From a virus, in IMG/VR virus record IMGVR_UViG_3300037264_007062, positions 1 through 54,603 of that record: a stretch of DNA of 54,603 nucleotides, one strand, 5' to 3'. The notes under the pieces were generated by a model that was given only the letters and a program-made list of their open reading frames with translations, made no database searches and was not told the origin of the DNA. Position numbers and translations under genes: made by a program. Each line of letters begins with the position of its first letter. The first letter of the stretch is position 1. This document shows, piece after piece, positions 1 to 54,603 of the stretch.

Positions 1-2
1 TA

Positions 3-227
3 AAGAAATTAGAACAGATTAGTCAAGAAAATGGTATTTTATTGACTAAAGTTAATCCGGCCTATACTAGCCAGAAATGTTCTAACTGTGAATCTATACA
101 TAAAAATAACAGAAACAATCAATCATTTTTATGTATAAGTTGTGGATATGAAGAAGATGCAGACTTTAATGCAGCTCTAAATCTATCTACTATGGGCACT
201 TATAGTTCCCACACCACAATAAACTGA
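3..227 (+). CDS. tnpB: TnpB-type RNA-guided nuclease/transposon protein, C-terminal end (cut by window edge)
   Basis: The reading frame is open from the left edge, so this is the 3' end of a longer gene. The visible 74 residues carry the TnpB C-terminal zinc ribbon: a CSNC knuckle, then CISC about 19 residues later, followed directly by DADFNAALNLS, which holds the last RuvC acidic residue and the usual TnpB tail. TnpB proteins of IS200/IS605-type elements are RNA-guided DNA nucleases, and their guide RNA normally overlaps the 3' end of the gene. The catalytic N-terminal part is outside the window, so activity cannot be judged. A decayed second copy of the tail follows at once. Confidence 0.85.
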   Translation, partial: KKLEQISQENGILLTKVNPAYTSQKCSNCESIHKNNRNNQSFLCISCGYEEDADFNAALNLSTMGTYSSHTTIN

Positions 228-241
228 ATTTTATATTCTTA

Positions 242-337
242 TATAAATTCAATGACTATGAAAATGATGCAGACTATAATGCTGCACTAAATCTATCCAC
301 TATGGGATCTTATAGTACCCATACAAAACTAAGATGA
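242..337 (+). pseudogene. Decayed second copy of the tnpB 3' end
   Basis: About 30 codons, ending in TGA at 335-337, read as a close but diverged copy of the end of the preceding tnpB: DADYNAALNLS then a Met-Gly-Ser-Tyr tail, against DADFNAALNLS and Met-Gly-Thr-Tyr upstream. The zinc-ribbon cysteines before it are missing and no start codon serves it. It is either the remnant of a second related element or a partial tandem duplication of the transposon end. The duplication lies where a TnpB guide RNA (omega RNA) would be encoded. Confidence 0.7.
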
Positions 338-371
338 TTACATCAACAACTATAGAACCCAAAAAAGTGAA

Positions 372-1991
372 ATGATAAAATTCATTGATTTTATGGAAGC
401 CGAATTGATCGGTGGAAGTGAAGCTTTTCCAGAAGCCGAAAGAACTTTTACCGTTAAAGGTGATATTCCTTCAAAAACAGGAATCATTCAGATCAAAGAT
501 GATCTCCATAATGATAATCATATGGTGTTCTATAAAATAAATTCTGTTCCTCCGAACGGAAAATATTTTGCTCTTGTTTCTCCTGGTAATCCTGTCCAAT
601 ATGTTCAGTTTAAAACTGAACATCCTAATACTGGAAAAAGAGAAGAAGGCCGAAAAAGAGTCGATAATGCCGGTGGAATAAAAAAAGACTTAGAAAGAAA
701 ATCCGGTTGGACTAATGATCATATTATTTTCGGAAGTCCGTCGGAACACAACAAAACTAGAGTCGTAAGAGTCCGAATAGATGATATTCTTGAAAAGATG
801 TCTGGTGAAACAAAATCAGATCTTTCAAAATTTGAAATATTAGATCCAGAAAATAAAGAAATATACAGAAAAACATTTAAAGTATTGCACAATCTTATTG
901 CAGATGATAAAAAAGCCTTAGATAAACTCCAATCTGAAGATAAGAAAAAAGTATTTTACAGATTCATTAATGAAAAAATGAAAACCAAAGGCGGGCTTCT
1001 AGAAAGAACACAACTTGTTTCTGTACCGTCTAAAAGTGAAATACTTAAAGCTTTGACTGAAGAATTTGGAAAAACAATAATTTGGACCCAAGCCAAAGAT
1101 GTTATAAATAAAGTATTTAAGGAATTATTTAATAAACTTGTTATAACTCCGATTGGATCAACTGATCATCAAACGACAGAAATACCAGATGATTTCTGGA
1201 CTGGTAAAGATCAGGGATTAGAAACAAACAGAAGTTATTTTATCGCATCAAATATTATCGGAAAAGATAAAATATACAGATCCTTAGAACCAGTTTCAAG
1301 TTGGTACGAACGGGAAAAAATTCACCAAAAAGAATCTGTATTGAATTCATTTGAATTGATTAAATTTGAACAATATCTTAACGAAAACAAAGATTTAGAT
1401 CAGCAATTGATAAATGCATCTATTAACGGCAATCTTGCTCTTGTTAAGACATTAATAAAACAAGGGGCTGATATTCATGCTGATAATGATGATGCTTTAA
1501 GATGGGCTAGTTACAATGGTCATTTAGAAGTCATTAAATATTTGATAAGTAAAGGTGTTGATATTAATGCTTATAATGATAAGGCTTTAAAAGTTGCTAG
1601 TTCTTTAGGTCATTTAGAAGTAGTTAAATATCTTATAAGTCAAGGCGCCGATATACATGCCTATAATGATGGAGCTTTAATATGGGCTAGTTATTGGGGT
1701 CGTTTAGAAGTAGTTAAATATCTTATAAGTCAAGGTGCTAATATTCATGCTGAAAATGATGAGACTTTAAGATTAGCTAGTTATTATGGTCATTTAAAAA
1801 TAGTTAAATATCTTATAAGTAAGGGTGCTGATATACCTAAATTAATGGATATACCTGAAGATGTACAAGAAATAGCTATAAAGAATGATGTTGGAAATAT
1901 AAAGAATATTAAGAATTTAAGAGCTGATCTTAAAGAAAAATATAAACATCTATTTAAAGGATCAGAATTCGGATTATTTAACGATGATTAA
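372..1991 (+). CDS. Ankyrin-repeat protein with an unknown N-terminal domain; candidate packaged protein
   Basis: 539 residues. Residues 1-328 form a domain I do not recognise; it starts MIKFIDFMEAE, a weak form of the capsid-targeting-like N-terminus seen across this window. From residue 329 the protein contains a complete copy of the ankyrin module found elsewhere here: IKFEQYLNENKDLDQQL, five repeats of about 30 residues (D-I-H-A, AL..AS, GHLEVVKYL), and the conserved tail IPEDVQEIAIKND ending in FGLFNDD. The module's usual ATG start is replaced by TTG at 1356, in frame with the upstream domain. This looks like a fusion of two genes (inference), and internal initiation at the TTG cannot be excluded. 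Its 3' end overlaps the convergent purF by 4 bases. Confidence 0.85.
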   Translation: MIKFIDFMEAELIGGSEAFPEAERTFTVKGDIPSKTGIIQIKDDLHNDNHMVFYKINSVPPNGKYFALVSPGNPVQYVQFKTEHPNTGKREEGRKRVDNAGGIKKDLERKSGWTNDHIIFGSPSEHNKTRVVRVRIDDILEKMSGETKSDLSKFEILDPENKEIYRKTFKVLHNLIADDKKALDKLQSEDKKKVFYRFINEKMKTKGGLLERTQLVSVPSKSEILKALTEEFGKTIIWTQAKDVINKVFKELFNKLVITPIGSTDHQTTEIPDDFWTGKDQGLETNRSYFIASNIIGKDKIYRSLEPVSSWYEREKIHQKESVLNSFELIKFEQYLNENKDLDQQLINASINGNLALVKTLIKQGADIHADNDDALRWASYNGHLEVIKYLISKGVDINAYNDKALKVASSLGHLEVVKYLISQGADIHAYNDGALIWASYWGRLEVVKYLISQGANIHAENDETLRLASYYGHLKIVKYLISKGADIPKLMDIPEDVQEIAIKNDVGNIKNIKNLRADLKEKYKHLFKGSEFGLFNDD

Positions 1992-1998
1992 ATTTTAA
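1984..1998 (+). other. Vestigial start of a lost ankyrin module
   Basis: The end of the fused ankyrin gene contains ATGATTAAATTTTAA, which reads M-I-K-F-stop in the +1 frame. In the intact arrays the same ATGATTAAATT is the start of the next ankyrin gene, sharing 8 bases with the stop of the previous one. Here the next gene stops after four codons, at the edge of the purF gene. It is best read as the scar of a deleted module or of an insertion of the purF block. Confidence 0.55.
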
Positions 1999-3367
1999 GA
2001 TCTTTGATCGGCCACAAGTATTTTCCATTAAAACACGCCATACAGTAATTTTTATTTTCTGGAGCGCATTCAAGCAATCCTTTTTCAGATATAAATCCGA
2101 TAGAGTCGGCCCCTATTTTCTCACATATTTCTTGTTCATTCATATTCGAAGCTATAAGTTCATTTTTATCTGGAGTATCAATTCCGTAAAAACACGGATT
2201 TTTCCAAGGCGGAGCTGTAAGTCTGAAATGTACTTGAGTCGCACCCGCTTTTCTGATTATTGTAGTAATCTTCATAGCTGTGGTTCCTCGAACAATCGAA
2301 TCATCTATAACCACCACTCTCTTACCCTCTAAATCAGAGCTGACCGGATTCAATTTGATCTTTACTCCGAAATGACGAATACTCTCTTCGGGTTCAATAA
2401 AAGTCCGACCTACATAATGATTTCTTATTAATCCAGGCTTATATGGTATACCGCTTTCTTCGGAATAACCAATAGCCGCAGGATTAGCTGAATCTGGAAC
2501 AGAAATAACAATATCGGCTTCAGCCGGACATTCCAGAGCCAATTTCCGACCTAAATTATAACGAATATGCTGTACTGTTTTACCGTCAGCTCTACTATCT
2601 GGTCTTGAGAAATAAATATATTCGAATATGCAAAACTTTTCTTTTTTATGAGGAAAAGGAAACTCCGATCTGAATCCTTTATCATCAATAACAATCATTT
2701 CTCCATGTTTTAATTCTTTTATGAATTCAGCATCCACAATATCCAATGCACAAGATTCTGAAGCTACAATAAAAGCGTCTCCCAGTTTCCCGATACAAAG
2801 AGGTCTTATTCCGTAAGGATCTTTAAGAGCATAAATCTTATCTTCATGTAAAAGTACTAACGAATAAGCGCCTTTTAACCGACTAGAAGACAAAACTAAT
2901 GATTCCTCAAAATTATCGGTCGCAGACTGAGCGATCATATGAAGAATAACTTCAGAATCAGTAGAACTCTGAAAAATGGAACCCCTGTTTTCCATTTCCT
3001 TTCTTAATTCTGAATAATTTATAATATTACCGTTATGAGCGACAGCTATATTCCCGTTCTTATACTTCGCCATCAACGGCTGAACGTTAGAAAGATGATT
3101 GGCCCCGGTTGTTGAATAACGAACATGCCCTATGGCACTATGACCCCCGAGTCTCTTCAGAATGCTCTCAGAGAACACATCCGCCACAAGCCCTTGTCCT
3201 TTATGATAATAATGATTTGTTCCGTCAGATGAAACTATACCAGCACTTTCTTGGCCTCTATGTTGAAGAGCATAAAGACCAATATAAGCTATAGTCGAAG
3301 CTTCAGGATGACCGAATACTCCGATAATCCCGCATTCTTCGTGTGGTTTGTCTGTTAAATAATCCAT
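1988..3367 (-). CDS. purF: Amidophosphoribosyltransferase (PurF), Fe-S type
   Basis: 459 residues, full length. It makes 5-phosphoribosylamine from PRPP and glutamine, the first step of purine synthesis. The N-terminal Ntn glutaminase begins with an 11-residue propeptide before Cys12 (CGIIGVFGH), and LQHRGQESAG follows. The C-terminal phosphoribosyltransferase domain has the PRPP loop VVVIDDSIVRGTT. Cysteines in EKFCIFEY, NPCFYG and YCMAC match the four [4Fe-4S] ligands of the Bacillus subtilis type enzyme. It lies 4 bases after the secreted-protein gene on the same strand, so the two are probably cotranscribed. In a phage this is an auxiliary metabolic gene that would raise purine supply for DNA synthesis. 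Confidence 0.95.
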   Translation of the reverse strand: MDYLTDKPHEECGIIGVFGHPEASTIAYIGLYALQHRGQESAGIVSSDGTNHYYHKGQGLVADVFSESILKRLGGHSAIGHVRYSTTGANHLSNVQPLMAKYKNGNIAVAHNGNIINYSELRKEMENRGSIFQSSTDSEVILHMIAQSATDNFEESLVLSSSRLKGAYSLVLLHEDKIYALKDPYGIRPLCIGKLGDAFIVASESCALDIVDAEFIKELKHGEMIVIDDKGFRSEFPFPHKKEKFCIFEYIYFSRPDSRADGKTVQHIRYNLGRKLALECPAEADIVISVPDSANPAAIGYSEESGIPYKPGLIRNHYVGRTFIEPEESIRHFGVKIKLNPVSSDLEGKRVVVIDDSIVRGTTAMKITTIIRKAGATQVHFRLTAPPWKNPCFYGIDTPDKNELIASNMNEQEICEKIGADSIGFISEKGLLECAPENKNYCMACFNGKYLWPIKDLKI

Positions 3368-3371
3368 GAAA

Positions 3372-4784
3372 TCACAGAGCTGAATTCATTTTGTCAATTA
3401 TTTCTGTAACACTCAAAACCCTCTTAAATAATCTTATATTATCAATCTGACCTTTGAAAGGCACATAAGCCGTATCAGAAAACTCGGTATCATCACCGAT
3501 TCTGAATGATCCGTCTGTAGAAACTACAGAACTGAAATCTGTAGTATTTCTTCTTCTTTCTGCAACTAAAACACCGTCTGTATAAAGCCGAAGCCATTGT
3601 CCATCCCAAGTAAGAGCCAAATTAACCCATGTTCCGTCTGTAGGAATAGGATTTGCCGAAGTCGTCCAGAAAAACTCCCCATCATTAATCATGGCTCTAG
3701 GCTTGTTATCCGGAGAGAGTCTTATGGCATAAGGAGAATTCCCAGTTGTACCTTCTCCTTCTTTAGCAATAATGTTCTTAGGACTCACCGTAGATGTTTC
3801 TGTGGTTCTTACATCAAGCATCAATGTAATCTTAGCCTTGAGATCCAAGGTATCTGAATCCTCAACATCTACGTTGTCATCGATTCCGTCAAAAGCAAGA
3901 GCATTAGAAAAATTACCGGAAACCCATATCGCGCCGTTTACAGTTCCGTTATTGTTGTTTCCAGAAATATCATCAGCCGCAAATCCTGAACCTTCATCTA
4001 AAGGCCAAGCTCCGACCAAATCAAGATCTGGCGTCGGAGTAGGCGAAGGCGTAGCTGTAGGTGAAACAGTAGGCGTTGGAGAAGGCGAAATGGTCGGTGT
4101 AGGCGTGAGTGAAGCCGTAGGGGTCGGCGTAGGAACACTGAAAACAATAATCAAACTCGGTTTGTAAACATCTGGTCCGTGATTTCCAGGGAAAAAAGAT
4201 ATTCTGTCTGAAACAGCATCATTATTAATAGCTGTCTCAAATTGCAATTTAAACTGAGTCAACCCTGTTTTATTGATCGCGTCGATACCAGCTTGATTAA
4301 GAGCTGAAAAAACAGTATGACCAGTATAGTCTGGAATAGAAACTACAGAAATTTGATTTACTGTTGAAGATGCTTGAAAATCTTGTATTTCCAAGTCTTC
4401 GTCTCCATACGTTCCAGTATTGATATGAAGATATAAATTTCCAAAATCAGTTATATCATTTTCAAGACCGCCTCTTGTAAGACTAATCTGAGCCGAAGAA
4501 ATAACCGCATTGGCTCCTAACACGCTAGTATCAAAGGAGAGAATACTGATCGCTTGACTGTTAATACCGCCTTGATTTCCTGAATCGGAACCATTATCTC
4601 CGACAAGAAGACCAGATCTTCCAGTTCCAGAATTAGATTTAGCGACACCGATATTGGTAACGCTATCCCCTTTAACCCAACCGTCTTTCTGACCGTCAGA
4701 AATAACAGTGACGGTATCAGCTAAGACTGTCATTTGACAACAAAGAATCAAAAGAATTAATGCTTTTTTCATTTTTCTTTCCAT
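3372..4784 (-). CDS. Secreted two-domain carbohydrate-binding-like protein with Pro-Thr linker
   Basis: 470 residues. The N-terminus is a signal peptide (MKKALILLILCCQMTVLA, with an alternative start at the second Met). Residues from about 25 to 215 resemble the beta-sandwich DNRLRE/CBM96-type domain, including a conserved YKPSLIIVF end. A linker of about 40 residues of PTPT/SPTP repeats follows. The C-terminal 200 residues look like a LamG/concanavalin A-like lectin domain (GAWPLDEGSG, AFDGIDD, DGTWVNLALTWDG, IDNIRLFKRVLS). This architecture is typical of bacterial cell-surface or exported proteins rather than virion parts, so it may be a host-derived cargo gene altering the infected cell surface (inference). 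It starts 1 base after the upstream 191-residue gene. Confidence 0.75.
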   Translation of the reverse strand: MERKMKKALILLILCCQMTVLADTVTVISDGQKDGWVKGDSVTNIGVAKSNSGTGRSGLLVGDNGSDSGNQGGINSQAISILSFDTSVLGANAVISSAQISLTRGGLENDITDFGNLYLHINTGTYGDEDLEIQDFQASSTVNQISVVSIPDYTGHTVFSALNQAGIDAINKTGLTQFKLQFETAINNDAVSDRISFFPGNHGPDVYKPSLIIVFSVPTPTPTASLTPTPTISPSPTPTVSPTATPSPTPTPDLDLVGAWPLDEGSGFAADDISGNNNNGTVNGAIWVSGNFSNALAFDGIDDNVDVEDSDTLDLKAKITLMLDVRTTETSTVSPKNIIAKEGEGTTGNSPYAIRLSPDNKPRAMINDGEFFWTTSANPIPTDGTWVNLALTWDGQWLRLYTDGVLVAERRRNTTDFSSVVSTDGSFRIGDDTEFSDTAYVPFKGQIDNIRLFKRVLSVTEIIDKMNSAL

Positions 4785-4785
4785 T

Positions 4786-5361
4786 TCAATCGAAATCAGT
4801 TCTGTTTAAATATTCTTGCTCTAATAAAGAGCCAGCAAAAACTCCAAAAGAAGATATTGGAGATAACCCGACAAGACTAATATTATGATTAAATTCATAT
4901 CTGTTGTGGTATCTTACAGATAAACACGACAAATCTTCAGATATATTTACAGAATATGAATCTATCTCTCCGAAATTAACATATTCTTCCATCAAATCTG
5001 ACACCGATCTACGAATAGATTCTAGAGTACTTTCACACAACGCTTCATAAAAATATGAATAAACTCGTGATGAAAAATTGTGAATTATTTCAGGAACAAG
5101 ATAATAATCAAAAAATTCATAAGATTTACGTTCTGAATAATATTCTACTATTAATTCAAATAGACTTGATTCTTGGTTAATATGACAACTTAATGGAAGA
5201 CGGAATAAGAAACTAAATGACGATGATAATTCTGTTATCAATCTTTCTACATCTGGTTTTTCTGTACAAGAATCATAATGTGATATGATTCTTCTGTGTC
5301 GTCCAAACCATCCACGCACAATGTCATTAATTGCAATTGCTTCTAATTCAGGAAATGGCAT
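4786..5361 (-). CDS. Hypothetical protein, 191 aa
   Basis: I do not recognise this protein. It is rich in Ser, Tyr and Phe, predicted largely helical, has no signal peptide or clear membrane segment, and carries scattered cysteines. No strong Shine-Dalgarno precedes the ATG. It is the first gene of a tight minus-strand run with the secreted lectin-like protein (1-base gap) and purF, so all three may move together as a cargo block. Confidence 0.6.
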   Translation of the reverse strand: MPFPELEAIAINDIVRGWFGRHRRIISHYDSCTEKPDVERLITELSSSFSFLFRLPLSCHINQESSLFELIVEYYSERKSYEFFDYYLVPEIIHNFSSRVYSYFYEALCESTLESIRRSVSDLMEEYVNFGEIDSYSVNISEDLSCLSVRYHNRYEFNHNISLVGLSPISSFGVFAGSLLEQEYLNRTDFD

Positions 5362-5411
5362 ACAAACATATAATATGTCATCGATGATTAATCTAACACA
5401 CTGTGTTGCGA

Positions 5412-5705
5412 TTATTTGCCTTTAGCTGTTTTTTCGATGTCCCTTATTTCGATATCTCTTCCAGCCTTAGCGGCTTTTACAATATTACTCCGACCTTCGG
5501 CTCCGACGCCTTTTTTTCTAGCCGCTTTCCATAAAACAGAAGCCGCTACAGCCGATGGATCTTTAGCTCCGTATCTTTTGACTCTGGCCTCTATTTCCTT
5601 AAACATCTTCTTTTCAGCCAAAACCATCAATTCTTCTGAATCTTTAGGTTGAAGTCCGTTAATAAAAGCTTCAGATTCTAAATACGTATTAAAATTAAAA
5701 ACCAT
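5412..5705 (-). CDS. Small basic protein with capsid-targeting-like N-terminus
   Basis: 97 residues from the ATG at 5705. That start has AAGGAG 8 bases upstream, whereas the GTG two codons earlier is too close to it. It begins MVFNFNTYLESEAF, close to FKEYLISEA in the 7946 gene, so it may carry the head-targeting signal, although E-S-E departs from the strict [LI]-x-E cleavage rule. The rest is Lys/Arg/Ala-rich and helical (KKMFKEIEARVKRYGAKDPSA), as expected of a DNA-associated protein. No domain recognised. Confidence 0.65.
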   Translation of the reverse strand: MVFNFNTYLESEAFINGLQPKDSEELMVLAEKKMFKEIEARVKRYGAKDPSAVAASVLWKAARKKGVGAEGRSNIVKAAKAGRDIEIRDIEKTAKGK

Positions 5706-5749
5706 GTTCACATCTCCTTAAATTAAGATAAACAATAGCACAATTTTAT

Positions 5750-6508
5750 TTACGTATTTTCATCATTTTTCTTATTGATTTTTTCTTCAAGATTCTTTTT
5801 AACATCTTCCCACGGAATTAATTCTACTTTTCCAGAATCTATATCTTTAATACTCTGTTTGATTTCTTCAAAAAAAATTTTAGAATCTGAAGGACTGCCA
5901 TAAAAACTAATATCCCAAAAAAATGTGTCTAAAACATCCAAAAGACTAAAATAAAAATTTCCCTTAGAAATTTCTTTATATTCATCTTTATTCCAAGAAT
6001 ATACGAGCAACTCTTCGTTTAACTCGATCGGAACGTCTTTATATTTGCCCAAATGAGTCCCAGATAATGAATATGTTTCATTTTTACCTTTACCATGAAA
6101 TCCTGCAGACATATCAATTTCGATCTTTCCTTCAAAATCACTGATTTCTTCACAACGATCAATGAAAAGTTTTTCTATCTTCTCTTCTTCAGGATCATCA
6201 TCCTCGACCGGAGGTTCTTCATCAATCTGATTCAGCCATTCATCAATATTTACGCAATGACTATACTGAGCTATAAACATCTTTAATGTTTCATCTTTTT
6301 TTACAATATTGCAGAAATCACGAAGCGTAACTCCTTCTTCGATTTCACATGATTGCCGTAAAAGATAAAATATACTGTCTTTTTCACTGTCATAAAGATC
6401 AAAAAAAGTCTGACCTTCTTCTTTTTCTTCATCATAAGACCAGTATTTTATCTTGAGACCTTCTTTAGAAATAATCACACGTTCTATACTTTTACGATTT
6501 TTTGACAT
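5750..6508 (-). CDS. Hypothetical acidic protein, 252 aa
   Basis: Not recognised. The middle is strongly acidic (EEPPVEDDDPEEEKIEK, about residues 97-113), both ends are Lys/Glu-rich, and no membrane segment is present. GGAG lies about 12 bases before the ATG. It is 2 bases from the upstream 71-residue gene, so the two are probably cotranscribed from the region around 6780. Confidence 0.65.
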   Translation of the reverse strand: MSKNRKSIERVIISKEGLKIKYWSYDEEKEEGQTFFDLYDSEKDSIFYLLRQSCEIEEGVTLRDFCNIVKKDETLKMFIAQYSHCVNIDEWLNQIDEEPPVEDDDPEEEKIEKLFIDRCEEISDFEGKIEIDMSAGFHGKGKNETYSLSGTHLGKYKDVPIELNEELLVYSWNKDEYKEISKGNFYFSLLDVLDTFFWDISFYGSPSDSKIFFEEIKQSIKDIDSGKVELIPWEDVKKNLEEKINKKNDENT

Positions 6509-6510
6509 TT

Positions 6511-6726
6511 TTACGATTTCTCCATAAGTCTGAATCCGAAATATTCTTCGAAATCAATTGTTCTTCTGTCTTTAAGAAAATTCTTCGCTTCTAATTTAGA
6601 ACAGTTTAATGTCTGTGCCATTTCTTTATATGTACTAAAATACAGAAATTTTCCGTCTTCACCTTTTATTCGCACGATATACTTTTTAGGCGCGTCAAGT
6701 GTGTCACTAGGAACTCGCTCAAACAT
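6511..6726 (-). CDS. Hypothetical small protein, 71 aa
   Basis: The start at 6726 was chosen because GGAAGGAG sits 8 bases upstream; a longer frame begins at 6753 but would overlap that site. The protein is basic, with a possible short DNA-binding helix pair (TYKEMAQTLNCSKLEAKNFLKDR resembles a helix-turn-helix of the kind in small phage regulators; about residues 31-53). Function unknown. The transcript leader holds a terminator-like hairpin (6752-6777). Confidence 0.65.
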   Translation of the reverse strand: MFERVPSDTLDAPKKYIVRIKGEDGKFLYFSTYKEMAQTLNCSKLEAKNFLKDRRTIDFEEYFGFRLMEKS

Positions 6727-6743
6727 AGAATTTACTCCTTCCT

Positions 6744-6777
6744 TAAAAAACAACGCTCCTGGAAAATCAGGAGCGTT
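6744..6777 (-). terminator. Terminator-like hairpin in the leader of the minus-strand operon
   Basis: AACGCTCCTG (6752-6761) pairs perfectly with CAGGAGCGTT (6768-6777) around a 6-base loop. Read on the minus strand, the stem is followed by G and six T (6744-6749), the form of an intrinsic terminator. It lies 18 bases before the ATG at 6726 with no gene upstream on that strand, so it may be an attenuator, or it may insulate against transcription starting further right. Confidence 0.6.
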
Positions 6778-6851
6778 TTACACCTGCATTTATCCAGAAT
6801 TCATTCATGTTTGTTTTTTTTAACGATAATTACAAATTTCATCTTCACTAT

Positions 6852-6859
6852 TATAAATA
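6852..6859 (+). promoter_or_regulatory. T4-type late promoter box
   Basis: An exact TATAAATA, the T4 late promoter -10 consensus read by gp55-type sigma. It lies 22 bases before the ATG at 6882, and this window encodes a gp55-like factor. Confidence 0.7.
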
Positions 6860-6881
6860 AGTCAGAAATTATTTTTTACAA

Positions 6882-7727
6882 ATGAAAATGATAAGATTCG
6901 AAGAATACATCCTCAATGAGAATATCACAGAATTTGTGAAAGAAAAAATAATTCATACAGAAAAAAAAATATCTTTTGCAAATATCGATTCGATCAAAAA
7001 AGAACTCGCGTTCTTCAGTAAAAACAAAAAACAAACAGACATCCAAGACTCTGGAATATTTAACGTAATCATTACTCTGGATAAAACAGTAAAAAGCAAA
7101 AATCCGGGCCAACTTAAAAAAACAACAGAACTAAGAGGCTTGATTAAAATTGACATCTACAAGCAAACAGAACACAAATTTACCATGACTTTAGAATATA
7201 TCCGGAATCCTATGTCTGGATATTTCAAACTTGAAATTCCTAAAACTAGCCCAGGCTGGCCTGATAAAGACCAATTCAAAAAAATATTCTACTATTCTCA
7301 AATTATCAAAGAAATAAACAACTCTGAATGGCTTAAATCTATTCTTGATGAGACTCAAAAATACATAGAACAAATGAAATCTCATCCTGATATCCAGAAA
7401 TTAACCCAGATGAAACAAAACTCATCAACAAGAAGACAAATAGAATATCTTTTACAATATTCCTACGGTGAAGAATTCAACAGTCTAGAAGGCAAAGAAA
7501 AATTAAAATTCATTCTAGACAAACATCCAAGATACATAAAATTCATCAAAGAACCATCTGTTGAGTTAAAAAAATCAGTAATTAAAAAAACGTTTAATGC
7601 TATAAAAAATAAATGGTTCCCTCTTACTGATGAAATTCTCAAATATGCCTATAAAATACATAAAGAAAAGTTTAAAAACTCTGATGATCCAGACTTGATC
7701 CGAATATCGAATGAAATGAATCAGTAA
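6882..7727 (+). CDS. Unknown protein with capsid-targeting-like N-terminus, 281 aa
   Basis: It begins MKMIRFEEYILNEN (an internal ATG at 6888 could also serve), matching the window-wide signal and ending in L-N-E as the T4 prohead protease prefers. The rest is Lys-rich and mostly helical, with no family recognised. An exact late promoter box precedes it, consistent with a structural or packaged product. It heads a tight run with the genes at 7728, 7946 and 8202, which also begin with this kind of segment. Confidence 0.7.
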   Translation: MKMIRFEEYILNENITEFVKEKIIHTEKKISFANIDSIKKELAFFSKNKKQTDIQDSGIFNVIITLDKTVKSKNPGQLKKTTELRGLIKIDIYKQTEHKFTMTLEYIRNPMSGYFKLEIPKTSPGWPDKDQFKKIFYYSQIIKEINNSEWLKSILDETQKYIEQMKSHPDIQKLTQMKQNSSTRRQIEYLLQYSYGEEFNSLEGKEKLKFILDKHPRYIKFIKEPSVELKKSVIKKTFNAIKNKWFPLTDEILKYAYKIHKEKFKNSDDPDLIRISNEMNQ

Positions 7728-7892
7728 ATGAAATTTTTTGACTATATAAAGAAACTTAAATCGGATAAAAATAAAAAAGATTTTTATAAAGATCTTCCGA
7801 TCAATTTTGACGCGAACATTGATGACAAATTCATTCCGATTTATCCAGGATTTTCACAACCTGAAGGCGGAACAATGAGAGGCGCAGAATAA
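7728..7892 (+). CDS. Small hypothetical protein, 54 aa
   Basis: ATG follows the previous stop directly (TAAATG), so translation is probably coupled. The product starts MKFFDYIKKLKSDKNKK, similar in shape to the targeting-like N-termini nearby but without the Glu. It ends in a Pro/Gly segment (IYPGFSQPEGGTMRGAE). Its context in a late cluster and clean frame support a real gene; function unknown. Confidence 0.55.
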   Translation: MKFFDYIKKLKSDKNKKDFYKDLPINFDANIDDKFIPIYPGFSQPEGGTMRGAE

Positions 7893-7945
7893 ATTTTTTT
7901 AAAAATAATTTGATAAAAAATATATATAATTTTAAGGCGGGCACT

Positions 7946-8170
7946 ATGAATTTCAAAGAATATCTCATATCAGAAGCTAAAAAGAAAAAAAAGAGAAAAA
8001 AATATTCTCAACATGGCTATTATCCATGGGGATTTTATGGCGGAGGATTCACGAGTATCGGAAACTACGGATCCGGAGACTCCGGAGGCGGAGGAATGGG
8101 TACGGGTGACGGTGGTAATGGATCAGATGGCGGAAACGGCGGAGGTGATGGAGGAGGCGGAGGAGAATAA
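7946..8170 (+). CDS. Lys-rich then Gly-rich small protein with capsid-targeting-like N-terminus
   Basis: 74 residues from the ATG at 7946, which has AAGGCGG 5 bases upstream; an earlier frame start at 7910 lacks this. It reads MNFKEYLISEA, then KKKKKRKK, then an aromatic patch (YYPWGFYGGGF), then about 35 residues of almost only Gly, Asp and Ser. Cleavage after ISE would release a mature protein starting with the basic run. The basic part could bind packaged DNA; the Gly-rich part resembles tail-fibre adhesin or low-complexity virion segments. No homologue recognised. Confidence 0.7.
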   Translation: MNFKEYLISEAKKKKKRKKYSQHGYYPWGFYGGGFTSIGNYGSGDSGGGGMGTGDGGNGSDGGNGGGDGGGGGE

Positions 8171-8201
8171 TTTTTAATTTAATTTAAATGGAGCGATAAA
8201 A

Positions 8202-8579
8202 ATGAAAAACTTTCATTATTGGATGATTTCTGAATCTCTGAAACACAAAAATGCTGAAATCTATTTTGAGAACATAATCTCATTCAGAACAGAAAATGAA
8301 AACATCGGAACTCTTCCTGGAAAGAAAATATACACTGTCGTTGGAAATGATGAAGAAACAAATATTGTAACCCTCCGTGATGACGAAGGCAAAGAATATG
8401 CCTTTGAACACGATGTATTAGCTAAAGCTATGCTTGAAGATTCTACACTTTCTGGCTTCCAGGTACTTCAGTATCCACTTGGATATGTTCTTGCGAGTTC
8501 TTCAACTGAATTGTCAAATCTTTCAATTTATGATCCTAGATTAAAAGATCCATATAAGAAAAACAAAAAAGATAAATAA
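8202..8579 (+). CDS. Unknown protein with capsid-targeting-like N-terminus, 125 aa
   Basis: It begins MKNFHYWMISES, fitting the shared pattern with I-S-E before the predicted cut. The rest looks like a small beta-rich domain (GKKIYTVVGNDEETNIVTLRD, about residues 40-60) and ends in a Lys-rich tail. ATGGAGCG upstream gives a usable ribosome-binding site. Last gene of the 6882 cluster, followed by a hairpin. Confidence 0.65.
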   Translation: MKNFHYWMISESLKHKNAEIYFENIISFRTENENIGTLPGKKIYTVVGNDEETNIVTLRDDEGKEYAFEHDVLAKAMLEDSTLSGFQVLQYPLGYVLASSSTELSNLSIYDPRLKDPYKKNKKDK

Positions 8580-8605
8580 TTAATTATTTTCCAAGTAAAA
8601 ATTAT

Positions 8606-8660
8606 AAATCTATTCATTGATTCATAAATCAATGAATAACAGATTTGTTTGTTGTTTTAT
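8606..8660 (+). terminator. Hairpin after the 6882-8579 cluster
   Basis: AAATCT plus ATTCATTGATT (8606-8622) pairs with AATCAATGAAT and AGATTT (8627-8646), with one small bulge. T-rich sequence follows (TTGTTTGTTGTTTTAT). It is AT-rich, so a weak terminator or an RNA end-stabilising stem. Confidence 0.5.
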
Positions 8661-8691
8661 ATAAAAATATCATAAAAACACAAGTTGACTT

Positions 8692-8699
8692 GATAAATA
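8692..8699 (+). promoter_or_regulatory. Late promoter-like box
   Basis: GATAAATA, one mismatch from TATAAATA, 22 bases before the ATG at 8722 and just upstream of a strong Shine-Dalgarno. Confidence 0.45.
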
Positions 8700-8721
8700 T
8701 AGTTTAGAAGGAGATGTTAAA

Positions 8722-8952
8722 ATGGACATTTTAAAAAGATTCAGAGATCGCGAGTCTTGGCTGATGATTTTAGGAAACGGAATAGGATTAGCCGTACTTT
8801 TCGGACTTATTGATTCTGACACCGGAAATGAATTAAAAGAAAAAGGATCTGAAACTATAGGTCTGGCCTTTATGCTCATGACCAACGTAGGTTTCATGAT
8901 TTCTAGAGGCATAGCCAAAGCCGGCGGAGCTCCAAGCACAGCCGACATGTAA
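8722..8952 (+). CDS. Small two-helix membrane protein, holin-like candidate
   Basis: 76 residues with GAAGGAGATG upstream. Two hydrophobic stretches (WLMILGNGIGLAVLFGLI and IGLAFMLMTNVGFMIS) flank a short charged loop. The N-terminus is basic. Size, topology and an own late promoter followed by a strong terminator fit a holin or another small virion/membrane protein, but no family is recognised and no lysin gene is seen beside it. Confidence 0.6.
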   Translation: MDILKRFRDRESWLMILGNGIGLAVLFGLIDSDTGNELKEKGSETIGLAFMLMTNVGFMISRGIAKAGGAPSTADM

Positions 8953-8976
8953 AACTAAAAAAATATTAAACTTTTT

Positions 8977-9009
8977 AAAAAACACCCCTGAAAAACCAGG
9001 GGTGTTTTT
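8977..9009 (+). terminator. Rho-independent terminator
   Basis: AAAAAACACCCCTG and CAGGGGTGTTTTT form a near-perfect stem with a 6-base loop and a terminal T run. It closes the single-gene unit at 8722-8952. Confidence 0.85.
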
Positions 9010-9036
9010 CTATCTTAAAGAGTCTGGAGAATTTTG

Positions 9037-9519
9037 ATGAAATCTTTTAAAGAAATGATCCATGTTGCTGAAAATGACGAAGACAAGTGGGATCTGTTAG
9101 AAAGTAATCTGTATGAATTAGATCATAACCCATGTCAAGGCTGCGGCGGAAAATGCTGTACTGGAATGTACATTGATCAAGGACCATTCATAAACGGAAT
9201 CTCTGAAGATCACATAAAATGGGCCGAAGCCCACGAAACAACAACTTACAGAGCCAAAGATTTATACGGACAAGAAAGATGGGGCATTTATCTGAACAAT
9301 AAATGCAAACATCTTACTGATGAAGGCATGTGCGGAATTCAAGAAACCAAACCAAAAGCTTGCAGAGATTATTTCGGCCTTAATCCAGACGGACCTTTCG
9401 TTGAATGCAATCTGATCAGAGAACTCATCAAAACGAAACAAATATCTTACAAGCCCGAATGGATAAAAAGATTATGGCCGGATGAAATACCGGCTGAATT
9501 AATGACAGAAGGAGAATGA
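9037..9519 (+). CDS. CxxCxxxCC-type metal-chelating domain protein (YkgJ-like)
   Basis: 160 residues from the ATG at 9037, with GGAG upstream. Cysteines form CQGCGGKCC (residues about 33-41), then NKCKHL, GMCGI and KACRDYFG, the layout of the putative zinc- or iron-chelating domain family (YkgJ, PF03692). The role of that family is unsettled; a metal or Fe-S site is likely. The start MKSFKEMIHVAEN resembles the packaged-protein N-termini but lacks the exact cleavage rule. It overlaps the region of the next gene by the ATGA at its end. Confidence 0.7.
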   Translation: MKSFKEMIHVAENDEDKWDLLESNLYELDHNPCQGCGGKCCTGMYIDQGPFINGISEDHIKWAEAHETTTYRAKDLYGQERWGIYLNNKCKHLTDEGMCGIQETKPKACRDYFGLNPDGPFVECNLIRELIKTKQISYKPEWIKRLWPDEIPAELMTEGE

Positions 9520-9521
9520 AT

Positions 9522-9980
9522 ATGAAAAAGGAAAAGAAAGCGCCGATCCCGGGAGAAGGATGGTATGTATATAAAAACATCTCTGGCGGAGACCTAATCC
9601 TTCAGAACGGACGTATGATTCCTAAAGACGGAACTATCCAAGGCGACAGCTCTCTTCAGAAACTAAACCGAGAACTAAGACTTATCGATAATCTATCTAA
9701 AAACTTCAAAGTTAACAGAAATCAAAAACCTCAACTATTAACAGAGCAACCACTAAGTCCAGTTGAGATTATCACAGATACAGTTATAGAAGAACCACGG
9801 AGAAGAGGTGAAGTTGATATTACAAAAAAAGAACTTACGGAATTTGCCGAACTCAAAGGCGTCAAAATCTTCCCGCATTATGGTAAAGATAAAATAATGG
9901 AAAAAATCAGAGAGAAAAGCAAAACTCCAATAACCGAACAGAATGATCAATCCGCACTTAATAATATTCTCAATGGATAA
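9522..9980 (+). CDS. Hypothetical protein with C-terminal SAP/HeH-like helices, 152 aa
   Basis: The start at 9522 was chosen because AAGGAG lies 7 bases upstream; the ATG at 9516 is too close. The N-terminal half (GWYVYKNISGGDLILQNGRMI) looks like a small beta domain. The C-terminal part (KKELTEFAELKGVKIFPHYGKDKIMEKI) resembles a helix-extended-loop-helix DNA-binding motif (inference). Small neck- or head-associated proteins of this shape occur in phages. Its end is overlapped by 8 bases by the homing-endonuclease-like gene. Confidence 0.6.
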   Translation: MKKEKKAPIPGEGWYVYKNISGGDLILQNGRMIPKDGTIQGDSSLQKLNRELRLIDNLSKNFKVNRNQKPQLLTEQPLSPVEIITDTVIEEPRRRGEVDITKKELTEFAELKGVKIFPHYGKDKIMEKIREKSKTPITEQNDQSALNNILNG

Positions 9981-11523
9981 GGAAGAACTAAAACTCTGGA
10001 TTAAAAAAAATCTATTTAATATAAAAAATCATCTCTCATCAGAAAGATTAAAATCTAAATGGTTCTTTAAAAGAAACTTCGCTCCTATTTACGATGAAAT
10101 TACTTCTAAAACTTCGTTTTTAGATGAAAATTCTTATTTATCTGAAAGAATCTATTGCATTCTTAATGATGTTCAATCAATAATTTTATGCAAAACATGT
10201 AATACCACTCCTGTAAGATTTAAAAAGTTTTCTAAAGGCTATTATTCATTTTGCACTCTCAGTTGTTCTTCGTCCAATAAAGAAATTCAACAGAAGATAA
10301 TGACAACAAATATCCGAAAATATGGTCACACAAGACCATATTTCAATGAATTAATTAAAGAAAAAATAAGAAACACAAATTTAGAACGATATGGATTTGA
10401 AAATCCAGCCCAATCAACTATTATCAAAAACAAAATAGAAAATTCAAACATTCTAAAATACGGCGTAAACAACTTCTCGAAACTTCAAATCAACCCAGAA
10501 TCAAGAAAAATATTAGAAAATAAAGAGATATTACAAGAAAAGTACCAGAAAAAAAACTCTGAAGAATTAGCTATAGAACTCGATGTTTCACCAAGTACAA
10601 TCATAAATTATTTGAATAAACATGAAATAAAAATCAAAGACCCTGGATTCTCTCGTAAAGAAAAAGAAATATCAGAATTTATAAAATATCTGACTGAATC
10701 TGTCGCAGAAAATGACAGAACCATCATCTTCCCGAATGAACTTGACATCTATATCCAAAAAAATAATCTTGCTATTGAATTTGACGGACTCTTTTGGCAT
10801 TCATATAATTCGGCAGAGAACAAATTTCAGAAAGAAAAACATCTAACCAAAACAATAAAATGTTTAGATAAAGGAATCCAATTACTTCATATATTTGAGA
10901 ATGAATGGACTAACCCAATTAAACAAGACATCTGGAAAAGTATAATTTCAAGTAAATTAAATAAAAACAATAAAATATATGCCAGAAAATGCAAAATCAA
11001 AGAAATTAGTGACAACAAATTAATAAAACTATTCCTAGACGAAAATCATATTCAAGGCCATGTTGGTTCTAGTATAAAACTAGGATTATATTTTAATGAT
11101 GAATTAGTATCCTTAATGACTTTTGGAAAATCTAGATATAATAAGAAATATCAATATGAACTTGTAAGATTCTGTAACAAGAAATACAATAATATTATTG
11201 GCGGTGCCAGTAAACTATTCAAATACTTTATCAATAACTATAATCCAGAATCAATTATCAGTTATGCGGATTTAAGATATAGCAACGGCAACATGTACAC
11301 TAAATTAGACATGAAATATACTAGAAACAGTAATCCTAATTATTACTACACATACGGAAATAAATTATATTCCCGATTGCGATTCCAAAAACATAAACTA
11401 CATAAAGTATTAGATAAATTTGATCCTGAACTATCTGAATCCCAAAATATGTTTAATAACAATTATCGCAGAATATGGGATTGTGGTAACATGGTTTTTA
11501 TATGGAAAAATATGAAGTCATAA
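9973..11523 (+). CDS. Free-standing homing-endonuclease-like protein (copy 1)
   Basis: 516 residues. The start is the ATG at 9973, because the paralogue at 12516-14225 aligns from there (KEELKLWIKKNLFN against KEELKFWIKDNLFN). It has a zinc-finger-like pair (CKTCN, then CTLSC), two or more NUMOD-like repeats of the form TNLERYGFENPAQS, a helix-turn-helix-like stretch (LDVSPSTIINYLNKHEI) and a nuclease-like core (IYIQKNNLAIEFDGLFWHS, HIFENEW) resembling VSR/EDxHD-type PD-(D/E)xK homing enzymes. The C-terminal third (GHVGSSIKLGLYF, YADLRYSNG) is conserved in both copies. It sits directly upstream of the gp13-like gene, probably a selfish insertion. Confidence 0.75.
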   Translation: MDKEELKLWIKKNLFNIKNHLSSERLKSKWFFKRNFAPIYDEITSKTSFLDENSYLSERIYCILNDVQSIILCKTCNTTPVRFKKFSKGYYSFCTLSCSSSNKEIQQKIMTTNIRKYGHTRPYFNELIKEKIRNTNLERYGFENPAQSTIIKNKIENSNILKYGVNNFSKLQINPESRKILENKEILQEKYQKKNSEELAIELDVSPSTIINYLNKHEIKIKDPGFSRKEKEISEFIKYLTESVAENDRTIIFPNELDIYIQKNNLAIEFDGLFWHSYNSAENKFQKEKHLTKTIKCLDKGIQLLHIFENEWTNPIKQDIWKSIISSKLNKNNKIYARKCKIKEISDNKLIKLFLDENHIQGHVGSSIKLGLYFNDELVSLMTFGKSRYNKKYQYELVRFCNKKYNNIIGGASKLFKYFINNYNPESIISYADLRYSNGNMYTKLDMKYTRNSNPNYYYTYGNKLYSRLRFQKHKLHKVLDKFDPELSESQNMFNNNYRRIWDCGNMVFIWKNMKS

Positions 11524-11524
11524 T

Positions 11525-11532
11525 TATAAATA
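11525..11532 (+). promoter_or_regulatory. T4-type late promoter box
   Basis: An exact TATAAATA one base after the stop of the endonuclease-like gene and 19 bases before the ATG of the gp13-like gene, so the neck gene keeps its own late promoter despite the upstream insertion. Confidence 0.7.
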
Positions 11533-11551
11533 GCTCAGAGGTGACGATATT

Positions 11552-12532
11552 ATGGCTCTAGTCGTAAGTTTTGATAATGATATTCAGAATATAAATAATC
11601 CAGAACAGGATATTCCGAATCAAGGACCTAGACGTAAAAATACTGGACAATGTGACAATCTTGTTATCAAAACAGATTGTGCAACAGAAAACATAAATCC
11701 TAATATCCTGCCTGAATCTGAAAGTCCGGCTAGAAGATACGACTGTGAAGATAAAATAGGCCCTAGACCTAATCGAGAAAGAGTCCGTGGAGAAATTGCA
11801 GATTACATCCTTTTAATGCTTGGAGCTCCGGTTCTTGACATCGAACTAGATCGACAACAAATAACTCTGGCTGTAGACGAAGCTCTGAGAATATTTGAAG
11901 AATGGGCGCCAGCCTCGTACTTCCAATACTACACATTTGAAACTAATGCCGGACAATCTGTATACGAACTTCCATGCGACATCGGAATAATTCGCAATGT
12001 CGAACATCTGGGCAGAGAATGCGATGCATCTTCCCAACTTGGCGGCGGACAAACACTTGGCTGGATTGGAGACACAGGCTACGGAGCTGGCGGCCTTGCA
12101 TGGGGCTCGTGGGGCTACAACCGTCATCAACCTTTTTGGGGAAACGCTCATGAATGGGTCATGTTCAAACAGTATGAAGAAACGTTTGAACGTTTATCTG
12201 GAAGAAACGGAGGATGGGAATTCTTTCAGGATACACATACATTAAAAATTTACCCAGTTCCAAATCTTGGTGGTGGAACAGTTACTATTCATTATTTGCA
12301 GAAGAAAAAAAATTGGCCCGAAGTTCATGACTGGATGAACAATTACGGTTTGTGTCTTGCAAAAATAATGCTTGGAAGAATAAGAAGTAAATACTCAAAT
12401 ATTGTATCTCCTGGAGGAGGAGTAACGTTAGACGGGCAAAATTTATTGACTGAAGGATTGCAAGAAAAGAAAGATCTTGAAAAGGATCTTATTTATCGTT
12501 GGAATGAACCAATACCTATGGTTTTAGGTTAG
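11552..12532 (+). CDS. Neck protein, gp13-like
   Basis: 326 residues, similar in size to T4 gp13 (309). After a Pro/Asn-rich head, the helical core reads VRGEIADYILLMLGAPVLDIELDR and AVDEALRIFEEWAP, then SVYELPCDIGIIRNVE, a form seen in neck proteins of T4-type phages. Gp13 and gp14 join the filled head to the tail. The assignment rests on this core and on synteny: the order gp13, gp14, gp15, gp18, gp19 is kept, although 7.3 kb of other genes separate it from gp14. GAGGTG precedes the ATG. It is flanked on both sides by homing-endonuclease-like genes. Confidence 0.6.
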   Translation: MALVVSFDNDIQNINNPEQDIPNQGPRRKNTGQCDNLVIKTDCATENINPNILPESESPARRYDCEDKIGPRPNRERVRGEIADYILLMLGAPVLDIELDRQQITLAVDEALRIFEEWAPASYFQYYTFETNAGQSVYELPCDIGIIRNVEHLGRECDASSQLGGGQTLGWIGDTGYGAGGLAWGSWGYNRHQPFWGNAHEWVMFKQYEETFERLSGRNGGWEFFQDTHTLKIYPVPNLGGGTVTIHYLQKKKNWPEVHDWMNNYGLCLAKIMLGRIRSKYSNIVSPGGGVTLDGQNLLTEGLQEKKDLEKDLIYRWNEPIPMVLG

Positions 12533-14225
12533 CTTTTTTCCAAGTAAATATCATGTTGCCACAATCCCATATTCTTCTATAACCGTTGTTAAACATATTT
12601 TGCGTTTCACTCAATTGAGACTCGAAATTATCTAATAATCCAGATAATTTATGTTTCTGGAATTTAGTTCTAGATAACATTTTCTTATCTCCTTTTTTAT
12701 TATTAATATAATAATATTTTGGCCTGCTATTACCGGCATATTCCATTTTTAGTTTATTATACATATTGCCGTTGCTATATCTCAAGTCGGCATAACTTAT
12801 AATTGATTCTGGATTATAGTTATCAAGGAAGTATTTAAATAATTTACTGGCACCGCCGATTGTTGAAGTATATTTTTTATTACAGAATCTTACAAGTTCA
12901 TATTGATATTTCTTATTATATCTGGGTTTACTAAAGGTCATTAAGGACACTAATTCATTATTATAAAATAATCCTAGTTTTATACTAGAACCAACATGAC
13001 CTTGAATATGATTTTCATCTAAGAATTTTTTGATTGATTTATTATCATAAATTTCTTTTATTTCACATTTACGTGCATATATTCTATTATTCTTATTTAA
13101 CTTTCCTGATATCATAGATTTCCAGATATCCTGTCTTACAGGATCTAGCCATTCATTCTCGAATATATGGAATAATTGGATATTGTTGTTGTAACAAATA
13201 TTCGTTTTATACAAATGTTTGTTTTTTTCTTTTCTTGATTCAAGACGATCATAAGAATGATAGAATAAGCCATTGAATTCTATTGCAACTCTATGATATG
13301 GAATGAATATATCTATTTCTTTATTTTTTATTTTTATACGATGATTTATCTCCTTATCACAGACATTTTTAATAAAATTCAATATTTCTTTTTCATATGA
13401 AGACGCATAAAATTTTCGAACTTCTAGATCATGTTTCTTTAACCAAGAAATAACAGTTCCATATACGATGCCTAATTCTGATCCTATTTCTGTGCATGTT
13501 TTTTCTAATTTATGATGTTGAATTAATAACCAATCTTTGTCTTTTAATTTTTTTAATGATTCTTCTGAAACATTTATCTGATTAATGTTGTCATAAATTT
13601 CTCCGTATTTTAGTTTCACTGTTTTTAATATCGATTTTCTAATTTTTTTCTGTATTTCTTTGTTTTGACTTATATTTTCTACTCCATATCTGTTTTTAAT
13701 AGTTTCTTTTATTTTATCTCTTATTTCTTTAACTGAGAAAGTACTTTCGACTCCGTATTTTTCTAAATTCGTTTTTCTTATTTCTTCTTTTATTCGTTCA
13801 GAAAACATTACGTTTTCAACACCGTATCTTTCTATATTTGTTTTTTTTATTTTTTCATTAATTTCATGTTTTTCTTCTTCAGATTTAGAATTATGATGAA
13901 TAGAAATGTTTTTGGCTATTTCTGGATCCTTGTTTGCACAAATATCAGAACAATAAGTTTTGTAACCTACAGAAAAACATACAAATCTGACTTTTTTATT
14001 GCATATTTTACATATTTTTGTTTCTATAATATCATTAAGAACACAATAAATCCTTTCGTTGTTTTTTGAATTTTCATCCAAAAAGCGCGTTAAATCTAAA
14101 ATTTCTTCATATTTTTCTTTAAAGTTCGAAATAAAATAATTAGTTTTAACTCGGGCTGGATTAAGTCCTAGATGATTAAACAAATTATCTTTGATCCAGA
14201 ATTTAAGTTCTTCTTTATTCTTCAT
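12516..14225 (-). CDS. Free-standing homing-endonuclease-like protein (copy 2)
   Basis: 569 residues, paralogous to copy 1 over its full length and inverted relative to it. It has zinc-finger-like CKICNK and CSDIC motifs, three NUMOD-like repeats (IERYGVENVMFSE, LEKYGVESTFSV, KNRYGVENISQ), the core VAIEFNGLFYHS with HIFENEW, and a C-terminal third almost identical to copy 1 (ARKCEIKEI, GHVGSSIKLGLF, YADLRYSNGNMY). Asp in FDGLFWHS of copy 1 is Asn here, which may matter for metal binding. Its 3' end overlaps the gp13-like gene by 17 bases, and its start overlaps the next gene upstream by 11. Confidence 0.75.
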   Translation of the reverse strand: MKNKEELKFWIKDNLFNHLGLNPARVKTNYFISNFKEKYEEILDLTRFLDENSKNNERIYCVLNDIIETKICKICNKKVRFVCFSVGYKTYCSDICANKDPEIAKNISIHHNSKSEEEKHEINEKIKKTNIERYGVENVMFSERIKEEIRKTNLEKYGVESTFSVKEIRDKIKETIKNRYGVENISQNKEIQKKIRKSILKTVKLKYGEIYDNINQINVSEESLKKLKDKDWLLIQHHKLEKTCTEIGSELGIVYGTVISWLKKHDLEVRKFYASSYEKEILNFIKNVCDKEINHRIKIKNKEIDIFIPYHRVAIEFNGLFYHSYDRLESRKEKNKHLYKTNICYNNNIQLFHIFENEWLDPVRQDIWKSMISGKLNKNNRIYARKCEIKEIYDNKSIKKFLDENHIQGHVGSSIKLGLFYNNELVSLMTFSKPRYNKKYQYELVRFCNKKYTSTIGGASKLFKYFLDNYNPESIISYADLRYSNGNMYNKLKMEYAGNSRPKYYYINNKKGDKKMLSRTKFQKHKLSGLLDNFESQLSETQNMFNNGYRRIWDCGNMIFTWKKANLKP

Positions 14226-14829
14226 CTGCTAATATATCTTCTCTGACTTTATCCTTTAGGCCGTCAGTCATAATGAATTCATTATAATCTATACTAACAG
14301 AGAAAAAAGATTTATCTTTACTGTCTTTAGATAAAGCTGGAGGATCTATATTCATCGGACAACAATCTTTATAATAAAAACATGTCGATGCTCCTAAATC
14401 TTTATTAAGAGTGATTATCTGAATCGCCTTCTTACTTCCAGATTTCATCCATTCATAATAATAGATCAAGTTATTTACAGGATAAATGATATGATTCATA
14501 GTGAAAACAATAAAATCATTAGGTTCTTTCTTTACAGATGGAAGATAAATATTACACGCTAATTCTTCGATTCCATCAACGACAATCATAAAATCATTCG
14601 AATGTTGAAATGAATAACCTTCTGATCTGTTCATTCCGGCATTAGAATCTTTACCTTGTGGAATATGAGAATAGCTGATTCCGTATTGATCTAATTTCTT
14701 CTTCAGAGTTTTAATATTCCCGCCTCTGGGAACTAATCCTAAATCTTTCAATATTCCGGAAAAACTATGATTTGCCTCTACTAAAGAACTCAACTCTTGT
14801 CTGTCCAAAACATCGATCTTACTTGCCAT
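14215..14829 (-). CDS. Chimeric protein: HNH-associated helical module plus tail-tube-like domain
   Basis: 204 residues from the ATG at 14829, which has AGGGTGG 9 bases upstream. Residues about 14-60 match the helical region common at the start of bacterial and phage HNH endonucleases (SFSGILKDLGLVPRGGN, TLKKKLDQYGISYSHI). No HNH motif follows. Instead residues 75-195 resemble a gp19/Hcp-type tail-tube domain (FTMNHIIYPV, YYEWMKSGSKKAIQIITLN, CCPMNIDPPALS, SVSIDYNEF). A tube-fold virion protein with an added DNA-binding module is my inference. It may be a baseplate or tail-tip adaptor. Confidence 0.5.
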   Translation of the reverse strand: MASKIDVLDRQELSSLVEANHSFSGILKDLGLVPRGGNIKTLKKKLDQYGISYSHIPQGKDSNAGMNRSEGYSFQHSNDFMIVVDGIEELACNIYLPSVKKEPNDFIVFTMNHIIYPVNNLIYYYEWMKSGSKKAIQIITLNKDLGASTCFYYKDCCPMNIDPPALSKDSKDKSFFSVSIDYNEFIMTDGLKDKVREDILADEE

Positions 14830-14919
14830 AATAATACAACCACCCTTTCTTATATTCAGATACATAAAAATTAAATTAGTATCATTATAAGATAGATGCG
14901 AGCATTATTTTTTTATTTT

Positions 14920-15948
14920 TTATTTTAAGAATTCGAGCCACGTTTTGATGGCTTCGGAGTTGTATTTTTTGAGTTTTATTTTATTGAGGAACGCGATCAA
15001 ATCGAACATTATATTATTCAGATGATAGTTAAAATTTAGTTTTCTGGTTATTGAATGCGTGGATGTAGTTTTGGCTTTTGTAAAGTACGGAAGCCAGTTT
15101 ATTTCATCTGAAACAACGATCGGGATTTTGTTATTTACAAAATCGGCAGCGACTATATTAAATGATTCTGAAAAGCTGACTTGCATACCTATGTCCATAG
15201 TTTTTATCAGACTTATAAATTCTAGGTGTGTCATCCATTCATGTTCTATAAGTTCATGATAAGAGTTTTCAAAGACGGCTCTTATATTTTTTAACGGTTG
15301 GTCACCGTGTTGTTCTATCCGGTCACCATTGATATGGAATTTTAGTTTCTTTTTATTTTTATTTGCAAAATCAATAGCCGCCACAGCTTGTATTAAATGG
15401 TTTTTCATCGGTCTTAACGCGCCAAAACATCCAATATCAATGTATCCGTCGTCTCTTTTTATATATTTCACATCTGGAAGTTCATCTGAAGGATGATAGA
15501 TGTTAGGAAGATATACGTTTTTAACGTTAAGTTTATTTAAGTCTTCTGAGAATACTTTATTGTTTCCAGAAATTAAAATATTTTCATAACAGGAGGACAG
15601 ATCGTTAAGTTTGTTGATCCAGTCGAATGCAATGCCTTCATTCGCAATGAAAGGAAGTTGGGAATGGATTCTGATGATCCATTTAGTTTCTTTATATTTT
15701 TCAATAAGGGTCTTTATTTTAGATGGAATAACCCATAGGGCATGGATAATGACATACGCAGGTTTATATGAAAAAACTTCTCTTTCTATGCAATTACCAT
15801 CAAATACACACACTACTTTGGTGTCAAATCCTTTTTCTTTTAAGGCATTGGCGATAAATGACGCGGAGTTTAAAAGACCAAAGGAAATTCCGTATGAATC
15901 AATTCTCTTCTTGCATATAAACAGAATTCTTTTGTTCGTATCAATCAT
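14920..15948 (-). CDS. GT-B fold glycosyltransferase (GT4-like)
   Basis: 342 residues. The N-terminal Rossmann half has RILFICKKRIDSYGISFGLLNS; the C-terminal half has DIGCFGALRPMKNHLIQAVAAI and the typical SFSESFNIVAADFVNNKIPIVVS donor-binding segment with its conserved Glu. Such enzymes move sugar from a nucleotide sugar to DNA, surface polymers or protein. Phage copies commonly modify DNA or host lipopolysaccharide; the acceptor cannot be told here. It overlaps the next upstream gene by 8 bases. Confidence 0.75.
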   Translation of the reverse strand: MIDTNKRILFICKKRIDSYGISFGLLNSASFIANALKEKGFDTKVVCVFDGNCIEREVFSYKPAYVIIHALWVIPSKIKTLIEKYKETKWIIRIHSQLPFIANEGIAFDWINKLNDLSSCYENILISGNNKVFSEDLNKLNVKNVYLPNIYHPSDELPDVKYIKRDDGYIDIGCFGALRPMKNHLIQAVAAIDFANKNKKKLKFHINGDRIEQHGDQPLKNIRAVFENSYHELIEHEWMTHLEFISLIKTMDIGMQVSFSESFNIVAADFVNNKIPIVVSDEINWLPYFTKAKTTSTHSITRKLNFNYHLNNIMFDLIAFLNKIKLKKYNSEAIKTWLEFLK

Positions 15949-16123
15949 AGATTTGCCACCAAAAATCTGGATCTATCGGAGTTGTGAACGCTTTGAGTTG
16001 TTTTTTTTGTTCCTCATCTTCAACAAAATGAACTTGCGAAGTTGTATCATCGATTTTAATATTTAAAATTTCCCATTCGCTTCTTGGGTTGTTCCACATA
16101 GATCTTTTAATTTTTTCAGGCAT
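15941..16123 (-). CDS. Small hypothetical protein, 60 aa
   Basis: Not recognised. Trp-rich for its size (SMWNNPRSEWEI, PDFWWQIYD). It overlaps the genes on both sides by 8 bases, which argues for a translated, coupled gene in the glycosyltransferase operon. Confidence 0.55.
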   Translation of the reverse strand: MPEKIKRSMWNNPRSEWEILNIKIDDTTSQVHFVEDEEQKKQLKAFTTPIDPDFWWQIYD

Positions 16124-16463
16124 TTTTATTATTATAGAGAGTTAAATCTTTATTTTTCAATAGAAAATAAATTTTTGAGATTGTTGATTTAATTTCCTCT
16201 TCATTTGGATCTTTTTCATTTTCAATAAAAAATATTATTCGAGCGCACTCATTTATGTCATGAAAAATCGTGCCATCATCTGAGTGTTCTTCAATGATCC
16301 GGATAATCAGATATTTATCTTGGTCGTCGAGGGTGTTTATCCAGTCGTCCATTTTGCTTTTGCCTGGAATAAGATTTTTTCTTATCGTTTTTACAACTAT
16401 ATGCGCGGCATACATCTTATTCTGGGCCATGAGTCTCTCACAAAAAAATTCATTGAAGAGCAT
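16116..16463 (-). CDS. Hypothetical protein, 115 aa
   Basis: Not recognised; helical, mildly acidic, no membrane segment. First gene of the minus-strand block 14215-16463, divergent from the ankyrin array starting at 16492. The 28 bases between are almost all A/T and must hold both start regions. Confidence 0.55.
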   Translation of the reverse strand: MLFNEFFCERLMAQNKMYAAHIVVKTIRKNLIPGKSKMDDWINTLDDQDKYLIIRIIEEHSDDGTIFHDINECARIIFFIENEKDPNEEEIKSTISKIYFLLKNKDLTLYNNKNA

Positions 16464-16491
16464 ATTATTAATATATATAGTTTTGTGTAAA

Positions 16492-16947
16492 ATGCTTAAA
16501 TTTGAACAATATCTTAATGAAAATAAAGATTTAGATCATCAATTGATAGATGCGGCTAGATCAGGTGATCTTGAACTTGTTAAGAAATTAACAGATCAAG
16601 GTTCTGATATTCATGCTGAAAATGGTTTAGCTTTAAGAAATGCTAGCCGGCGTGGTCACTTAGATATAGTTAAATATCTTATAAATAATGGTTCTGATAT
16701 TCATGCTGAAAATGATTATGCTTTAAGATACGCTAGTTATACTGGCCATCTAGATGTAGTTAAATATCTTATTCAACAAGGATCTAATGTACCTGAATTG
16801 ATAGATATACCTGAAGAAGTACAGGAGATAGCTATAAAGAATGACGCTGGTAATATCAAATATATAAATAATTTAAGATCTGATCTTAAAAATAAATATA
16901 AACATTTAATACAGGCTTCAGGATTTGGATTATTTGATAATGATTAA
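16492..16947 (+). CDS. Ankyrin-repeat protein 1 of the first array, candidate packaged effector
   Basis: 151 residues from the ATG at 16492, which gives the family N-terminus MLKFEQYLNENKDLDHQL; the longer open frame upstream is a shadow of the opposite gene. Three repeats of about 30 residues follow (ELVKKLTDQGS, DIHAENGLALRNAS, DIHAENDYALRYAS), then the family tail IPEEVQEIAIKND ending FGLFDND. Smallest member of the family. L-N-E after residue 7 fits the T4 prohead protease rule. Its last 8 bases are the start of the next gene. Confidence 0.85.
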   Translation: MLKFEQYLNENKDLDHQLIDAARSGDLELVKKLTDQGSDIHAENGLALRNASRRGHLDIVKYLINNGSDIHAENDYALRYASYTGHLDVVKYLIQQGSNVPELIDIPEEVQEIAIKNDAGNIKYINNLRSDLKNKYKHLIQASGFGLFDND

Positions 16948-17497
16948 ATTTGAACAATATCTTCTTAATGAAAAAAATTTCGATTTAGATCAGAAGTTAA
17001 TATCAGCATCTGTAAAAGGCGATCTTGATCTTGTCAAAAAATTAATAGATCAAGGCGCTGATGTTCATGTTGAACACGACGCATCTTTAAGATATGCTAG
17101 TGAATACGGTCATTTGACCGTATTAAAATATTTAATTGAAGAAGCCGGAGCTAATATAAAAGTTAAAAATTATCAAGCCTTAAGATTAGCTAGTTATAAT
17201 GGACATTTAGAAATAGTTAAATATCTTATAAGCAAAGGAGCTGATATTCATGCCGAAGATGATTATGCTTTAATATTGGCTTTAAGAGGCAATCGTACAG
17301 ATGTTATAAAATACTTATTACAAAAAGGAGCTAATTTTCCTGAATTTGGAATTGATATTCCTGATAATATGCAAGAAATGATTATTAAAATCAACATTAA
17401 AAATATAAAATATATTAAAAATTTAAGAAATGATCTTAAAAAGAAATATAAACATCTGTTAATAGGATCAGGATTCGGATTATTTGATGATGATTAA
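16940..17497 (+). CDS. Ankyrin-repeat protein 2 of the first array
   Basis: 185 residues, start MIKFEQYLLNEKNFDLDQK. Four repeats; the second is one residue longer than the rest (KYLIEEAGA) and the fourth is degenerate (LILALRGNRTDVIKYLL). The tail is the most diverged of the array (IPDNMQEMIIKIN) but still ends FGLFDDD. It overlaps the neighbours by 8 bases on each side through ATGATTAA, so it should be translated by coupling rather than from its own ribosome-binding site. Confidence 0.85.
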   Translation: MIKFEQYLLNEKNFDLDQKLISASVKGDLDLVKKLIDQGADVHVEHDASLRYASEYGHLTVLKYLIEEAGANIKVKNYQALRLASYNGHLEIVKYLISKGADIHAEDDYALILALRGNRTDVIKYLLQKGANFPEFGIDIPDNMQEMIIKINIKNIKYIKNLRNDLKKKYKHLLIGSGFGLFDDD

Positions 17498-18029
17498 ATT
17501 CGAACAATATCTCAAAGAGAATAAAGATTTAGATCAACAATTAATGAATGCATTTAAAGATGGCAAACTTGATCTTGTCAAACAATTAATAGGTCTAGGG
17601 GCTGATATTCATGCTGATAGTGACGGCGCTTTAAGATGGGCTAGTGAAAAAGGTCATTTAGAATTTGTTAAATATTTGATAGAGCAAGGCGCTGATATTC
17701 ATGCTGGTGATGAATATGCTTTAAGATGGGCTAGTTTAAATGGTCATTTAGAAGTAGTTAAATATCTTGTAAATAAAGGAGCCGATATTCATGCTGAGAA
17801 TGATTTTGTTTTAAGATATGCTAGTTATTATGGTCATTTAGAAGTAGTTAAATATCTTATCCAGCAAGGATTAAATATACCCATTTATATAGATATACCT
17901 GAAGACGTACAAGAAATAGCTATAAAAAATGATGTTAAAAACATAAAGAATATTAAGAATTTAAGATATGATCTTAAAAAGAAATATAAACATCTGTTAA
18001 TAGGATCAGGATTCGGATTATTTAATTGA
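17490..18029 (+). CDS. Ankyrin-repeat protein 3 of the first array
   Basis: 179 residues, start MIKFEQYLKENKDLDQQL (cleavage candidate L-K-E). Four well-kept repeats (DIHADSDGALRWAS, DIHAGDEYALRWAS, DIHAENDFVLRYAS) and the tail IPEDVQEIAIKND ending FGLFN. The usual DD-stop is replaced by N-stop, and no ATGATTAA junction follows; instead a gp14-like gene begins 3 bases later. Confidence 0.85.
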   Translation: MIKFEQYLKENKDLDQQLMNAFKDGKLDLVKQLIGLGADIHADSDGALRWASEKGHLEFVKYLIEQGADIHAGDEYALRWASLNGHLEVVKYLVNKGADIHAENDFVLRYASYYGHLEVVKYLIQQGLNIPIYIDIPEDVQEIAIKNDVKNIKNIKNLRYDLKKKYKHLLIGSGFGLFN

Positions 18030-18032
18030 ATT

Positions 18033-18572
18033 ATGATTGTAAAAAAAGACGGATCAGAATATATTGTCAAAGGTCCGGTCAAAAAAAATCATGACGAATG
18101 GGATTTTAATAAAATTGATATAAGATATTTCAATTTTGATCAATTCGCCAAAGCTGAATTATTAAATAAACAGATAATTAAAAATACAGAAAAAAGACTT
18201 GAAAAAGTACAAAAAATAATATCTGAACCCATCCAGAATGATGATGATTATCTCGACAAAGAAACAAAAGAAATAAACAAAGAAACTGCTCTTAGAATAA
18301 TTTCTGAAATTGAACCTGAAGAAGATCAAAAAGACTATTCTTCAGAGATATTACCAGGATTTCCTGTAACCTATATGTCTCCAGAAAAAGAAAAAGCCAG
18401 AATGTATGCCTCAATATTAGAAGATAATAATCATGATAAAAAAATAATTATTTCTGGTGATTACGCTATCGAATATAACGGAAAAATACTCATTGAATAT
18501 GATAACAGCTGGTGGAATATAGTCGAATTGATTCATAAGAAAAATAATTTTATTGTAACTTTGAATAAATAA
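18033..18572 (+). CDS. Divergent gp14-like paralogue lodged in the ankyrin array
   Basis: 179 residues. It shares short landmarks with the gp14-like gene at 19853 in the same order: an N-terminal KKDGSEYIV (KSDGSSYTS there), a mid-protein GFPVTYMSPE (GSPITYYPS), and a C-terminal NSWWNIVEL (KTWWEILQ). It lacks the FGIDSNDELVF segment of gp14. It may be a duplicated and reduced neck protein; since the match is low this is an inference. Its position, between ankyrin genes that otherwise abut, suggests the array has expanded around an older neck-gene region. Confidence 0.5.
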   Translation: MIVKKDGSEYIVKGPVKKNHDEWDFNKIDIRYFNFDQFAKAELLNKQIIKNTEKRLEKVQKIISEPIQNDDDYLDKETKEINKETALRIISEIEPEEDQKDYSSEILPGFPVTYMSPEKEKARMYASILEDNNHDKKIIISGDYAIEYNGKILIEYDNSWWNIVELIHKKNNFIVTLNK

Positions 18573-18576
18573 AATA

Positions 18577-19212
18577 ATGATTAAATTTGAACAATATCTC
18601 CTTAATGAAAATGAAAGTTTAAGGCAACAATTAATAAATGCTTCTAGAAAAGGCAATTTTAATCTTGTTAAGAAATTAATAGAACAAGGAACAGATATTC
18701 GTGATTATGATGAGGCTTTAACCTGGGCCAGTTCTAACGGTCATTTAGAAGTAGTTAAATATTTTGTAAGCAAGGGCGCTAATATTCATAATTATGAAGA
18801 AGGAGCTTTAAGAGCAGCTGTTAGTTTTAATCATTTAGAAGTAGTTAAATATCTTATAAGTAAAGGCGCTGATATTCATGCTTTTGATGACGCAGCTTTA
18901 AGGAATGCTAGTTATCGTGGTAATTTAGAAATGGTTAAATACCTTATAAATAATGGCGCCGATATACACGCTGAAAATGATAAAGCTTTAATAACAGCTA
19001 TTGATGGCGGACAGTCAGAAGTGATTAAATATCTTATTCAACAAGGATCTAATATAACCAAAGAAATGAATGTACCTGAAAATGTTCAGGAAATTGTAAT
19101 AAAAAGTGATATAAAAAATATAAAGAATATTAAGAATTTGAGATCTGATCTTAAAATTAAATATAAACATCTATTACAGGCTTCAGGATTTGGATTATTT
19201 AGTGATGATTAA
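18577..19212 (+). CDS. Ankyrin-repeat protein 4 of the first array
   Basis: 211 residues, start MIKFEQYLLNENESLRQQL. Five repeats, the later ones drifting from the consensus (LRAAVSFNHLEVVKYL, LITAIDGGQSEVIKYL), and the tail VPENVQEIVIKSD ending FGLFSDD. Its last 8 bases start the next gene. Confidence 0.85.
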   Translation: MIKFEQYLLNENESLRQQLINASRKGNFNLVKKLIEQGTDIRDYDEALTWASSNGHLEVVKYFVSKGANIHNYEEGALRAAVSFNHLEVVKYLISKGADIHAFDDAALRNASYRGNLEMVKYLINNGADIHAENDKALITAIDGGQSEVIKYLIQQGSNITKEMNVPENVQEIVIKSDIKNIKNIKNLRSDLKIKYKHLLQASGFGLFSDD

Positions 19213-19834
19213 ATTCGAACAATATCTCAACGAAGGCATGCGTTTAGAAAAACAATTAATAACTGCTTCTAAAAAAGGTAATCTTAATCTCGTTAAACAA
19301 TTAATAGATCGAGGTGTTGATATCCATGCTAATAATAATTGGGCTTTAAGATGGGCTAGTCTCAATGGTCATTTAGAAGTAGTTAAATATTTAGTAAAAA
19401 AAGGCGCTGATATACATGCTAATAATGATTATGCTTTAATATGGGCTAGTAATAGTGGTCATTTAGAAGTAGTCAAATATCTTATAAGTAAAGGTGCTAA
19501 TATTCATGTATATAATGATAAGGCTTTAAGATGGGCTAGTTCTTATGGTCATTTAGAAATCGTTAAATATCTTATAAGTAAAGGTACTGATATCCATGCT
19601 GATAATGATGAAGCTTTAATAAATGCTAGTGATAGAGGTCATTTAGAAGTAGTTAAATATCTTATAAGTAAAGGATCAAACATACCTGAAGAAATGGATA
19701 TACCCGAAGATGTACAGGAAATAGCTATACAGAATGATGTTGGAAATATTAAGAATATAAAGAATTTAAGATCTGATCTTAAAAAGAAATATAAACATTT
19801 GTTAACAGCTGATAAATTCGGATTATTCAATTGA
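19205..19834 (+). CDS. Ankyrin-repeat protein 5 of the first array
   Basis: 209 residues, start MIKFEQYLNEGMRLEKQL. Five very regular repeats (ALRWASLNGHLEVVKYL, ALIWASNSGHLEVVKYL and so on) and the tail IPEDVQEIAIQND ending in DKFGLFN. It is the last of the array and lies 18 bases before the gp14-like gene. The repeats' variable positions (for example residues after ND and between AS and GHL) differ from those of its neighbours, as expected if each copy binds something different. Confidence 0.85.
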   Translation: MIKFEQYLNEGMRLEKQLITASKKGNLNLVKQLIDRGVDIHANNNWALRWASLNGHLEVVKYLVKKGADIHANNDYALIWASNSGHLEVVKYLISKGANIHVYNDKALRWASSYGHLEIVKYLISKGTDIHADNDEALINASDRGHLEVVKYLISKGSNIPEEMDIPEDVQEIAIQNDVGNIKNIKNLRSDLKKKYKHLLTADKFGLFN

Positions 19835-19852
19835 TTTTTATATATAAATTCT

Positions 19853-20443
19853 ATGGCGATCTTCAAATCAGATGGCAGTTCATATACTTCGGGCGGAACA
19901 GATTCTCTTAAAAGTTATCGTCCGGGCGGACAAGATCAAGAATTGTTTGACAGATATGATTTGGAGCAAATAATTTTAGCTGGCAGTCCAATTACGTACT
20001 ATCCTAGCTTTATAGATTCATCATTTGATAAAGTTTATATGGAATCAAGAGATACTATCATTGCTCAAGAAGGATATAAACTTACAACCGTTTTTGAACC
20101 CACAAGACCGTTACAAAATTTGGATATGTTCGGAATAGACTCGAACGACGAGTTGGTGTTTTTATTCAACATTCGACAATGGCAAGAAGTCGTAGGTCCT
20201 ATGCCTAAAGTTAAAAGCTTGATTTTTGCAGAGTGGAATAAAACTTGGTGGGAAATTTTACAACAAGACCAAGACGAACCATATAAATTATGGACAAAAT
20301 ACAGACTAGCTATAGTGGCTAAAAAATATCAGAAATCTAGAATTGATCAACAACCTGATCGAAGAGATGCAACAGATTTTGAAGGCAATAATCCTGATAG
20401 AAGTTTAAATAAAGATTTATTTAGCAAACGCATAGCAAAATAA
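19853..20443 (+). CDS. Neck protein, gp14-like
   Basis: 196 residues, somewhat shorter than T4 gp14 (256). FDRYDLEQIILAGSPITYYPS, FEPTRPLQNLDMFGIDSNDELVFLF and the W-rich KTWWEIL segment are in the style of gp14-type head-completion proteins of T4-like phages. Placement between gp13-like and gp15-like genes supports this. No Shine-Dalgarno is visible before the ATG. Confidence 0.7.
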   Translation: MAIFKSDGSSYTSGGTDSLKSYRPGGQDQELFDRYDLEQIILAGSPITYYPSFIDSSFDKVYMESRDTIIAQEGYKLTTVFEPTRPLQNLDMFGIDSNDELVFLFNIRQWQEVVGPMPKVKSLIFAEWNKTWWEILQQDQDEPYKLWTKYRLAIVAKKYQKSRIDQQPDRRDATDFEGNNPDRSLNKDLFSKRIAK

Positions 20444-20505
20444 TTATAAAAAACAACTTTGAAAGCTTAAATAACTATGATAATTAATAGTCAAAGGCGG
20501 TAAAA

Positions 20506-21027
20506 ATGAAAGATTTCAATAAATTTTTGAATAAAGAAGAAAAAAAACCTGAAAAAGAAAAGGTTGTCATTACAGAACAACAACAAGAAGATCCTGAAGA
20601 TCATAAACTCACTTACAAAGAATCATTAGTCATGGATGATGAATTTAAAAAATGGATGGCGATGAGTGACGAAATACAAGGATTCGAAGATGACGGTTCT
20701 TTTAAACCAGCCGGAGTCATACACGGATTTTCTTCAGATCAATTTACAGATGACATCCAAAAACAATCTGATGAATTAAAACAATTAATATTGTCCGAAC
20801 AACTGCCTGTCGGTACACCAGCTGGAAATGTCAGCACTAATGTCCAGATTCCAATTCAGCCTTCTGGTACTTCAGTCAGACCAACCCAAGTGCCTTCTAA
20901 TCAAAGACCTGCGATAGATTACGGAAAAGAATTTGGAGTATATCGTTCTAACAGACAAATTATGGACGCCTTGGCTTCGAATCCTGTTTTGAAACCTTTA
21001 TTTGATTTACTAAATAAATCTAAATAA
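20506..21027 (+). CDS. Hypothetical protein, 173 aa, in the neck/tail series
   Basis: Not recognised. AAAGGCGG precedes the ATG. It starts MKDFNKFLNKEEKK, a partial match to the targeting-like N-termini. A charged first half is followed by a Pro/Thr/Gln-rich linker (QIPIQPSGTSVRPTQVPS) and a short ordered end (FGVYRSNRQIMDALASNP). Position between gp14 and gp15 suggests a virion or packaging role, but no similarity to gp16 small terminase is seen. Confidence 0.6.
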   Translation: MKDFNKFLNKEEKKPEKEKVVITEQQQEDPEDHKLTYKESLVMDDEFKKWMAMSDEIQGFEDDGSFKPAGVIHGFSSDQFTDDIQKQSDELKQLILSEQLPVGTPAGNVSTNVQIPIQPSGTSVRPTQVPSNQRPAIDYGKEFGVYRSNRQIMDALASNPVLKPLFDLLNKSK

Positions 21028-21078
21028 AAATGATTGTTTGATGTGTAGATAAACCGACTATAAAAACTTTATTAAATC

Positions 21079-21175
21079 CCTCCGGGATTTTGGTTACATA
21101 TATACAAGAAAATAAAAACGTTAAATCGATTAACGTTGATTGTATATATATGATCAAAGTCCCGGAGGTTTTTTT
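21079..21175 (+). promoter_or_regulatory. Long hairpin with T run upstream of gp15
   Basis: CCTCCGGGA (21079-21087) pairs with TCCCGGAGG (21160-21168); inside it TTTTGGTTA pairs with TGATCAAAG (with G-U pairs), ACATATATACAA region with its complement at 21140-21150, and AACGTTAA (21117-21124) with TTAACGTT (21130-21137). Seven T follow. The same left arm can instead form the short local hairpin AATCCC-TCC-GGGATT (21075-21089). The right arm contains GGAGG, the only Shine-Dalgarno-like site before the gp15 ATG at 21184, 15 bases away. It may be a terminator, an attenuator, or a translational switch. Confidence 0.65.
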
Positions 21176-21183
21176 ATATAATA

Positions 21184-22029
21184 ATGCCAGACTTACAAGA
21201 AAGAGCCCGATCCGACAATCCTGAGATTCAAACACCCAGGATGTATCAACCGACATCAGATGTCGGAAGACAATTAATATTCGGATATACAAGATCTATC
21301 AAAAATTGTGACAGATCTATATTGGATCTTTTTTCTGATATTACAATTATTCATGATAATAAAATTTATCCTGTTCCGATTGTTTGGGGTAGTCAAGAAA
21401 AAGCCGTTATTTATGTGTTTGGAGAAAATTTCATAAATAACGAAGAAAGAAAAGAAGAAGGATTAGTTGATCGGATTACTCTTCCGGTTTTGGCTCTGCA
21501 CGGAACGGATATCGAGTTTGATGCTTCAAGATTTATTTATCATGAAGCTAGAGATTACAGAGCCGGAGCCGGAGATTCTGGATTATTTAATCAGGAGAAA
21601 AGACCGTTTGATACTCGGTTTGGTATTTCTAAGGGTATTCCGATCAACAGGAATTACACATTATATGTCTGGGCTAAATATTATGAGAATTTAATGCAGA
21701 TCGTAGAACAAATATATTTAAAATTTTCTCCGATTGCGTATATAAGATTTGAAGGAAACAGATGGGAGACTCCTGTAAAACTTACAGGTTCGGCTAGTAA
21801 TATCACTGAAGATGTAGGAGACCGACAGACAAGAATATTGAAATACTCGTTTAATCTTTTGGCTGAGTCTCATATTCAACAGCCTATTAAGCGAGACAAG
21901 ACGGTACTTAAGATTGTTCAAAAGTACGTAGTCGAAGGTGATTTGTCTGTAAATTCTGAAATTGATACGATCATAGAAGAAGTTGAGGAAGGTGAAACAC
22001 CAGAAACTATAAACAGAGGAGAAAATTAG
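21184..22029 (+). CDS. Tail completion / sheath terminator protein, gp15-like
   Basis: 281 residues (T4 gp15: 272). Near the N-terminus it has GRQLIFGYTRSIKNCDRSIL, LFSDITI and YPVPIVWGSQEKAVIY, matching the T4 layout of a short aromatic start, DLFSNI and VPITYASKEHF. The central YTLYVWAKYYENLMQIVEQI corresponds to the T4 FTRYEDDMFQIVEQI region. Gp15 caps the sheath and connects it to the neck. It is directly followed by a 66-residue gene and the sheath. Confidence 0.8.
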   Translation: MPDLQERARSDNPEIQTPRMYQPTSDVGRQLIFGYTRSIKNCDRSILDLFSDITIIHDNKIYPVPIVWGSQEKAVIYVFGENFINNEERKEEGLVDRITLPVLALHGTDIEFDASRFIYHEARDYRAGAGDSGLFNQEKRPFDTRFGISKGIPINRNYTLYVWAKYYENLMQIVEQIYLKFSPIAYIRFEGNRWETPVKLTGSASNITEDVGDRQTRILKYSFNLLAESHIQQPIKRDKTVLKIVQKYVVEGDLSVNSEIDTIIEEVEEGETPETINRGEN

Positions 22030-22032
22030 AAA

Positions 22033-22233
22033 ATGAATTATCGAGTTACTAATAAGAGATCATATCCGGTTCAGTTGGCTCTTCGCAGTCGGAATGGCAA
22101 GGGAACAATGGCTATCACCCTCCCATATAAAAAAAGTTATGACATTCCTGAGGAAAGATTTAGTGATCAGATCACAAGTCTTGAAAACAGGGGTGATGTC
22201 AAAGTAGAAAAAATAACAAAGAAAAGAGATTAA
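22033..22233 (+). CDS. Small hypothetical protein, 66 aa, between gp15 and sheath
   Basis: Good GAGGAG site upstream. Basic, beta-rich (PVQLALRSRNGKGTMAITLP). Not recognised. It shares its general form with the N-terminal half of the 9522 gene, and its place in the tail operon suggests a virion or assembly function. Confidence 0.6.
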   Translation: MNYRVTNKRSYPVQLALRSRNGKGTMAITLPYKKSYDIPEERFSDQITSLENRGDVKVEKITKKRD

Positions 22234-22237
22234 CAGT

Positions 22238-22245
22238 AATAAATA
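22238..22245 (+). promoter_or_regulatory. Late promoter-like box before the sheath gene
   Basis: AATAAATA, one mismatch from TATAAATA, 42 bases before the sheath ATG, in the only gap between gp15 and gp18. Confidence 0.4.
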
Positions 22246-22287
22246 AATTGTTGTTTCGTGTAAATTTGCAAAGGAGAATATCAGATA

Positions 22288-24873
22288 ATGGCACCATTAA
22301 CAGAGATTTTCGGGTTCCCGCCAAGCGGGACAATATCTCCTTCAGTCCGGTTACTAGAAAAAGATTTTTCAGCATATAATCCAGGCGGTTCTTTTTCTAG
22401 AACAGGATTTATAGGATTTGCTTCAAAAGGGCCTATTAATGAACCTGTACAAGTCACTAATCATGATGAACTTTTCAGAAAATTCGGATTCCCAGATCCT
22501 TCAACTGATCATGGATCATATCTCGTTTATTCGGCTAATGAATTTTTGAGATTCGGAACTGAAGCCTGGATTGTTCGTGTCGGAGTTACAGACGAAAGTG
22601 ACTGGGATAATTTCGCCAAGACCGCTTTTGTTGAAATTCCGGCTTCGGGCCAGCCTGCTATTATCCGAAGTACTAGAAAAACGAGTGACGCTGGAGCTCC
22701 GCCTCCGCCATTCTCAATTAATGATGATCCGACCGCAGGTCCAGTAAACAATCAATTCAGATTCTCGGTTAATGGTGAATTATTTACTCGAGCCGTAACT
22801 ATTCCAGTTGATGACGGATCAGGATATACCGTCGAACAAATAGTTGACATCTTCAATGGACTACTTGTAGACGCCGACGGAATGGAAGCTTTTATTTATT
22901 CTGACGGTGGCGAGGATACATTAGCATTCAGAACAACAAAATTGTTCGGTGAAGAAGCTTCAATCGAAATAATTTCAAGTGAAAATGCGTCTTATGATGA
23001 ACTCGGGATCGCAATCGGAATGACCGCGGCCGTTCTCGAGGGTGAAAATGATCGTTGGCCAGAAGGATCTTCAATTACTGGATTTAATTTCGGAGGTCTT
23101 GAAAATCCGACTCTTAAAATCAGAGTTGTAGGAACGGGTAACGATGCAATTGATAATATTGAACAAACAATTCCTTTTGATGATCTTGTAGACAGCGTTA
23201 TAATCGGAAAAACAAATGAAGCCGGACCTCTTAGCACGCCTATTGTAGGACCTGTAGTTTCAGCCGCAGATATCGCTACATTCATCAACTGGTGGATTGA
23301 TAATCCAGATTCTCATACTTTCACAGTTCCAGGCGGATTCAGAGCTGAAGAAGTCGGAGGAATGGTTAATCTTGTTACAGCTTCCACAACTGCTGCACCA
23401 CCTGATCCTCTTTCCAATGATATTCGTGGAAGAACAGCTCAGGTTCAGGCTAAATTCAATTCGAATGCCGTTGATGAAATTCTAGGATTAAGCAATAATT
23501 CCGCTTTTGGAACGACTCCAGAAGGTGTGTCTACTAATGATTTTGTGGCAGCAACTGTAGACAACGGCAGTGGATCTTTTATTGATGATGTTGGTCTTGC
23601 GACTGGATCGCCTTTTCCTTCTGGTTCTGAACCTACGATTATGACCATATGGGCTGAGTCTCCAGGTTTAGCCGGAAATAGCACTCAGGTCACCGTAACT
23701 ACAGATAGTGACGGTAAAATAATTCTTAGTGTATTTAATGGCGGAGTTTCAGTAGAAGAACATTCAAATCTTGATCGAGATTTCGCTAGCACGAATAATC
23801 CGTTCTATATCGAAAGATATATTAATGGATTCAGTGATTATATCTTTATTGAAGACGATTCAGATATCGTGGGTCTTCCTCTAGAGGGAACTTATTCGCT
23901 CGGAGCTACTCCGGATACTCAGGGTTCAGACGGATATCCGTTTGATGACAACGGTCTTCCGGACATGGAAGCCATTGATGATCTTGTTGTCGGGGACGCT
24001 CGATTCGGAACAGGAATTCAGGCTTTCAATGAACCTGAAAAACTAGATATCGATATTATCGCGGCTCCGGCCTTGTTCAGCACTGAAGTTACTTTTGCAC
24101 TTATCAGTCTTTGTGAACTTCAGAGAAGAGACTGTATGGCAATTATTGATCCGCCATTCGGACTAGATTCTGTCTCTGTAAAGAAATGGCATAATGGAGC
24201 GCATCCTCTTAATACAAGAAAATTTGATACGTCTTTCGCGGCTCTTTATTGGCCATGGATTAAAGTAAGAGATCCGTTTAATCAGTTAGATGTCTGGCTT
24301 CCACCTTCGGGTCTTGTAGCTGGAGTATATGCTCAGTCTGAAAGAATCTCTAATGTATGGTTCGCTCCGGCTGGATTAAGACGTGGAAAGATTTTCTCTG
24401 GTATAGAAGTTGAAAGATTTGCTTCTCTTACTGAAAGAGATGATCTTTATGGCAACAGGAATGCAGTTAATACGATTGTTGATTTCCCGATTGACGGAAT
24501 TCACGTCTTCGGACAAAAGACTCTTCAAAGACGGGCCACGGCTCTTGATCGAGTTAATGTTCGCAGATTGATGCTTTTCCTTGAAAAGGAAGTTAAGAGA
24601 GTATCTAGATTCTTGTTATTCGAACCGCATGATGAACAATTAAGATCAGAGTTCGTAAGACTGGCTGATAACATTCTTACAGATGTTCGAGATAATCGCG
24701 GAGTATTTAATTACATCATCAAATGTGATGAAGAACTTAATCCTCCAGAAGTCATTGATAGAAATGAAATGAGAGCTCGGATCGGAGTTCAACCGATAAA
24801 GGCAGCCGAATTTATCTTTATTACATTTACAATCCATAGAACTGGATCTTTTGAAGAATCGGTAATTATTTAA
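22288..24873 (+). CDS. Contractile tail sheath protein, gp18-like
   Basis: 861 residues, longer than T4 gp18 (659). The N-terminal part (SPSVRLLEKDFSAYNPGGSFSR, GFASKGPINEPVQVTN, WIVRVG) and the C-terminal sheath domain (VWFAPAGLRRG, NTIVDFPIDGIHVFGQKTL, RVNVRRLMLFLEKEV, FLLFEPHD, GVQPIKAAEFIFITF) are characteristic. The extra length lies in the middle (about residues 130-560), where two or more beta-rich surface domains seem inserted. The sheath contracts around the tube at infection. AAAGGAG precedes the ATG. Confidence 0.95.
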   Translation: MAPLTEIFGFPPSGTISPSVRLLEKDFSAYNPGGSFSRTGFIGFASKGPINEPVQVTNHDELFRKFGFPDPSTDHGSYLVYSANEFLRFGTEAWIVRVGVTDESDWDNFAKTAFVEIPASGQPAIIRSTRKTSDAGAPPPPFSINDDPTAGPVNNQFRFSVNGELFTRAVTIPVDDGSGYTVEQIVDIFNGLLVDADGMEAFIYSDGGEDTLAFRTTKLFGEEASIEIISSENASYDELGIAIGMTAAVLEGENDRWPEGSSITGFNFGGLENPTLKIRVVGTGNDAIDNIEQTIPFDDLVDSVIIGKTNEAGPLSTPIVGPVVSAADIATFINWWIDNPDSHTFTVPGGFRAEEVGGMVNLVTASTTAAPPDPLSNDIRGRTAQVQAKFNSNAVDEILGLSNNSAFGTTPEGVSTNDFVAATVDNGSGSFIDDVGLATGSPFPSGSEPTIMTIWAESPGLAGNSTQVTVTTDSDGKIILSVFNGGVSVEEHSNLDRDFASTNNPFYIERYINGFSDYIFIEDDSDIVGLPLEGTYSLGATPDTQGSDGYPFDDNGLPDMEAIDDLVVGDARFGTGIQAFNEPEKLDIDIIAAPALFSTEVTFALISLCELQRRDCMAIIDPPFGLDSVSVKKWHNGAHPLNTRKFDTSFAALYWPWIKVRDPFNQLDVWLPPSGLVAGVYAQSERISNVWFAPAGLRRGKIFSGIEVERFASLTERDDLYGNRNAVNTIVDFPIDGIHVFGQKTLQRRATALDRVNVRRLMLFLEKEVKRVSRFLLFEPHDEQLRSEFVRLADNILTDVRDNRGVFNYIIKCDEELNPPEVIDRNEMRARIGVQPIKAAEFIFITFTIHRTGSFEESVII

Positions 24874-24894
24874 AACAGTTAAGGAGATAACAAA

Positions 24895-25521
24895 ATGGCT
24901 TTGTTAAATAACATGGGTATAGGTCCTATAGGCGCTGAGGACATTGTATTTAAAAGAAAGTTTAGATGGACAATGTTTCTCACAAACCAAGAAGGTAATG
25001 CTGTAGGATCAGATGACGGCCGGATGTGGTATGTAAGAATAGCTAATCGCCCGACTCTGACTACCGAAGAAACAGAGATCAATCATCTTCATGAGAAACA
25101 TTGGATCTCAGGAAAACCGACTTGGGAAAATATTACTCTTACAATTTATGATGTCAAAAAAGATGATCAGACCCAGCCGTTTGACAGCGCTTCGGCCTCA
25201 GAATTCGCACTTCATAAATGGTTGAATACTGTATGGAGATTCGCAAAAAATGACAGTAACGTCGTAACAGGCGGATATAACTTCCTTGATATGGGTGATC
25301 ATGATGCTGAATTCAAAAGAAACATGACCCTTTATATGTTAGACGGACATGGAAGTGTTATGGAAACATGGTGGTTAATCGGAGCCTGGCCTCAGACTGT
25401 AAACTGGGGAGATCTGGATTACTCTTCATCTGATACGGCTGATGTCGAAGTCACGGTCAGATTTGACAGAGCCGAATGGTTTCCAGGTCAGACTGGTCTT
25501 TCTTCTGGCGGAGCTGATTAA
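24895..25521 (+). CDS. Tail tube protein, gp19-like (copy 1)
   Basis: 208 residues (T4 gp19: 163). VFKRKFRWTMFL, WYVRIANRPTLTTEETEINHLHEKHWISGKPTWENITLTIYD and GSVMETWWLIGAWPQTVNWGDLDY are typical of the tube family. AAGGAG precedes the ATG, 21 bases after the sheath stop. Hexamers of this protein form the inner tube. Confidence 0.92.
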   Translation: MALLNNMGIGPIGAEDIVFKRKFRWTMFLTNQEGNAVGSDDGRMWYVRIANRPTLTTEETEINHLHEKHWISGKPTWENITLTIYDVKKDDQTQPFDSASASEFALHKWLNTVWRFAKNDSNVVTGGYNFLDMGDHDAEFKRNMTLYMLDGHGSVMETWWLIGAWPQTVNWGDLDYSSSDTADVEVTVRFDRAEWFPGQTGLSSGGAD

Positions 25522-25528
25522 TTTCAGA

Positions 25529-25536
25529 GATAAATA
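25529..25536 (+). promoter_or_regulatory. Late promoter-like box before tube copy 2
   Basis: GATAAATA, one mismatch from the late consensus, between the tube genes and just upstream of the terminator stem. Confidence 0.35.
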
Positions 25537-25544
25537 ATTACCAG

Positions 25545-25590
25545 ATTAAGAGCATCAGTTTAACAAATGACTGATGCTCTTAATTGTTTT
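25545..25590 (+). terminator. Rho-independent terminator between the two tube genes
   Basis: ATTAAGAGCATCAGT (25545-25559) pairs perfectly with ACTGATGCTCTTAAT (25570-25584) around a 10-base loop, followed by TGTTTT. It would cut expression of copy 2 relative to the main tube protein. Confidence 0.85.
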
Positions 25591-25606
25591 AACCTGGAGA
25601 AAAGTC

Positions 25607-26188
25607 ATGGGTCAAAATATGGGTATAGGGGCTTTGGGATCTGAACAAGCGGTATTCAAACGAAAATTCAGATGGGCTTTTACTATACTTCAAGAAGCTG
25701 ATAATCCGATTGTGACTGGATCTACATTAGGAATTTCAGGTACAACATCTTCTCCGTCTTCTGGCGTTCATTTTTGTAAAATAGCTTCAAGACCAAATTT
25801 CACATTTGATGAACAAGAAGTTCAGCATGTAACAGAAAAAGTATTTTTGCCAGCCAAACCTACATGGGAACCTGTTTCGATAACTGTTTATGATTTAAAT
25901 AAAAATGATGCCATTTATTTATGGCTTAATCAGTTTTATATCATCGAAAAAGGTCGGATCAGACCTGTAGCCGAACCTATAGGTAATACTTTTCCTAAAA
26001 AGAGATCACAATTGTTATTGTTTGACGGTCATGGAAACGAGATTGAAAGATGGGAATTTCAGGGTTGCTGGCCTCAAAGTATTAATTGGGGAGAGTTGGA
26101 TTTCTCTGATTCTGGAACTCTAGATGTAGAATTTAATATGAGATATGATCGGGCTGTTAACAGGAGTGCTACAGTACCCTCAGATTAA
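25607..26188 (+). CDS. Second tail tube-like protein (gp19 paralogue)
   Basis: 193 residues from the ATG at 25607, which has TGGAGA upstream. It starts MGQNMGIGALGSEQAVFKRKFRW, clearly paralogous to copy 1 (MGIGPIGAEDIVFKRKFRW), and keeps KIASRPNFTFDEQEV, KPTWEPVSITVYD and FQGCWPQSINWGELDF. It may be a minor tube, a tube initiator at the baseplate, or a terminator ring at the neck. The strong terminator before it fits a low-copy role. Confidence 0.85.
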   Translation: MGQNMGIGALGSEQAVFKRKFRWAFTILQEADNPIVTGSTLGISGTTSSPSSGVHFCKIASRPNFTFDEQEVQHVTEKVFLPAKPTWEPVSITVYDLNKNDAIYLWLNQFYIIEKGRIRPVAEPIGNTFPKKRSQLLLFDGHGNEIERWEFQGCWPQSINWGELDFSDSGTLDVEFNMRYDRAVNRSATVPSD

Positions 26189-26584
26189 TTATTTTCTAAT
26201 CATCTGTTTTGACGTTTGAATAAAATTCTCTACAATTTTCAATTGTTCTCCGATTTTATCAAATTTATCATTTATTTCTTTCATATCTCTCTGATTTTGT
26301 TTTTGGATGTCGGCATTTTGTTGTTGTATTTTCTTTATCTGATTTCTCATTTCTAGAAGTCCGGCGGCAAAAATAACTTTATGAATATTATTTTTGCTGT
26401 CAATAGATTTTACAACTTTTAATATTTCATTTATTTCTCGGCTTAATACGGCTCCGGCAAAAGTCATAGATTCTGTTAATTCTTCTGGATCTTCGATGAA
26501 TGATTGAATATCAAAATCGTTTTCTTTAAAAAATTTCTCAAGCTCTTTTGAAATAGGAATCATCGAATAAATTCTTTCTGACAT
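26189..26584 (-). CDS. Hypothetical coiled-coil protein, 131 aa
   Basis: Not recognised. The C-terminal 60 residues are a predicted coiled coil rich in Gln, Lys and Asp (RNQIKKIQQQNADIQKQNQRD, about residues 79-99). The N-terminal half is helical. It abuts the stop of the tube gene convergently and overlaps the next upstream gene by 25 bases. Confidence 0.6.
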   Translation of the reverse strand: MSERIYSMIPISKELEKFFKENDFDIQSFIEDPEELTESMTFAGAVLSREINEILKVVKSIDSKNNIHKVIFAAGLLEMRNQIKKIQQQNADIQKQNQRDMKEINDKFDKIGEQLKIVENFIQTSKQMIRK

Positions 26585-26820
26585 TCATAAAATATCTCGT
26601 CAATTTCTTTATTTTTAAGTCTGAGTCTTCTTATTAAGGCTGATTTATTAAGTCGGCCTTTATTAGTATATACAGACTCTTCTTCAGTTAATATTTTGAT
26701 TAATTTAGCGTGTTTAGGACCCTTGTTCCTTATATTGGTCAATATTTCTTCGAATTCTATATCCGACATATTCACTAAATTCGGAAGATGATCCTTCAAA
26801 GATTTCTGATGCTTTATCAA
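26560..26820 (-). CDS. Small protein adjacent to the late sigma gene, 86 aa
   Basis: Helical and basic, with a possible helix-turn-helix near the C-terminus (NKSALIRRLRLKNKEIDEIF). The ATG at 26820 would overlap the sigma gene by 107 bases; the ATG at 26769 (69 residues, starting MSDIEFEEIL) is an alternative, and neither has a clear ribosome-binding site. Its neighbour encodes the late sigma factor, so a co-regulator role is possible, but I see no similarity to T4 gp33. Confidence 0.55.
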   Translation of the reverse strand: MIKHQKSLKDHLPNLVNMSDIEFEEILTNIRNKGPKHAKLIKILTEEESVYTNKGRLNKSALIRRLRLKNKEIDEIFYECQKEFIR

Positions 26821-27157
26821 TAGATTGCCTTTCTAAGAATCTTCTTTTTAATTCAATATAATTTTTTGCTGATCTGTATAACTGTCTGAAGTGATTTAGT
26901 ATAATTGTAGTGAACCAGTTAAAAGCTTTTCCCCTCTCAGGATCAAACAAACCTATTTTTGAAAAACAGGCCACAACTCCTTCTTGTAAGGCGTCATCTC
27001 GGTCTATAAGTTTGAAATTAAAAGCTTTTATTATATTATCTGCTAATAAATAAAAACAAATTGACATTTCATACTTTATATCTTCATCATTATGATCTTT
27101 TAAATAAGCAAGAATAAGCCTCTCAAAGTCTTTGTTGTTAATATACTCTTGCGCCAT
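26714..27157 (-). CDS. Late transcription sigma factor, gp55-like
   Basis: 147 residues from the ATG at 27157, which has GGAG upstream; T4 gp55 has 185. EYINNKDFERLILAYLKD corresponds to the T4 start region (YVNNKELLQAIIDWK), and DDALQEGVVACFSKIGLFDPERGKAFNWFTTIILNHFRQLYR is the sigma-70 region 2 signature that melts the -10 element. It would direct host RNA polymerase to the TATAAATA boxes in this window. Its own upstream region has such a box (27191-27198), suggesting self-sustained late expression. Confidence 0.8.
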   Translation of the reverse strand: MAQEYINNKDFERLILAYLKDHNDEDIKYEMSICFYLLADNIIKAFNFKLIDRDDALQEGVVACFSKIGLFDPERGKAFNWFTTIILNHFRQLYRSAKNYIELKRRFLERQSIDKASEIFEGSSSEFSEYVGYRIRRNIDQYKEQGS

Positions 27158-27190
27158 AATTTTTTTTACTCCAATTATAAAATTTAAATT

Positions 27191-27214
27191 ATTTATGTTT
27201 TTTAACATAAATAA
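27191..27214. promoter_or_regulatory. Back-to-back late promoter boxes in a palindrome
   Basis: TATTTATGTT-TTTT-AACATAAATA is a perfect 10-base inverted repeat. It contains CATAAATA on each strand, one mismatch from the late consensus, pointing outward: 24 bases before the ATG at 27238 on plus and 33 bases before the sigma ATG at 27157 on minus. Confidence 0.6.
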
Positions 27215-27237
27215 ACCTAATTTAAGTTAGAAACTAA

Positions 27238-27525
27238 ATGGAAAAAGAAAGCGAATATTACGCAAAAAAATATTTTGAAGAAAAAAACTTTTATGAGTGC
27301 ATAAAAACTTGTTTCAAAGCCGTCTCAGTTTATCCAGAATCTGTATGGATTTATGATTTATTAGGTTATTCGTATATGAATTGCGGAATGCATTCTCAAG
27401 CTAGAGGCTGTTTTGCGACGGCCTCAGAATTAAGCGGAAACAAAGAAAATTATAACAGACTCATAGAACTTTTGAATGAAAAAGAAATAAAGTTTAATTC
27501 AGAAAGGAAAAGATCATTCAAATGA
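27238..27525 (+). CDS. TPR-like small protein, 95 aa
   Basis: Two tetratricopeptide-like helical pairs (AKKYFEEKNFYECIKTCFKAV and WIYDLLGYSYMNCGMHSQARG). TPRs mediate protein contacts. It shares 4 bases (ATGA) with the next gene and heads an operon ending in a glycosyltransferase that itself has TPR helices, so the two may act together. Confidence 0.65.
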   Translation: MEKESEYYAKKYFEEKNFYECIKTCFKAVSVYPESVWIYDLLGYSYMNCGMHSQARGCFATASELSGNKENYNRLIELLNEKEIKFNSERKRSFK

Positions 27526-27809
27526 AAATTAATAAATTAAAATTGAAAGATCACGTTACTTTAGATAGTAATCAAGAAGCTTATAAAATAACAAAAATAA
27601 GAATTAAAGGCCGTTCTAAAGAATACTATATCAAGCATAAAGATGATATTCGTATTGAAACCGAAAATTGGTATAAACAAAACAGACTTAAACCTTATGA
27701 AGAATATGTGAATGAACAAATCGGTCATTACAGACAATTTCTTGTCTATTGGCATTGTGAATTAGAAAAAGAAAAAAAATATAAGCATAATGAAAAAAAT
27801 AGCCGTTAA
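27522..27809 (+). CDS. Hypothetical basic protein, 95 aa
   Basis: Not recognised. The first half could be a small beta domain (KLKDHVTLDSNQEAYKITKI), the second is Tyr/Lys-rich and helical. Overlaps both neighbours (4 and 20 bases), so it is part of the coupled 27238-28806 operon. Confidence 0.6.
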   Translation: MKINKLKLKDHVTLDSNQEAYKITKIRIKGRSKEYYIKHKDDIRIETENWYKQNRLKPYEEYVNEQIGHYRQFLVYWHCELEKEKKYKHNEKNSR

Positions 27810-28806
27810 TATCATAACAACTAATAATGAACCATATCTTAAAGACACTCTAGAATCTGTAAAACCGTTAGATCCAGAATATGTCATTGTTTATAACGGC
27901 AAAGAAAATTCTGAGGAATCAGAGTTATGTCTTCAATACGCGCCAAATTCTACATACTTTCATAAATGGAATGAAGATTTTTCTGAACTCAGAAATATTG
28001 CTTTAAAAAATACGAATTCATATTGGATATTATGGATCGACAGTGATGAAACTATTGATAAAGAATCAGCTGATAAAATAACAGAACTTGTAAATTCTAA
28101 GCCTTCAAATCCTTATCATAATTTCAAACTTATTCATGGAAATACAACTGTAAGTCAGCTCCGGATGTTCAGTAAAACATCTAAGGAAAAATGGAGATTT
28201 CCTATTCATGAAAAAATAATACCAGAAATACTTCCAGATTGGCATCCGGATATAAAGATAACACATAGAATCAATAATAATGAAAGATCACATATAAGAA
28301 ACATAAACATATTAAATAAAGCTCTGGAAAGTAATCCAGCTAGTCCGGAATATAATTTTTATCTAGCCATAGATTATCATCTTGTCGGACAACATATGAA
28401 ATCTTTATTGTGTGCAGAAAAATTTCTTCTTCATTATCCAATTCGAAGTGTAGACGTTAAAAAAATGTATATGAGATATCTGATATCATGGATCTACACA
28501 TTTCAAATGAGAAATTACCAAAAGGCCATTCAAATAATTTTAGGTCAATTAGCCCAGAATTGCAATATCGCTGAATTTTGGTGTCTTCTTGGAGATATTT
28601 ATATAAAATTAGGAAAATTTGATTCTGCAAGAATATTTTTCCAAAATGCTATAACAATGGGAAAATACAAATATGATCATATGTGGATAACAGATCTAGA
28701 TAAATATGAAGTATATCCTGAAATAAAAATAAAATTATGTGAGACTAAAAAAGGAATAGATTTCTCAGAAATAATAAGAGAAAATCAAAAAATGATTATT
28801 CCATAA
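27790..28806 (+). CDS. Family 2 glycosyltransferase with C-terminal TPR helices
   Basis: 338 residues. GT-A fold: VNIITTNNEPYLKDTLESV at the N-terminus, then the ED-FSELRNIALKN stretch and the metal-binding WILWIDSDE (DxD-type). From about residue 180 the protein becomes helical with TPR features (NKALESNPASPEYNFYLA, FWCLLGDIYIKLGKFDSA). This layout is common in bacterial glycosyltransferases that modify peptides or surface glycans. Acceptor unknown. It ends in a 11-base convergent overlap with the 28796 gene. Confidence 0.8.
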   Translation: MKKIAVNIITTNNEPYLKDTLESVKPLDPEYVIVYNGKENSEESELCLQYAPNSTYFHKWNEDFSELRNIALKNTNSYWILWIDSDETIDKESADKITELVNSKPSNPYHNFKLIHGNTTVSQLRMFSKTSKEKWRFPIHEKIIPEILPDWHPDIKITHRINNNERSHIRNINILNKALESNPASPEYNFYLAIDYHLVGQHMKSLLCAEKFLLHYPIRSVDVKKMYMRYLISWIYTFQMRNYQKAIQIILGQLAQNCNIAEFWCLLGDIYIKLGKFDSARIFFQNAITMGKYKYDHMWITDLDKYEVYPEIKIKLCETKKGIDFSEIIRENQKMIIP

Positions 28807-28978
28807 CTTCAATCAGAAGTTTTGTATTTTCTATATTTGACTCAATTTTTTTAATAAATTCAGATAACTTATCTACAGGCAAATATTCTTTAGTTTCATT
28901 ATTATGTGATATCAGTATAATTTTTTCTGGAAATGATTTATCATCTCTTTTATAAGATGTAACAAATATGTTAGACAT
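28796..28978 (-). CDS. Small hypothetical protein, 60 aa
   Basis: A strong AGGAG 8 bases before the ATG and a CATAAATA box further upstream support expression. The product (MSNIFVTSYKRDDKSFPEKI) is beta then helical; not recognised. Its ribosome-binding site lies partly in a hairpin (28980-29021). Confidence 0.65.
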   Translation of the reverse strand: MSNIFVTSYKRDDKSFPEKIILISHNNETKEYLPVDKLSEFIKKIESNIENTKLLIEVME

Positions 28979-28979
28979 A

Positions 28980-29021
28980 AAACACTCCTCTTTATCATTT
29001 ATTTATGATTTGAGTGTTTTA
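28980..29021 (-). promoter_or_regulatory. Hairpin and late promoter box between dnaJ and the 60-aa gene
   Basis: AAAACACTC (28980-28988) pairs with GAGTGTTTT (29013-29021) around a 24-base loop. The loop holds CATAAATA on the minus strand (29001-29008), 22 bases before the ATG at 28978. A transcript from dnaJ would form the stem and hide part of AGGAG; a transcript starting at the internal promoter would lack one arm and leave it open. This would couple translation to the late promoter (inference). Confidence 0.5.
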
Positions 29022-29978
29022 TTTTGTGTAAAATTCTTTAAGAATAGTTACTTGATGATCATTTAATTTTTCTGGAAATAAGGCATTCACTTTAACATAT
29101 AGATCACCTTTTCTGTTTTCTCTTAAAATAGAATAACCATGATCTTTAATTTTAAAGACAGATCCTGATTTAGTACATTCTTTTATTTCAAGATCTTTTA
29201 AATCCCAGGGTGTTTTTATTTTTAGTATATTTCCTAATAATAAATCTGTAAAATCAATTTCACGTACGGTTAACAGATCATTTCCATTAATTTCATAATC
29301 TGGATGTTTGTTTATATTGATAAAGAAATTAAATTCATTTTCTTCGATTTTAATTCTTATAACAGATCTTGATTTTATTCCTGCTGGAATATTTATTTCA
29401 ATTTCCTTGTCAATAATTGATGATTTTCGGCCTTTACATTCTGTACAAGGATTATTAATAATAATTCCTTCACCTTTACAGAAATTACATGTAATTGAAA
29501 TATAAAAATTACCTTTACGCGATGATATACTTCCTGTTCCTGAACAATTAGTACAAATCATCACATCCTTTTGATCTTTATATCCTTTAGATTCACAAAA
29601 ATTACATGGTTTATTTAATCTGATATTTTTATGAACAGTATTGCCATAAAGAGCATCTTCTAAATCAATAACAAGTTCTACAGATCTTATTTCGTGTTCG
29701 GATCTGTTTCTGTTATTACCAGAAAAAAAGTTATTGATTATGTCACTGAAATCAAATGATTCTGAAAATGATCCTGTATGATCATATCTGGTTTTTTTGT
29801 CTTTGTCTCCAAGTGTATCATAAGCCTCAGATATTTCTTTAAATTTTTCTTCAGATTCTTTATTATCTTGATTTTTATCAGGATGATATTTAAATGCAAG
29901 TTTTTTAAAAGATTTTTTAATATCTTCAATTGAAGCATCACGATCAACTTCTAAAATTTTGTAATAATCTTTAACCAT
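29019..29978 (-). CDS. dnaJ: DnaJ-type co-chaperone
   Basis: 319 residues, shorter than E. coli DnaJ (376). The J domain has YKILEVDRDASIEDIKKSFKKLA and the HPD motif in KYHPDKNQ. The usual Gly-Phe linker is reduced to a Ser/Phe/Asn stretch. Four zinc-finger repeats follow: CNFCESKG, CTNCSGTG, CNFCKGEG and CTECKGRK, two of them lacking one Gly of CxxCxGxG. The C-terminal substrate-binding domains are present (IDLEDALYG, VEINIPAGIKSRSVIRI type). It probably recruits host DnaK for folding or replication. No phage dnaK is seen here. The upstream gene ends 1 base before its start. Confidence 0.9.
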   Translation of the reverse strand: MVKDYYKILEVDRDASIEDIKKSFKKLAFKYHPDKNQDNKESEEKFKEISEAYDTLGDKDKKTRYDHTGSFSESFDFSDIINNFFSGNNRNRSEHEIRSVELVIDLEDALYGNTVHKNIRLNKPCNFCESKGYKDQKDVMICTNCSGTGSISSRKGNFYISITCNFCKGEGIIINNPCTECKGRKSSIIDKEIEINIPAGIKSRSVIRIKIEENEFNFFININKHPDYEINGNDLLTVREIDFTDLLLGNILKIKTPWDLKDLEIKECTKSGSVFKIKDHGYSILRENRKGDLYVKVNALFPEKLNDHQVTILKEFYTK

Positions 29979-30356
29979 TTAAATAAAATCAGGATCGTTA
30001 ACTATGACCGTAATTTGGTCTTCCCATCTCGCAACAGCAACCTGTTTAGGTCCTGAAGACAGATCATTTAAGAATTTTTCTAAATCATTTACAGATCCGT
30101 TAAATACTGTCCAATGATTTATTTGATCTGAAGAATTATCTTCGGGCAATGGAGGTGATGTAATTACTATATCTGATCCGAAATATTTTTTGAGTATTTC
30201 GATGTCAGATAATATAGTATTATAAAGAGGAATATTGCATTTACAACCTGGATTATCCATCCATTTATCCATATCTTTTTCTAGATCTGGATACAGATTT
30301 CTAAATTTACGATCTAAAAGTGCCTTTTTGACAGATTCAACAGTTATTTCTTTCAT
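29979..30356 (-). CDS. Hypothetical protein, 125 aa
   Basis: The start at 30356 was chosen for its AAGGA site and the 4-base ATGA overlap with the upstream stop. It has a compact alpha/beta look (GSDIVITSPPLPED, PKQVAVARWEDQITVIVNDPD) with a CKC pair near residue 38. Not recognised. It lies in a coupled run with the membrane protein upstream and dnaJ downstream. Confidence 0.6.
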   Translation of the reverse strand: MKEITVESVKKALLDRKFRNLYPDLEKDMDKWMDNPGCKCNIPLYNTILSDIEILKKYFGSDIVITSPPLPEDNSSDQINHWTVFNGSVNDLEKFLNDLSSGPKQVAVARWEDQITVIVNDPDFI

Positions 30357-30676
30357 CCGCATTCCTTACATAAGAATTGTTTAAGTCTGTAAACAAGATC
30401 AGATAAAATAGAACAAACAGGTCCGTAAATTATAATCGCGAGTAATAAATCTTTAATTTCAATCCACTCATATTTCTGAATTATTTTTATTGATAACCAT
30501 GAAAATATACCTACCCAGAATCCAGCACATTGATTACATTGAATATGATTCTTGATATATTCTGGAATAATTTCTGATTTTATAGCAAACTTTCTTAAAG
30601 GCGCAACCAAAGAAGATCCGGTTAATATATGAGTGATCCCGATTGATGAAACAAGCCACAAAATAGAATTATTCAT
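30353..30676 (-). CDS. DUF1360-like membrane protein
   Basis: 107 residues with two or three hydrophobic segments. The central CNQCAGFWVGIFSWL matches the CxxCxGFW signature of the DUF1360 family of small phage and bacterial membrane proteins; a second CKEC is at the very end. Function of the family is unknown. It overlaps the next gene by ATGA. Confidence 0.65.
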   Translation of the reverse strand: MNNSILWLVSSIGITHILTGSSLVAPLRKFAIKSEIIPEYIKNHIQCNQCAGFWVGIFSWLSIKIIQKYEWIEIKDLLLAIIIYGPVCSILSDLVYRLKQFLCKECG

Positions 30677-30691
30677 TAAAAACCTGTTTTT

Positions 30692-31120
30692 CTACTTCCA
30701 AAATGTCATATGAACTTCGTTATTTCGGCGATATAAAGAGAGATTAGGATACTTCTTAAATATGTGTAAAAAAATATTATCTAAATTACTATAATTATTA
30801 TTAATATTATTAAATAATTCGATATTATCGATCTTATCATTAAGTATATTATAATTAATATTATGTACTATACTCTCTTTATTATAGCTAAACTCTATAA
30901 CTTCGTTTCCAAATATTTTTTCAATGTACTCGCTTTTTTTTGCATAAAATCTTTCAAAGAACTTCATATATAATTTTGACAAAACGGCTTCAGTAATTCC
31001 CGATCTTTTAATAAAAATATATTCTTTAAACAAATCTGAAAAATCATTCCAAAGAATTTTTTCAGCTTTCTTATTTTTGAAGATCAGATCTTCAACCGTA
31101 AAAATATTAAGCTTCTTCAT
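30692..31120 (-). CDS. Hypothetical protein, 142 aa
   Basis: Not recognised. Asn/Ile/Lys-rich and helical, with a low-complexity Asn stretch (NIELFNNINNNYSNLDN) at about residues 97-113. First gene of the minus-strand run ending with dnaJ. Confidence 0.55.
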   Translation of the reverse strand: MKKLNIFTVEDLIFKNKKAEKILWNDFSDLFKEYIFIKRSGITEAVLSKLYMKFFERFYAKKSEYIEKIFGNEVIEFSYNKESIVHNINYNILNDKIDNIELFNNINNNYSNLDNIFLHIFKKYPNLSLYRRNNEVHMTFWK

Positions 31121-31128
31121 TCATTCTC

Positions 31129-31136
31129 CATAAATA
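31129..31136 (+). promoter_or_regulatory. Late promoter-like box
   Basis: CATAAATA, one mismatch from the late consensus, 30 bases before the ATG at 31167 of the baseplate series. Confidence 0.45.
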
Positions 31137-31166
31137 CAACTATAGAATATATGATAGGAGAAAAAA

Positions 31167-31820
31167 ATGGGAAAATCTTATACAAAAATATGTGACAGTT
31201 TAACTTCTAAGTTAAAAATAAAAGAAGGTTGTTGTCTTATAAAGAAGGGAGACACTTGTCCGATATTCAAAATAATGATATCTGATCCAGAAACTGGAAG
31301 TCCGGTTTCTTTCTTAAATTGGGAAGTTCAGATTTTTATGTGGTTCAATTCATTTATCGGATCAGAAATAGATGATATTTCAGATGAAGTTACATTTAGT
31401 TTGTTAGGAAACAAAAATTTTTGTCAAATAAAAGTCGGAGATATTATAAGATTTGAAGATTGTAACCAAAATATTGTAGAATTCATGGAAGTAGAATCAA
31501 TAGATTCTGATAATTTTACAATTACAGCTACAAGAGGAGATTTTGATGATGTTCCAAGTATACCATTTACTCACTTCAAAAAAGATTCTGTAACTTTTTA
31601 CAGAATCTTTGAAAAAAACGGCTTTATTGATAGTATATTTGAAGATAATTCAGATACAGCAGATATTGATGAAAGAGATTATTCTGTTATAGCTTATCAA
31701 TGGGACAGTGAAGACACTTCACACAGAGGAGAATATCTGTTAGAATTTAAAGTTACAGATGGAGATCTGATAAGGACTTTTCCATTAAATTCAGAAGGAT
31801 TTTGTATCCAAATAATATGA
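31167..31820 (+). CDS. Predicted virion protein, 217 aa
   Basis: Strong AGGAG upstream. Beta-rich, with the style of baseplate or tail-tip proteins of the upper-baseplate type (CPIFKIMISDPETGSPVSF, GDIIRFEDCN, REYSVIAYQWD-like end). It heads the run with the gp26-like gene and resembles the 33428 protein in composition and layout, though not clearly in sequence. Function not settled. Confidence 0.55.
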   Translation: MGKSYTKICDSLTSKLKIKEGCCLIKKGDTCPIFKIMISDPETGSPVSFLNWEVQIFMWFNSFIGSEIDDISDEVTFSLLGNKNFCQIKVGDIIRFEDCNQNIVEFMEVESIDSDNFTITATRGDFDDVPSIPFTHFKKDSVTFYRIFEKNGFIDSIFEDNSDTADIDERDYSVIAYQWDSEDTSHRGEYLLEFKVTDGDLIRTFPLNSEGFCIQII

Positions 31821-31835
31821 GGAGTATGATTAACT

Positions 31836-32795
31836 ATGAGTGACAAACAAATGAGACCGTCAATTGAATTTATACAAGAAAAAAAAGTATCTGAACCTGA
31901 AATTATAATAGAAAATAAAGAACCTCCTGTTTCTGTTATAACAGAAGAAAAACCACAAGAAGAAAAAATAACGTTAAATAATAAAAATAATTTAGGAAAA
32001 ATAGATAAAAATACAACAGCTATAGAAATTATTGAAAGACTTAAAGCAAAAAGAAATTTTGAAGAAGTTATGTTACCTTCAAAATCTTTGGTATATGAAA
32101 GTATAGGTCTCCAACCAAATCAGTCTGTTCATGTCAGGGCTATGACAATTGCTGAAGAAAAAGTTCTTTCTACTCCAAGACTTGTAAGAAGCGGTCAGGC
32201 TTTAGATAAAATATTTGAATCATGTTTGATGGAAAATGTTGATTCTAACAATCTTCTGGTTGTAGACAGAACATTTCTGCTTTTTTATATCAGAGGTATT
32301 TCATACGGTCCTAGTTATGAAGTTTCAATAAAATGTCCTTCATGTCAAGAATCGTTTGAAGATGAAATAAACTTAGATTCATTACAAGTATCTCATGCTG
32401 ACGACAATTTTGATGATGATATTTGCGCCGAACTTCCTCATTCTGGATTGAAAATATGGTACAGACTTCCCAGAGGAAGTGATGAGAAAAATTTGTCTAG
32501 ACACAGACAGCATATGATCAAGGGTCTTGGAAACCAGATGCTTGATGATACGATTGTAAAAAGAAATATTATGCTGACAAACAGAATTGAACACTTCAAA
32601 GACAGAACTGAAATAGAACAAATCATTAATAATCTTAGTGTTCTAGATTCCAACTTTTTAAGAGATAAAATATCTGATCCGCCTTTCGGTGTTGATACAT
32701 CCGTAAATATCACTTGTCCCCTTTGTTACCATGAATGGGAGATGGAGGTTCCGATTGATGTAAATTTTTTCTTCCCGAAGACGAAAAAAGGCTGA
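31836..32795 (+). CDS. Baseplate protein, gp26-like (T4_baseplate family)
   Basis: 319 residues. After a disordered Glu/Lys-rich head (1-75), the family core reads EEVMLPSKSLVYESIGL, VRAMTIAEEKVLS, FLLFYIRGISYGPSYEVSIKCPSC, with a second CPLC near the end, matching the zinc-finger-bearing T4_baseplate family (PF12322) to which gp26 belongs. It ends NFFFPKTKKG. A slippery sequence near the 3' end could add the -1 frame extension described below. In T4, gp26 is a baseplate hub component. Confidence 0.75.
   Translation: MSDKQMRPSIEFIQEKKVSEPEIIIENKEPPVSVITEEKPQEEKITLNNKNNLGKIDKNTTAIEIIERLKAKRNFEEVMLPSKSLVYESIGLQPNQSVHVRAMTIAEEKVLSTPRLVRSGQALDKIFESCLMENVDSNNLLVVDRTFLLFYIRGISYGPSYEVSIKCPSCQESFEDEINLDSLQVSHADDNFDDDICAELPHSGLKIWYRLPRGSDEKNLSRHRQHMIKGLGNQMLDDTIVKRNIMLTNRIEHFKDRTEIEQIINNLSVLDSNFLRDKISDPPFGVDTSVNITCPLCYHEWEMEVPIDVNFFFPKTKKG
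32762..32771 (+). promoter_or_regulatory. Candidate -1 ribosomal frameshift site
   Basis: AAATTTTTTC contains two overlapping slippery heptamers in the correct frame: A AAT TTT (32762-32768) and T TTT TTC (32765-32771). Slipping here joins the gp26-like frame to an 81-codon extension with no start codon of its own. Confidence 0.5.
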
Positions 32796-33016
32796 TAGAA
32801 TTCAAAAAAAATCTGTTTGAAGAAGAATTTATCCTGACCTATCACATGAGACAAGGATATGAAGATATCCAATATATTCCGATCTTTGAAAGAAAATGGC
32901 TGATAGACAGATTCTTTGAGCAGAAACAAAAAGAAAAAGAATCTTATGATAAAAGTTCTAAAGGCGGAAATCGTCATCCAGTATCAGTTCCTAGGTTTAT
33001 AAAAAATGGAAAATAA
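32771..33016 (+). CDS. -1 frame extension or small baseplate-assembly protein
   Basis: The frame is open from 32759 to the stop at 33016 and reads LPEDEKRLIEFKKNLFEEEF, then LTYHMRQGYEDIQYIPIFERKWL and IDRFFEQKQKEKE. The middle resembles the short protein that often follows the gp26-type gene in myoviruses, with its mPv-x-eR-x-wli pattern. No ATG, GTG or TTG occurs before the internal ATG at 32846, which has no ribosome-binding site. The frame is coded protein-like from the slippery site onward, so I favour a frameshift fusion; independent translation from 32846 (56 residues) is the alternative. Confidence 0.55.
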   Translation, partial: LPEDEKRLIEFKKNLFEEEFILTYHMRQGYEDIQYIPIFERKWLIDRFFEQKQKEKESYDKSSKGGNRHPVSVPRFIKNGK

Positions 33017-33404
33017 AAACAATTTACACTCCGGTTCCTCTCAAAGAGGTTATGGCACTTTTCTAGGACTTCTACTAGTCCTGGTCATCATTTCCATTTT
33101 GATGTACACTGGTTACTTTTCACCAAATAACACGACATATGAAGGTACGGCTATTTCAGCACAAAACAGGGCTAATGTTTCAGTTTGTACAACTAATAGA
33201 TCCCAGCTTCAGGCTCAGATCACCCAGACGATGGCCTCCGGAGAAGAAGAATCTGAATCTGTTGGAGTTCAAATAAAATTTGCTAATAGCCTTCGATGTC
33301 CTGATGAAGGATTATATGAATTCGACAAGGATGGCAACATTTACTGTACACAGCATTTTCCTGTTCCTGATTATCTTTTAACTTCAGTTTATTCATTAAA
33401 ATAA
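33006..33404 (+). CDS. Membrane-anchored pilin-like protein, 132 aa
   Basis: A short charged N-terminus is followed by one hydrophobic helix (GTFLGLLLVLVIISILMYTG) and a soluble domain. The end, CPDEGLYEFDKDGNIYCTQH, follows the C-P-x-x-G-x-Y ... G-x-x-x-C-x-x-H pattern of bacterial pseudopilin-type proteins. No prepilin cleavage site is obvious. A membrane protein placed in a baseplate run is odd. It overlaps the preceding frame by 11 bases. Confidence 0.6.
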   Translation: MENKNNLHSGSSQRGYGTFLGLLLVLVIISILMYTGYFSPNNTTYEGTAISAQNRANVSVCTTNRSQLQAQITQTMASGEEESESVGVQIKFANSLRCPDEGLYEFDKDGNIYCTQHFPVPDYLLTSVYSLK

Positions 33405-33427
33405 ATATTTTTTGTAATAAATAGATT

Positions 33428-34189
33428 GTGGCTAAAGAACGATATCAGTCTCTTACTTTAGGTGATGATGTTAATCTAGATTTTTATTCATATCAGAATA
33501 ACAGTCTGATTAATGTCTCAGAAATACAAAAAATAGAAGTTTATTTTTTAGATCCAAACAATATTACAAGTTCTAATATTGACGGAAGATCAATTAAGAA
33601 AATAATTCCTTCAACAGATATCACTCAAATAAATACGGGTCATTATCGGGCTGTTTTGACAATTGATGATAATTTGTATGAAATTGGTGATTTTATTGAT
33701 GTCTGGTTCGTCAGGTATAACACCTTCGATTCTGATTTCTTTCCTGTCATAAATCAATTTAAGGTGTTCTCTGATCTCAGAGAGACCTGGGACCGGCCTT
33801 TTGTATATGATGTAGATTTTTCATTCGATCCCAAAAAAATAGTATCAGGAAATAAAAAATACATAAGAATAGGATTCTTTCCAAATATTCAGATTGAAAA
33901 AGACATTATAGACCGATTTTATTTCAATCTTAAAACTACAGGTAATCTCTTTATTCGAATAGAACAGATTGAAGGTTGCGGATTTGATCCAGATCTTCCA
34001 GCTTTTAATGTAAAGACCGATCCAGAATGGGATCAGGTTGATATTCGCGGAGATAATGAAGCTTATTATCTTATAGATTCTACAGACAATGGAGATTATG
34101 TTTTAGGAATATATGCAGTTCAATTCAAAATTCTTATCGACGGACAAGAAATAATATCTCCGAAATTTTATCTTCAGATATTTGATTAA
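33428..34189 (+). CDS. Predicted virion protein, 253 aa (GTG start)
   Basis: GTG start just after AATAAATA boxes (33400-33407, 33416-33423). Beta-rich throughout (GHYRAVLTIDDNLYEIGDFIDVWFVRY, DNGDYVLGIYAVQFKILIDG), as in baseplate or fibre-connector proteins. Layout similar to the 31167 protein. No family named. Confidence 0.55.
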   Translation: MAKERYQSLTLGDDVNLDFYSYQNNSLINVSEIQKIEVYFLDPNNITSSNIDGRSIKKIIPSTDITQINTGHYRAVLTIDDNLYEIGDFIDVWFVRYNTFDSDFFPVINQFKVFSDLRETWDRPFVYDVDFSFDPKKIVSGNKKYIRIGFFPNIQIEKDIIDRFYFNLKTTGNLFIRIEQIEGCGFDPDLPAFNVKTDPEWDQVDIRGDNEAYYLIDSTDNGDYVLGIYAVQFKILIDGQEIISPKFYLQIFD

Positions 34190-34201
34190 AATGTGTAAAC
34201 G

Positions 34202-34230
34202 CACCTTAGTTTGTATTATAAATTAAGGTG
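34202..34230 (+). promoter_or_regulatory. Hairpin hiding the ribosome-binding site of the 34243 gene
   Basis: CACCTTAGTTT (34202-34212) pairs with AAATTAAGGTG (34220-34230) over 11 pairs, one of them G-U. The right arm contains AAGG, the only Shine-Dalgarno-like site for the next gene. TATAAATT, a late-box near match, spans loop and right arm (34217-34224). Confidence 0.5.
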
Positions 34231-34242
34231 ATGATCATTTCA

Positions 34243-34959
34243 ATGCTGACCCCGCCTAATATACGATTCAATTTCAATAAAATTGAAAACATGACTCTAG
34301 ATCTTATTAATTATTACGAATATTTACGCAGAGAATATACTAAAAGTTCATATATGGCGTATTCTCGTAAAAAAGATCCGCGAGAATCTAAAGCTTTTAA
34401 ATATTTCAAAAAAATTATCGAAATATCTGTAAAAAGTGATACTCTTATTCCTGAGCCTAAACTTTTTATAAGAGCTCAGTTCGAGATATTAAAATTAAAT
34501 AAAGATCTTAAAAAACATGAAGAATTATGTCCTCCGCACAGATTATTAAAATCAGAATGTTGGAAACGATATAAAAACTATATAAATCAAAAAAACAGTG
34601 ATAATATTTACAAGAAAACAGTAATAAAATTAAAAAACTCTGACATTATAAATGAACTTGATAATACAAAAAAATTTTTCACAAATTTTTGTTTAGAATA
34701 TTATGGAACAACAGAAATAAGTTATGACAGAATTTTTTCAAAAGATTCAAAAATATGGATATGGATATGTCATGGATTTATTTCTTGTTATTTTTTAACT
34801 TTGTCTAAGACTTATATGTTATATAAAATAAACATTGATAAAGAATTACAAAAGGAATTACCTTACAACCTTGATATATATTTAGATGATGTAAATTCTA
34901 GAGCTGAGGTTATTGAGTATGCAAGAAAACTATTTGGAAAAGAAATCAACATTGGCTGA
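34243..34959 (+). CDS. Hypothetical protein, 238 aa
   Basis: Start chosen at 34243 (MLTPPNIRFNFNK); in-frame starts at 34228 and 34231 exist. Lys/Tyr-rich and helical, with a cysteine/tryptophan segment (IWIWICHGFISCYFL) near residue 185. I considered the gp59 helicase loader because of size and position before replication genes, but the match is too weak. It overlaps the AAA+ gene by 41 bases. Confidence 0.55.
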   Translation: MLTPPNIRFNFNKIENMTLDLINYYEYLRREYTKSSYMAYSRKKDPRESKAFKYFKKIIEISVKSDTLIPEPKLFIRAQFEILKLNKDLKKHEELCPPHRLLKSECWKRYKNYINQKNSDNIYKKTVIKLKNSDIINELDNTKKFFTNFCLEYYGTTEISYDRIFSKDSKIWIWICHGFISCYFLTLSKTYMLYKINIDKELQKELPYNLDIYLDDVNSRAEVIEYARKLFGKEINIG

Positions 34960-36622
34960 ATATAATGAAGACTTGTCTTCGATGTTGAAAACGATCATAT
35001 CAGACATGTCTGATAATCATGATTTTCTTATAAATGAAGTTGATGAAAAAGATCCGAGATATAAAGAAAACAAAGAAATAAATATTTCAAAAGCCAATCT
35101 AGGACAGATCGGTCAGATGATCGACGCAGTTTTTCATCCTTATCGTGAAGATCCAGTCACACTAGATAAAATTTATTGTTCATTTCTAAAATGCAAAAGT
35201 GATGATATTTCTAGAGATAAAAAAGTTTATCCTCCATACAGAACTAATCTGGTTCTGTATGCTCTTGATAAGATTTTATCTGGAGACAGTCCTTATATCA
35301 AACAAGAGCTCGATTTGAAAGTTGAAAATAACTATGTCACTTTAGGCAAGAATGACAGTGATTTTCACAGAATAAAAATTTCATCAACCAAGGAAGTGAG
35401 AATACCTTCATATTTTCATATAGGAATTCAGAGATCTGGAGGAAGATTCGTTTTAAAAACAGAAATCGGATGGAACGGCAGTATAACTCTTCATCTGATT
35501 TATAAAAAAGGAGACGAAGAATTTATAGACGGATTCATCGAATATCTGAACAATTGGATTCATAAAAATAATTTCTATAAAGGATCTAAGATAACACCCG
35601 CTGGTGAGTTTATTGATGTTAAAGATTATAGTTGGGATGATGTCTTTTTAAAAGATGAAACCAAAGATCAGATCGTAATGAATGTTATTTCTTTCTTTAA
35701 GAAAGAAGAAATATACAAAAAGAACGGTATTTCAGCAAAATGCGGCCTTATCTGGGAAGGTCCTCCAGGAACCGGGAAAACTTTAACGGCAAAAATTTTG
35801 GCTAATCAACTTAAAGATATCACTTTTATCTGGATCACCCCGGATGATCTTCATAGTTCTCAAAGCGTGTCTGAAATTTATATGATGGCTCGTGAACTTT
35901 CACCGACTATAGTCTTTTTTGAAGATGCTGATCTTTTCTGTATGGACAGAGGAATATCTAGAAGTAACGCCATTCTGGGTGAAATAATGAATCAGTTGGA
36001 TGGTTTAGTTCAATTGGAAGGTGTCGTCACGATCTTTACATCAAATGATCCTGGAGTTATGGAAAAAGCTCTTGTTGACAGACCTGGAAGATTCGATGAA
36101 AGAATAGTATTCGGTCCGCCTCCGAAGAATATTATTATTAGCATGCTCAAAAAATTCATGCAGAAACCAAAATATGATGCATCTGACTTAGATGAAGTAG
36201 CTAACAGAGCTGAGAAAATTAAGTTAACAGGCGCTCATATAAAAAGACTTTCAGATCTGGCTATTATTTATGCAATTAATGAAGATTCAATAAATTCTGA
36301 CGGTATTGCAAAGGTAGAAGCGGTTCATTTCTTTAAAGCTCTTGACAAACTCAAAGATATGAGAATAAAAGCTCATATTGAAAAATCAGGTTCAAAAAAA
36401 TCATATTTAAGTGATTATGAAGGTATAGCAGAACCAGCAAATCCAAAAGTCAAATATGATGAAAAATTTGAACCTGTTAATGAGTCTAGCAAGATCAATC
36501 TTCAAAAAGTACTCAAGGAAAATATTGAAAAGAAGAAAAAGGCTTCATTTTTGCTTGAAACCATAGAAAATAATTTGTCTGGACAACAAAAAAATAATGA
36601 TTTTATTGTCAGAAAAAAATAA
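34919..36622 (+). CDS. AAA+ ATPase (FtsH/Cdc48-like module)
   Basis: 567 residues from the ATG at 34919, with GAGG upstream. The N-terminal 270 residues are a phage-specific domain. The AAA+ core has Walker A GPPGTGKT, Walker B IVFFEDAD, sensor 1 TSND and the arginine-finger stretch RPGRFDERI, then a C-terminal helical lid (GAHIKRLSDLAI). The last 100 residues are disordered and Lys-rich. No protease motif is present, so an unfoldase or remodelling role is likely. It overlaps both neighbours (41 and 26 bases). Confidence 0.85.
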   Translation: MQENYLEKKSTLAEYNEDLSSMLKTIISDMSDNHDFLINEVDEKDPRYKENKEINISKANLGQIGQMIDAVFHPYREDPVTLDKIYCSFLKCKSDDISRDKKVYPPYRTNLVLYALDKILSGDSPYIKQELDLKVENNYVTLGKNDSDFHRIKISSTKEVRIPSYFHIGIQRSGGRFVLKTEIGWNGSITLHLIYKKGDEEFIDGFIEYLNNWIHKNNFYKGSKITPAGEFIDVKDYSWDDVFLKDETKDQIVMNVISFFKKEEIYKKNGISAKCGLIWEGPPGTGKTLTAKILANQLKDITFIWITPDDLHSSQSVSEIYMMARELSPTIVFFEDADLFCMDRGISRSNAILGEIMNQLDGLVQLEGVVTIFTSNDPGVMEKALVDRPGRFDERIVFGPPPKNIIISMLKKFMQKPKYDASDLDEVANRAEKIKLTGAHIKRLSDLAIIYAINEDSINSDGIAKVEAVHFFKALDKLKDMRIKAHIEKSGSKKSYLSDYEGIAEPANPKVKYDEKFEPVNESSKINLQKVLKENIEKKKKASFLLETIENNLSGQQKNNDFIVRKK

Positions 36623-37355
36623 ACATAAAAGTTTTATAGTAAAAGAAATTCCAGTTAAAATATCCGGAGAATTTCTTATTCCGACTGACATTGATAAAAT
36701 TGTAAAAGATTTAGAATCAATGGAAATACTCGGAAAGACCGGAACAAAAAAATTTTCAAATGTTGTTTACTGGGAATGGAAGAACAAAGTAATCCGGTTG
36801 CATCTGTATGGTGAATACGGATTAATTGAAAAAAAAGTAAAATCTCCAGAAAATCATAGTGAAGATAATATTTGGATACTTAAAAAAATAATTCCAGTAG
36901 GAGATTTTCACAGCGCTAAGACCGATGTTCTTCCGATCATTAAAAGAGAAGTCATAAAAGCTTCTAAAAGTGAAAAAGAAGACTGGTCTGAATCTTTCAG
37001 AATAAATTCTATAACAAAAAAACTGAAAGAAGCTTTAGTTCAATATTTGCCGAAAATGTGGTTCGCTACAGAAAAAATAAACATAAAGAATTTAGGGCCC
37101 AAGAGACGTATCATATACGTGCCTTTAGTCGGAATGGGTGTAGGACATACAGATAATCAGAGATTATATCAAATTATGTTTGATATATATATTGATGATA
37201 ATAATATATTGAATGTTATTGAGGGAAATATTGAAGGATCATTACATGGAGGAGAGTGGTCTATAGGACCTTCAGATCTTATTGCTAAATTTGCACCATG
37301 GCAGTCTGAAGAAGAAATTGTTGATGCAATAGCAGAATTTGCCGGAAGATACTAA
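36597..37355 (+). CDS. Hypothetical protein coupled to the AAA+ ATPase, 252 aa
   Basis: Alpha/beta, with a central VVYWEWKNKVIRLHLYGEYG and a C-terminal GNIEGSLHGGEWSIGPSDL. Not recognised. It overlaps the AAA+ gene by 26 bases and the first ankyrin gene of the second array by 1 base, so all may be cotranscribed. It could be a substrate adaptor of the ATPase (inference from position only). Confidence 0.6.
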   Translation: MILLSEKNKHKSFIVKEIPVKISGEFLIPTDIDKIVKDLESMEILGKTGTKKFSNVVYWEWKNKVIRLHLYGEYGLIEKKVKSPENHSEDNIWILKKIIPVGDFHSAKTDVLPIIKREVIKASKSEKEDWSESFRINSITKKLKEALVQYLPKMWFATEKINIKNLGPKRRIIYVPLVGMGVGHTDNQRLYQIMFDIYIDDNNILNVIEGNIEGSLHGGEWSIGPSDLIAKFAPWQSEEEIVDAIAEFAGRY

Positions 37356-37900
37356 TGATTAAATTCCAACAATATCTCAATGAAAATAAAGATTTAGATG
37401 AACAATTAATGTATGCATCCGGAAGCGGTAATCTTGAGCTTGTTAAGGAATTAATAGAAAAGGGTGCTGATATCCATTCTAATAGTGATGAAGCTTTAAG
37501 ACGGGCTAGTTCTTATGGTCATTTAGAAGTAGTTAAATATCTTATAAGTAAAGGCGCTAATATTCATGCCTCAAGTAATTATGCATTATTATCGGCTATC
37601 GTCAATGGTTTTTTAGATATAGTCAAATATTTAATAAGTAAAGGTGCGAATATACATGCAGATAATGATGATGCTTTAAAATATGCTAGTAATAGTGGTA
37701 ATTTAGAAGTCGTTAAATATCTTATTCAACAAGGATCAGATATACCTAAATTGATGGATATACCTGAAGATGTACAAGAAATAGCTATAAAAAATGATGT
37801 TGGAAATATAAAGAATATTAAGAATTTAAGATCTGATCTAAAAGAAAAGTATAAACATTTGTTAATAGGATCAGGATTCGGATTATTCAGTGATGATTAA
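37355..37900 (+). CDS. Ankyrin-repeat protein 1 of the second array, candidate packaged effector
   Basis: 181 residues, start MIKFQQYLNENKDLDEQL. All members of this array have Gln-Gln where the first array has Glu-Gln, so the two arrays expanded separately. Four repeats of 30 residues, the third altered (ALLSAIVNGFLDIVKYL). The tail is IPEDVQEIAIKND ending FGLFSDD. Its ATG shares one base with the preceding stop (TAATG). Confidence 0.85.
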   Translation: MIKFQQYLNENKDLDEQLMYASGSGNLELVKELIEKGADIHSNSDEALRRASSYGHLEVVKYLISKGANIHASSNYALLSAIVNGFLDIVKYLISKGANIHADNDDALKYASNSGNLEVVKYLIQQGSDIPKLMDIPEDVQEIAIKNDVGNIKNIKNLRSDLKEKYKHLLIGSGFGLFSDD

Positions 37901-38528
37901 ATTCCAACAATATCTCAATGAAAACAAAGATTTAGATCAGCAATTAATAGATGCCTCTTATGATGGTAATCTTAATCTTGTTAAAAAATTAATAGATCAA
38001 GGCGCTAATATCCATGCTGATAATGATAATGCTTTACAATGGGCTAGTGAAAATGGTCATTTAGAAGTCATTAAATATCTTATAAGTAAAGGAGCTGATA
38101 TTTATGCCGACAATGATGAGGCTTTAAGATTAGCTAGTAATAATGGTTATTTAGATGTAATTAAATATCTTATAAGTAAAGGTGCTGATATTCATACTGA
38201 AAACGACTATGCTTTAAGAGAGGCTAGTTATAAGGGTCATTTAGAAGTAGTTAAATATTTAATAGGTAAAGGGGCTGATATTCATGCTGATGATGACGAT
38301 GCTTTAAAATCTGCTAGTTATTATGGTCATTTAGAAGTCGTTAAATATCTTATTCGACATGGATCAAACATAACTGAAAAAATTGATATACCCGAAGATG
38401 TACAAGAAATCGCTATAAAGAATGATGTTGGAAATATTAAGAATATTAAGAATTTGAGATCTGATCTTAAAGAGAGATATAAACATCTGTTAACAGGATC
38501 AAAGTTCGGATTATTTGATGATGATTAA
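37893..38528 (+). CDS. Ankyrin-repeat protein 2 of the second array
   Basis: 211 residues, start MIKFQQYLNENKDLDQQL. Five regular repeats (ALQWASENGHLEVIKYL, ALRLASNNGYLDVIKYL, ALREASYKGHLEVVKYL, ALKSASYYGHLEVVKYL). The tail ends FGLFDDD. ATGATTAA overlaps of 8 bases at both ends. Confidence 0.85.
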   Translation: MIKFQQYLNENKDLDQQLIDASYDGNLNLVKKLIDQGANIHADNDNALQWASENGHLEVIKYLISKGADIYADNDEALRLASNNGYLDVIKYLISKGADIHTENDYALREASYKGHLEVVKYLIGKGADIHADDDDALKSASYYGHLEVVKYLIRHGSNITEKIDIPEDVQEIAIKNDVGNIKNIKNLRSDLKERYKHLLTGSKFGLFDDD

Positions 38529-39162
38529 ATTCCAACAATATCTCAATGAAAACAAAGATTTAGATCAGCAATTAATAACTGCTTCTAAATCAGGTAATCT
38601 TAATCTTGTTAAGAAGTTAATAAAACAAGGTGCTGATATCAACGCCGAAGACTACGAAGCTTTTAAATTATCTGTGGCTAGTAATAAAGGTCATTTAGAT
38701 GTAGTTAAATATCTTATAAATAATGGTATCGATATCCATACTAACAGTGAAGAGGCTTTACAATGGGCTATTATGAAAGATCGTTTAGAAGTAATTAAAT
38801 ATTTAGTAGAAAAAGGCGCTGATATCCATATTAATAAAAATCGAGCTTTAAGATTGGCCAGTGAAAAAAATTATTTAGAAGTAGTTAAATATCTTGTAGA
38901 AAAAGGTGCTGATATTAATGCTAATAACAGTATGGCTTTAAAATGGGCTTATGACACTGATTCTTATAATGTATTTAAGTATTTAATCCAACAGGGATCA
39001 AATATAGGTGAATTGATGGATATACCTGAAGATGTACAAGAAATAGCAATAAAGAATGATGTTAGAAATATAAAGAATATTAAAAATTTAAGGTCTGATC
39101 TAAAAGAAAAGTATAAACATTTGTTAATAGGATCAGGATTTGGATTATTCAGTGATGATTAA
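38521..39162 (+). CDS. Ankyrin-repeat protein 3 of the second array
   Basis: 213 residues, start MIKFQQYLNENKDLDQQL. Five repeats, the most diverged of the array: the second is two residues longer (YEAFKLSVASNKGHLDVVKYL), and the last loses the AS-GHL core (ALKWAYDTDSYNVFKYL). The tail is intact, IPEDVQEIAIKND to FGLFSDD, as is the N-terminus, so the ends are under stronger constraint than the repeats. Confidence 0.85.
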   Translation: MIKFQQYLNENKDLDQQLITASKSGNLNLVKKLIKQGADINAEDYEAFKLSVASNKGHLDVVKYLINNGIDIHTNSEEALQWAIMKDRLEVIKYLVEKGADIHINKNRALRLASEKNYLEVVKYLVEKGADINANNSMALKWAYDTDSYNVFKYLIQQGSNIGELMDIPEDVQEIAIKNDVRNIKNIKNLRSDLKEKYKHLLIGSGFGLFSDD

Positions 39163-39694
39163 ATTCCAACAATATCTCAATGAAAATAAAGATTTAGATC
39201 AACAATTAATAGATGCTTCTAAAGATGGTAATCTTGATCTTGTTAAACAATTAATAGAACAAGGGGCTGATATCCATGCTGAAAATGATATAGCTTTAAT
39301 ATTTGCTAGTGTTAATGGTCATTTAGAAGTAGTTAAATATCTTGTAGAAAAAGGAGCTGATATTCATGCTGATGATGATTATGCTTTAAGATCAACTAGT
39401 TTTAAAGGTCATTTAGAAGTAGTTAAATATCTTGTAGAGAATGGCGCTGATATTCATGCTGATAATGATTGGGCTTTAATATTGGCTAGTTTAAGTGGTC
39501 ATTTAGAAATCATTAAATATTTAATTCAAAATGGATCAGATATACCTAAATTAATGGATATACCTGAAGATGTACAAGAAATAGCTATAAAGAATGATGT
39601 TAAAAATATAAAGAATATAAAGAATTTAAGATCTGATCTTGAAGATAAATATAAACATTTGTTACAAGCTGATAAATTCGGATTATTTAATTAA
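39155..39694 (+). CDS. Ankyrin-repeat protein 4 of the second array
   Basis: 179 residues, start MIKFQQYLNENKDLDQQL. Four regular repeats and the tail IPEDVQEIAIKND ending DKFGLFN. Like the last gene of the first array, it ends in KFGLFN and lacks the ATGATTAA junction, so that ending marks the last module of each array. Confidence 0.85.
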   Translation: MIKFQQYLNENKDLDQQLIDASKDGNLDLVKQLIEQGADIHAENDIALIFASVNGHLEVVKYLVEKGADIHADDDYALRSTSFKGHLEVVKYLVENGADIHADNDWALILASLSGHLEIIKYLIQNGSDIPKLMDIPEDVQEIAIKNDVKNIKNIKNLRSDLEDKYKHLLQADKFGLFN

Positions 39695-39711
39695 ATTTTA
39701 TATATAATATT

Positions 39712-39981
39712 GTGAAAAGTTTCGCTCAATATCTGATTAATGAAGAAAAAATACAAAAAGGTTTCACGGGGAGACTAAACAGAGATATTAAATCTAAGAA
39801 TGGAAATGTTATTTTCATGCAATCTGAGGAAATAAGTATTGAAGAAATAAAAGGTGAAAAAGCCCGAATTAAAAAAATTTTCGGCGGCGAAAAAGATGAA
39901 ATGTGGATTGATAAAAACAAATTATCAAAAATTATTCATCTCACGTCTGCAGACGCAGAAGGATTGAGAAGAGATAAATGA
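39712..39981 (+). CDS. Small protein with capsid-targeting-like N-terminus (GTG start), 89 aa
   Basis: GTG start, reading MKSFAQYLINEEK with I-N-E before the predicted cut; this match to the window-wide signal is also the reason to accept the GTG. The rest looks like a small beta domain (GNVIFMQSEEISIEEIKGEKARIKK). Not recognised. It overlaps the amidoligase-like gene by ATGA, so the two are coupled and both appear targeted to the head. Confidence 0.7.
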   Translation: MKSFAQYLINEEKIQKGFTGRLNRDIKSKNGNVIFMQSEEISIEEIKGEKARIKKIFGGEKDEMWIDKNKLSKIIHLTSADAEGLRRDK

Positions 39982-41303
39982 AAAGTTTTCAACAATATTT
40001 ATTTGAGTCTGCTGACAAATCAGAAATTGACTCTGCTTTAAAAGATCCAAATTATGTTTTAGGCGCCGAATTTGAATTTTATGCTGACAGTCGAAAAGGC
40101 CAGAAAGAAAAAACATGGATAAATGCAGATACCGAACAACTAAATAAATATCTGATTGAACTTATGAATCAAAAAGGAATTTCGAACATAAAGACATATT
40201 CTCCGATTGAATATGGCAGACCTGGAACAAAAGATTATTCAACCTGGTCAATAACTCGAGATATTTCATTAGCTAAAGAAAAAGATTTTCAGCTTGACCA
40301 GCCGATTGAAATTGTGAGTCCTAGAATGAATTCTAAAGAATTTTTTGAAACAATCCCTCAAATATTCGACATTATTAATAAAGTCGGATATACAAAAGAT
40401 ATAGCTGGATTTCATGTAGGACTTTCTCATAAAAATCTTGATCATTCTAAACTTAATAAAGAAGCTTTGGTTTCTTCGCTTGAAGATCCTAGAATATTGA
40501 AAACTATGCCCGGAAGAGGATCTGTTGATGTAAGGAAATATGCCAAATCTTCAGAAGAAATATTAAGACAAACCGGAAAATTAACTTCAGCCCAAGAAAG
40601 CAAGAAATTTTCAGTTAATATCAGACCCGATTATGTTGAATTCAGGATGTTGGGCGGCAAAGATTATCAGAAAAATTTCCAGGAAATAAGAAAAATAATA
40701 TTAAATTACATGGTCAATTATAAAAAATCAATTACTGATCCAGAATTCCAGAAGAAAAAGCTAGCAGTGATGGGATCTAGAGCTGAATCAAAAAAACAGT
40801 CTGAATTTGAGAAAATGAAACAAAACCCTGAAGGCCAATCTCAGTTGATTTATTTTCATATTAAAGACTTTGACAAATGGTTTGATCCAGAAACATTTCC
40901 TTTTAGCGATCAAAGCAAAGTTAATGAACTTATTCAATCTGTAGGATTTATGGTCGGAGAAAAAAGTTTTTCTGGACAATTTAAGGCTAAAGATATAATG
41001 AAAAAAATTATGACTTCTGCTAAAAACATGAATACTGTAATTTCAGCACTTAATCAATCAGACGAAGGCATAATTTCGGCACTGATAGATTATTCTACAA
41101 TAAACGGATTAGAGTTGAATACATTAAAAGCATTAGAACAAGGATTAAGAGGCTACCCAGAAGTTCATCAGATTGTATCTGATGTATTAAATAGAAAACG
41201 CGGAGCAAGACCTCAGCCAGCCATAATACAAAGGCCTCAAAGAGTTCCGAGAACAGTTTCGCAACCTGCAAGAAGTTTGCCTGGAGTTTTATCTGCCGCT
41301 TAA
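39978..41303 (+). CDS. Amidoligase-like enzyme with capsid-targeting-like N-terminus
   Basis: 441 residues. It starts MKSFQQYLFESADK (L-F-E cut candidate). The following core fits the COOH-NH2 ligase/glutamate-cysteine ligase fold (Amidoligase_2 type): GAEFEFYAD with paired acidic residues, PIEIVSPRM, AGFHVGLSH and YVEFRMLGGKDY. These enzymes join a carboxylate to an amine with ATP and include many uncharacterised phage and mobile-element members. The C-terminus is a basic, Pro-rich tail (RGARPQPAIIQRPQRVPR). If packaged, it could modify host proteins or peptides early in infection (inference). Confidence 0.7.
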   Translation: MKSFQQYLFESADKSEIDSALKDPNYVLGAEFEFYADSRKGQKEKTWINADTEQLNKYLIELMNQKGISNIKTYSPIEYGRPGTKDYSTWSITRDISLAKEKDFQLDQPIEIVSPRMNSKEFFETIPQIFDIINKVGYTKDIAGFHVGLSHKNLDHSKLNKEALVSSLEDPRILKTMPGRGSVDVRKYAKSSEEILRQTGKLTSAQESKKFSVNIRPDYVEFRMLGGKDYQKNFQEIRKIILNYMVNYKKSITDPEFQKKKLAVMGSRAESKKQSEFEKMKQNPEGQSQLIYFHIKDFDKWFDPETFPFSDQSKVNELIQSVGFMVGEKSFSGQFKAKDIMKKIMTSAKNMNTVISALNQSDEGIISALIDYSTINGLELNTLKALEQGLRGYPEVHQIVSDVLNRKRGARPQPAIIQRPQRVPRTVSQPARSLPGVLSAA

Positions 41304-42670
41304 TCCATTCGTACTATTTTATGACCTTCTTGTTTTAAATGTTTCATTCTGAGTTTAGAATGATTTTCTAGATAACTATCTATTGTGAAATCGAAATCAT
41401 GATAATCTAGTGTGTCTTTGTCTTCGGCTCTTCTGAGACCTCGGCCTAGTCTCTGAATCGTAGCTATTTGTGATTTCAAACCCGCTGCATTTATAAGAGC
41501 ATGAATAAAAACATCAACTCCGACAGATATTATTCTTGTAGCTATAGCCACTACTTTTTCATTCGGATCTGATTTACAAAGTTTGTCGATGACAATTTGT
41601 CTAGTTTCATTATCATCTTTTCCTTGAATCCAAAACGCTCCAGGAATTATTTTTTTAAGTTCTTCACCATGATCTATCCGATCAACAATGATAAGTATTC
41701 TTCCTTTTTGATAAGAATCAGATATTTCTTTGACCTTGTTATGGAAGTGTTCATTGTAAACTATTCCGGCATCATATGAATCTCGATATGAAAAACTTTC
41801 TAAAACAGGTTCTTTTATTTTATGAAAATAGCAAACAGAGTCAGCCAGAATGCCTTTATCTTGTAATTCTTTAACTGAAATATCTCCTATGATCGGACCA
41901 AACCAGCTTTTAAGTCTGTATTTTCTGACATCATCTCCTTTTTCCCAAGGTGTTGCCGAAAATCCGAACCGATACCGGCATCTCTTCATTTTTTTAAATA
42001 ACTTTATAGATTGATTGGTGGCGAATTCATGACACTCGTCGCATATAAGAACTCTGAATTTATCTAAAAGTTCTTCATAATTATGAGCCGATTGTATTGT
42101 GGTACAAAGGATAGAAGATGGTTCCCAAACATCTCCATGAATTCTTCCAACGTTTTCAATTCCGTTTTTTTTAAACACTTTATAAGTCTGATCGACTAGA
42201 GTTTTGCTTCTGAAGAGTATAAGAGCCGGCGCATTTTCAGGGATAGATTTGACAATAGAACAAAATGTCAAAGTCTTCCCGGATCCAGTGGCGGCTTTTA
42301 TAATTCCACGCTCTAGTTTCCAGGCTTTGTTTGCGATATCAACCTGATAATCTCTGAGCGTAACTCCTGGAAAGATATCTTCTTTGATTTCTTTTATAGG
42401 AATAATTCCGCTTCTTTCATCTTCGATTTCTAACTTTATTTTAAGACTAGACAAAGCCCTGACCACTTCAGGAAGAATACCTGTCGCGAATTTTCCGGTT
42501 TTATCGGAATAAAATTCCACGAATCCGTCCCAACCTTTTCTAGGATTATATCTTGGATGAAAATAATAATTCTTATCTCTGAATCTCAAAGATTTCCAGA
42601 TTACCTTGTTGAACTCTTCAGAATCAAGCGTAAGTTGAGAGATGTCATTTCGGACAACAAGTTTGTTCAT
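41300..42670 (-). CDS. uvsW: UvsW-type DNA helicase
   Basis: 456 residues (T4 UvsW: 587). SF2 motifs: LRDYQVDIANKAW, Walker A AATGSGKT, LILFRSKTLVDQT, DECH box CDECHEFAT, motif III FGFSATPW, and VGVDVFIHALINA with IQRLGRGLRR at the C-terminus. The N-terminal domain (KSLRFRDKNYYFHPRYN, GWDGFVEFY) matches the small DNA-binding part of UvsW. UvsW unwinds recombination intermediates and shifts replication from origin to recombination mode. Convergent with the amidoligase gene by a 4-base overlap. Confidence 0.88.
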   Translation of the reverse strand: MNKLVVRNDISQLTLDSEEFNKVIWKSLRFRDKNYYFHPRYNPRKGWDGFVEFYSDKTGKFATGILPEVVRALSSLKIKLEIEDERSGIIPIKEIKEDIFPGVTLRDYQVDIANKAWKLERGIIKAATGSGKTLTFCSIVKSIPENAPALILFRSKTLVDQTYKVFKKNGIENVGRIHGDVWEPSSILCTTIQSAHNYEELLDKFRVLICDECHEFATNQSIKLFKKMKRCRYRFGFSATPWEKGDDVRKYRLKSWFGPIIGDISVKELQDKGILADSVCYFHKIKEPVLESFSYRDSYDAGIVYNEHFHNKVKEISDSYQKGRILIIVDRIDHGEELKKIIPGAFWIQGKDDNETRQIVIDKLCKSDPNEKVVAIATRIISVGVDVFIHALINAAGLKSQIATIQRLGRGLRRAEDKDTLDYHDFDFTIDSYLENHSKLRMKHLKQEGHKIVRMD

Positions 42671-42700
42671 TGATCTGATTATAGGAACTATGTGTATTTA

Positions 42701-42708
42701 AATTTATA
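42701..42708 (-). promoter_or_regulatory. Late promoter-like box before uvsW
   Basis: On the minus strand TATAAATT, one mismatch from the late consensus, 31 bases before the ATG at 42670. T4 uvsW is also a late gene. Confidence 0.45.
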
Positions 42709-42754
42709 TTTTCGTTTAAATAGTTTGATTTTAATGATCTTACTTAAATAAGAA

Positions 42755-43813
42755 ATGAAGATTTTGATCTTTTCTGATCTCCATGTCCATCATCATTCTG
42801 GATCAAGTGAAAAACTTGATAATTGCATTGATTGTTTGCATTGGATTTACAAAGAATCTGAAAAAAGAAGAATAAAAAATATTGTATTCGGAGGGGATCT
42901 GTTCCACGATCGCCACAAAATTAATCTATACGCTTATAACAAAGTTTACGAAATATTAGAACAATATTCTGAAAAAATAAATTCTTATTTTTTAGTCGGA
43001 AACCATGATATGTTCTACAGATCATCGTGGTCTGTCATTTCTTTAAAACCTCTTTCGAAAATATTAAGAATTATAGACAAACCCGAAACTATAAAAATTT
43101 CAGATTTGTCTATTGATTTTCTTCCGTATACAGAAAATCCCGAAGAAGAAATGAAGAAATTAAGTAAGAAATCAAAAGTTCTTGTTTCACATCTGGCCGT
43201 CCAAGGCGCAACTTTAAACACATTATGGGGAATAAAAAAGGATGATTTTGAAGAAGAAATAGACGAGACAAATAAGAATAACTTTGAAGGATATGAAAGA
43301 GTTTTTTTAGGACATTATCATGCAAGACAAAGAATAAAAGGAACTAACATTGAATATATCGGAAGTCCGCTTCAGCTTTCATTTGGTGAAGCAATGGATC
43401 CTAAAGGCTTTATCATCTTAGATACTGAAACCATGAAAACGGAGTTCGTTGAAAATACGTTTTCTCCAAAATACTTTATAATTCCAGATAAGGAAGATCT
43501 TGATCAGTATAATATTAACGGAGGGTATTTAAAATTATTGGTTTCAGATATAAGAAAAACAAATCTTATTGAATTAAAAAGGAATATAAAAGACAAATAC
43601 AATCTTAAATCTATAGAAATAATTCAAGTAGAAAAATCAAAGAAAGAAACCGGCGAAAAAGAAATAAAAAACATAGAACTTATTTATTCTAACAAAAAAT
43701 CAGTCATTCAAAAATTCGTCGAAAATACCGAAACAGATCTGGATAAAAACAAACTGATTGAAATAGGTTCTAGAATAATATCAGAAGTAAATCAAGAAGT
43801 ATGCTTTAATTGA
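42755..43813 (+). CDS. Recombination endonuclease subunit gp47 (Mre11-like)
   Basis: 352 residues (T4 gp47: 339). Metallophosphoesterase motifs in order: FSDLHVHHH, FGGDLFHDRH, VGNHDMFY, LVSHLAVQG and FLGHYHARQ. With gp46 it forms the Mre11-Rad50 type complex that resects DNA ends for recombination-dependent replication. It is followed after 7 bases by the gp46 N-terminal gene. Confidence 0.92.
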   Translation: MKILIFSDLHVHHHSGSSEKLDNCIDCLHWIYKESEKRRIKNIVFGGDLFHDRHKINLYAYNKVYEILEQYSEKINSYFLVGNHDMFYRSSWSVISLKPLSKILRIIDKPETIKISDLSIDFLPYTENPEEEMKKLSKKSKVLVSHLAVQGATLNTLWGIKKDDFEEEIDETNKNNFEGYERVFLGHYHARQRIKGTNIEYIGSPLQLSFGEAMDPKGFIILDTETMKTEFVENTFSPKYFIIPDKEDLDQYNINGGYLKLLVSDIRKTNLIELKRNIKDKYNLKSIEIIQVEKSKKETGEKEIKNIELIYSNKKSVIQKFVENTETDLDKNKLIEIGSRIISEVNQEVCFN

Positions 43814-43820
43814 TTAAATT

Positions 43821-44054
43821 ATGAAGTTTAAACGACTATACATAAAAAACTTTATGTCTGTGGGTGAAGAATCTGTCGAAATCAATTTTGAAGATTTTGA
43901 TGATATTGTATTAATCAAAGGATATAATCTTGATGAAAACAACAAAGAGGATTCCAACGGCAGTGGAAAGTGCGTAGACAGTACTACAAAAATAGAAATA
44001 TTATATGACAGAGATGAAATAATAAAATTAATAGGATTCGACCCTTTCAATTAG
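43821..44054 (+). CDS. Recombination endonuclease subunit gp46 (Rad50-like), N-extein plus short split-intein N fragment
   Basis: 77 residues. The first 50 are the Rad50/SMC start (MKFKRLYIKNFMSVGEESVEINFE, IVLIKGYNLDE) through the Walker A fragment NGSGK. Residues 51-77 are a 27-residue intein N fragment starting at Cys (CVDSTTKIEILYDRDEIIKL) and ending at a TAG stop. The rest of the intein and of gp46 is in the separate gene at 44135. Such a short N fragment, cut before intein block B, is the atypical split layout known from phage metagenome inteins such as AceL-TerL. Confidence 0.85.
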   Translation: MKFKRLYIKNFMSVGEESVEINFEDFDDIVLIKGYNLDENNKEDSNGSGKCVDSTTKIEILYDRDEIIKLIGFDPFN

Positions 44055-44134
44055 TTAAAGAAAAAAGAGTTAAATAATAAATTTAAAATTATTTGGATTA
44101 ATGATTGGAAAAATTATATACAGGAAATTTCAAA

Positions 44135-46585
44135 ATGTTTAAAAAATATTCAATAACATCAATTGGAAACATCGTAGAACTATTTGAAAAATATCCTGTT
44201 CTCAAATCAAAAATTGAAGTTAAATCTGATACTGGATTCTTTAAAATTCTGGAAGCACGGAAAACATATTATGGAAAATATTATACTATTTACGATAAGA
44301 ACAAAAACAGTATAATTTGTTCTCCAGATCATATCTTTATTGACGATAATCTACAAGAAATAAAAGCCAAAAAGTTGACGATAGAATCTAAAATATCATC
44401 AACTGATGGATTCAGATCAGTATCAGACATCGAAATATCAGAAGATTCAAGATCTTTATATGATATAGAAGTTGATGAAGTACATCGATATTATACAAAT
44501 GGATTTTTGTCTCATAATTCACTTTTGATAGAATCGATAGTATTTGCTGTTTTCGGTCGCACTATCAGAGGCCAGTCGGTAGATAAGATTATCAATAAAC
44601 AAAATAAAAAAGAATTATATGTAGAACTTGAAATTGACAATCTTAAGATAATTCGCAAAAGAAAACCAAATTCCTTAGAATTATACAGTGAAGATAAAGG
44701 CAATGAAACCCTGTCGACTGTGTCTTTAACGCAAAAACTGATTGAAGATAAAATCGGCGTTAATTATGAAACATTCATAAACATATTATGTTATGGCCAG
44801 CATAATATGTTTGATTTTCTTTCGGCCTCCGCGCCGGCGAAGAGAGCTATTATTGAAAATCTTTTAAGTCTAGAAGACTATAACAAATATGAATCTGTCG
44901 CCAGAAAAACATCTAATACTCTTAAAAAAGAAATGGCGAGATTATCAGGAAAATATGAAACAATACTAGAGAATGAATCTAAAAACAAAGAACAATTAGA
45001 TTCTTATAAGAAAAAGTTTCTAGATTTCGTCTCAGAAAAAAGACTTGAAATTGAAAAATTAGAATCTAAAATTGAAAAATTCAAAAACATTGACATTGAT
45101 GAAGAACTTAAAAAATTTGAAGAATCAGAACAAAAATTAAAAAAAATCAATAAAATCAATGAAGAATATCAAAACACAGTTCATGATTTAGATAAAACAA
45201 ACAAAAGATTCAAAGAATATGAATTAAAATTCAATAATTTTCAGCATGACATTCAAAAAGAACTCAAATATTTAAAAATTAAAATCGAAAATATATTGTC
45301 GATAGATATCGATCTTCGTTTAGAAGAATGGAATATATATGAAAAAAAATTAAAAGATTTAACTAAAGCTCAACAAGAACTAAACGAAATCAGTTTGAAT
45401 ATTTCGAATATTGAAAAAAATCTTATACCTATAATTAATGAAATAAAACAAATTGATGAAAACCTATCCAAGATAAAAAATATTGAATTAGGCGTAAGAT
45501 GTCCTTCATGTCTGCAAATTGTTGATCCAGATAACGCAAAAAATACTGAAAAAGATTTTTCTGAAATGCGAGAAGAATTATCCGAACAACTTTCTGATCC
45601 TCAAAAAGAACTTCAAAAATTTTATGATCTTAAAAAACAACTCTCATCAAAACATAAAGAATTGAGCAAAATAAAAGAACCTGAAATCAAAAAAGAAGTT
45701 TTAATCAGACACCAGTCTGATAAAGAGCATTTAAACAGCCAACTCAAAGAGAAAGAAGAAAGATTAAACGAAAATCCGTATGATGATATCATCAACAAAA
45801 TAAATGTCGAAATTCTTCAGCTTTCAGAAAAAATAGATAATATTAAAAAAGAAATCGACAAAGAACAATCGGAATTTAACAAATATGCAGATTTCAAAAA
45901 ATCAAAATTTGACAAAGAAGAATTAATAAAGTTTAAAGCTCAAAAAGATCACACAAATGAATTATTAGAATCTAAAAAATCAGAATTAAAAAACAACACT
46001 TATGAAGATGTAATTAAAAATATTGAAAAAGAAATAAAAGAAATTTCCTCAAACATCAAATCTCTAAAAAAAGAGATGCAAACAAAAGAAGATCTGACTC
46101 CGTATTTAGATTTTTGGATTCATGGATTTAGTGACACCGGAATTAAAAGTTATATTATCAATCAGATCATTCCGGCTTTAAACTCCCAAGTCAATTATTG
46201 GCTGCAATTTCTTTATAATAATCGCTTAGAAATTGAATTCGACCAATATCTAGACGCCAAAATATTCTCGTATGATGAAGAATTTGATTACAAAGGATCA
46301 TCCGGAGGAGAAAAGAGAAGAATCGATCTAGCTATATTATTATCATTCGCTCACATTATGAGACTGAGTTCAAAAGCTGATAACAATATTTTATTTCTTG
46401 ATGAGAGTACGGAATCATTAGACAAGAACGGAGTAGAGTGCATGTACCAGACAATATTAGAACTTTCAAGAGAAAGAACTGTCTTTGTTATTACCCACCA
46501 TCCATATTTACTTGAAAAATTCGAAAACAGACAAAAATTGATTGTAATAAAAGAAAACAGATTCTCTAAGTTTCACACAGAATAA
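44135..46585 (+). CDS. gp46 (Rad50-like), split-intein C fragment plus C-extein
   Basis: 816 residues from the ATG at 44135, which has AGGA 9 bases upstream. Residues 1-128 are the intein C fragment: block B-like ICSPDHIFI, block F LYDIEVDEVHRYYTNGF and block G LSHN. Splicing would join NGSGK to Ser at 44519, restoring NGSGKS. The extein then has the long coiled coil, the zinc hook CPSC, the signature SSGGEKRR, Walker B ILFLDEST and the His switch VITHH. Extein length is about 738 residues after splicing, well above T4 gp46 (560), mainly from longer coiled coil. A functional ATPase requires trans-splicing. Confidence 0.87.
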   Translation: MFKKYSITSIGNIVELFEKYPVLKSKIEVKSDTGFFKILEARKTYYGKYYTIYDKNKNSIICSPDHIFIDDNLQEIKAKKLTIESKISSTDGFRSVSDIEISEDSRSLYDIEVDEVHRYYTNGFLSHNSLLIESIVFAVFGRTIRGQSVDKIINKQNKKELYVELEIDNLKIIRKRKPNSLELYSEDKGNETLSTVSLTQKLIEDKIGVNYETFINILCYGQHNMFDFLSASAPAKRAIIENLLSLEDYNKYESVARKTSNTLKKEMARLSGKYETILENESKNKEQLDSYKKKFLDFVSEKRLEIEKLESKIEKFKNIDIDEELKKFEESEQKLKKINKINEEYQNTVHDLDKTNKRFKEYELKFNNFQHDIQKELKYLKIKIENILSIDIDLRLEEWNIYEKKLKDLTKAQQELNEISLNISNIEKNLIPIINEIKQIDENLSKIKNIELGVRCPSCLQIVDPDNAKNTEKDFSEMREELSEQLSDPQKELQKFYDLKKQLSSKHKELSKIKEPEIKKEVLIRHQSDKEHLNSQLKEKEERLNENPYDDIINKINVEILQLSEKIDNIKKEIDKEQSEFNKYADFKKSKFDKEELIKFKAQKDHTNELLESKKSELKNNTYEDVIKNIEKEIKEISSNIKSLKKEMQTKEDLTPYLDFWIHGFSDTGIKSYIINQIIPALNSQVNYWLQFLYNNRLEIEFDQYLDAKIFSYDEEFDYKGSSGGEKRRIDLAILLSFAHIMRLSSKADNNILFLDESTESLDKNGVECMYQTILELSRERTVFVITHHPYLLEKFENRQKLIVIKENRFSKFHTE

Positions 46586-46645
46586 TTGTTCAAATTTTAA
46601 AAAACATTCATATATATTTTATATTTATTAATCAAGGAGTCATTG

Positions 46646-47095
46646 ATGGAACAATTCAAGAATTATAAACAATATAAAGTTTTAAAGGAACAAAAAGACG
46701 CCTATAAAGTCGCAGCCGAAATACAAGAAAATATGGCGATTATTTCTACAACGTCTCCGTCACCAAATTATTCAGAAAGTCAATACGAAGGTCATATTTG
46801 TGTGATGGATGTGTTAAATAAAATAGATTCAATGGTCAGAATGTTTGAAAGAACAATCAAAGACAATCCTTCTGACAAATCTTCTCAGAAAATAGTAGAA
46901 GTCATCTCGGCCCTCTATGATTTAGCCCAGGCTAAATTAAGCGAAGCCAAAAAACAATCTGTTTCCTATATGAGAAAGGCCTCCGGAGTCCAAATAAAAA
47001 AACCATCCCAGACTCCTGCTGTCCCAGAATACGAAGACACTCCTCCAGAATCAGATTTCGGTCCAGAAAATGGAGAAACCGAAGAAGAAATTTGA
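46646..47095 (+). CDS. Hypothetical protein, 149 aa
   Basis: ATG at 46646 with AAGGAG 8 bases upstream. Helical N-terminal two thirds (NYKQYKVLKEQKDAYKVAAE, DSMVRMFERTIKD) and an acidic Pro/Glu tail, as in small ssDNA-binding accessory or head proteins. Not recognised. Single-gene unit ended by a hairpin terminator. Confidence 0.65.
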   Translation: MEQFKNYKQYKVLKEQKDAYKVAAEIQENMAIISTTSPSPNYSESQYEGHICVMDVLNKIDSMVRMFERTIKDNPSDKSSQKIVEVISALYDLAQAKLSEAKKQSVSYMRKASGVQIKKPSQTPAVPEYEDTPPESDFGPENGETEEEI

Positions 47096-47121
47096 TTATT
47101 TTCAAATAAGTTATCGCAGAT

Positions 47122-47165
47122 AAAAGAGACACTTTTATTTATGAAAGCGTCTCTTTTCATTTTAC
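47122..47165 (+). terminator. Hairpin terminator before nrdJ
   Basis: AAAAGAGAC (47122-47130) pairs with GTCTCTTTT (47149-47157) with an 18-base loop, followed by CATTTTACTT. The remaining 140 bases up to the nrdJ ATG are A/T-rich and show no further clear element apart from a purine-rich GAGAGAGAG ribosome-binding region. Confidence 0.6.
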
Positions 47166-47306
47166 TTATTCTTGTAAAGAATATTTTTTTTTCAATTCAG
47201 CCTGTTAAAGATTAAAGAATGATAATAAATTTTCATTTCCATTTATCAGATCAGACTTAATAAATTAAATCATTCGATCAACAACAAAGAGAGAGAGCAA
47301 AATAAT

Positions 47307-50300
47307 ATGTCTTCCAAAGAAGAATCAGATGTCATTGTTTTAGAAACTGCAGATAATTCAGAGCATAAAAATAAAAATTTGTTGAAATTAGAAAGATATT
47401 TCACAGATGGTATAAATTCACCTTTTGAAAAAGTAGAATGGACTACTACAAGAATAAAAATCACAAGCCATGAAGATGGAAAAATTATCTTCGATTACAA
47501 CGTCGAACATCCTATTTTCTGGGATGAAATGGCTGTAAGAATATGTGCAGACAAATACTTCAAAACAAATGATATCGAATGTCTTGCTCATGGCGGAGAA
47601 AGATCAATCAAAGACGTGCTCCACCGTGTAGCTCACAGTATCGCTACTCGCGGACTTAAAATGGGATACTTTGACAAGGCCGGAAGCGGAATTATTTACG
47701 ATGAAATATGTCACATCTTACTGCATCAGATCGCCGCATTCAATTCTCCAGTATTCTTTAATATGGGATTATGGGACTCATATAAGTTTCCTGGAAATTC
47801 TAAAGCTGAAAGATGGGGTATAAAAGACAGAGACGGCGAAGTCTATAAGCAAGAATTTGAATATGAGAATGCACAAGGTTCAGCATGCTACATCACAGAA
47901 GTAAACGACGAACTGATCAACGGTGAGACTGGAATTTATGACTGGATTACCACTGAAATGAAAATTTTCGCCAATGGATCGGGATCTGGAGTCAATGTCA
48001 GCCGAATCCGAGGCGAAGACGAACCTATATCTGGCGGTGGAAAATCTTCTGGACTTATTTCATTTCTAGAAATTGCAGATTCTTCAGCCGGATCAGTAAA
48101 ATCAGGTGGAAAAAACCGAAGAGCTGCTAAAATGATCATGCTCGATGATACCCATCCCGATTTGATCGATTTTATAAACTGGAAAAAACAAGAAGAATTT
48201 AAAGCCAGAACTCTGATTCTTAACGGATATGAAAGTAATTTCGGATTTGAGAACAGAGACAACGCCTACAGAACTATCCAAGCCCAGAATGCCAATAACT
48301 CAATCCGAGTTAGTGACGAATTTATGAATGCCGTAATCGGTGACAAAGACTGGGAATTAAAATATGTAAAAAACAAAGAAACAAAAATAAAAATCAAAGC
48401 TTCAAAAATATTTGATGAAATAGTAGATTCGGCCTGGGAATGCGGAGATCCAGGCCTGTTTTACAAAGGCCCTGTGGAAAAATGGAATACAACTCCAAAT
48501 TCCGGAGAAATAAGATCAACTAATCCATGTTTGACTGGAGAAACTTTGATTGCTACAGCTGATGGAAGAAACACCGTTTCTATCAAACAACTAACCGAAG
48601 AAGGATCAGATGTTCCAGTATATTCATATAACACCGCAAGCAATAAAATAGAAATAAAAATGGGCCGAAATCCCAGACTCACCGGATATAACCAGAAAAT
48701 ACTCAAAGTAACTTTAGATGACGGTTCAACCATCAGAACTACTGAAAACCATAAATTCTTGCTCAGAGACGAATCAGAAATAGAAGCCAAAGACCTTGAA
48801 CCGAATATGAGTCTTATGCCGTTTAGTAAATATGAAACTTATGGAAGGAAAAAAGGCAGAACAAAATATCAAATAATTAATTTAAATAACGGCAATAAAA
48901 GGGCGGAACATAATTTAATTTATGAATTTTATTCGAATTCGAAAATAGATCATTCCGAATTTTGCATTCATCATAAAGATTATAACGGTTTGAATAATTG
49001 TATTAAAAATCTAGAACTTATGGATCATACTAGCCATAGAAGATTACATATGCTGGATTTTGATTCAAATCCGATGCAGGATGGATGGTGGAACAAAGCC
49101 TCAGAAGAAGAAAAAAATAACTATAAATCTAAGATGTCAGAATCAACATCCGGAACAAAAAACGGAAGATACATAGAAATATCAAATAATGAAATTTTCA
49201 GTCATGCCTTAATACTAGCTTCAAATCTCAGCAGAATGTTTACCCAAATAGAATGGGCAAATTATGCCAGAGAAAATGATTTGATCATTGCTTTTTCTGA
49301 TTTTAGAAAATCAGAATTGACTTCCATATTCCATATGTCTGTCAAAGCTGCGAAACAACTAAATCTTCCTTATTGTGAATCAGACCAGCCTCAGATTGTA
49401 AATGCATTTATAGTAAATTTCAAACATTGGACTAATGCGTTAAAATCAAATTATATCTCTATAAGACACAACGGAGATTATCATCCTATTGTAACCAAAA
49501 AATGCGAACATTGCAACGAAGAGTTTGAAATTGAATGGAATCGAAGAGAACAATCCTATTGCTCTCTTCCATGTTCTAATATAGCCCTGAATAATAAACG
49601 TATTACTGCCGGTCACTACAAAAGATTAGCCGATAAAAACAAGATTATTAACAGCGAGAAACAAAGCAATATCAGAGAACAACAAATCATTGTTTTTAAT
49701 GATCTAAAATTCAAGTTTAAACGTGAACCTATGAAATCTGAATGGGTTAAAGAATGTAAAACAAGAAAAATATCATCAGAAATAGCCAGAATCTCAAGTC
49801 CTTTCAGAAATTATAATGTTCTAAAAGAAACAGCTTCGACCTTTAATCACAGAGTAGTCAGTGTTGAATTTGACGGATATGAAGATGTCTATAATATGAC
49901 CGTAGATGACAACCACAATCTAGTGTGTATCACATCTTCTTCAAGAAACACAAAAATGCAGATGATTGAAAACAAAGGACTTATATCAATTCAATGCGGA
50001 GAATTCCTAAGGCTCGATGGAGAATCGTGCAATTTAGCGTCTCTTAATCTTGTTAAGTTTTTGAATAAGAAGGATCGGTCTTTTAATATCGAAAAGTTTC
50101 AGCGTGTGGTAGAGACTTTTATTTCTGCAATGGAAATAATTGTAGGCGGGTCTTCATATCCTGAAAAATATATCGCAGAAAGAACAAAAGATTCAAGGCC
50201 TTTGGGTCTCGGGTATTGTAATATGGGCGGATTGATTATGGCTCTCGGTTATCAGTATGATTCAGATAATGCCAGATCAATTATTTCTTCAATAACATCT

Positions 50301-52445
50301 TTAGAATCGGCTGTGGCTTATCGTCAGTCCGCGAAAATATCTTCTGTAGTCGGTCCTTTCAAATTATTCGAAAAGAATAAAAAAGAAATGATGAATGTTA
50401 TAAAAATGCACTTAGAATCTACAAAAGAAATAAAATCAAAGATAAAATTCTCAAGAGATATAAAGACTTATGCAGAAGAGGTTTGGGAAGAAACTTATAA
50501 TTCAGGTTTAAAACATGGTTTCAGGAATTCTCAAGTAGTTGTTATCGCTCCGACTGGATGTGTTACCGCCGATACATTGATTATGACTTCTGAAGGGATT
50601 ATGCCAATTTCAGATTTAGGAAATATCAATGGAGATCAGTGGCAGGATATAAATATTAAAGTCATTCAAGAAGATGATGTAACTAGTTCTGATCGATTTT
50701 ATGTTAATGGTATGGATCGAGTTTATAAGATTGTAACAGAAAAAGGGCATGAAATAGAAGCGACTTATAAACACAAATTCAGAGTCATTGATGAAAATTC
50801 AAGATATATGTGGAAAAAGGCTGAAGATATTTGTTTTACTGATACGATATGTTTGGGTCTTGGAGGTCATCATAAGATATTAGGAAACAAGAATTATGTT
50901 CTTTTTAATGGTGAGGAGTTGACTGAAGAAAAAGCAGAGTTATTATTCGAAGATTACAATGATAATGAAGAATTCATATCTTGTATTCTTATGTCTAGGA
51001 CATCTGTGGTCAAGAAATACATTAAAAATTGTTTAAAATATTGTTCTGGAAATAAGATTACATTCAAAAGTGTTGAATCAGCTAAAAAGATTCAAGTTCT
51101 CATAGAATCTTTAGGGACGATTTGTTATAGAAATGATAATATTATAATAATAGATTCATCTGACGTTGATGTGTTATTTTCAGATGAAATATATGAAGAA
51201 ACGTATTTGTATTTAGTTAAGGTAAAGTCTTGTGATTATGTCGGTGAAAAGTTGACTTATGATATTTCTGTTCCTTTAGAACACACATATCGGGCTAACG
51301 GGTTTATAAGTCATAATACAATAATGTTTCTTATGGGTACTACGAATAATGGAATTGAACCCGCCTTTGCACTTACCATGCATAAGAAAATGAGTGACGG
51401 ATCATCAGTTAATCTTATGTGTAGTGAAATGATTTTGTCATTAGAAAATTTAGGATATGATGAGAATCAAATTAATGAAATTTCTGATTACGTAACTCAA
51501 AATGGTCATGTTGAGGGTGCTCCGCACTTAGATAAAAAACACATTCCTGTTTTTGATACAGCTAATATGAATGGAACCGGAACAAGATATATAAGACCCA
51601 TGGCTCATGTCGAAGCTATTTCTGCAGCCACGCCTTTTATATCTGGCGGTGTAAGCAAGACTATAAATCTTCCAGAGAGTGCTGGCAGAGAAGATCTTAA
51701 AGAATGTTACATTAAAGGATGGCAATTAGGATGCAAAGCTTTGTCTATTTACAGAGATAAATCTAAATGGTCACAGCCGTTATCGTCTAGGATAAGTTAT
51801 AATGATTCTAAAAAGTATTCTGTCGAGGCTTCTAGAGTGAAGGAAAGAATAAAAAATTCTGGTTATGATAAAGACGGAATTAATACTTTTCATAGGAGTT
51901 TGTTAGAAAGAAGAAAAGCTCCTGTGAGAGCTGAGTCAGAAAGAATCGAATTCAGATTGGGCGGGGAGACTGTAAGATATCATATTGTCAAGTATCCAGA
52001 CGGTAATATATCTGAAGTTTGGCTTGAATTAGGAAAAGAAGGAGAGACTGTCAAGGGTCTTGTTTCAACTATGGGTCGTCTTCTTTCTGTGGCTATTCAA
52101 TACGGGGTTCCGATCGAGTCTTTGTGTGATACTATGTTAGGACAGCAATATCAGCCTTCTGGATTTATCGGAGAGAATGATTTTGAAATCAGGGGCGCGA
52201 TGAGTATCGCTGATTTGACGGGCAAGGTTCTTTTGGCTATAGGAACTGAAAATAATGATAAGACAGATGTATTTCTAGATAAAAGTATGCCTGAATTGGA
52301 TATAATTTCTCCGGCGGAACAGGCGAGAAAATCCGGGTATTCTGGTCAGCAGTGCAAAAATTGCGCTTCATATAGAACGAAGGGTACTACGAAGTGCGGA
52401 CTTTGCGTAGATTGCGGACATGAATATGGCACATGCAGCGGATAA
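47307..52445 (+). CDS. nrdJ: Adenosylcobalamin-dependent (class II) ribonucleotide reductase with two inteins
   Basis: 1712 residues as translated, about 970 after removal of two inteins (408-896 and 1085-1337). It reduces ribonucleotides to deoxyribonucleotides using B12. Class II features: AAFNSPVFFNMG, GSACYITEVND, SGSGVNVSRIRGEDE, NRRAAKMIMLDDTHPD, the catalytic NPCGE (split by intein 1), ESCNLASLNL, APTGTI (split by intein 2), and a C-terminal cysteine region (CKNCASYR, CGLCVDCGHEYGTC) that acts as a metal-binding or redox tail in this family. No small subunit or activase is needed, but the host must supply B12. Confidence 0.93.
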   Translation: MSSKEESDVIVLETADNSEHKNKNLLKLERYFTDGINSPFEKVEWTTTRIKITSHEDGKIIFDYNVEHPIFWDEMAVRICADKYFKTNDIECLAHGGERSIKDVLHRVAHSIATRGLKMGYFDKAGSGIIYDEICHILLHQIAAFNSPVFFNMGLWDSYKFPGNSKAERWGIKDRDGEVYKQEFEYENAQGSACYITEVNDELINGETGIYDWITTEMKIFANGSGSGVNVSRIRGEDEPISGGGKSSGLISFLEIADSSAGSVKSGGKNRRAAKMIMLDDTHPDLIDFINWKKQEEFKARTLILNGYESNFGFENRDNAYRTIQAQNANNSIRVSDEFMNAVIGDKDWELKYVKNKETKIKIKASKIFDEIVDSAWECGDPGLFYKGPVEKWNTTPNSGEIRSTNPCLTGETLIATADGRNTVSIKQLTEEGSDVPVYSYNTASNKIEIKMGRNPRLTGYNQKILKVTLDDGSTIRTTENHKFLLRDESEIEAKDLEPNMSLMPFSKYETYGRKKGRTKYQIINLNNGNKRAEHNLIYEFYSNSKIDHSEFCIHHKDYNGLNNCIKNLELMDHTSHRRLHMLDFDSNPMQDGWWNKASEEEKNNYKSKMSESTSGTKNGRYIEISNNEIFSHALILASNLSRMFTQIEWANYARENDLIIAFSDFRKSELTSIFHMSVKAAKQLNLPYCESDQPQIVNAFIVNFKHWTNALKSNYISIRHNGDYHPIVTKKCEHCNEEFEIEWNRREQSYCSLPCSNIALNNKRITAGHYKRLADKNKIINSEKQSNIREQQIIVFNDLKFKFKREPMKSEWVKECKTRKISSEIARISSPFRNYNVLKETASTFNHRVVSVEFDGYEDVYNMTVDDNHNLVCITSSSRNTKMQMIENKGLISIQCGEFLRLDGESCNLASLNLVKFLNKKDRSFNIEKFQRVVETFISAMEIIVGGSSYPEKYIAERTKDSRPLGLGYCNMGGLIMALGYQYDSDNARSIISSITSLESAVAYRQSAKISSVVGPFKLFEKNKKEMMNVIKMHLESTKEIKSKIKFSRDIKTYAEEVWEETYNSGLKHGFRNSQVVVIAPTGCVTADTLIMTSEGIMPISDLGNINGDQWQDINIKVIQEDDVTSSDRFYVNGMDRVYKIVTEKGHEIEATYKHKFRVIDENSRYMWKKAEDICFTDTICLGLGGHHKILGNKNYVLFNGEELTEEKAELLFEDYNDNEEFISCILMSRTSVVKKYIKNCLKYCSGNKITFKSVESAKKIQVLIESLGTICYRNDNIIIIDSSDVDVLFSDEIYEETYLYLVKVKSCDYVGEKLTYDISVPLEHTYRANGFISHNTIMFLMGTTNNGIEPAFALTMHKKMSDGSSVNLMCSEMILSLENLGYDENQINEISDYVTQNGHVEGAPHLDKKHIPVFDTANMNGTGTRYIRPMAHVEAISAATPFISGGVSKTINLPESAGREDLKECYIKGWQLGCKALSIYRDKSKWSQPLSSRISYNDSKKYSVEASRVKERIKNSGYDKDGINTFHRSLLERRKAPVRAESERIEFRLGGETVRYHIVKYPDGNISEVWLELGKEGETVKGLVSTMGRLLSVAIQYGVPIESLCDTMLGQQYQPSGFIGENDFEIRGAMSIADLTGKVLLAIGTENNDKTDVFLDKSMPELDIISPAEQARKSGYSGQQCKNCASYRTKGTTKCGLCVDCGHEYGTCSG
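48528..49994 (+). other. Intein 1 in nrdJ, with HNH homing endonuclease and C-terminal Gln
   Basis: 489 residues placed between NP and CGE. Block A is CLTGETLIATADGRN, block B GSTIRTTENHKFLL. The insert carries an HNH nuclease core (CIHHKDYNGLNNCIKNLELM) and a zinc-knuckle pair (CEHCNEEF, CSLPCS). Block F is VYNMTVDDNHNLVCI, after which about 20 extra residues lead to ISIQ, so the last intein residue is Gln and the penultimate one is not His. The +1 residue is the thiyl-radical cysteine of the reductase. Confidence 0.85.
50559..51317 (+). other. Intein 2 in nrdJ, nearly mini-intein
   Basis: 253 residues placed between APTG and TIMFL. Block A is CVTADTLIMTSEG, block B GHEIEATYKHKFRV, block F TYDISVPLEHTYRANGF and block G ISHN, followed by Thr +1. 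About 100 residues in the middle keep weak LAGLIDADG-like features (SAKKIQVLIESLGT) but no clear catalytic motif, so the endonuclease looks decayed. Splicing residues are all present. Confidence 0.85.
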
Positions 52446-52532
52446 TTTACTCACAAAATAGATTTACTTTTATACTTTTTCATTGTATATAATTTTGTTT
52501 AATTCATTTTGTAAAAACAGGAGAATATAGAG

Positions 52533-53708
52533 ATGGCGACAGACGTTATTAATTTTTTTCTTAATGAAGTTGATGAAGAAGTTCCAGTCGTTGTTAAAAG
52601 CAAGAGAACAGGTTCAGACTGGTATGATCCAAAAAAACAGAAAAAAATGGGATGGCGGAATATAGGAGTTCAGTTCGTTCCAAAATCTGAAACTGAAAGT
52701 CCGAATCCGAGATTCGGTCTTAATGCAATGGTAAATGCTGTCTGGAGAGGAGTTCACAGATATGCCGAAAAGGAACTCAAACTTCCGACCGAAGAAGCTG
52801 CAGACTGGGCTAAATTTGACGGAATCAATCTGTTGCTTAATTTCAGCAATCCTGACAATAAAAAACTGAGATCATATATTACAGTTCCAGGAACCGGAAA
52901 GAAACTTAGTGAATATGATCCTCAATCAGAACTCACTAAAGCCTGGGAATTTTCGAAAGAAATAATTCAAAAAGTCGGGGATACAGAAGAAATTGCTAAT
53001 TACACCGAAGAAAACAAAGACGCATTTTCTAAATGGATCTTGCTTATTCTTAAAGACGCTCTTAAACAAAAAGGATTAGGCAGTGTTGAAAGTGTAGCTT
53101 CAGAAGCGTTAAATACGGTTATTTTTGGTATGGCGCATCAGATGGCTACTAATGCTATTTTCAGTCTCATTCAATATGAAGTATTAAAGAGAAATAATCT
53201 TTTTCAGGGAGATGAACAAGAATCATTTTTCAATTACGCTAAAAAAGATTTAGAAAAAGTTATAGAAAAAATGAGTCTTAATCTTCCGACAAGTACTTTA
53301 GACAAACTGATCGGAGATATATTCGGCAAAGCCAAAGAGGCGCTGCTTTCAGCCGGATTTGATAAAGAAGATGCCGAAGACATAGCCAGTCAGTTTGTGA
53401 CAACAATGAATGATAATGATTTTTTTCAAGCTGTAGGAAATAATATTGCTTCTCAAAAAGCATTCGAAGATCTGAGATCTAAAATATCTTCAGACTTAGA
53501 AAACAATTCTCAAGTACTTGACACTATCCAAAACAGACTCGTAGATAAAGAAGTAAAAATAATTTTCAAGAAAGCAGTCGGACACAGAGGTTCTGAAATT
53601 ACAAAACCTAAAGAACTTGAAAGAAATATCGATGTAGCTATCGGAAAAATAGGAAGTAAAAAAGAATCATTAGTGTCTTTCAAATCATTTGTCGAAGGAA
53701 ATCAATAA
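52533..53708 (+). CDS. Unknown protein with capsid-targeting-like N-terminus, 391 aa
   Basis: AGGAG upstream. It starts MATDVINFFLNEVDEE, with L-N-E as in the shared signal though shifted by a few residues. The body is helical and Lys/Glu/Asp-rich with a hydrophobic middle (VIFGMAHQMATNAIFSLI). It ends SFKSFVEGN, a weak second copy of the motif at the C-terminus. Not recognised. One base separates it from the cytochrome gene, so they are likely cotranscribed. Confidence 0.65.
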   Translation: MATDVINFFLNEVDEEVPVVVKSKRTGSDWYDPKKQKKMGWRNIGVQFVPKSETESPNPRFGLNAMVNAVWRGVHRYAEKELKLPTEEAADWAKFDGINLLLNFSNPDNKKLRSYITVPGTGKKLSEYDPQSELTKAWEFSKEIIQKVGDTEEIANYTEENKDAFSKWILLILKDALKQKGLGSVESVASEALNTVIFGMAHQMATNAIFSLIQYEVLKRNNLFQGDEQESFFNYAKKDLEKVIEKMSLNLPTSTLDKLIGDIFGKAKEALLSAGFDKEDAEDIASQFVTTMNDNDFFQAVGNNIASQKAFEDLRSKISSDLENNSQVLDTIQNRLVDKEVKIIFKKAVGHRGSEITKPKELERNIDVAIGKIGSKKESLVSFKSFVEGNQ

Positions 53709-53709
53709 T

Positions 53710-54603
53710 ATGAAAAAATTTATGATTATAGTTTTGTTTGTTTTTTGTTTCATATCTGAATCTAGATCTTCTGAAGACAATATTACATATTCAGAAGATA
53801 TATCTGGAATTTTTCAGAGAAAATGCATTGAATGTCATCAGACCGGAGAATTGGCTCCGATGGCTTTGACTTCATATGAAGAAGCCAGACCTTGGGTTAA
53901 ATCTATACGAAAACAAGTCGAAAATCGAAATATGCCGCCCTGGGATGCTAATCCAAAATATGGAGAATTCGTTAATGATATGAGTCTGAGTCAGACAGAA
54001 ATTGATTTGATCATTCAGTGGACAGAACAGGGAGCTCTTTCTGGAGATCTGAGTTCTGTTTCAAGTGTTGTTAACAATTCTGGATCTAAATGGAAAATGG
54101 GTGAACCAGATTTATTTCTTACTCCTGAAAATCCAATGATCGTTCCAGTCACAGGTATAAATGAAGACTTGTATCAATGTATTGTTTTACCTTATATGTT
54201 TGATGAAGACAAATGGATTAATGGAATCGAATATCGGATCGAAAACAGAAAAATAGTTCATCATGTTATAGGTTTTACTGATGTTTCTGGAAGATCTAAG
54301 TCTTTAGATGATAAAACTCCAGAATCTGGATTTCCATGCAGCATGGGCGGAAGATCAGGCCGAATAGGCGCGATGCTCGGAGGCTGGGCGCCCGGAATGC
54401 CGCCTAATGATTTTCCAGAAGGAACCGGAACGTTAATTGAAAAAGGATCTTACATCGTATTGCAAATGCATTATTTCAACCAAACAGATTCTATGAAACT
54501 CGACGCCTCAGGTATAGGGATTCATTTTGCCTCTGAACCCGTGACAAAAAGAGCTCGGATTCTTCCGATTGCTCAATGGAATCTGTATATTCCGGCTGGA
54601 GAT
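53710..54603 (+). CDS. Secreted cytochrome c / copper type II monooxygenase-like protein (cut by window edge)
   Basis: 298 codons are visible and the frame is open at the right edge. A signal peptide (MKKFMIIVLFVFCFISESRS) is followed by a haem c site CIECH in the pattern IFQRKCIECHQTGELAPMAL, and then NMPPWDANPKYG. The next region has VHHVIGF and LQMHYF, resembling the copper-binding histidine motifs of copper type II ascorbate-dependent monooxygenases. Proteins with this cytochrome-plus-copper layout are known from several environmental bacterial phyla; I know of no well-studied phage example. Substrate unknown. Its close coupling with 52533 argues that it belongs to the phage. Confidence 0.75.
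   Translation, partial: MKKFMIIVLFVFCFISESRSSEDNITYSEDISGIFQRKCIECHQTGELAPMALTSYEEARPWVKSIRKQVENRNMPPWDANPKYGEFVNDMSLSQTEIDLIIQWTEQGALSGDLSSVSSVVNNSGSKWKMGEPDLFLTPENPMIVPVTGINEDLYQCIVLPYMFDEDKWINGIEYRIENRKIVHHVIGFTDVSGRSKSLDDKTPESGFPCSMGGRSGRIGAMLGGWAPGMPPNDFPEGTGTLIEKGSYIVLQMHYFNQTDSMKLDASGIGIHFASEPVTKRARILPIAQWNLYIPAGD

What the first reader, a model, noticed from the sequence alone, without database searches (positions are those of the whole stretch)
43821..46585. Atypically split intein inside the Walker A motif of gp46/Rad50
The gp46 gene is broken exactly within the ATP-binding loop: NGSGK lies before the intein and Ser after it. The N fragment is only 27 residues and ends at a stop. 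The C fragment is a separate gene with its own ATG and ribosome-binding site 80 bases later. All splicing blocks (Cys1, S-x-x-H, HN/Ser+1) are present. This is the rare S1-type split, known from AceL-TerL and similar metagenomic inteins, here in a recombination ATPase.
Basis: partly seen in the sequence, partly recalled or inferred. Interest (0 to 1): 0.82.

Follow-up and report, generated by a model that had tools for sequence, protein, structure and literature searches.

The report
Split intein in phage Rad50 gene
A virus of bacteria encodes its DNA-repair motor gp46/Rad50 in two pieces that very probably rejoin themselves by protein splicing exactly inside the ATP-binding loop, and relatives suggest the gene was broken by a homing endonuclease gene that is now almost erased.

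Summary
gp46 (T4-type Rad50) is encoded as an N fragment (43821-44054: 50 aa of gp46 ending NGSGK, then a 27-aa intein N part beginning Cys1) and a C fragment (ATG 44135: a 128-aa intein C part ending SHN, then Ser and the rest of gp46). AlphaFold gives the C part an intein fold at pLDDT 93.8; VidaL and gp41-1 are its best PDB matches. In IMG/VR I found 29 further loci with an intein at the same Walker A site: 24 with both split halves, 3 contiguous, 2 whose N half was not found on the contig. The window is therefore neither a sequencing error nor rare. The split lies after strand beta-2 (S1, as in VidaL), not after helix 1 (S2), where AceL-TerL is split. Most split relatives carry a homing endonuclease gene between the halves. 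The window's 80-nt gap appears to hold the last codons of such a gene (3 of 4000 shuffles score as well). On the gp46 tree, endonuclease-free split forms have arisen several times, and both halves stay under purifying selection in the pairs tested. Best reading: a functional trans-splicing split intein left behind by endonuclease loss. Splicing itself is untested.

The parts
42755..43813 (+). gp47 (Mre11-type nuclease), partner gene directly upstream
   Evidence: 352-aa ORF with N-terminal DLHVHHHSG and GNHD motifs; gp47-like ORFs also precede gp46 in L004, L007, L008, L015
43821..43970 (+). gp46 N-extein, 50 aa, ends ..EDSNGSGK (Walker A up to its Lys)
   Evidence: aligns to intein-free LR756511 gp46
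43971..44051 (+). Int-N, 27 aa: Cys1, two beta strands, then a predicted helical tail
   Evidence: Cys1 and Thr6 invariant in 22 aligned family members; strand/helix order from the model of the contiguous relative L030
44052..44054 (+). TAG stop of the N fragment
   Evidence: TAG ends 4 of 35 major ORFs of the window and no tRNA was found, so no sign of TAG recoding
44055..44156 (+). putative remnant of a Vsr-like homing endonuclease C-terminus (LKKKELNNKFKIIWINDWKNYIQEISKCLKNIQ, TAA 44154-44156), overlapping the C-fragment start by 22 nt
   Evidence: HMM of HENs from related loci, window left out: 9.5 bits, 3 of 4000 dinucleotide shuffles as high; second of 1968 stop-to-stop segments of the window
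44122..44127 (+). Shine-Dalgarno-like AGGAAA before the C fragment
   Evidence: sequence
44135..44518 (+). Int-C, 128 aa, ATG start, blocks SPDH and ..YYTNGFLSHN
44519..46585 (+). gp46 C-extein beginning Ser+1 (the Walker A Ser), coiled coil, zinc-hook-like CPSC, signature SSGGEKRR and Walker B LFLDES

Best explanation
gp46 is made as two polypeptides from adjacent, separately initiated reading frames (shown by the sequence). Int-N (27 aa) docks onto Int-C (128 aa), completing one HINT fold, and a class 1 reaction through Cys1, the block-B His, Asn128 and Ser+1 excises the intein and joins ..NGSGK to SLLIES.., restoring an intact Walker A loop (inferred from conserved residues, fold and relatives). 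The split arose because a free-standing homing endonuclease gene was inserted in the loop after beta-2 of an intein at this site; in this phage the endonuclease was later deleted down to about its last 30 codons while the split and its start signal were kept (inferred from relatives and the putative remnant). ATP-dependent gp46/gp47 function would therefore require trans-splicing.
For: Both halves have intact splicing residues and the joined extein matches intein-free gp46. Int-C models as an intein at pLDDT 93.8, best PDB hits gp41-1 and VidaL. Same insertion site in 29 further loci, 24 of them with both split halves, Int-N 21-59 aa; near-identical copies come from separate metagenomes (L004/L005, L008/L009, L006/L007, L015/L016). 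Most carry a ~1 kb endonuclease gene between the halves; L015/L024, L032, L036, L025 keep clear partial remnants (0 of 1000 shuffles each), the window a short one (3 of 4000). Extein tree: the endonuclease-free label needs 9 changes, at least 6 forced by well-supported branches; sister pairs L041/L044 and L032/L038 differ in it. dN far below dS in both halves, including in pairs with an endonuclease-free or eroded member (dN/dS about 0.09-0.22).
Against: No splicing has been observed for any member. The window itself has no close relative, so selection on its own copy could not be measured. The remnant is short (102 nt) and rests on a p of about 0.001 before correcting for three models tried; the other two models gave 50/1000 and 24/1000. 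The window's Int-C lacks the common Trp-x-Lys segment and is 26-33% identical to its relatives.
Confidence: 0.85

Rival explanations
1. Assembly or sequencing error, or a decayed pseudogene: the intein is really contiguous, or gp46 is dead.
For: Reads are not available; contiguous inteins at the same site exist (L006/L007, L022, L030).
Against: One error cannot join the frames: a TAG and a frame offset both separate them. Split forms at the same point recur in 24 other loci from other samples. Splicing residues, SD-like site and 688 codons of open C-extein are intact.
Confidence: 0.05
2. Recoding: TAG readthrough plus a -1 frameshift makes one precursor that splices in cis.
For: The N frame is open past the TAG to 44153 and overlaps the C frame, which is at -1; a T TTA AAA heptamer lies at 44138-44144 in the N frame.
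Against: Needs two recoding events in a row; no suppressor tRNA in the window; TAG, TAA and TGA all serve as the N-fragment stop among relatives; most relatives have a whole gene in between.
Confidence: 0.04
3. The halves do not splice: gp46 works as a non-covalent two-chain assembly, or is inactive and bypassed.
For: No experiment.
Against: Cys1, block-B His and SHN|S/T are kept in all split members inspected, and both halves evolve under purifying selection in close pairs of relatives. Without splicing, the Walker A Lys and Ser stay on different chains with an intein domain attached.
Confidence: 0.06

Closest known systems
VidaL intein (PDB 6vgv), natural S1 split, Int-N 16 aa
   Same: Cys1-type intein; Int-C starts at the same place (between beta-2 and beta-3/alpha-1): the family profile aligns from VidaL residue 25 on; fold match TMq 0.76
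   Different: Int-N here is longer (27 aa) with an added helix; 24% sequence identity; host gene is gp46; relatives carry homing endonuclease genes at the split
AceL-TerL, GOS-TerL and the engineered Cat intein (6dsl)
   Same: Natural split inteins (Cat: their engineered consensus) with Int-N of 25-37 aa (PMC13014065, PMC11766414)
   Different: Split at S2, after helix 1; here helix 1 is on Int-C
Fractured-gene loci with split inteins and Vsr-related homing endonucleases (Dassa et al. 2009, full text not held; content from memory, title cited)
   Same: Relatives have a Vsr-like endonuclease gene between the two halves
   Different: In the window the endonuclease is gone except for a putative remnant
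gp41-1 split intein (6qaz)
   Same: Best sequence and fold match of Int-C
   Different: gp41-1 is canonically split (long Int-N, short Int-C), from general knowledge of this intein

Membership tests
class 1 intein | Cys/Ser at position 1, block B His, C-terminal His-Asn, nucleophile at +1 | tested here: met
   Cys1, S63-P-D-H66, H127-N128, Ser+1
class 1 intein | HINT fold | tested here: met
   Int-C pLDDT 93.8, top PDB matches are inteins; contiguous relative L030 pLDDT 97.7
natural split intein | two separately translated fragments, each fused to part of one host protein | tested here: met
   TAG plus different frames plus ATG with AGGAAA upstream; 24 split relatives
natural split intein | ligates its exteins in trans | not testable with these tools
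   needs protein experiment
S1-type atypical split (VidaL, PolB16) | split right after beta-2 | tested here: met
   Int-C starts before beta-3/alpha-1 as in VidaL; model of L030 puts the corresponding joint after E7-11 and an extra helix H15-21, before E26-28
S2-type atypical split (AceL-TerL) | split after alpha-1 | tested here: not met
   alpha-1 is residues 10-19 of Int-C
fractured-gene locus | free-standing homing endonuclease gene between the halves | tested here: not met
   gap of 80 nt; only a putative remnant. Met in relatives such as L004, L028, L034
gp46/Rad50 | Walker A, coiled coil with CxxC hook, signature motif, Walker B, next to gp47 | tested here: met

The most novel reading that the evidence does not exclude
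Atypical S1-split inteins at phage P-loops are the product of a repeated cycle: a homing endonuclease gene settles in the loop after beta-2, a second seat distinct from the usual endonuclease site of inteins; it fractures the gene, is later eroded, and the gene stays split, sometimes being fused again into a contiguous mini-intein. The gp46 Walker A family shows every stage and the window is a late stage.
Probability: 0.5. Interest if true: 0.75.

Novelty: new member of a known kind. Interest (0 to 1): 0.62.

Why it matters
Only a handful of natural S1/S2 split inteins have been characterised, and how they arise is open. Here one host site offers a series: endonuclease present, partly eroded, nearly gone, gone, and contiguous. 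That makes the origin of atypical split inteins directly testable. It also supplies about two dozen new natural Int-N/Int-C pairs with Int-N of 21-36 aa (one of 59), the size range wanted for peptide synthesis and labelling, and ties activity of a recombination ATPase to trans-splicing.

Tried and rejected
The search for related loci with the whole C fragment found nothing; the intein C part alone worked. GenBank phages: DNA search no match; of the rows listed, tblastn with intein parts hits terminase (TerL) inteins, not gp46 (about 130-170 further records per search were not listed). Twort and LR756511 gp46 hits looked at: no intein at this site. Group I intron or other RNA in the gap: no Rfam match in the window. 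TAG recoding: no support. Charge segregation between halves, as in canonical split inteins: no consistent pattern. Other endonuclease HMMs on the window gap: t1 50/1000, t2 24/1000 shuffles as high, so the remnant rests on the Vsr C-terminal model. No remnant clearly detectable in L017, L018, L026, L031, L041 gaps. Genome-contig scan: only two distant inteins of other types.

Full report
OBSERVATION. The window is an IMG/VR virus record of 54,603 bases of a T4-like phage. At 42755-43813 lies gp47, followed by a 77-codon frame (43821-44054) and a long frame with ATG at 44135 ending at 46585. The first frame is 50 aa of gp46 ending in NGSGK, then CVDSTTKIEILYDRDEIIKLIGFDPFN and TAG. The second begins with 128 aa ending in SHN, then SLLIESIVFAVFGRT and the rest of gp46. 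Joining the two flanks gives a protein that aligns with the intein-free gp46 of uncultured phage LR756511 without disruption at the junction (29% identity, E 7e-91). The 128-aa part matches Pfam Intein_splicing (E 2.7e-8, just below its curated cutoff) and passes NCBIfam intein_Cterm.

WHAT IT IS. AlphaFold2 with 24 family sequences gives Int-C a mean pLDDT of 93.8, and the listed Foldseek hits are inteins and intein-like domains, led by gp41-1 and VidaL. A profile of 24 Int-C sequences aligns to VidaL over its whole Int-C, but to CatC (S2 split) only from beyond helix 1. In the model of the contiguous relative L030 (pLDDT 97.7) the order is strand 7-11, extra helix 15-21, strand 26-28, helix 29-38; split members break between the extra helix and strand 26-28.

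RELATIVES. Searches with the Int-C alignments brought in about 90 viral loci. Twenty-nine distinct ones besides the window have an intein at the Walker A site of gp46 or of a more distant Rad50-like protein (L041-L056). In 24 both split halves are seen, with Int-N of 21-59 aa; 3 are contiguous (L006/L007, L022, L030); in 2 the N half was not found on the contig. Cys1 and Thr6 are invariant in 22 aligned Int-N/contiguous rows, and the block-B His and SHN are invariant in 24 aligned Int-C rows. Near-identical copies come from separate metagenomes, which argues against assembly error. The same C-part design, with a Vsr-like endonuclease directly before it, occurs in other host genes too, 16 of the 18 rows are other loci that I did not assign to gp46 (L029 and L035 are near-copies of gp46 loci).

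ENDONUCLEASES AND THE GAP. In most split members the gap is about 0.9-1.2 kb and holds an ORF of 320-418 codons; many carry a Vsr-like C-terminal domain, whose end often overlaps the start of the Int-C frame by a few to 40 nt. Other members have partial remnants: L032 (111 aa), L015/L024 (126 aa), L036, L025; each beats all 1000 shuffles with at least one endonuclease model. L017, L018, L041 and L031 have gaps of about 20-90 nt. In the window, the frame of the N fragment continues past TAG as LKKKELNNKFKIIWINDWKNYIQEISKCLKNIQ and stops 22 nt inside the C fragment. An HMM of Vsr-like endonucleases built without the window scores it 9.5 bits, aligned at model positions 55-81 of 82; 3 of 4000 dinucleotide shuffles do as well, and it ranks second of 1968 stop-to-stop segments of the window, behind a real endonuclease-like gene at 9934-11520. 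I treat this as a probable, not proven, remnant.

EVOLUTION. On a tree of gp46 C-exteins (608 columns) the endonuclease-free split state needs 9 changes, at least 6 forced by well-supported branches, and the contiguous state 3 (at least 2 forced). Sisters L041/L044 and L032/L038 differ in endonuclease state at full support. Direction is inferred, not shown, and the window's own place is unsure (long branch). Both halves are under purifying selection in five close pairs (dN/dS about 0.05-0.22), three of which include an endonuclease-free or eroded member. In L041/L044, L053/L056 and L045/L054 the intein's dS is below the extein's, which suggests recent movement of those inteins.

MECHANISM. Shown: two frames, intact residues, predicted fold, conserved site. 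Inferred: docking of Int-N on Int-C, Cys1 thioester, transfer to Ser+1, Asn128 cyclisation, and ligated gp46 with a restored Walker A loop. Inferred history: endonuclease insertion after beta-2, fracture, endonuclease loss, retention of the split.

NOVELTY. The kind (natural S1-split intein; fractured genes) is known. I found no report of gp46 as host among held papers, but the key 2009 paper on fractured genes is not held, so this is not settled. The graded loss of the endonuclease at one site is the most interesting part.

Noticed in passing
window 47307-52445: A ribonucleotide reductase ORF (1712 aa) appears to hold two more inteins: one starting CLTGETLIATADG with an HNH-like motif, one starting CVTADTLIMTSEG and ending ANGFISHN|T.
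   Followed up: no
window 9943-11523 (+) and 12516-14225 (-): Two free-standing homing-endonuclease-like genes (Pfam DUF7487) flank a phage structural gene; the first is the best window match to the Vsr-like endonuclease HMM.
   Followed up: partly
L004:1-1805: The same phage as the split gp46 relative L004 also has its gp41 helicase fractured by a Vsr-like endonuclease and an Int-C at 699 on.
   Followed up: partly
L047, L055, L058, L062, L067, L079, L080 and others: Many viral contigs have Int-C parts directly after Vsr-like endonuclease genes in terminase-, helicase- and other ATPase-like hosts; natural N-terminally split inteins look common in metagenomic phages.
   Followed up: partly
L041/L044, L053/L056, L045/L054: Intein dS is lower than extein dS, suggesting recent transfer of the split intein between phages.
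   Followed up: partly
L012:1705-2469 (-): A GIY-YIG-like ORF on the opposite strand lies before a gp46 C half whose N half was not found on the contig.
   Followed up: no
window 372-1991, 16270-19834, 37355-39694: About ten ankyrin-repeat paralogues with a shared C-terminal motif (DIPEDVQEIAIKNDVxNIKNIKNLRSDLKxKYKHLL..GFGLF).
   Followed up: no
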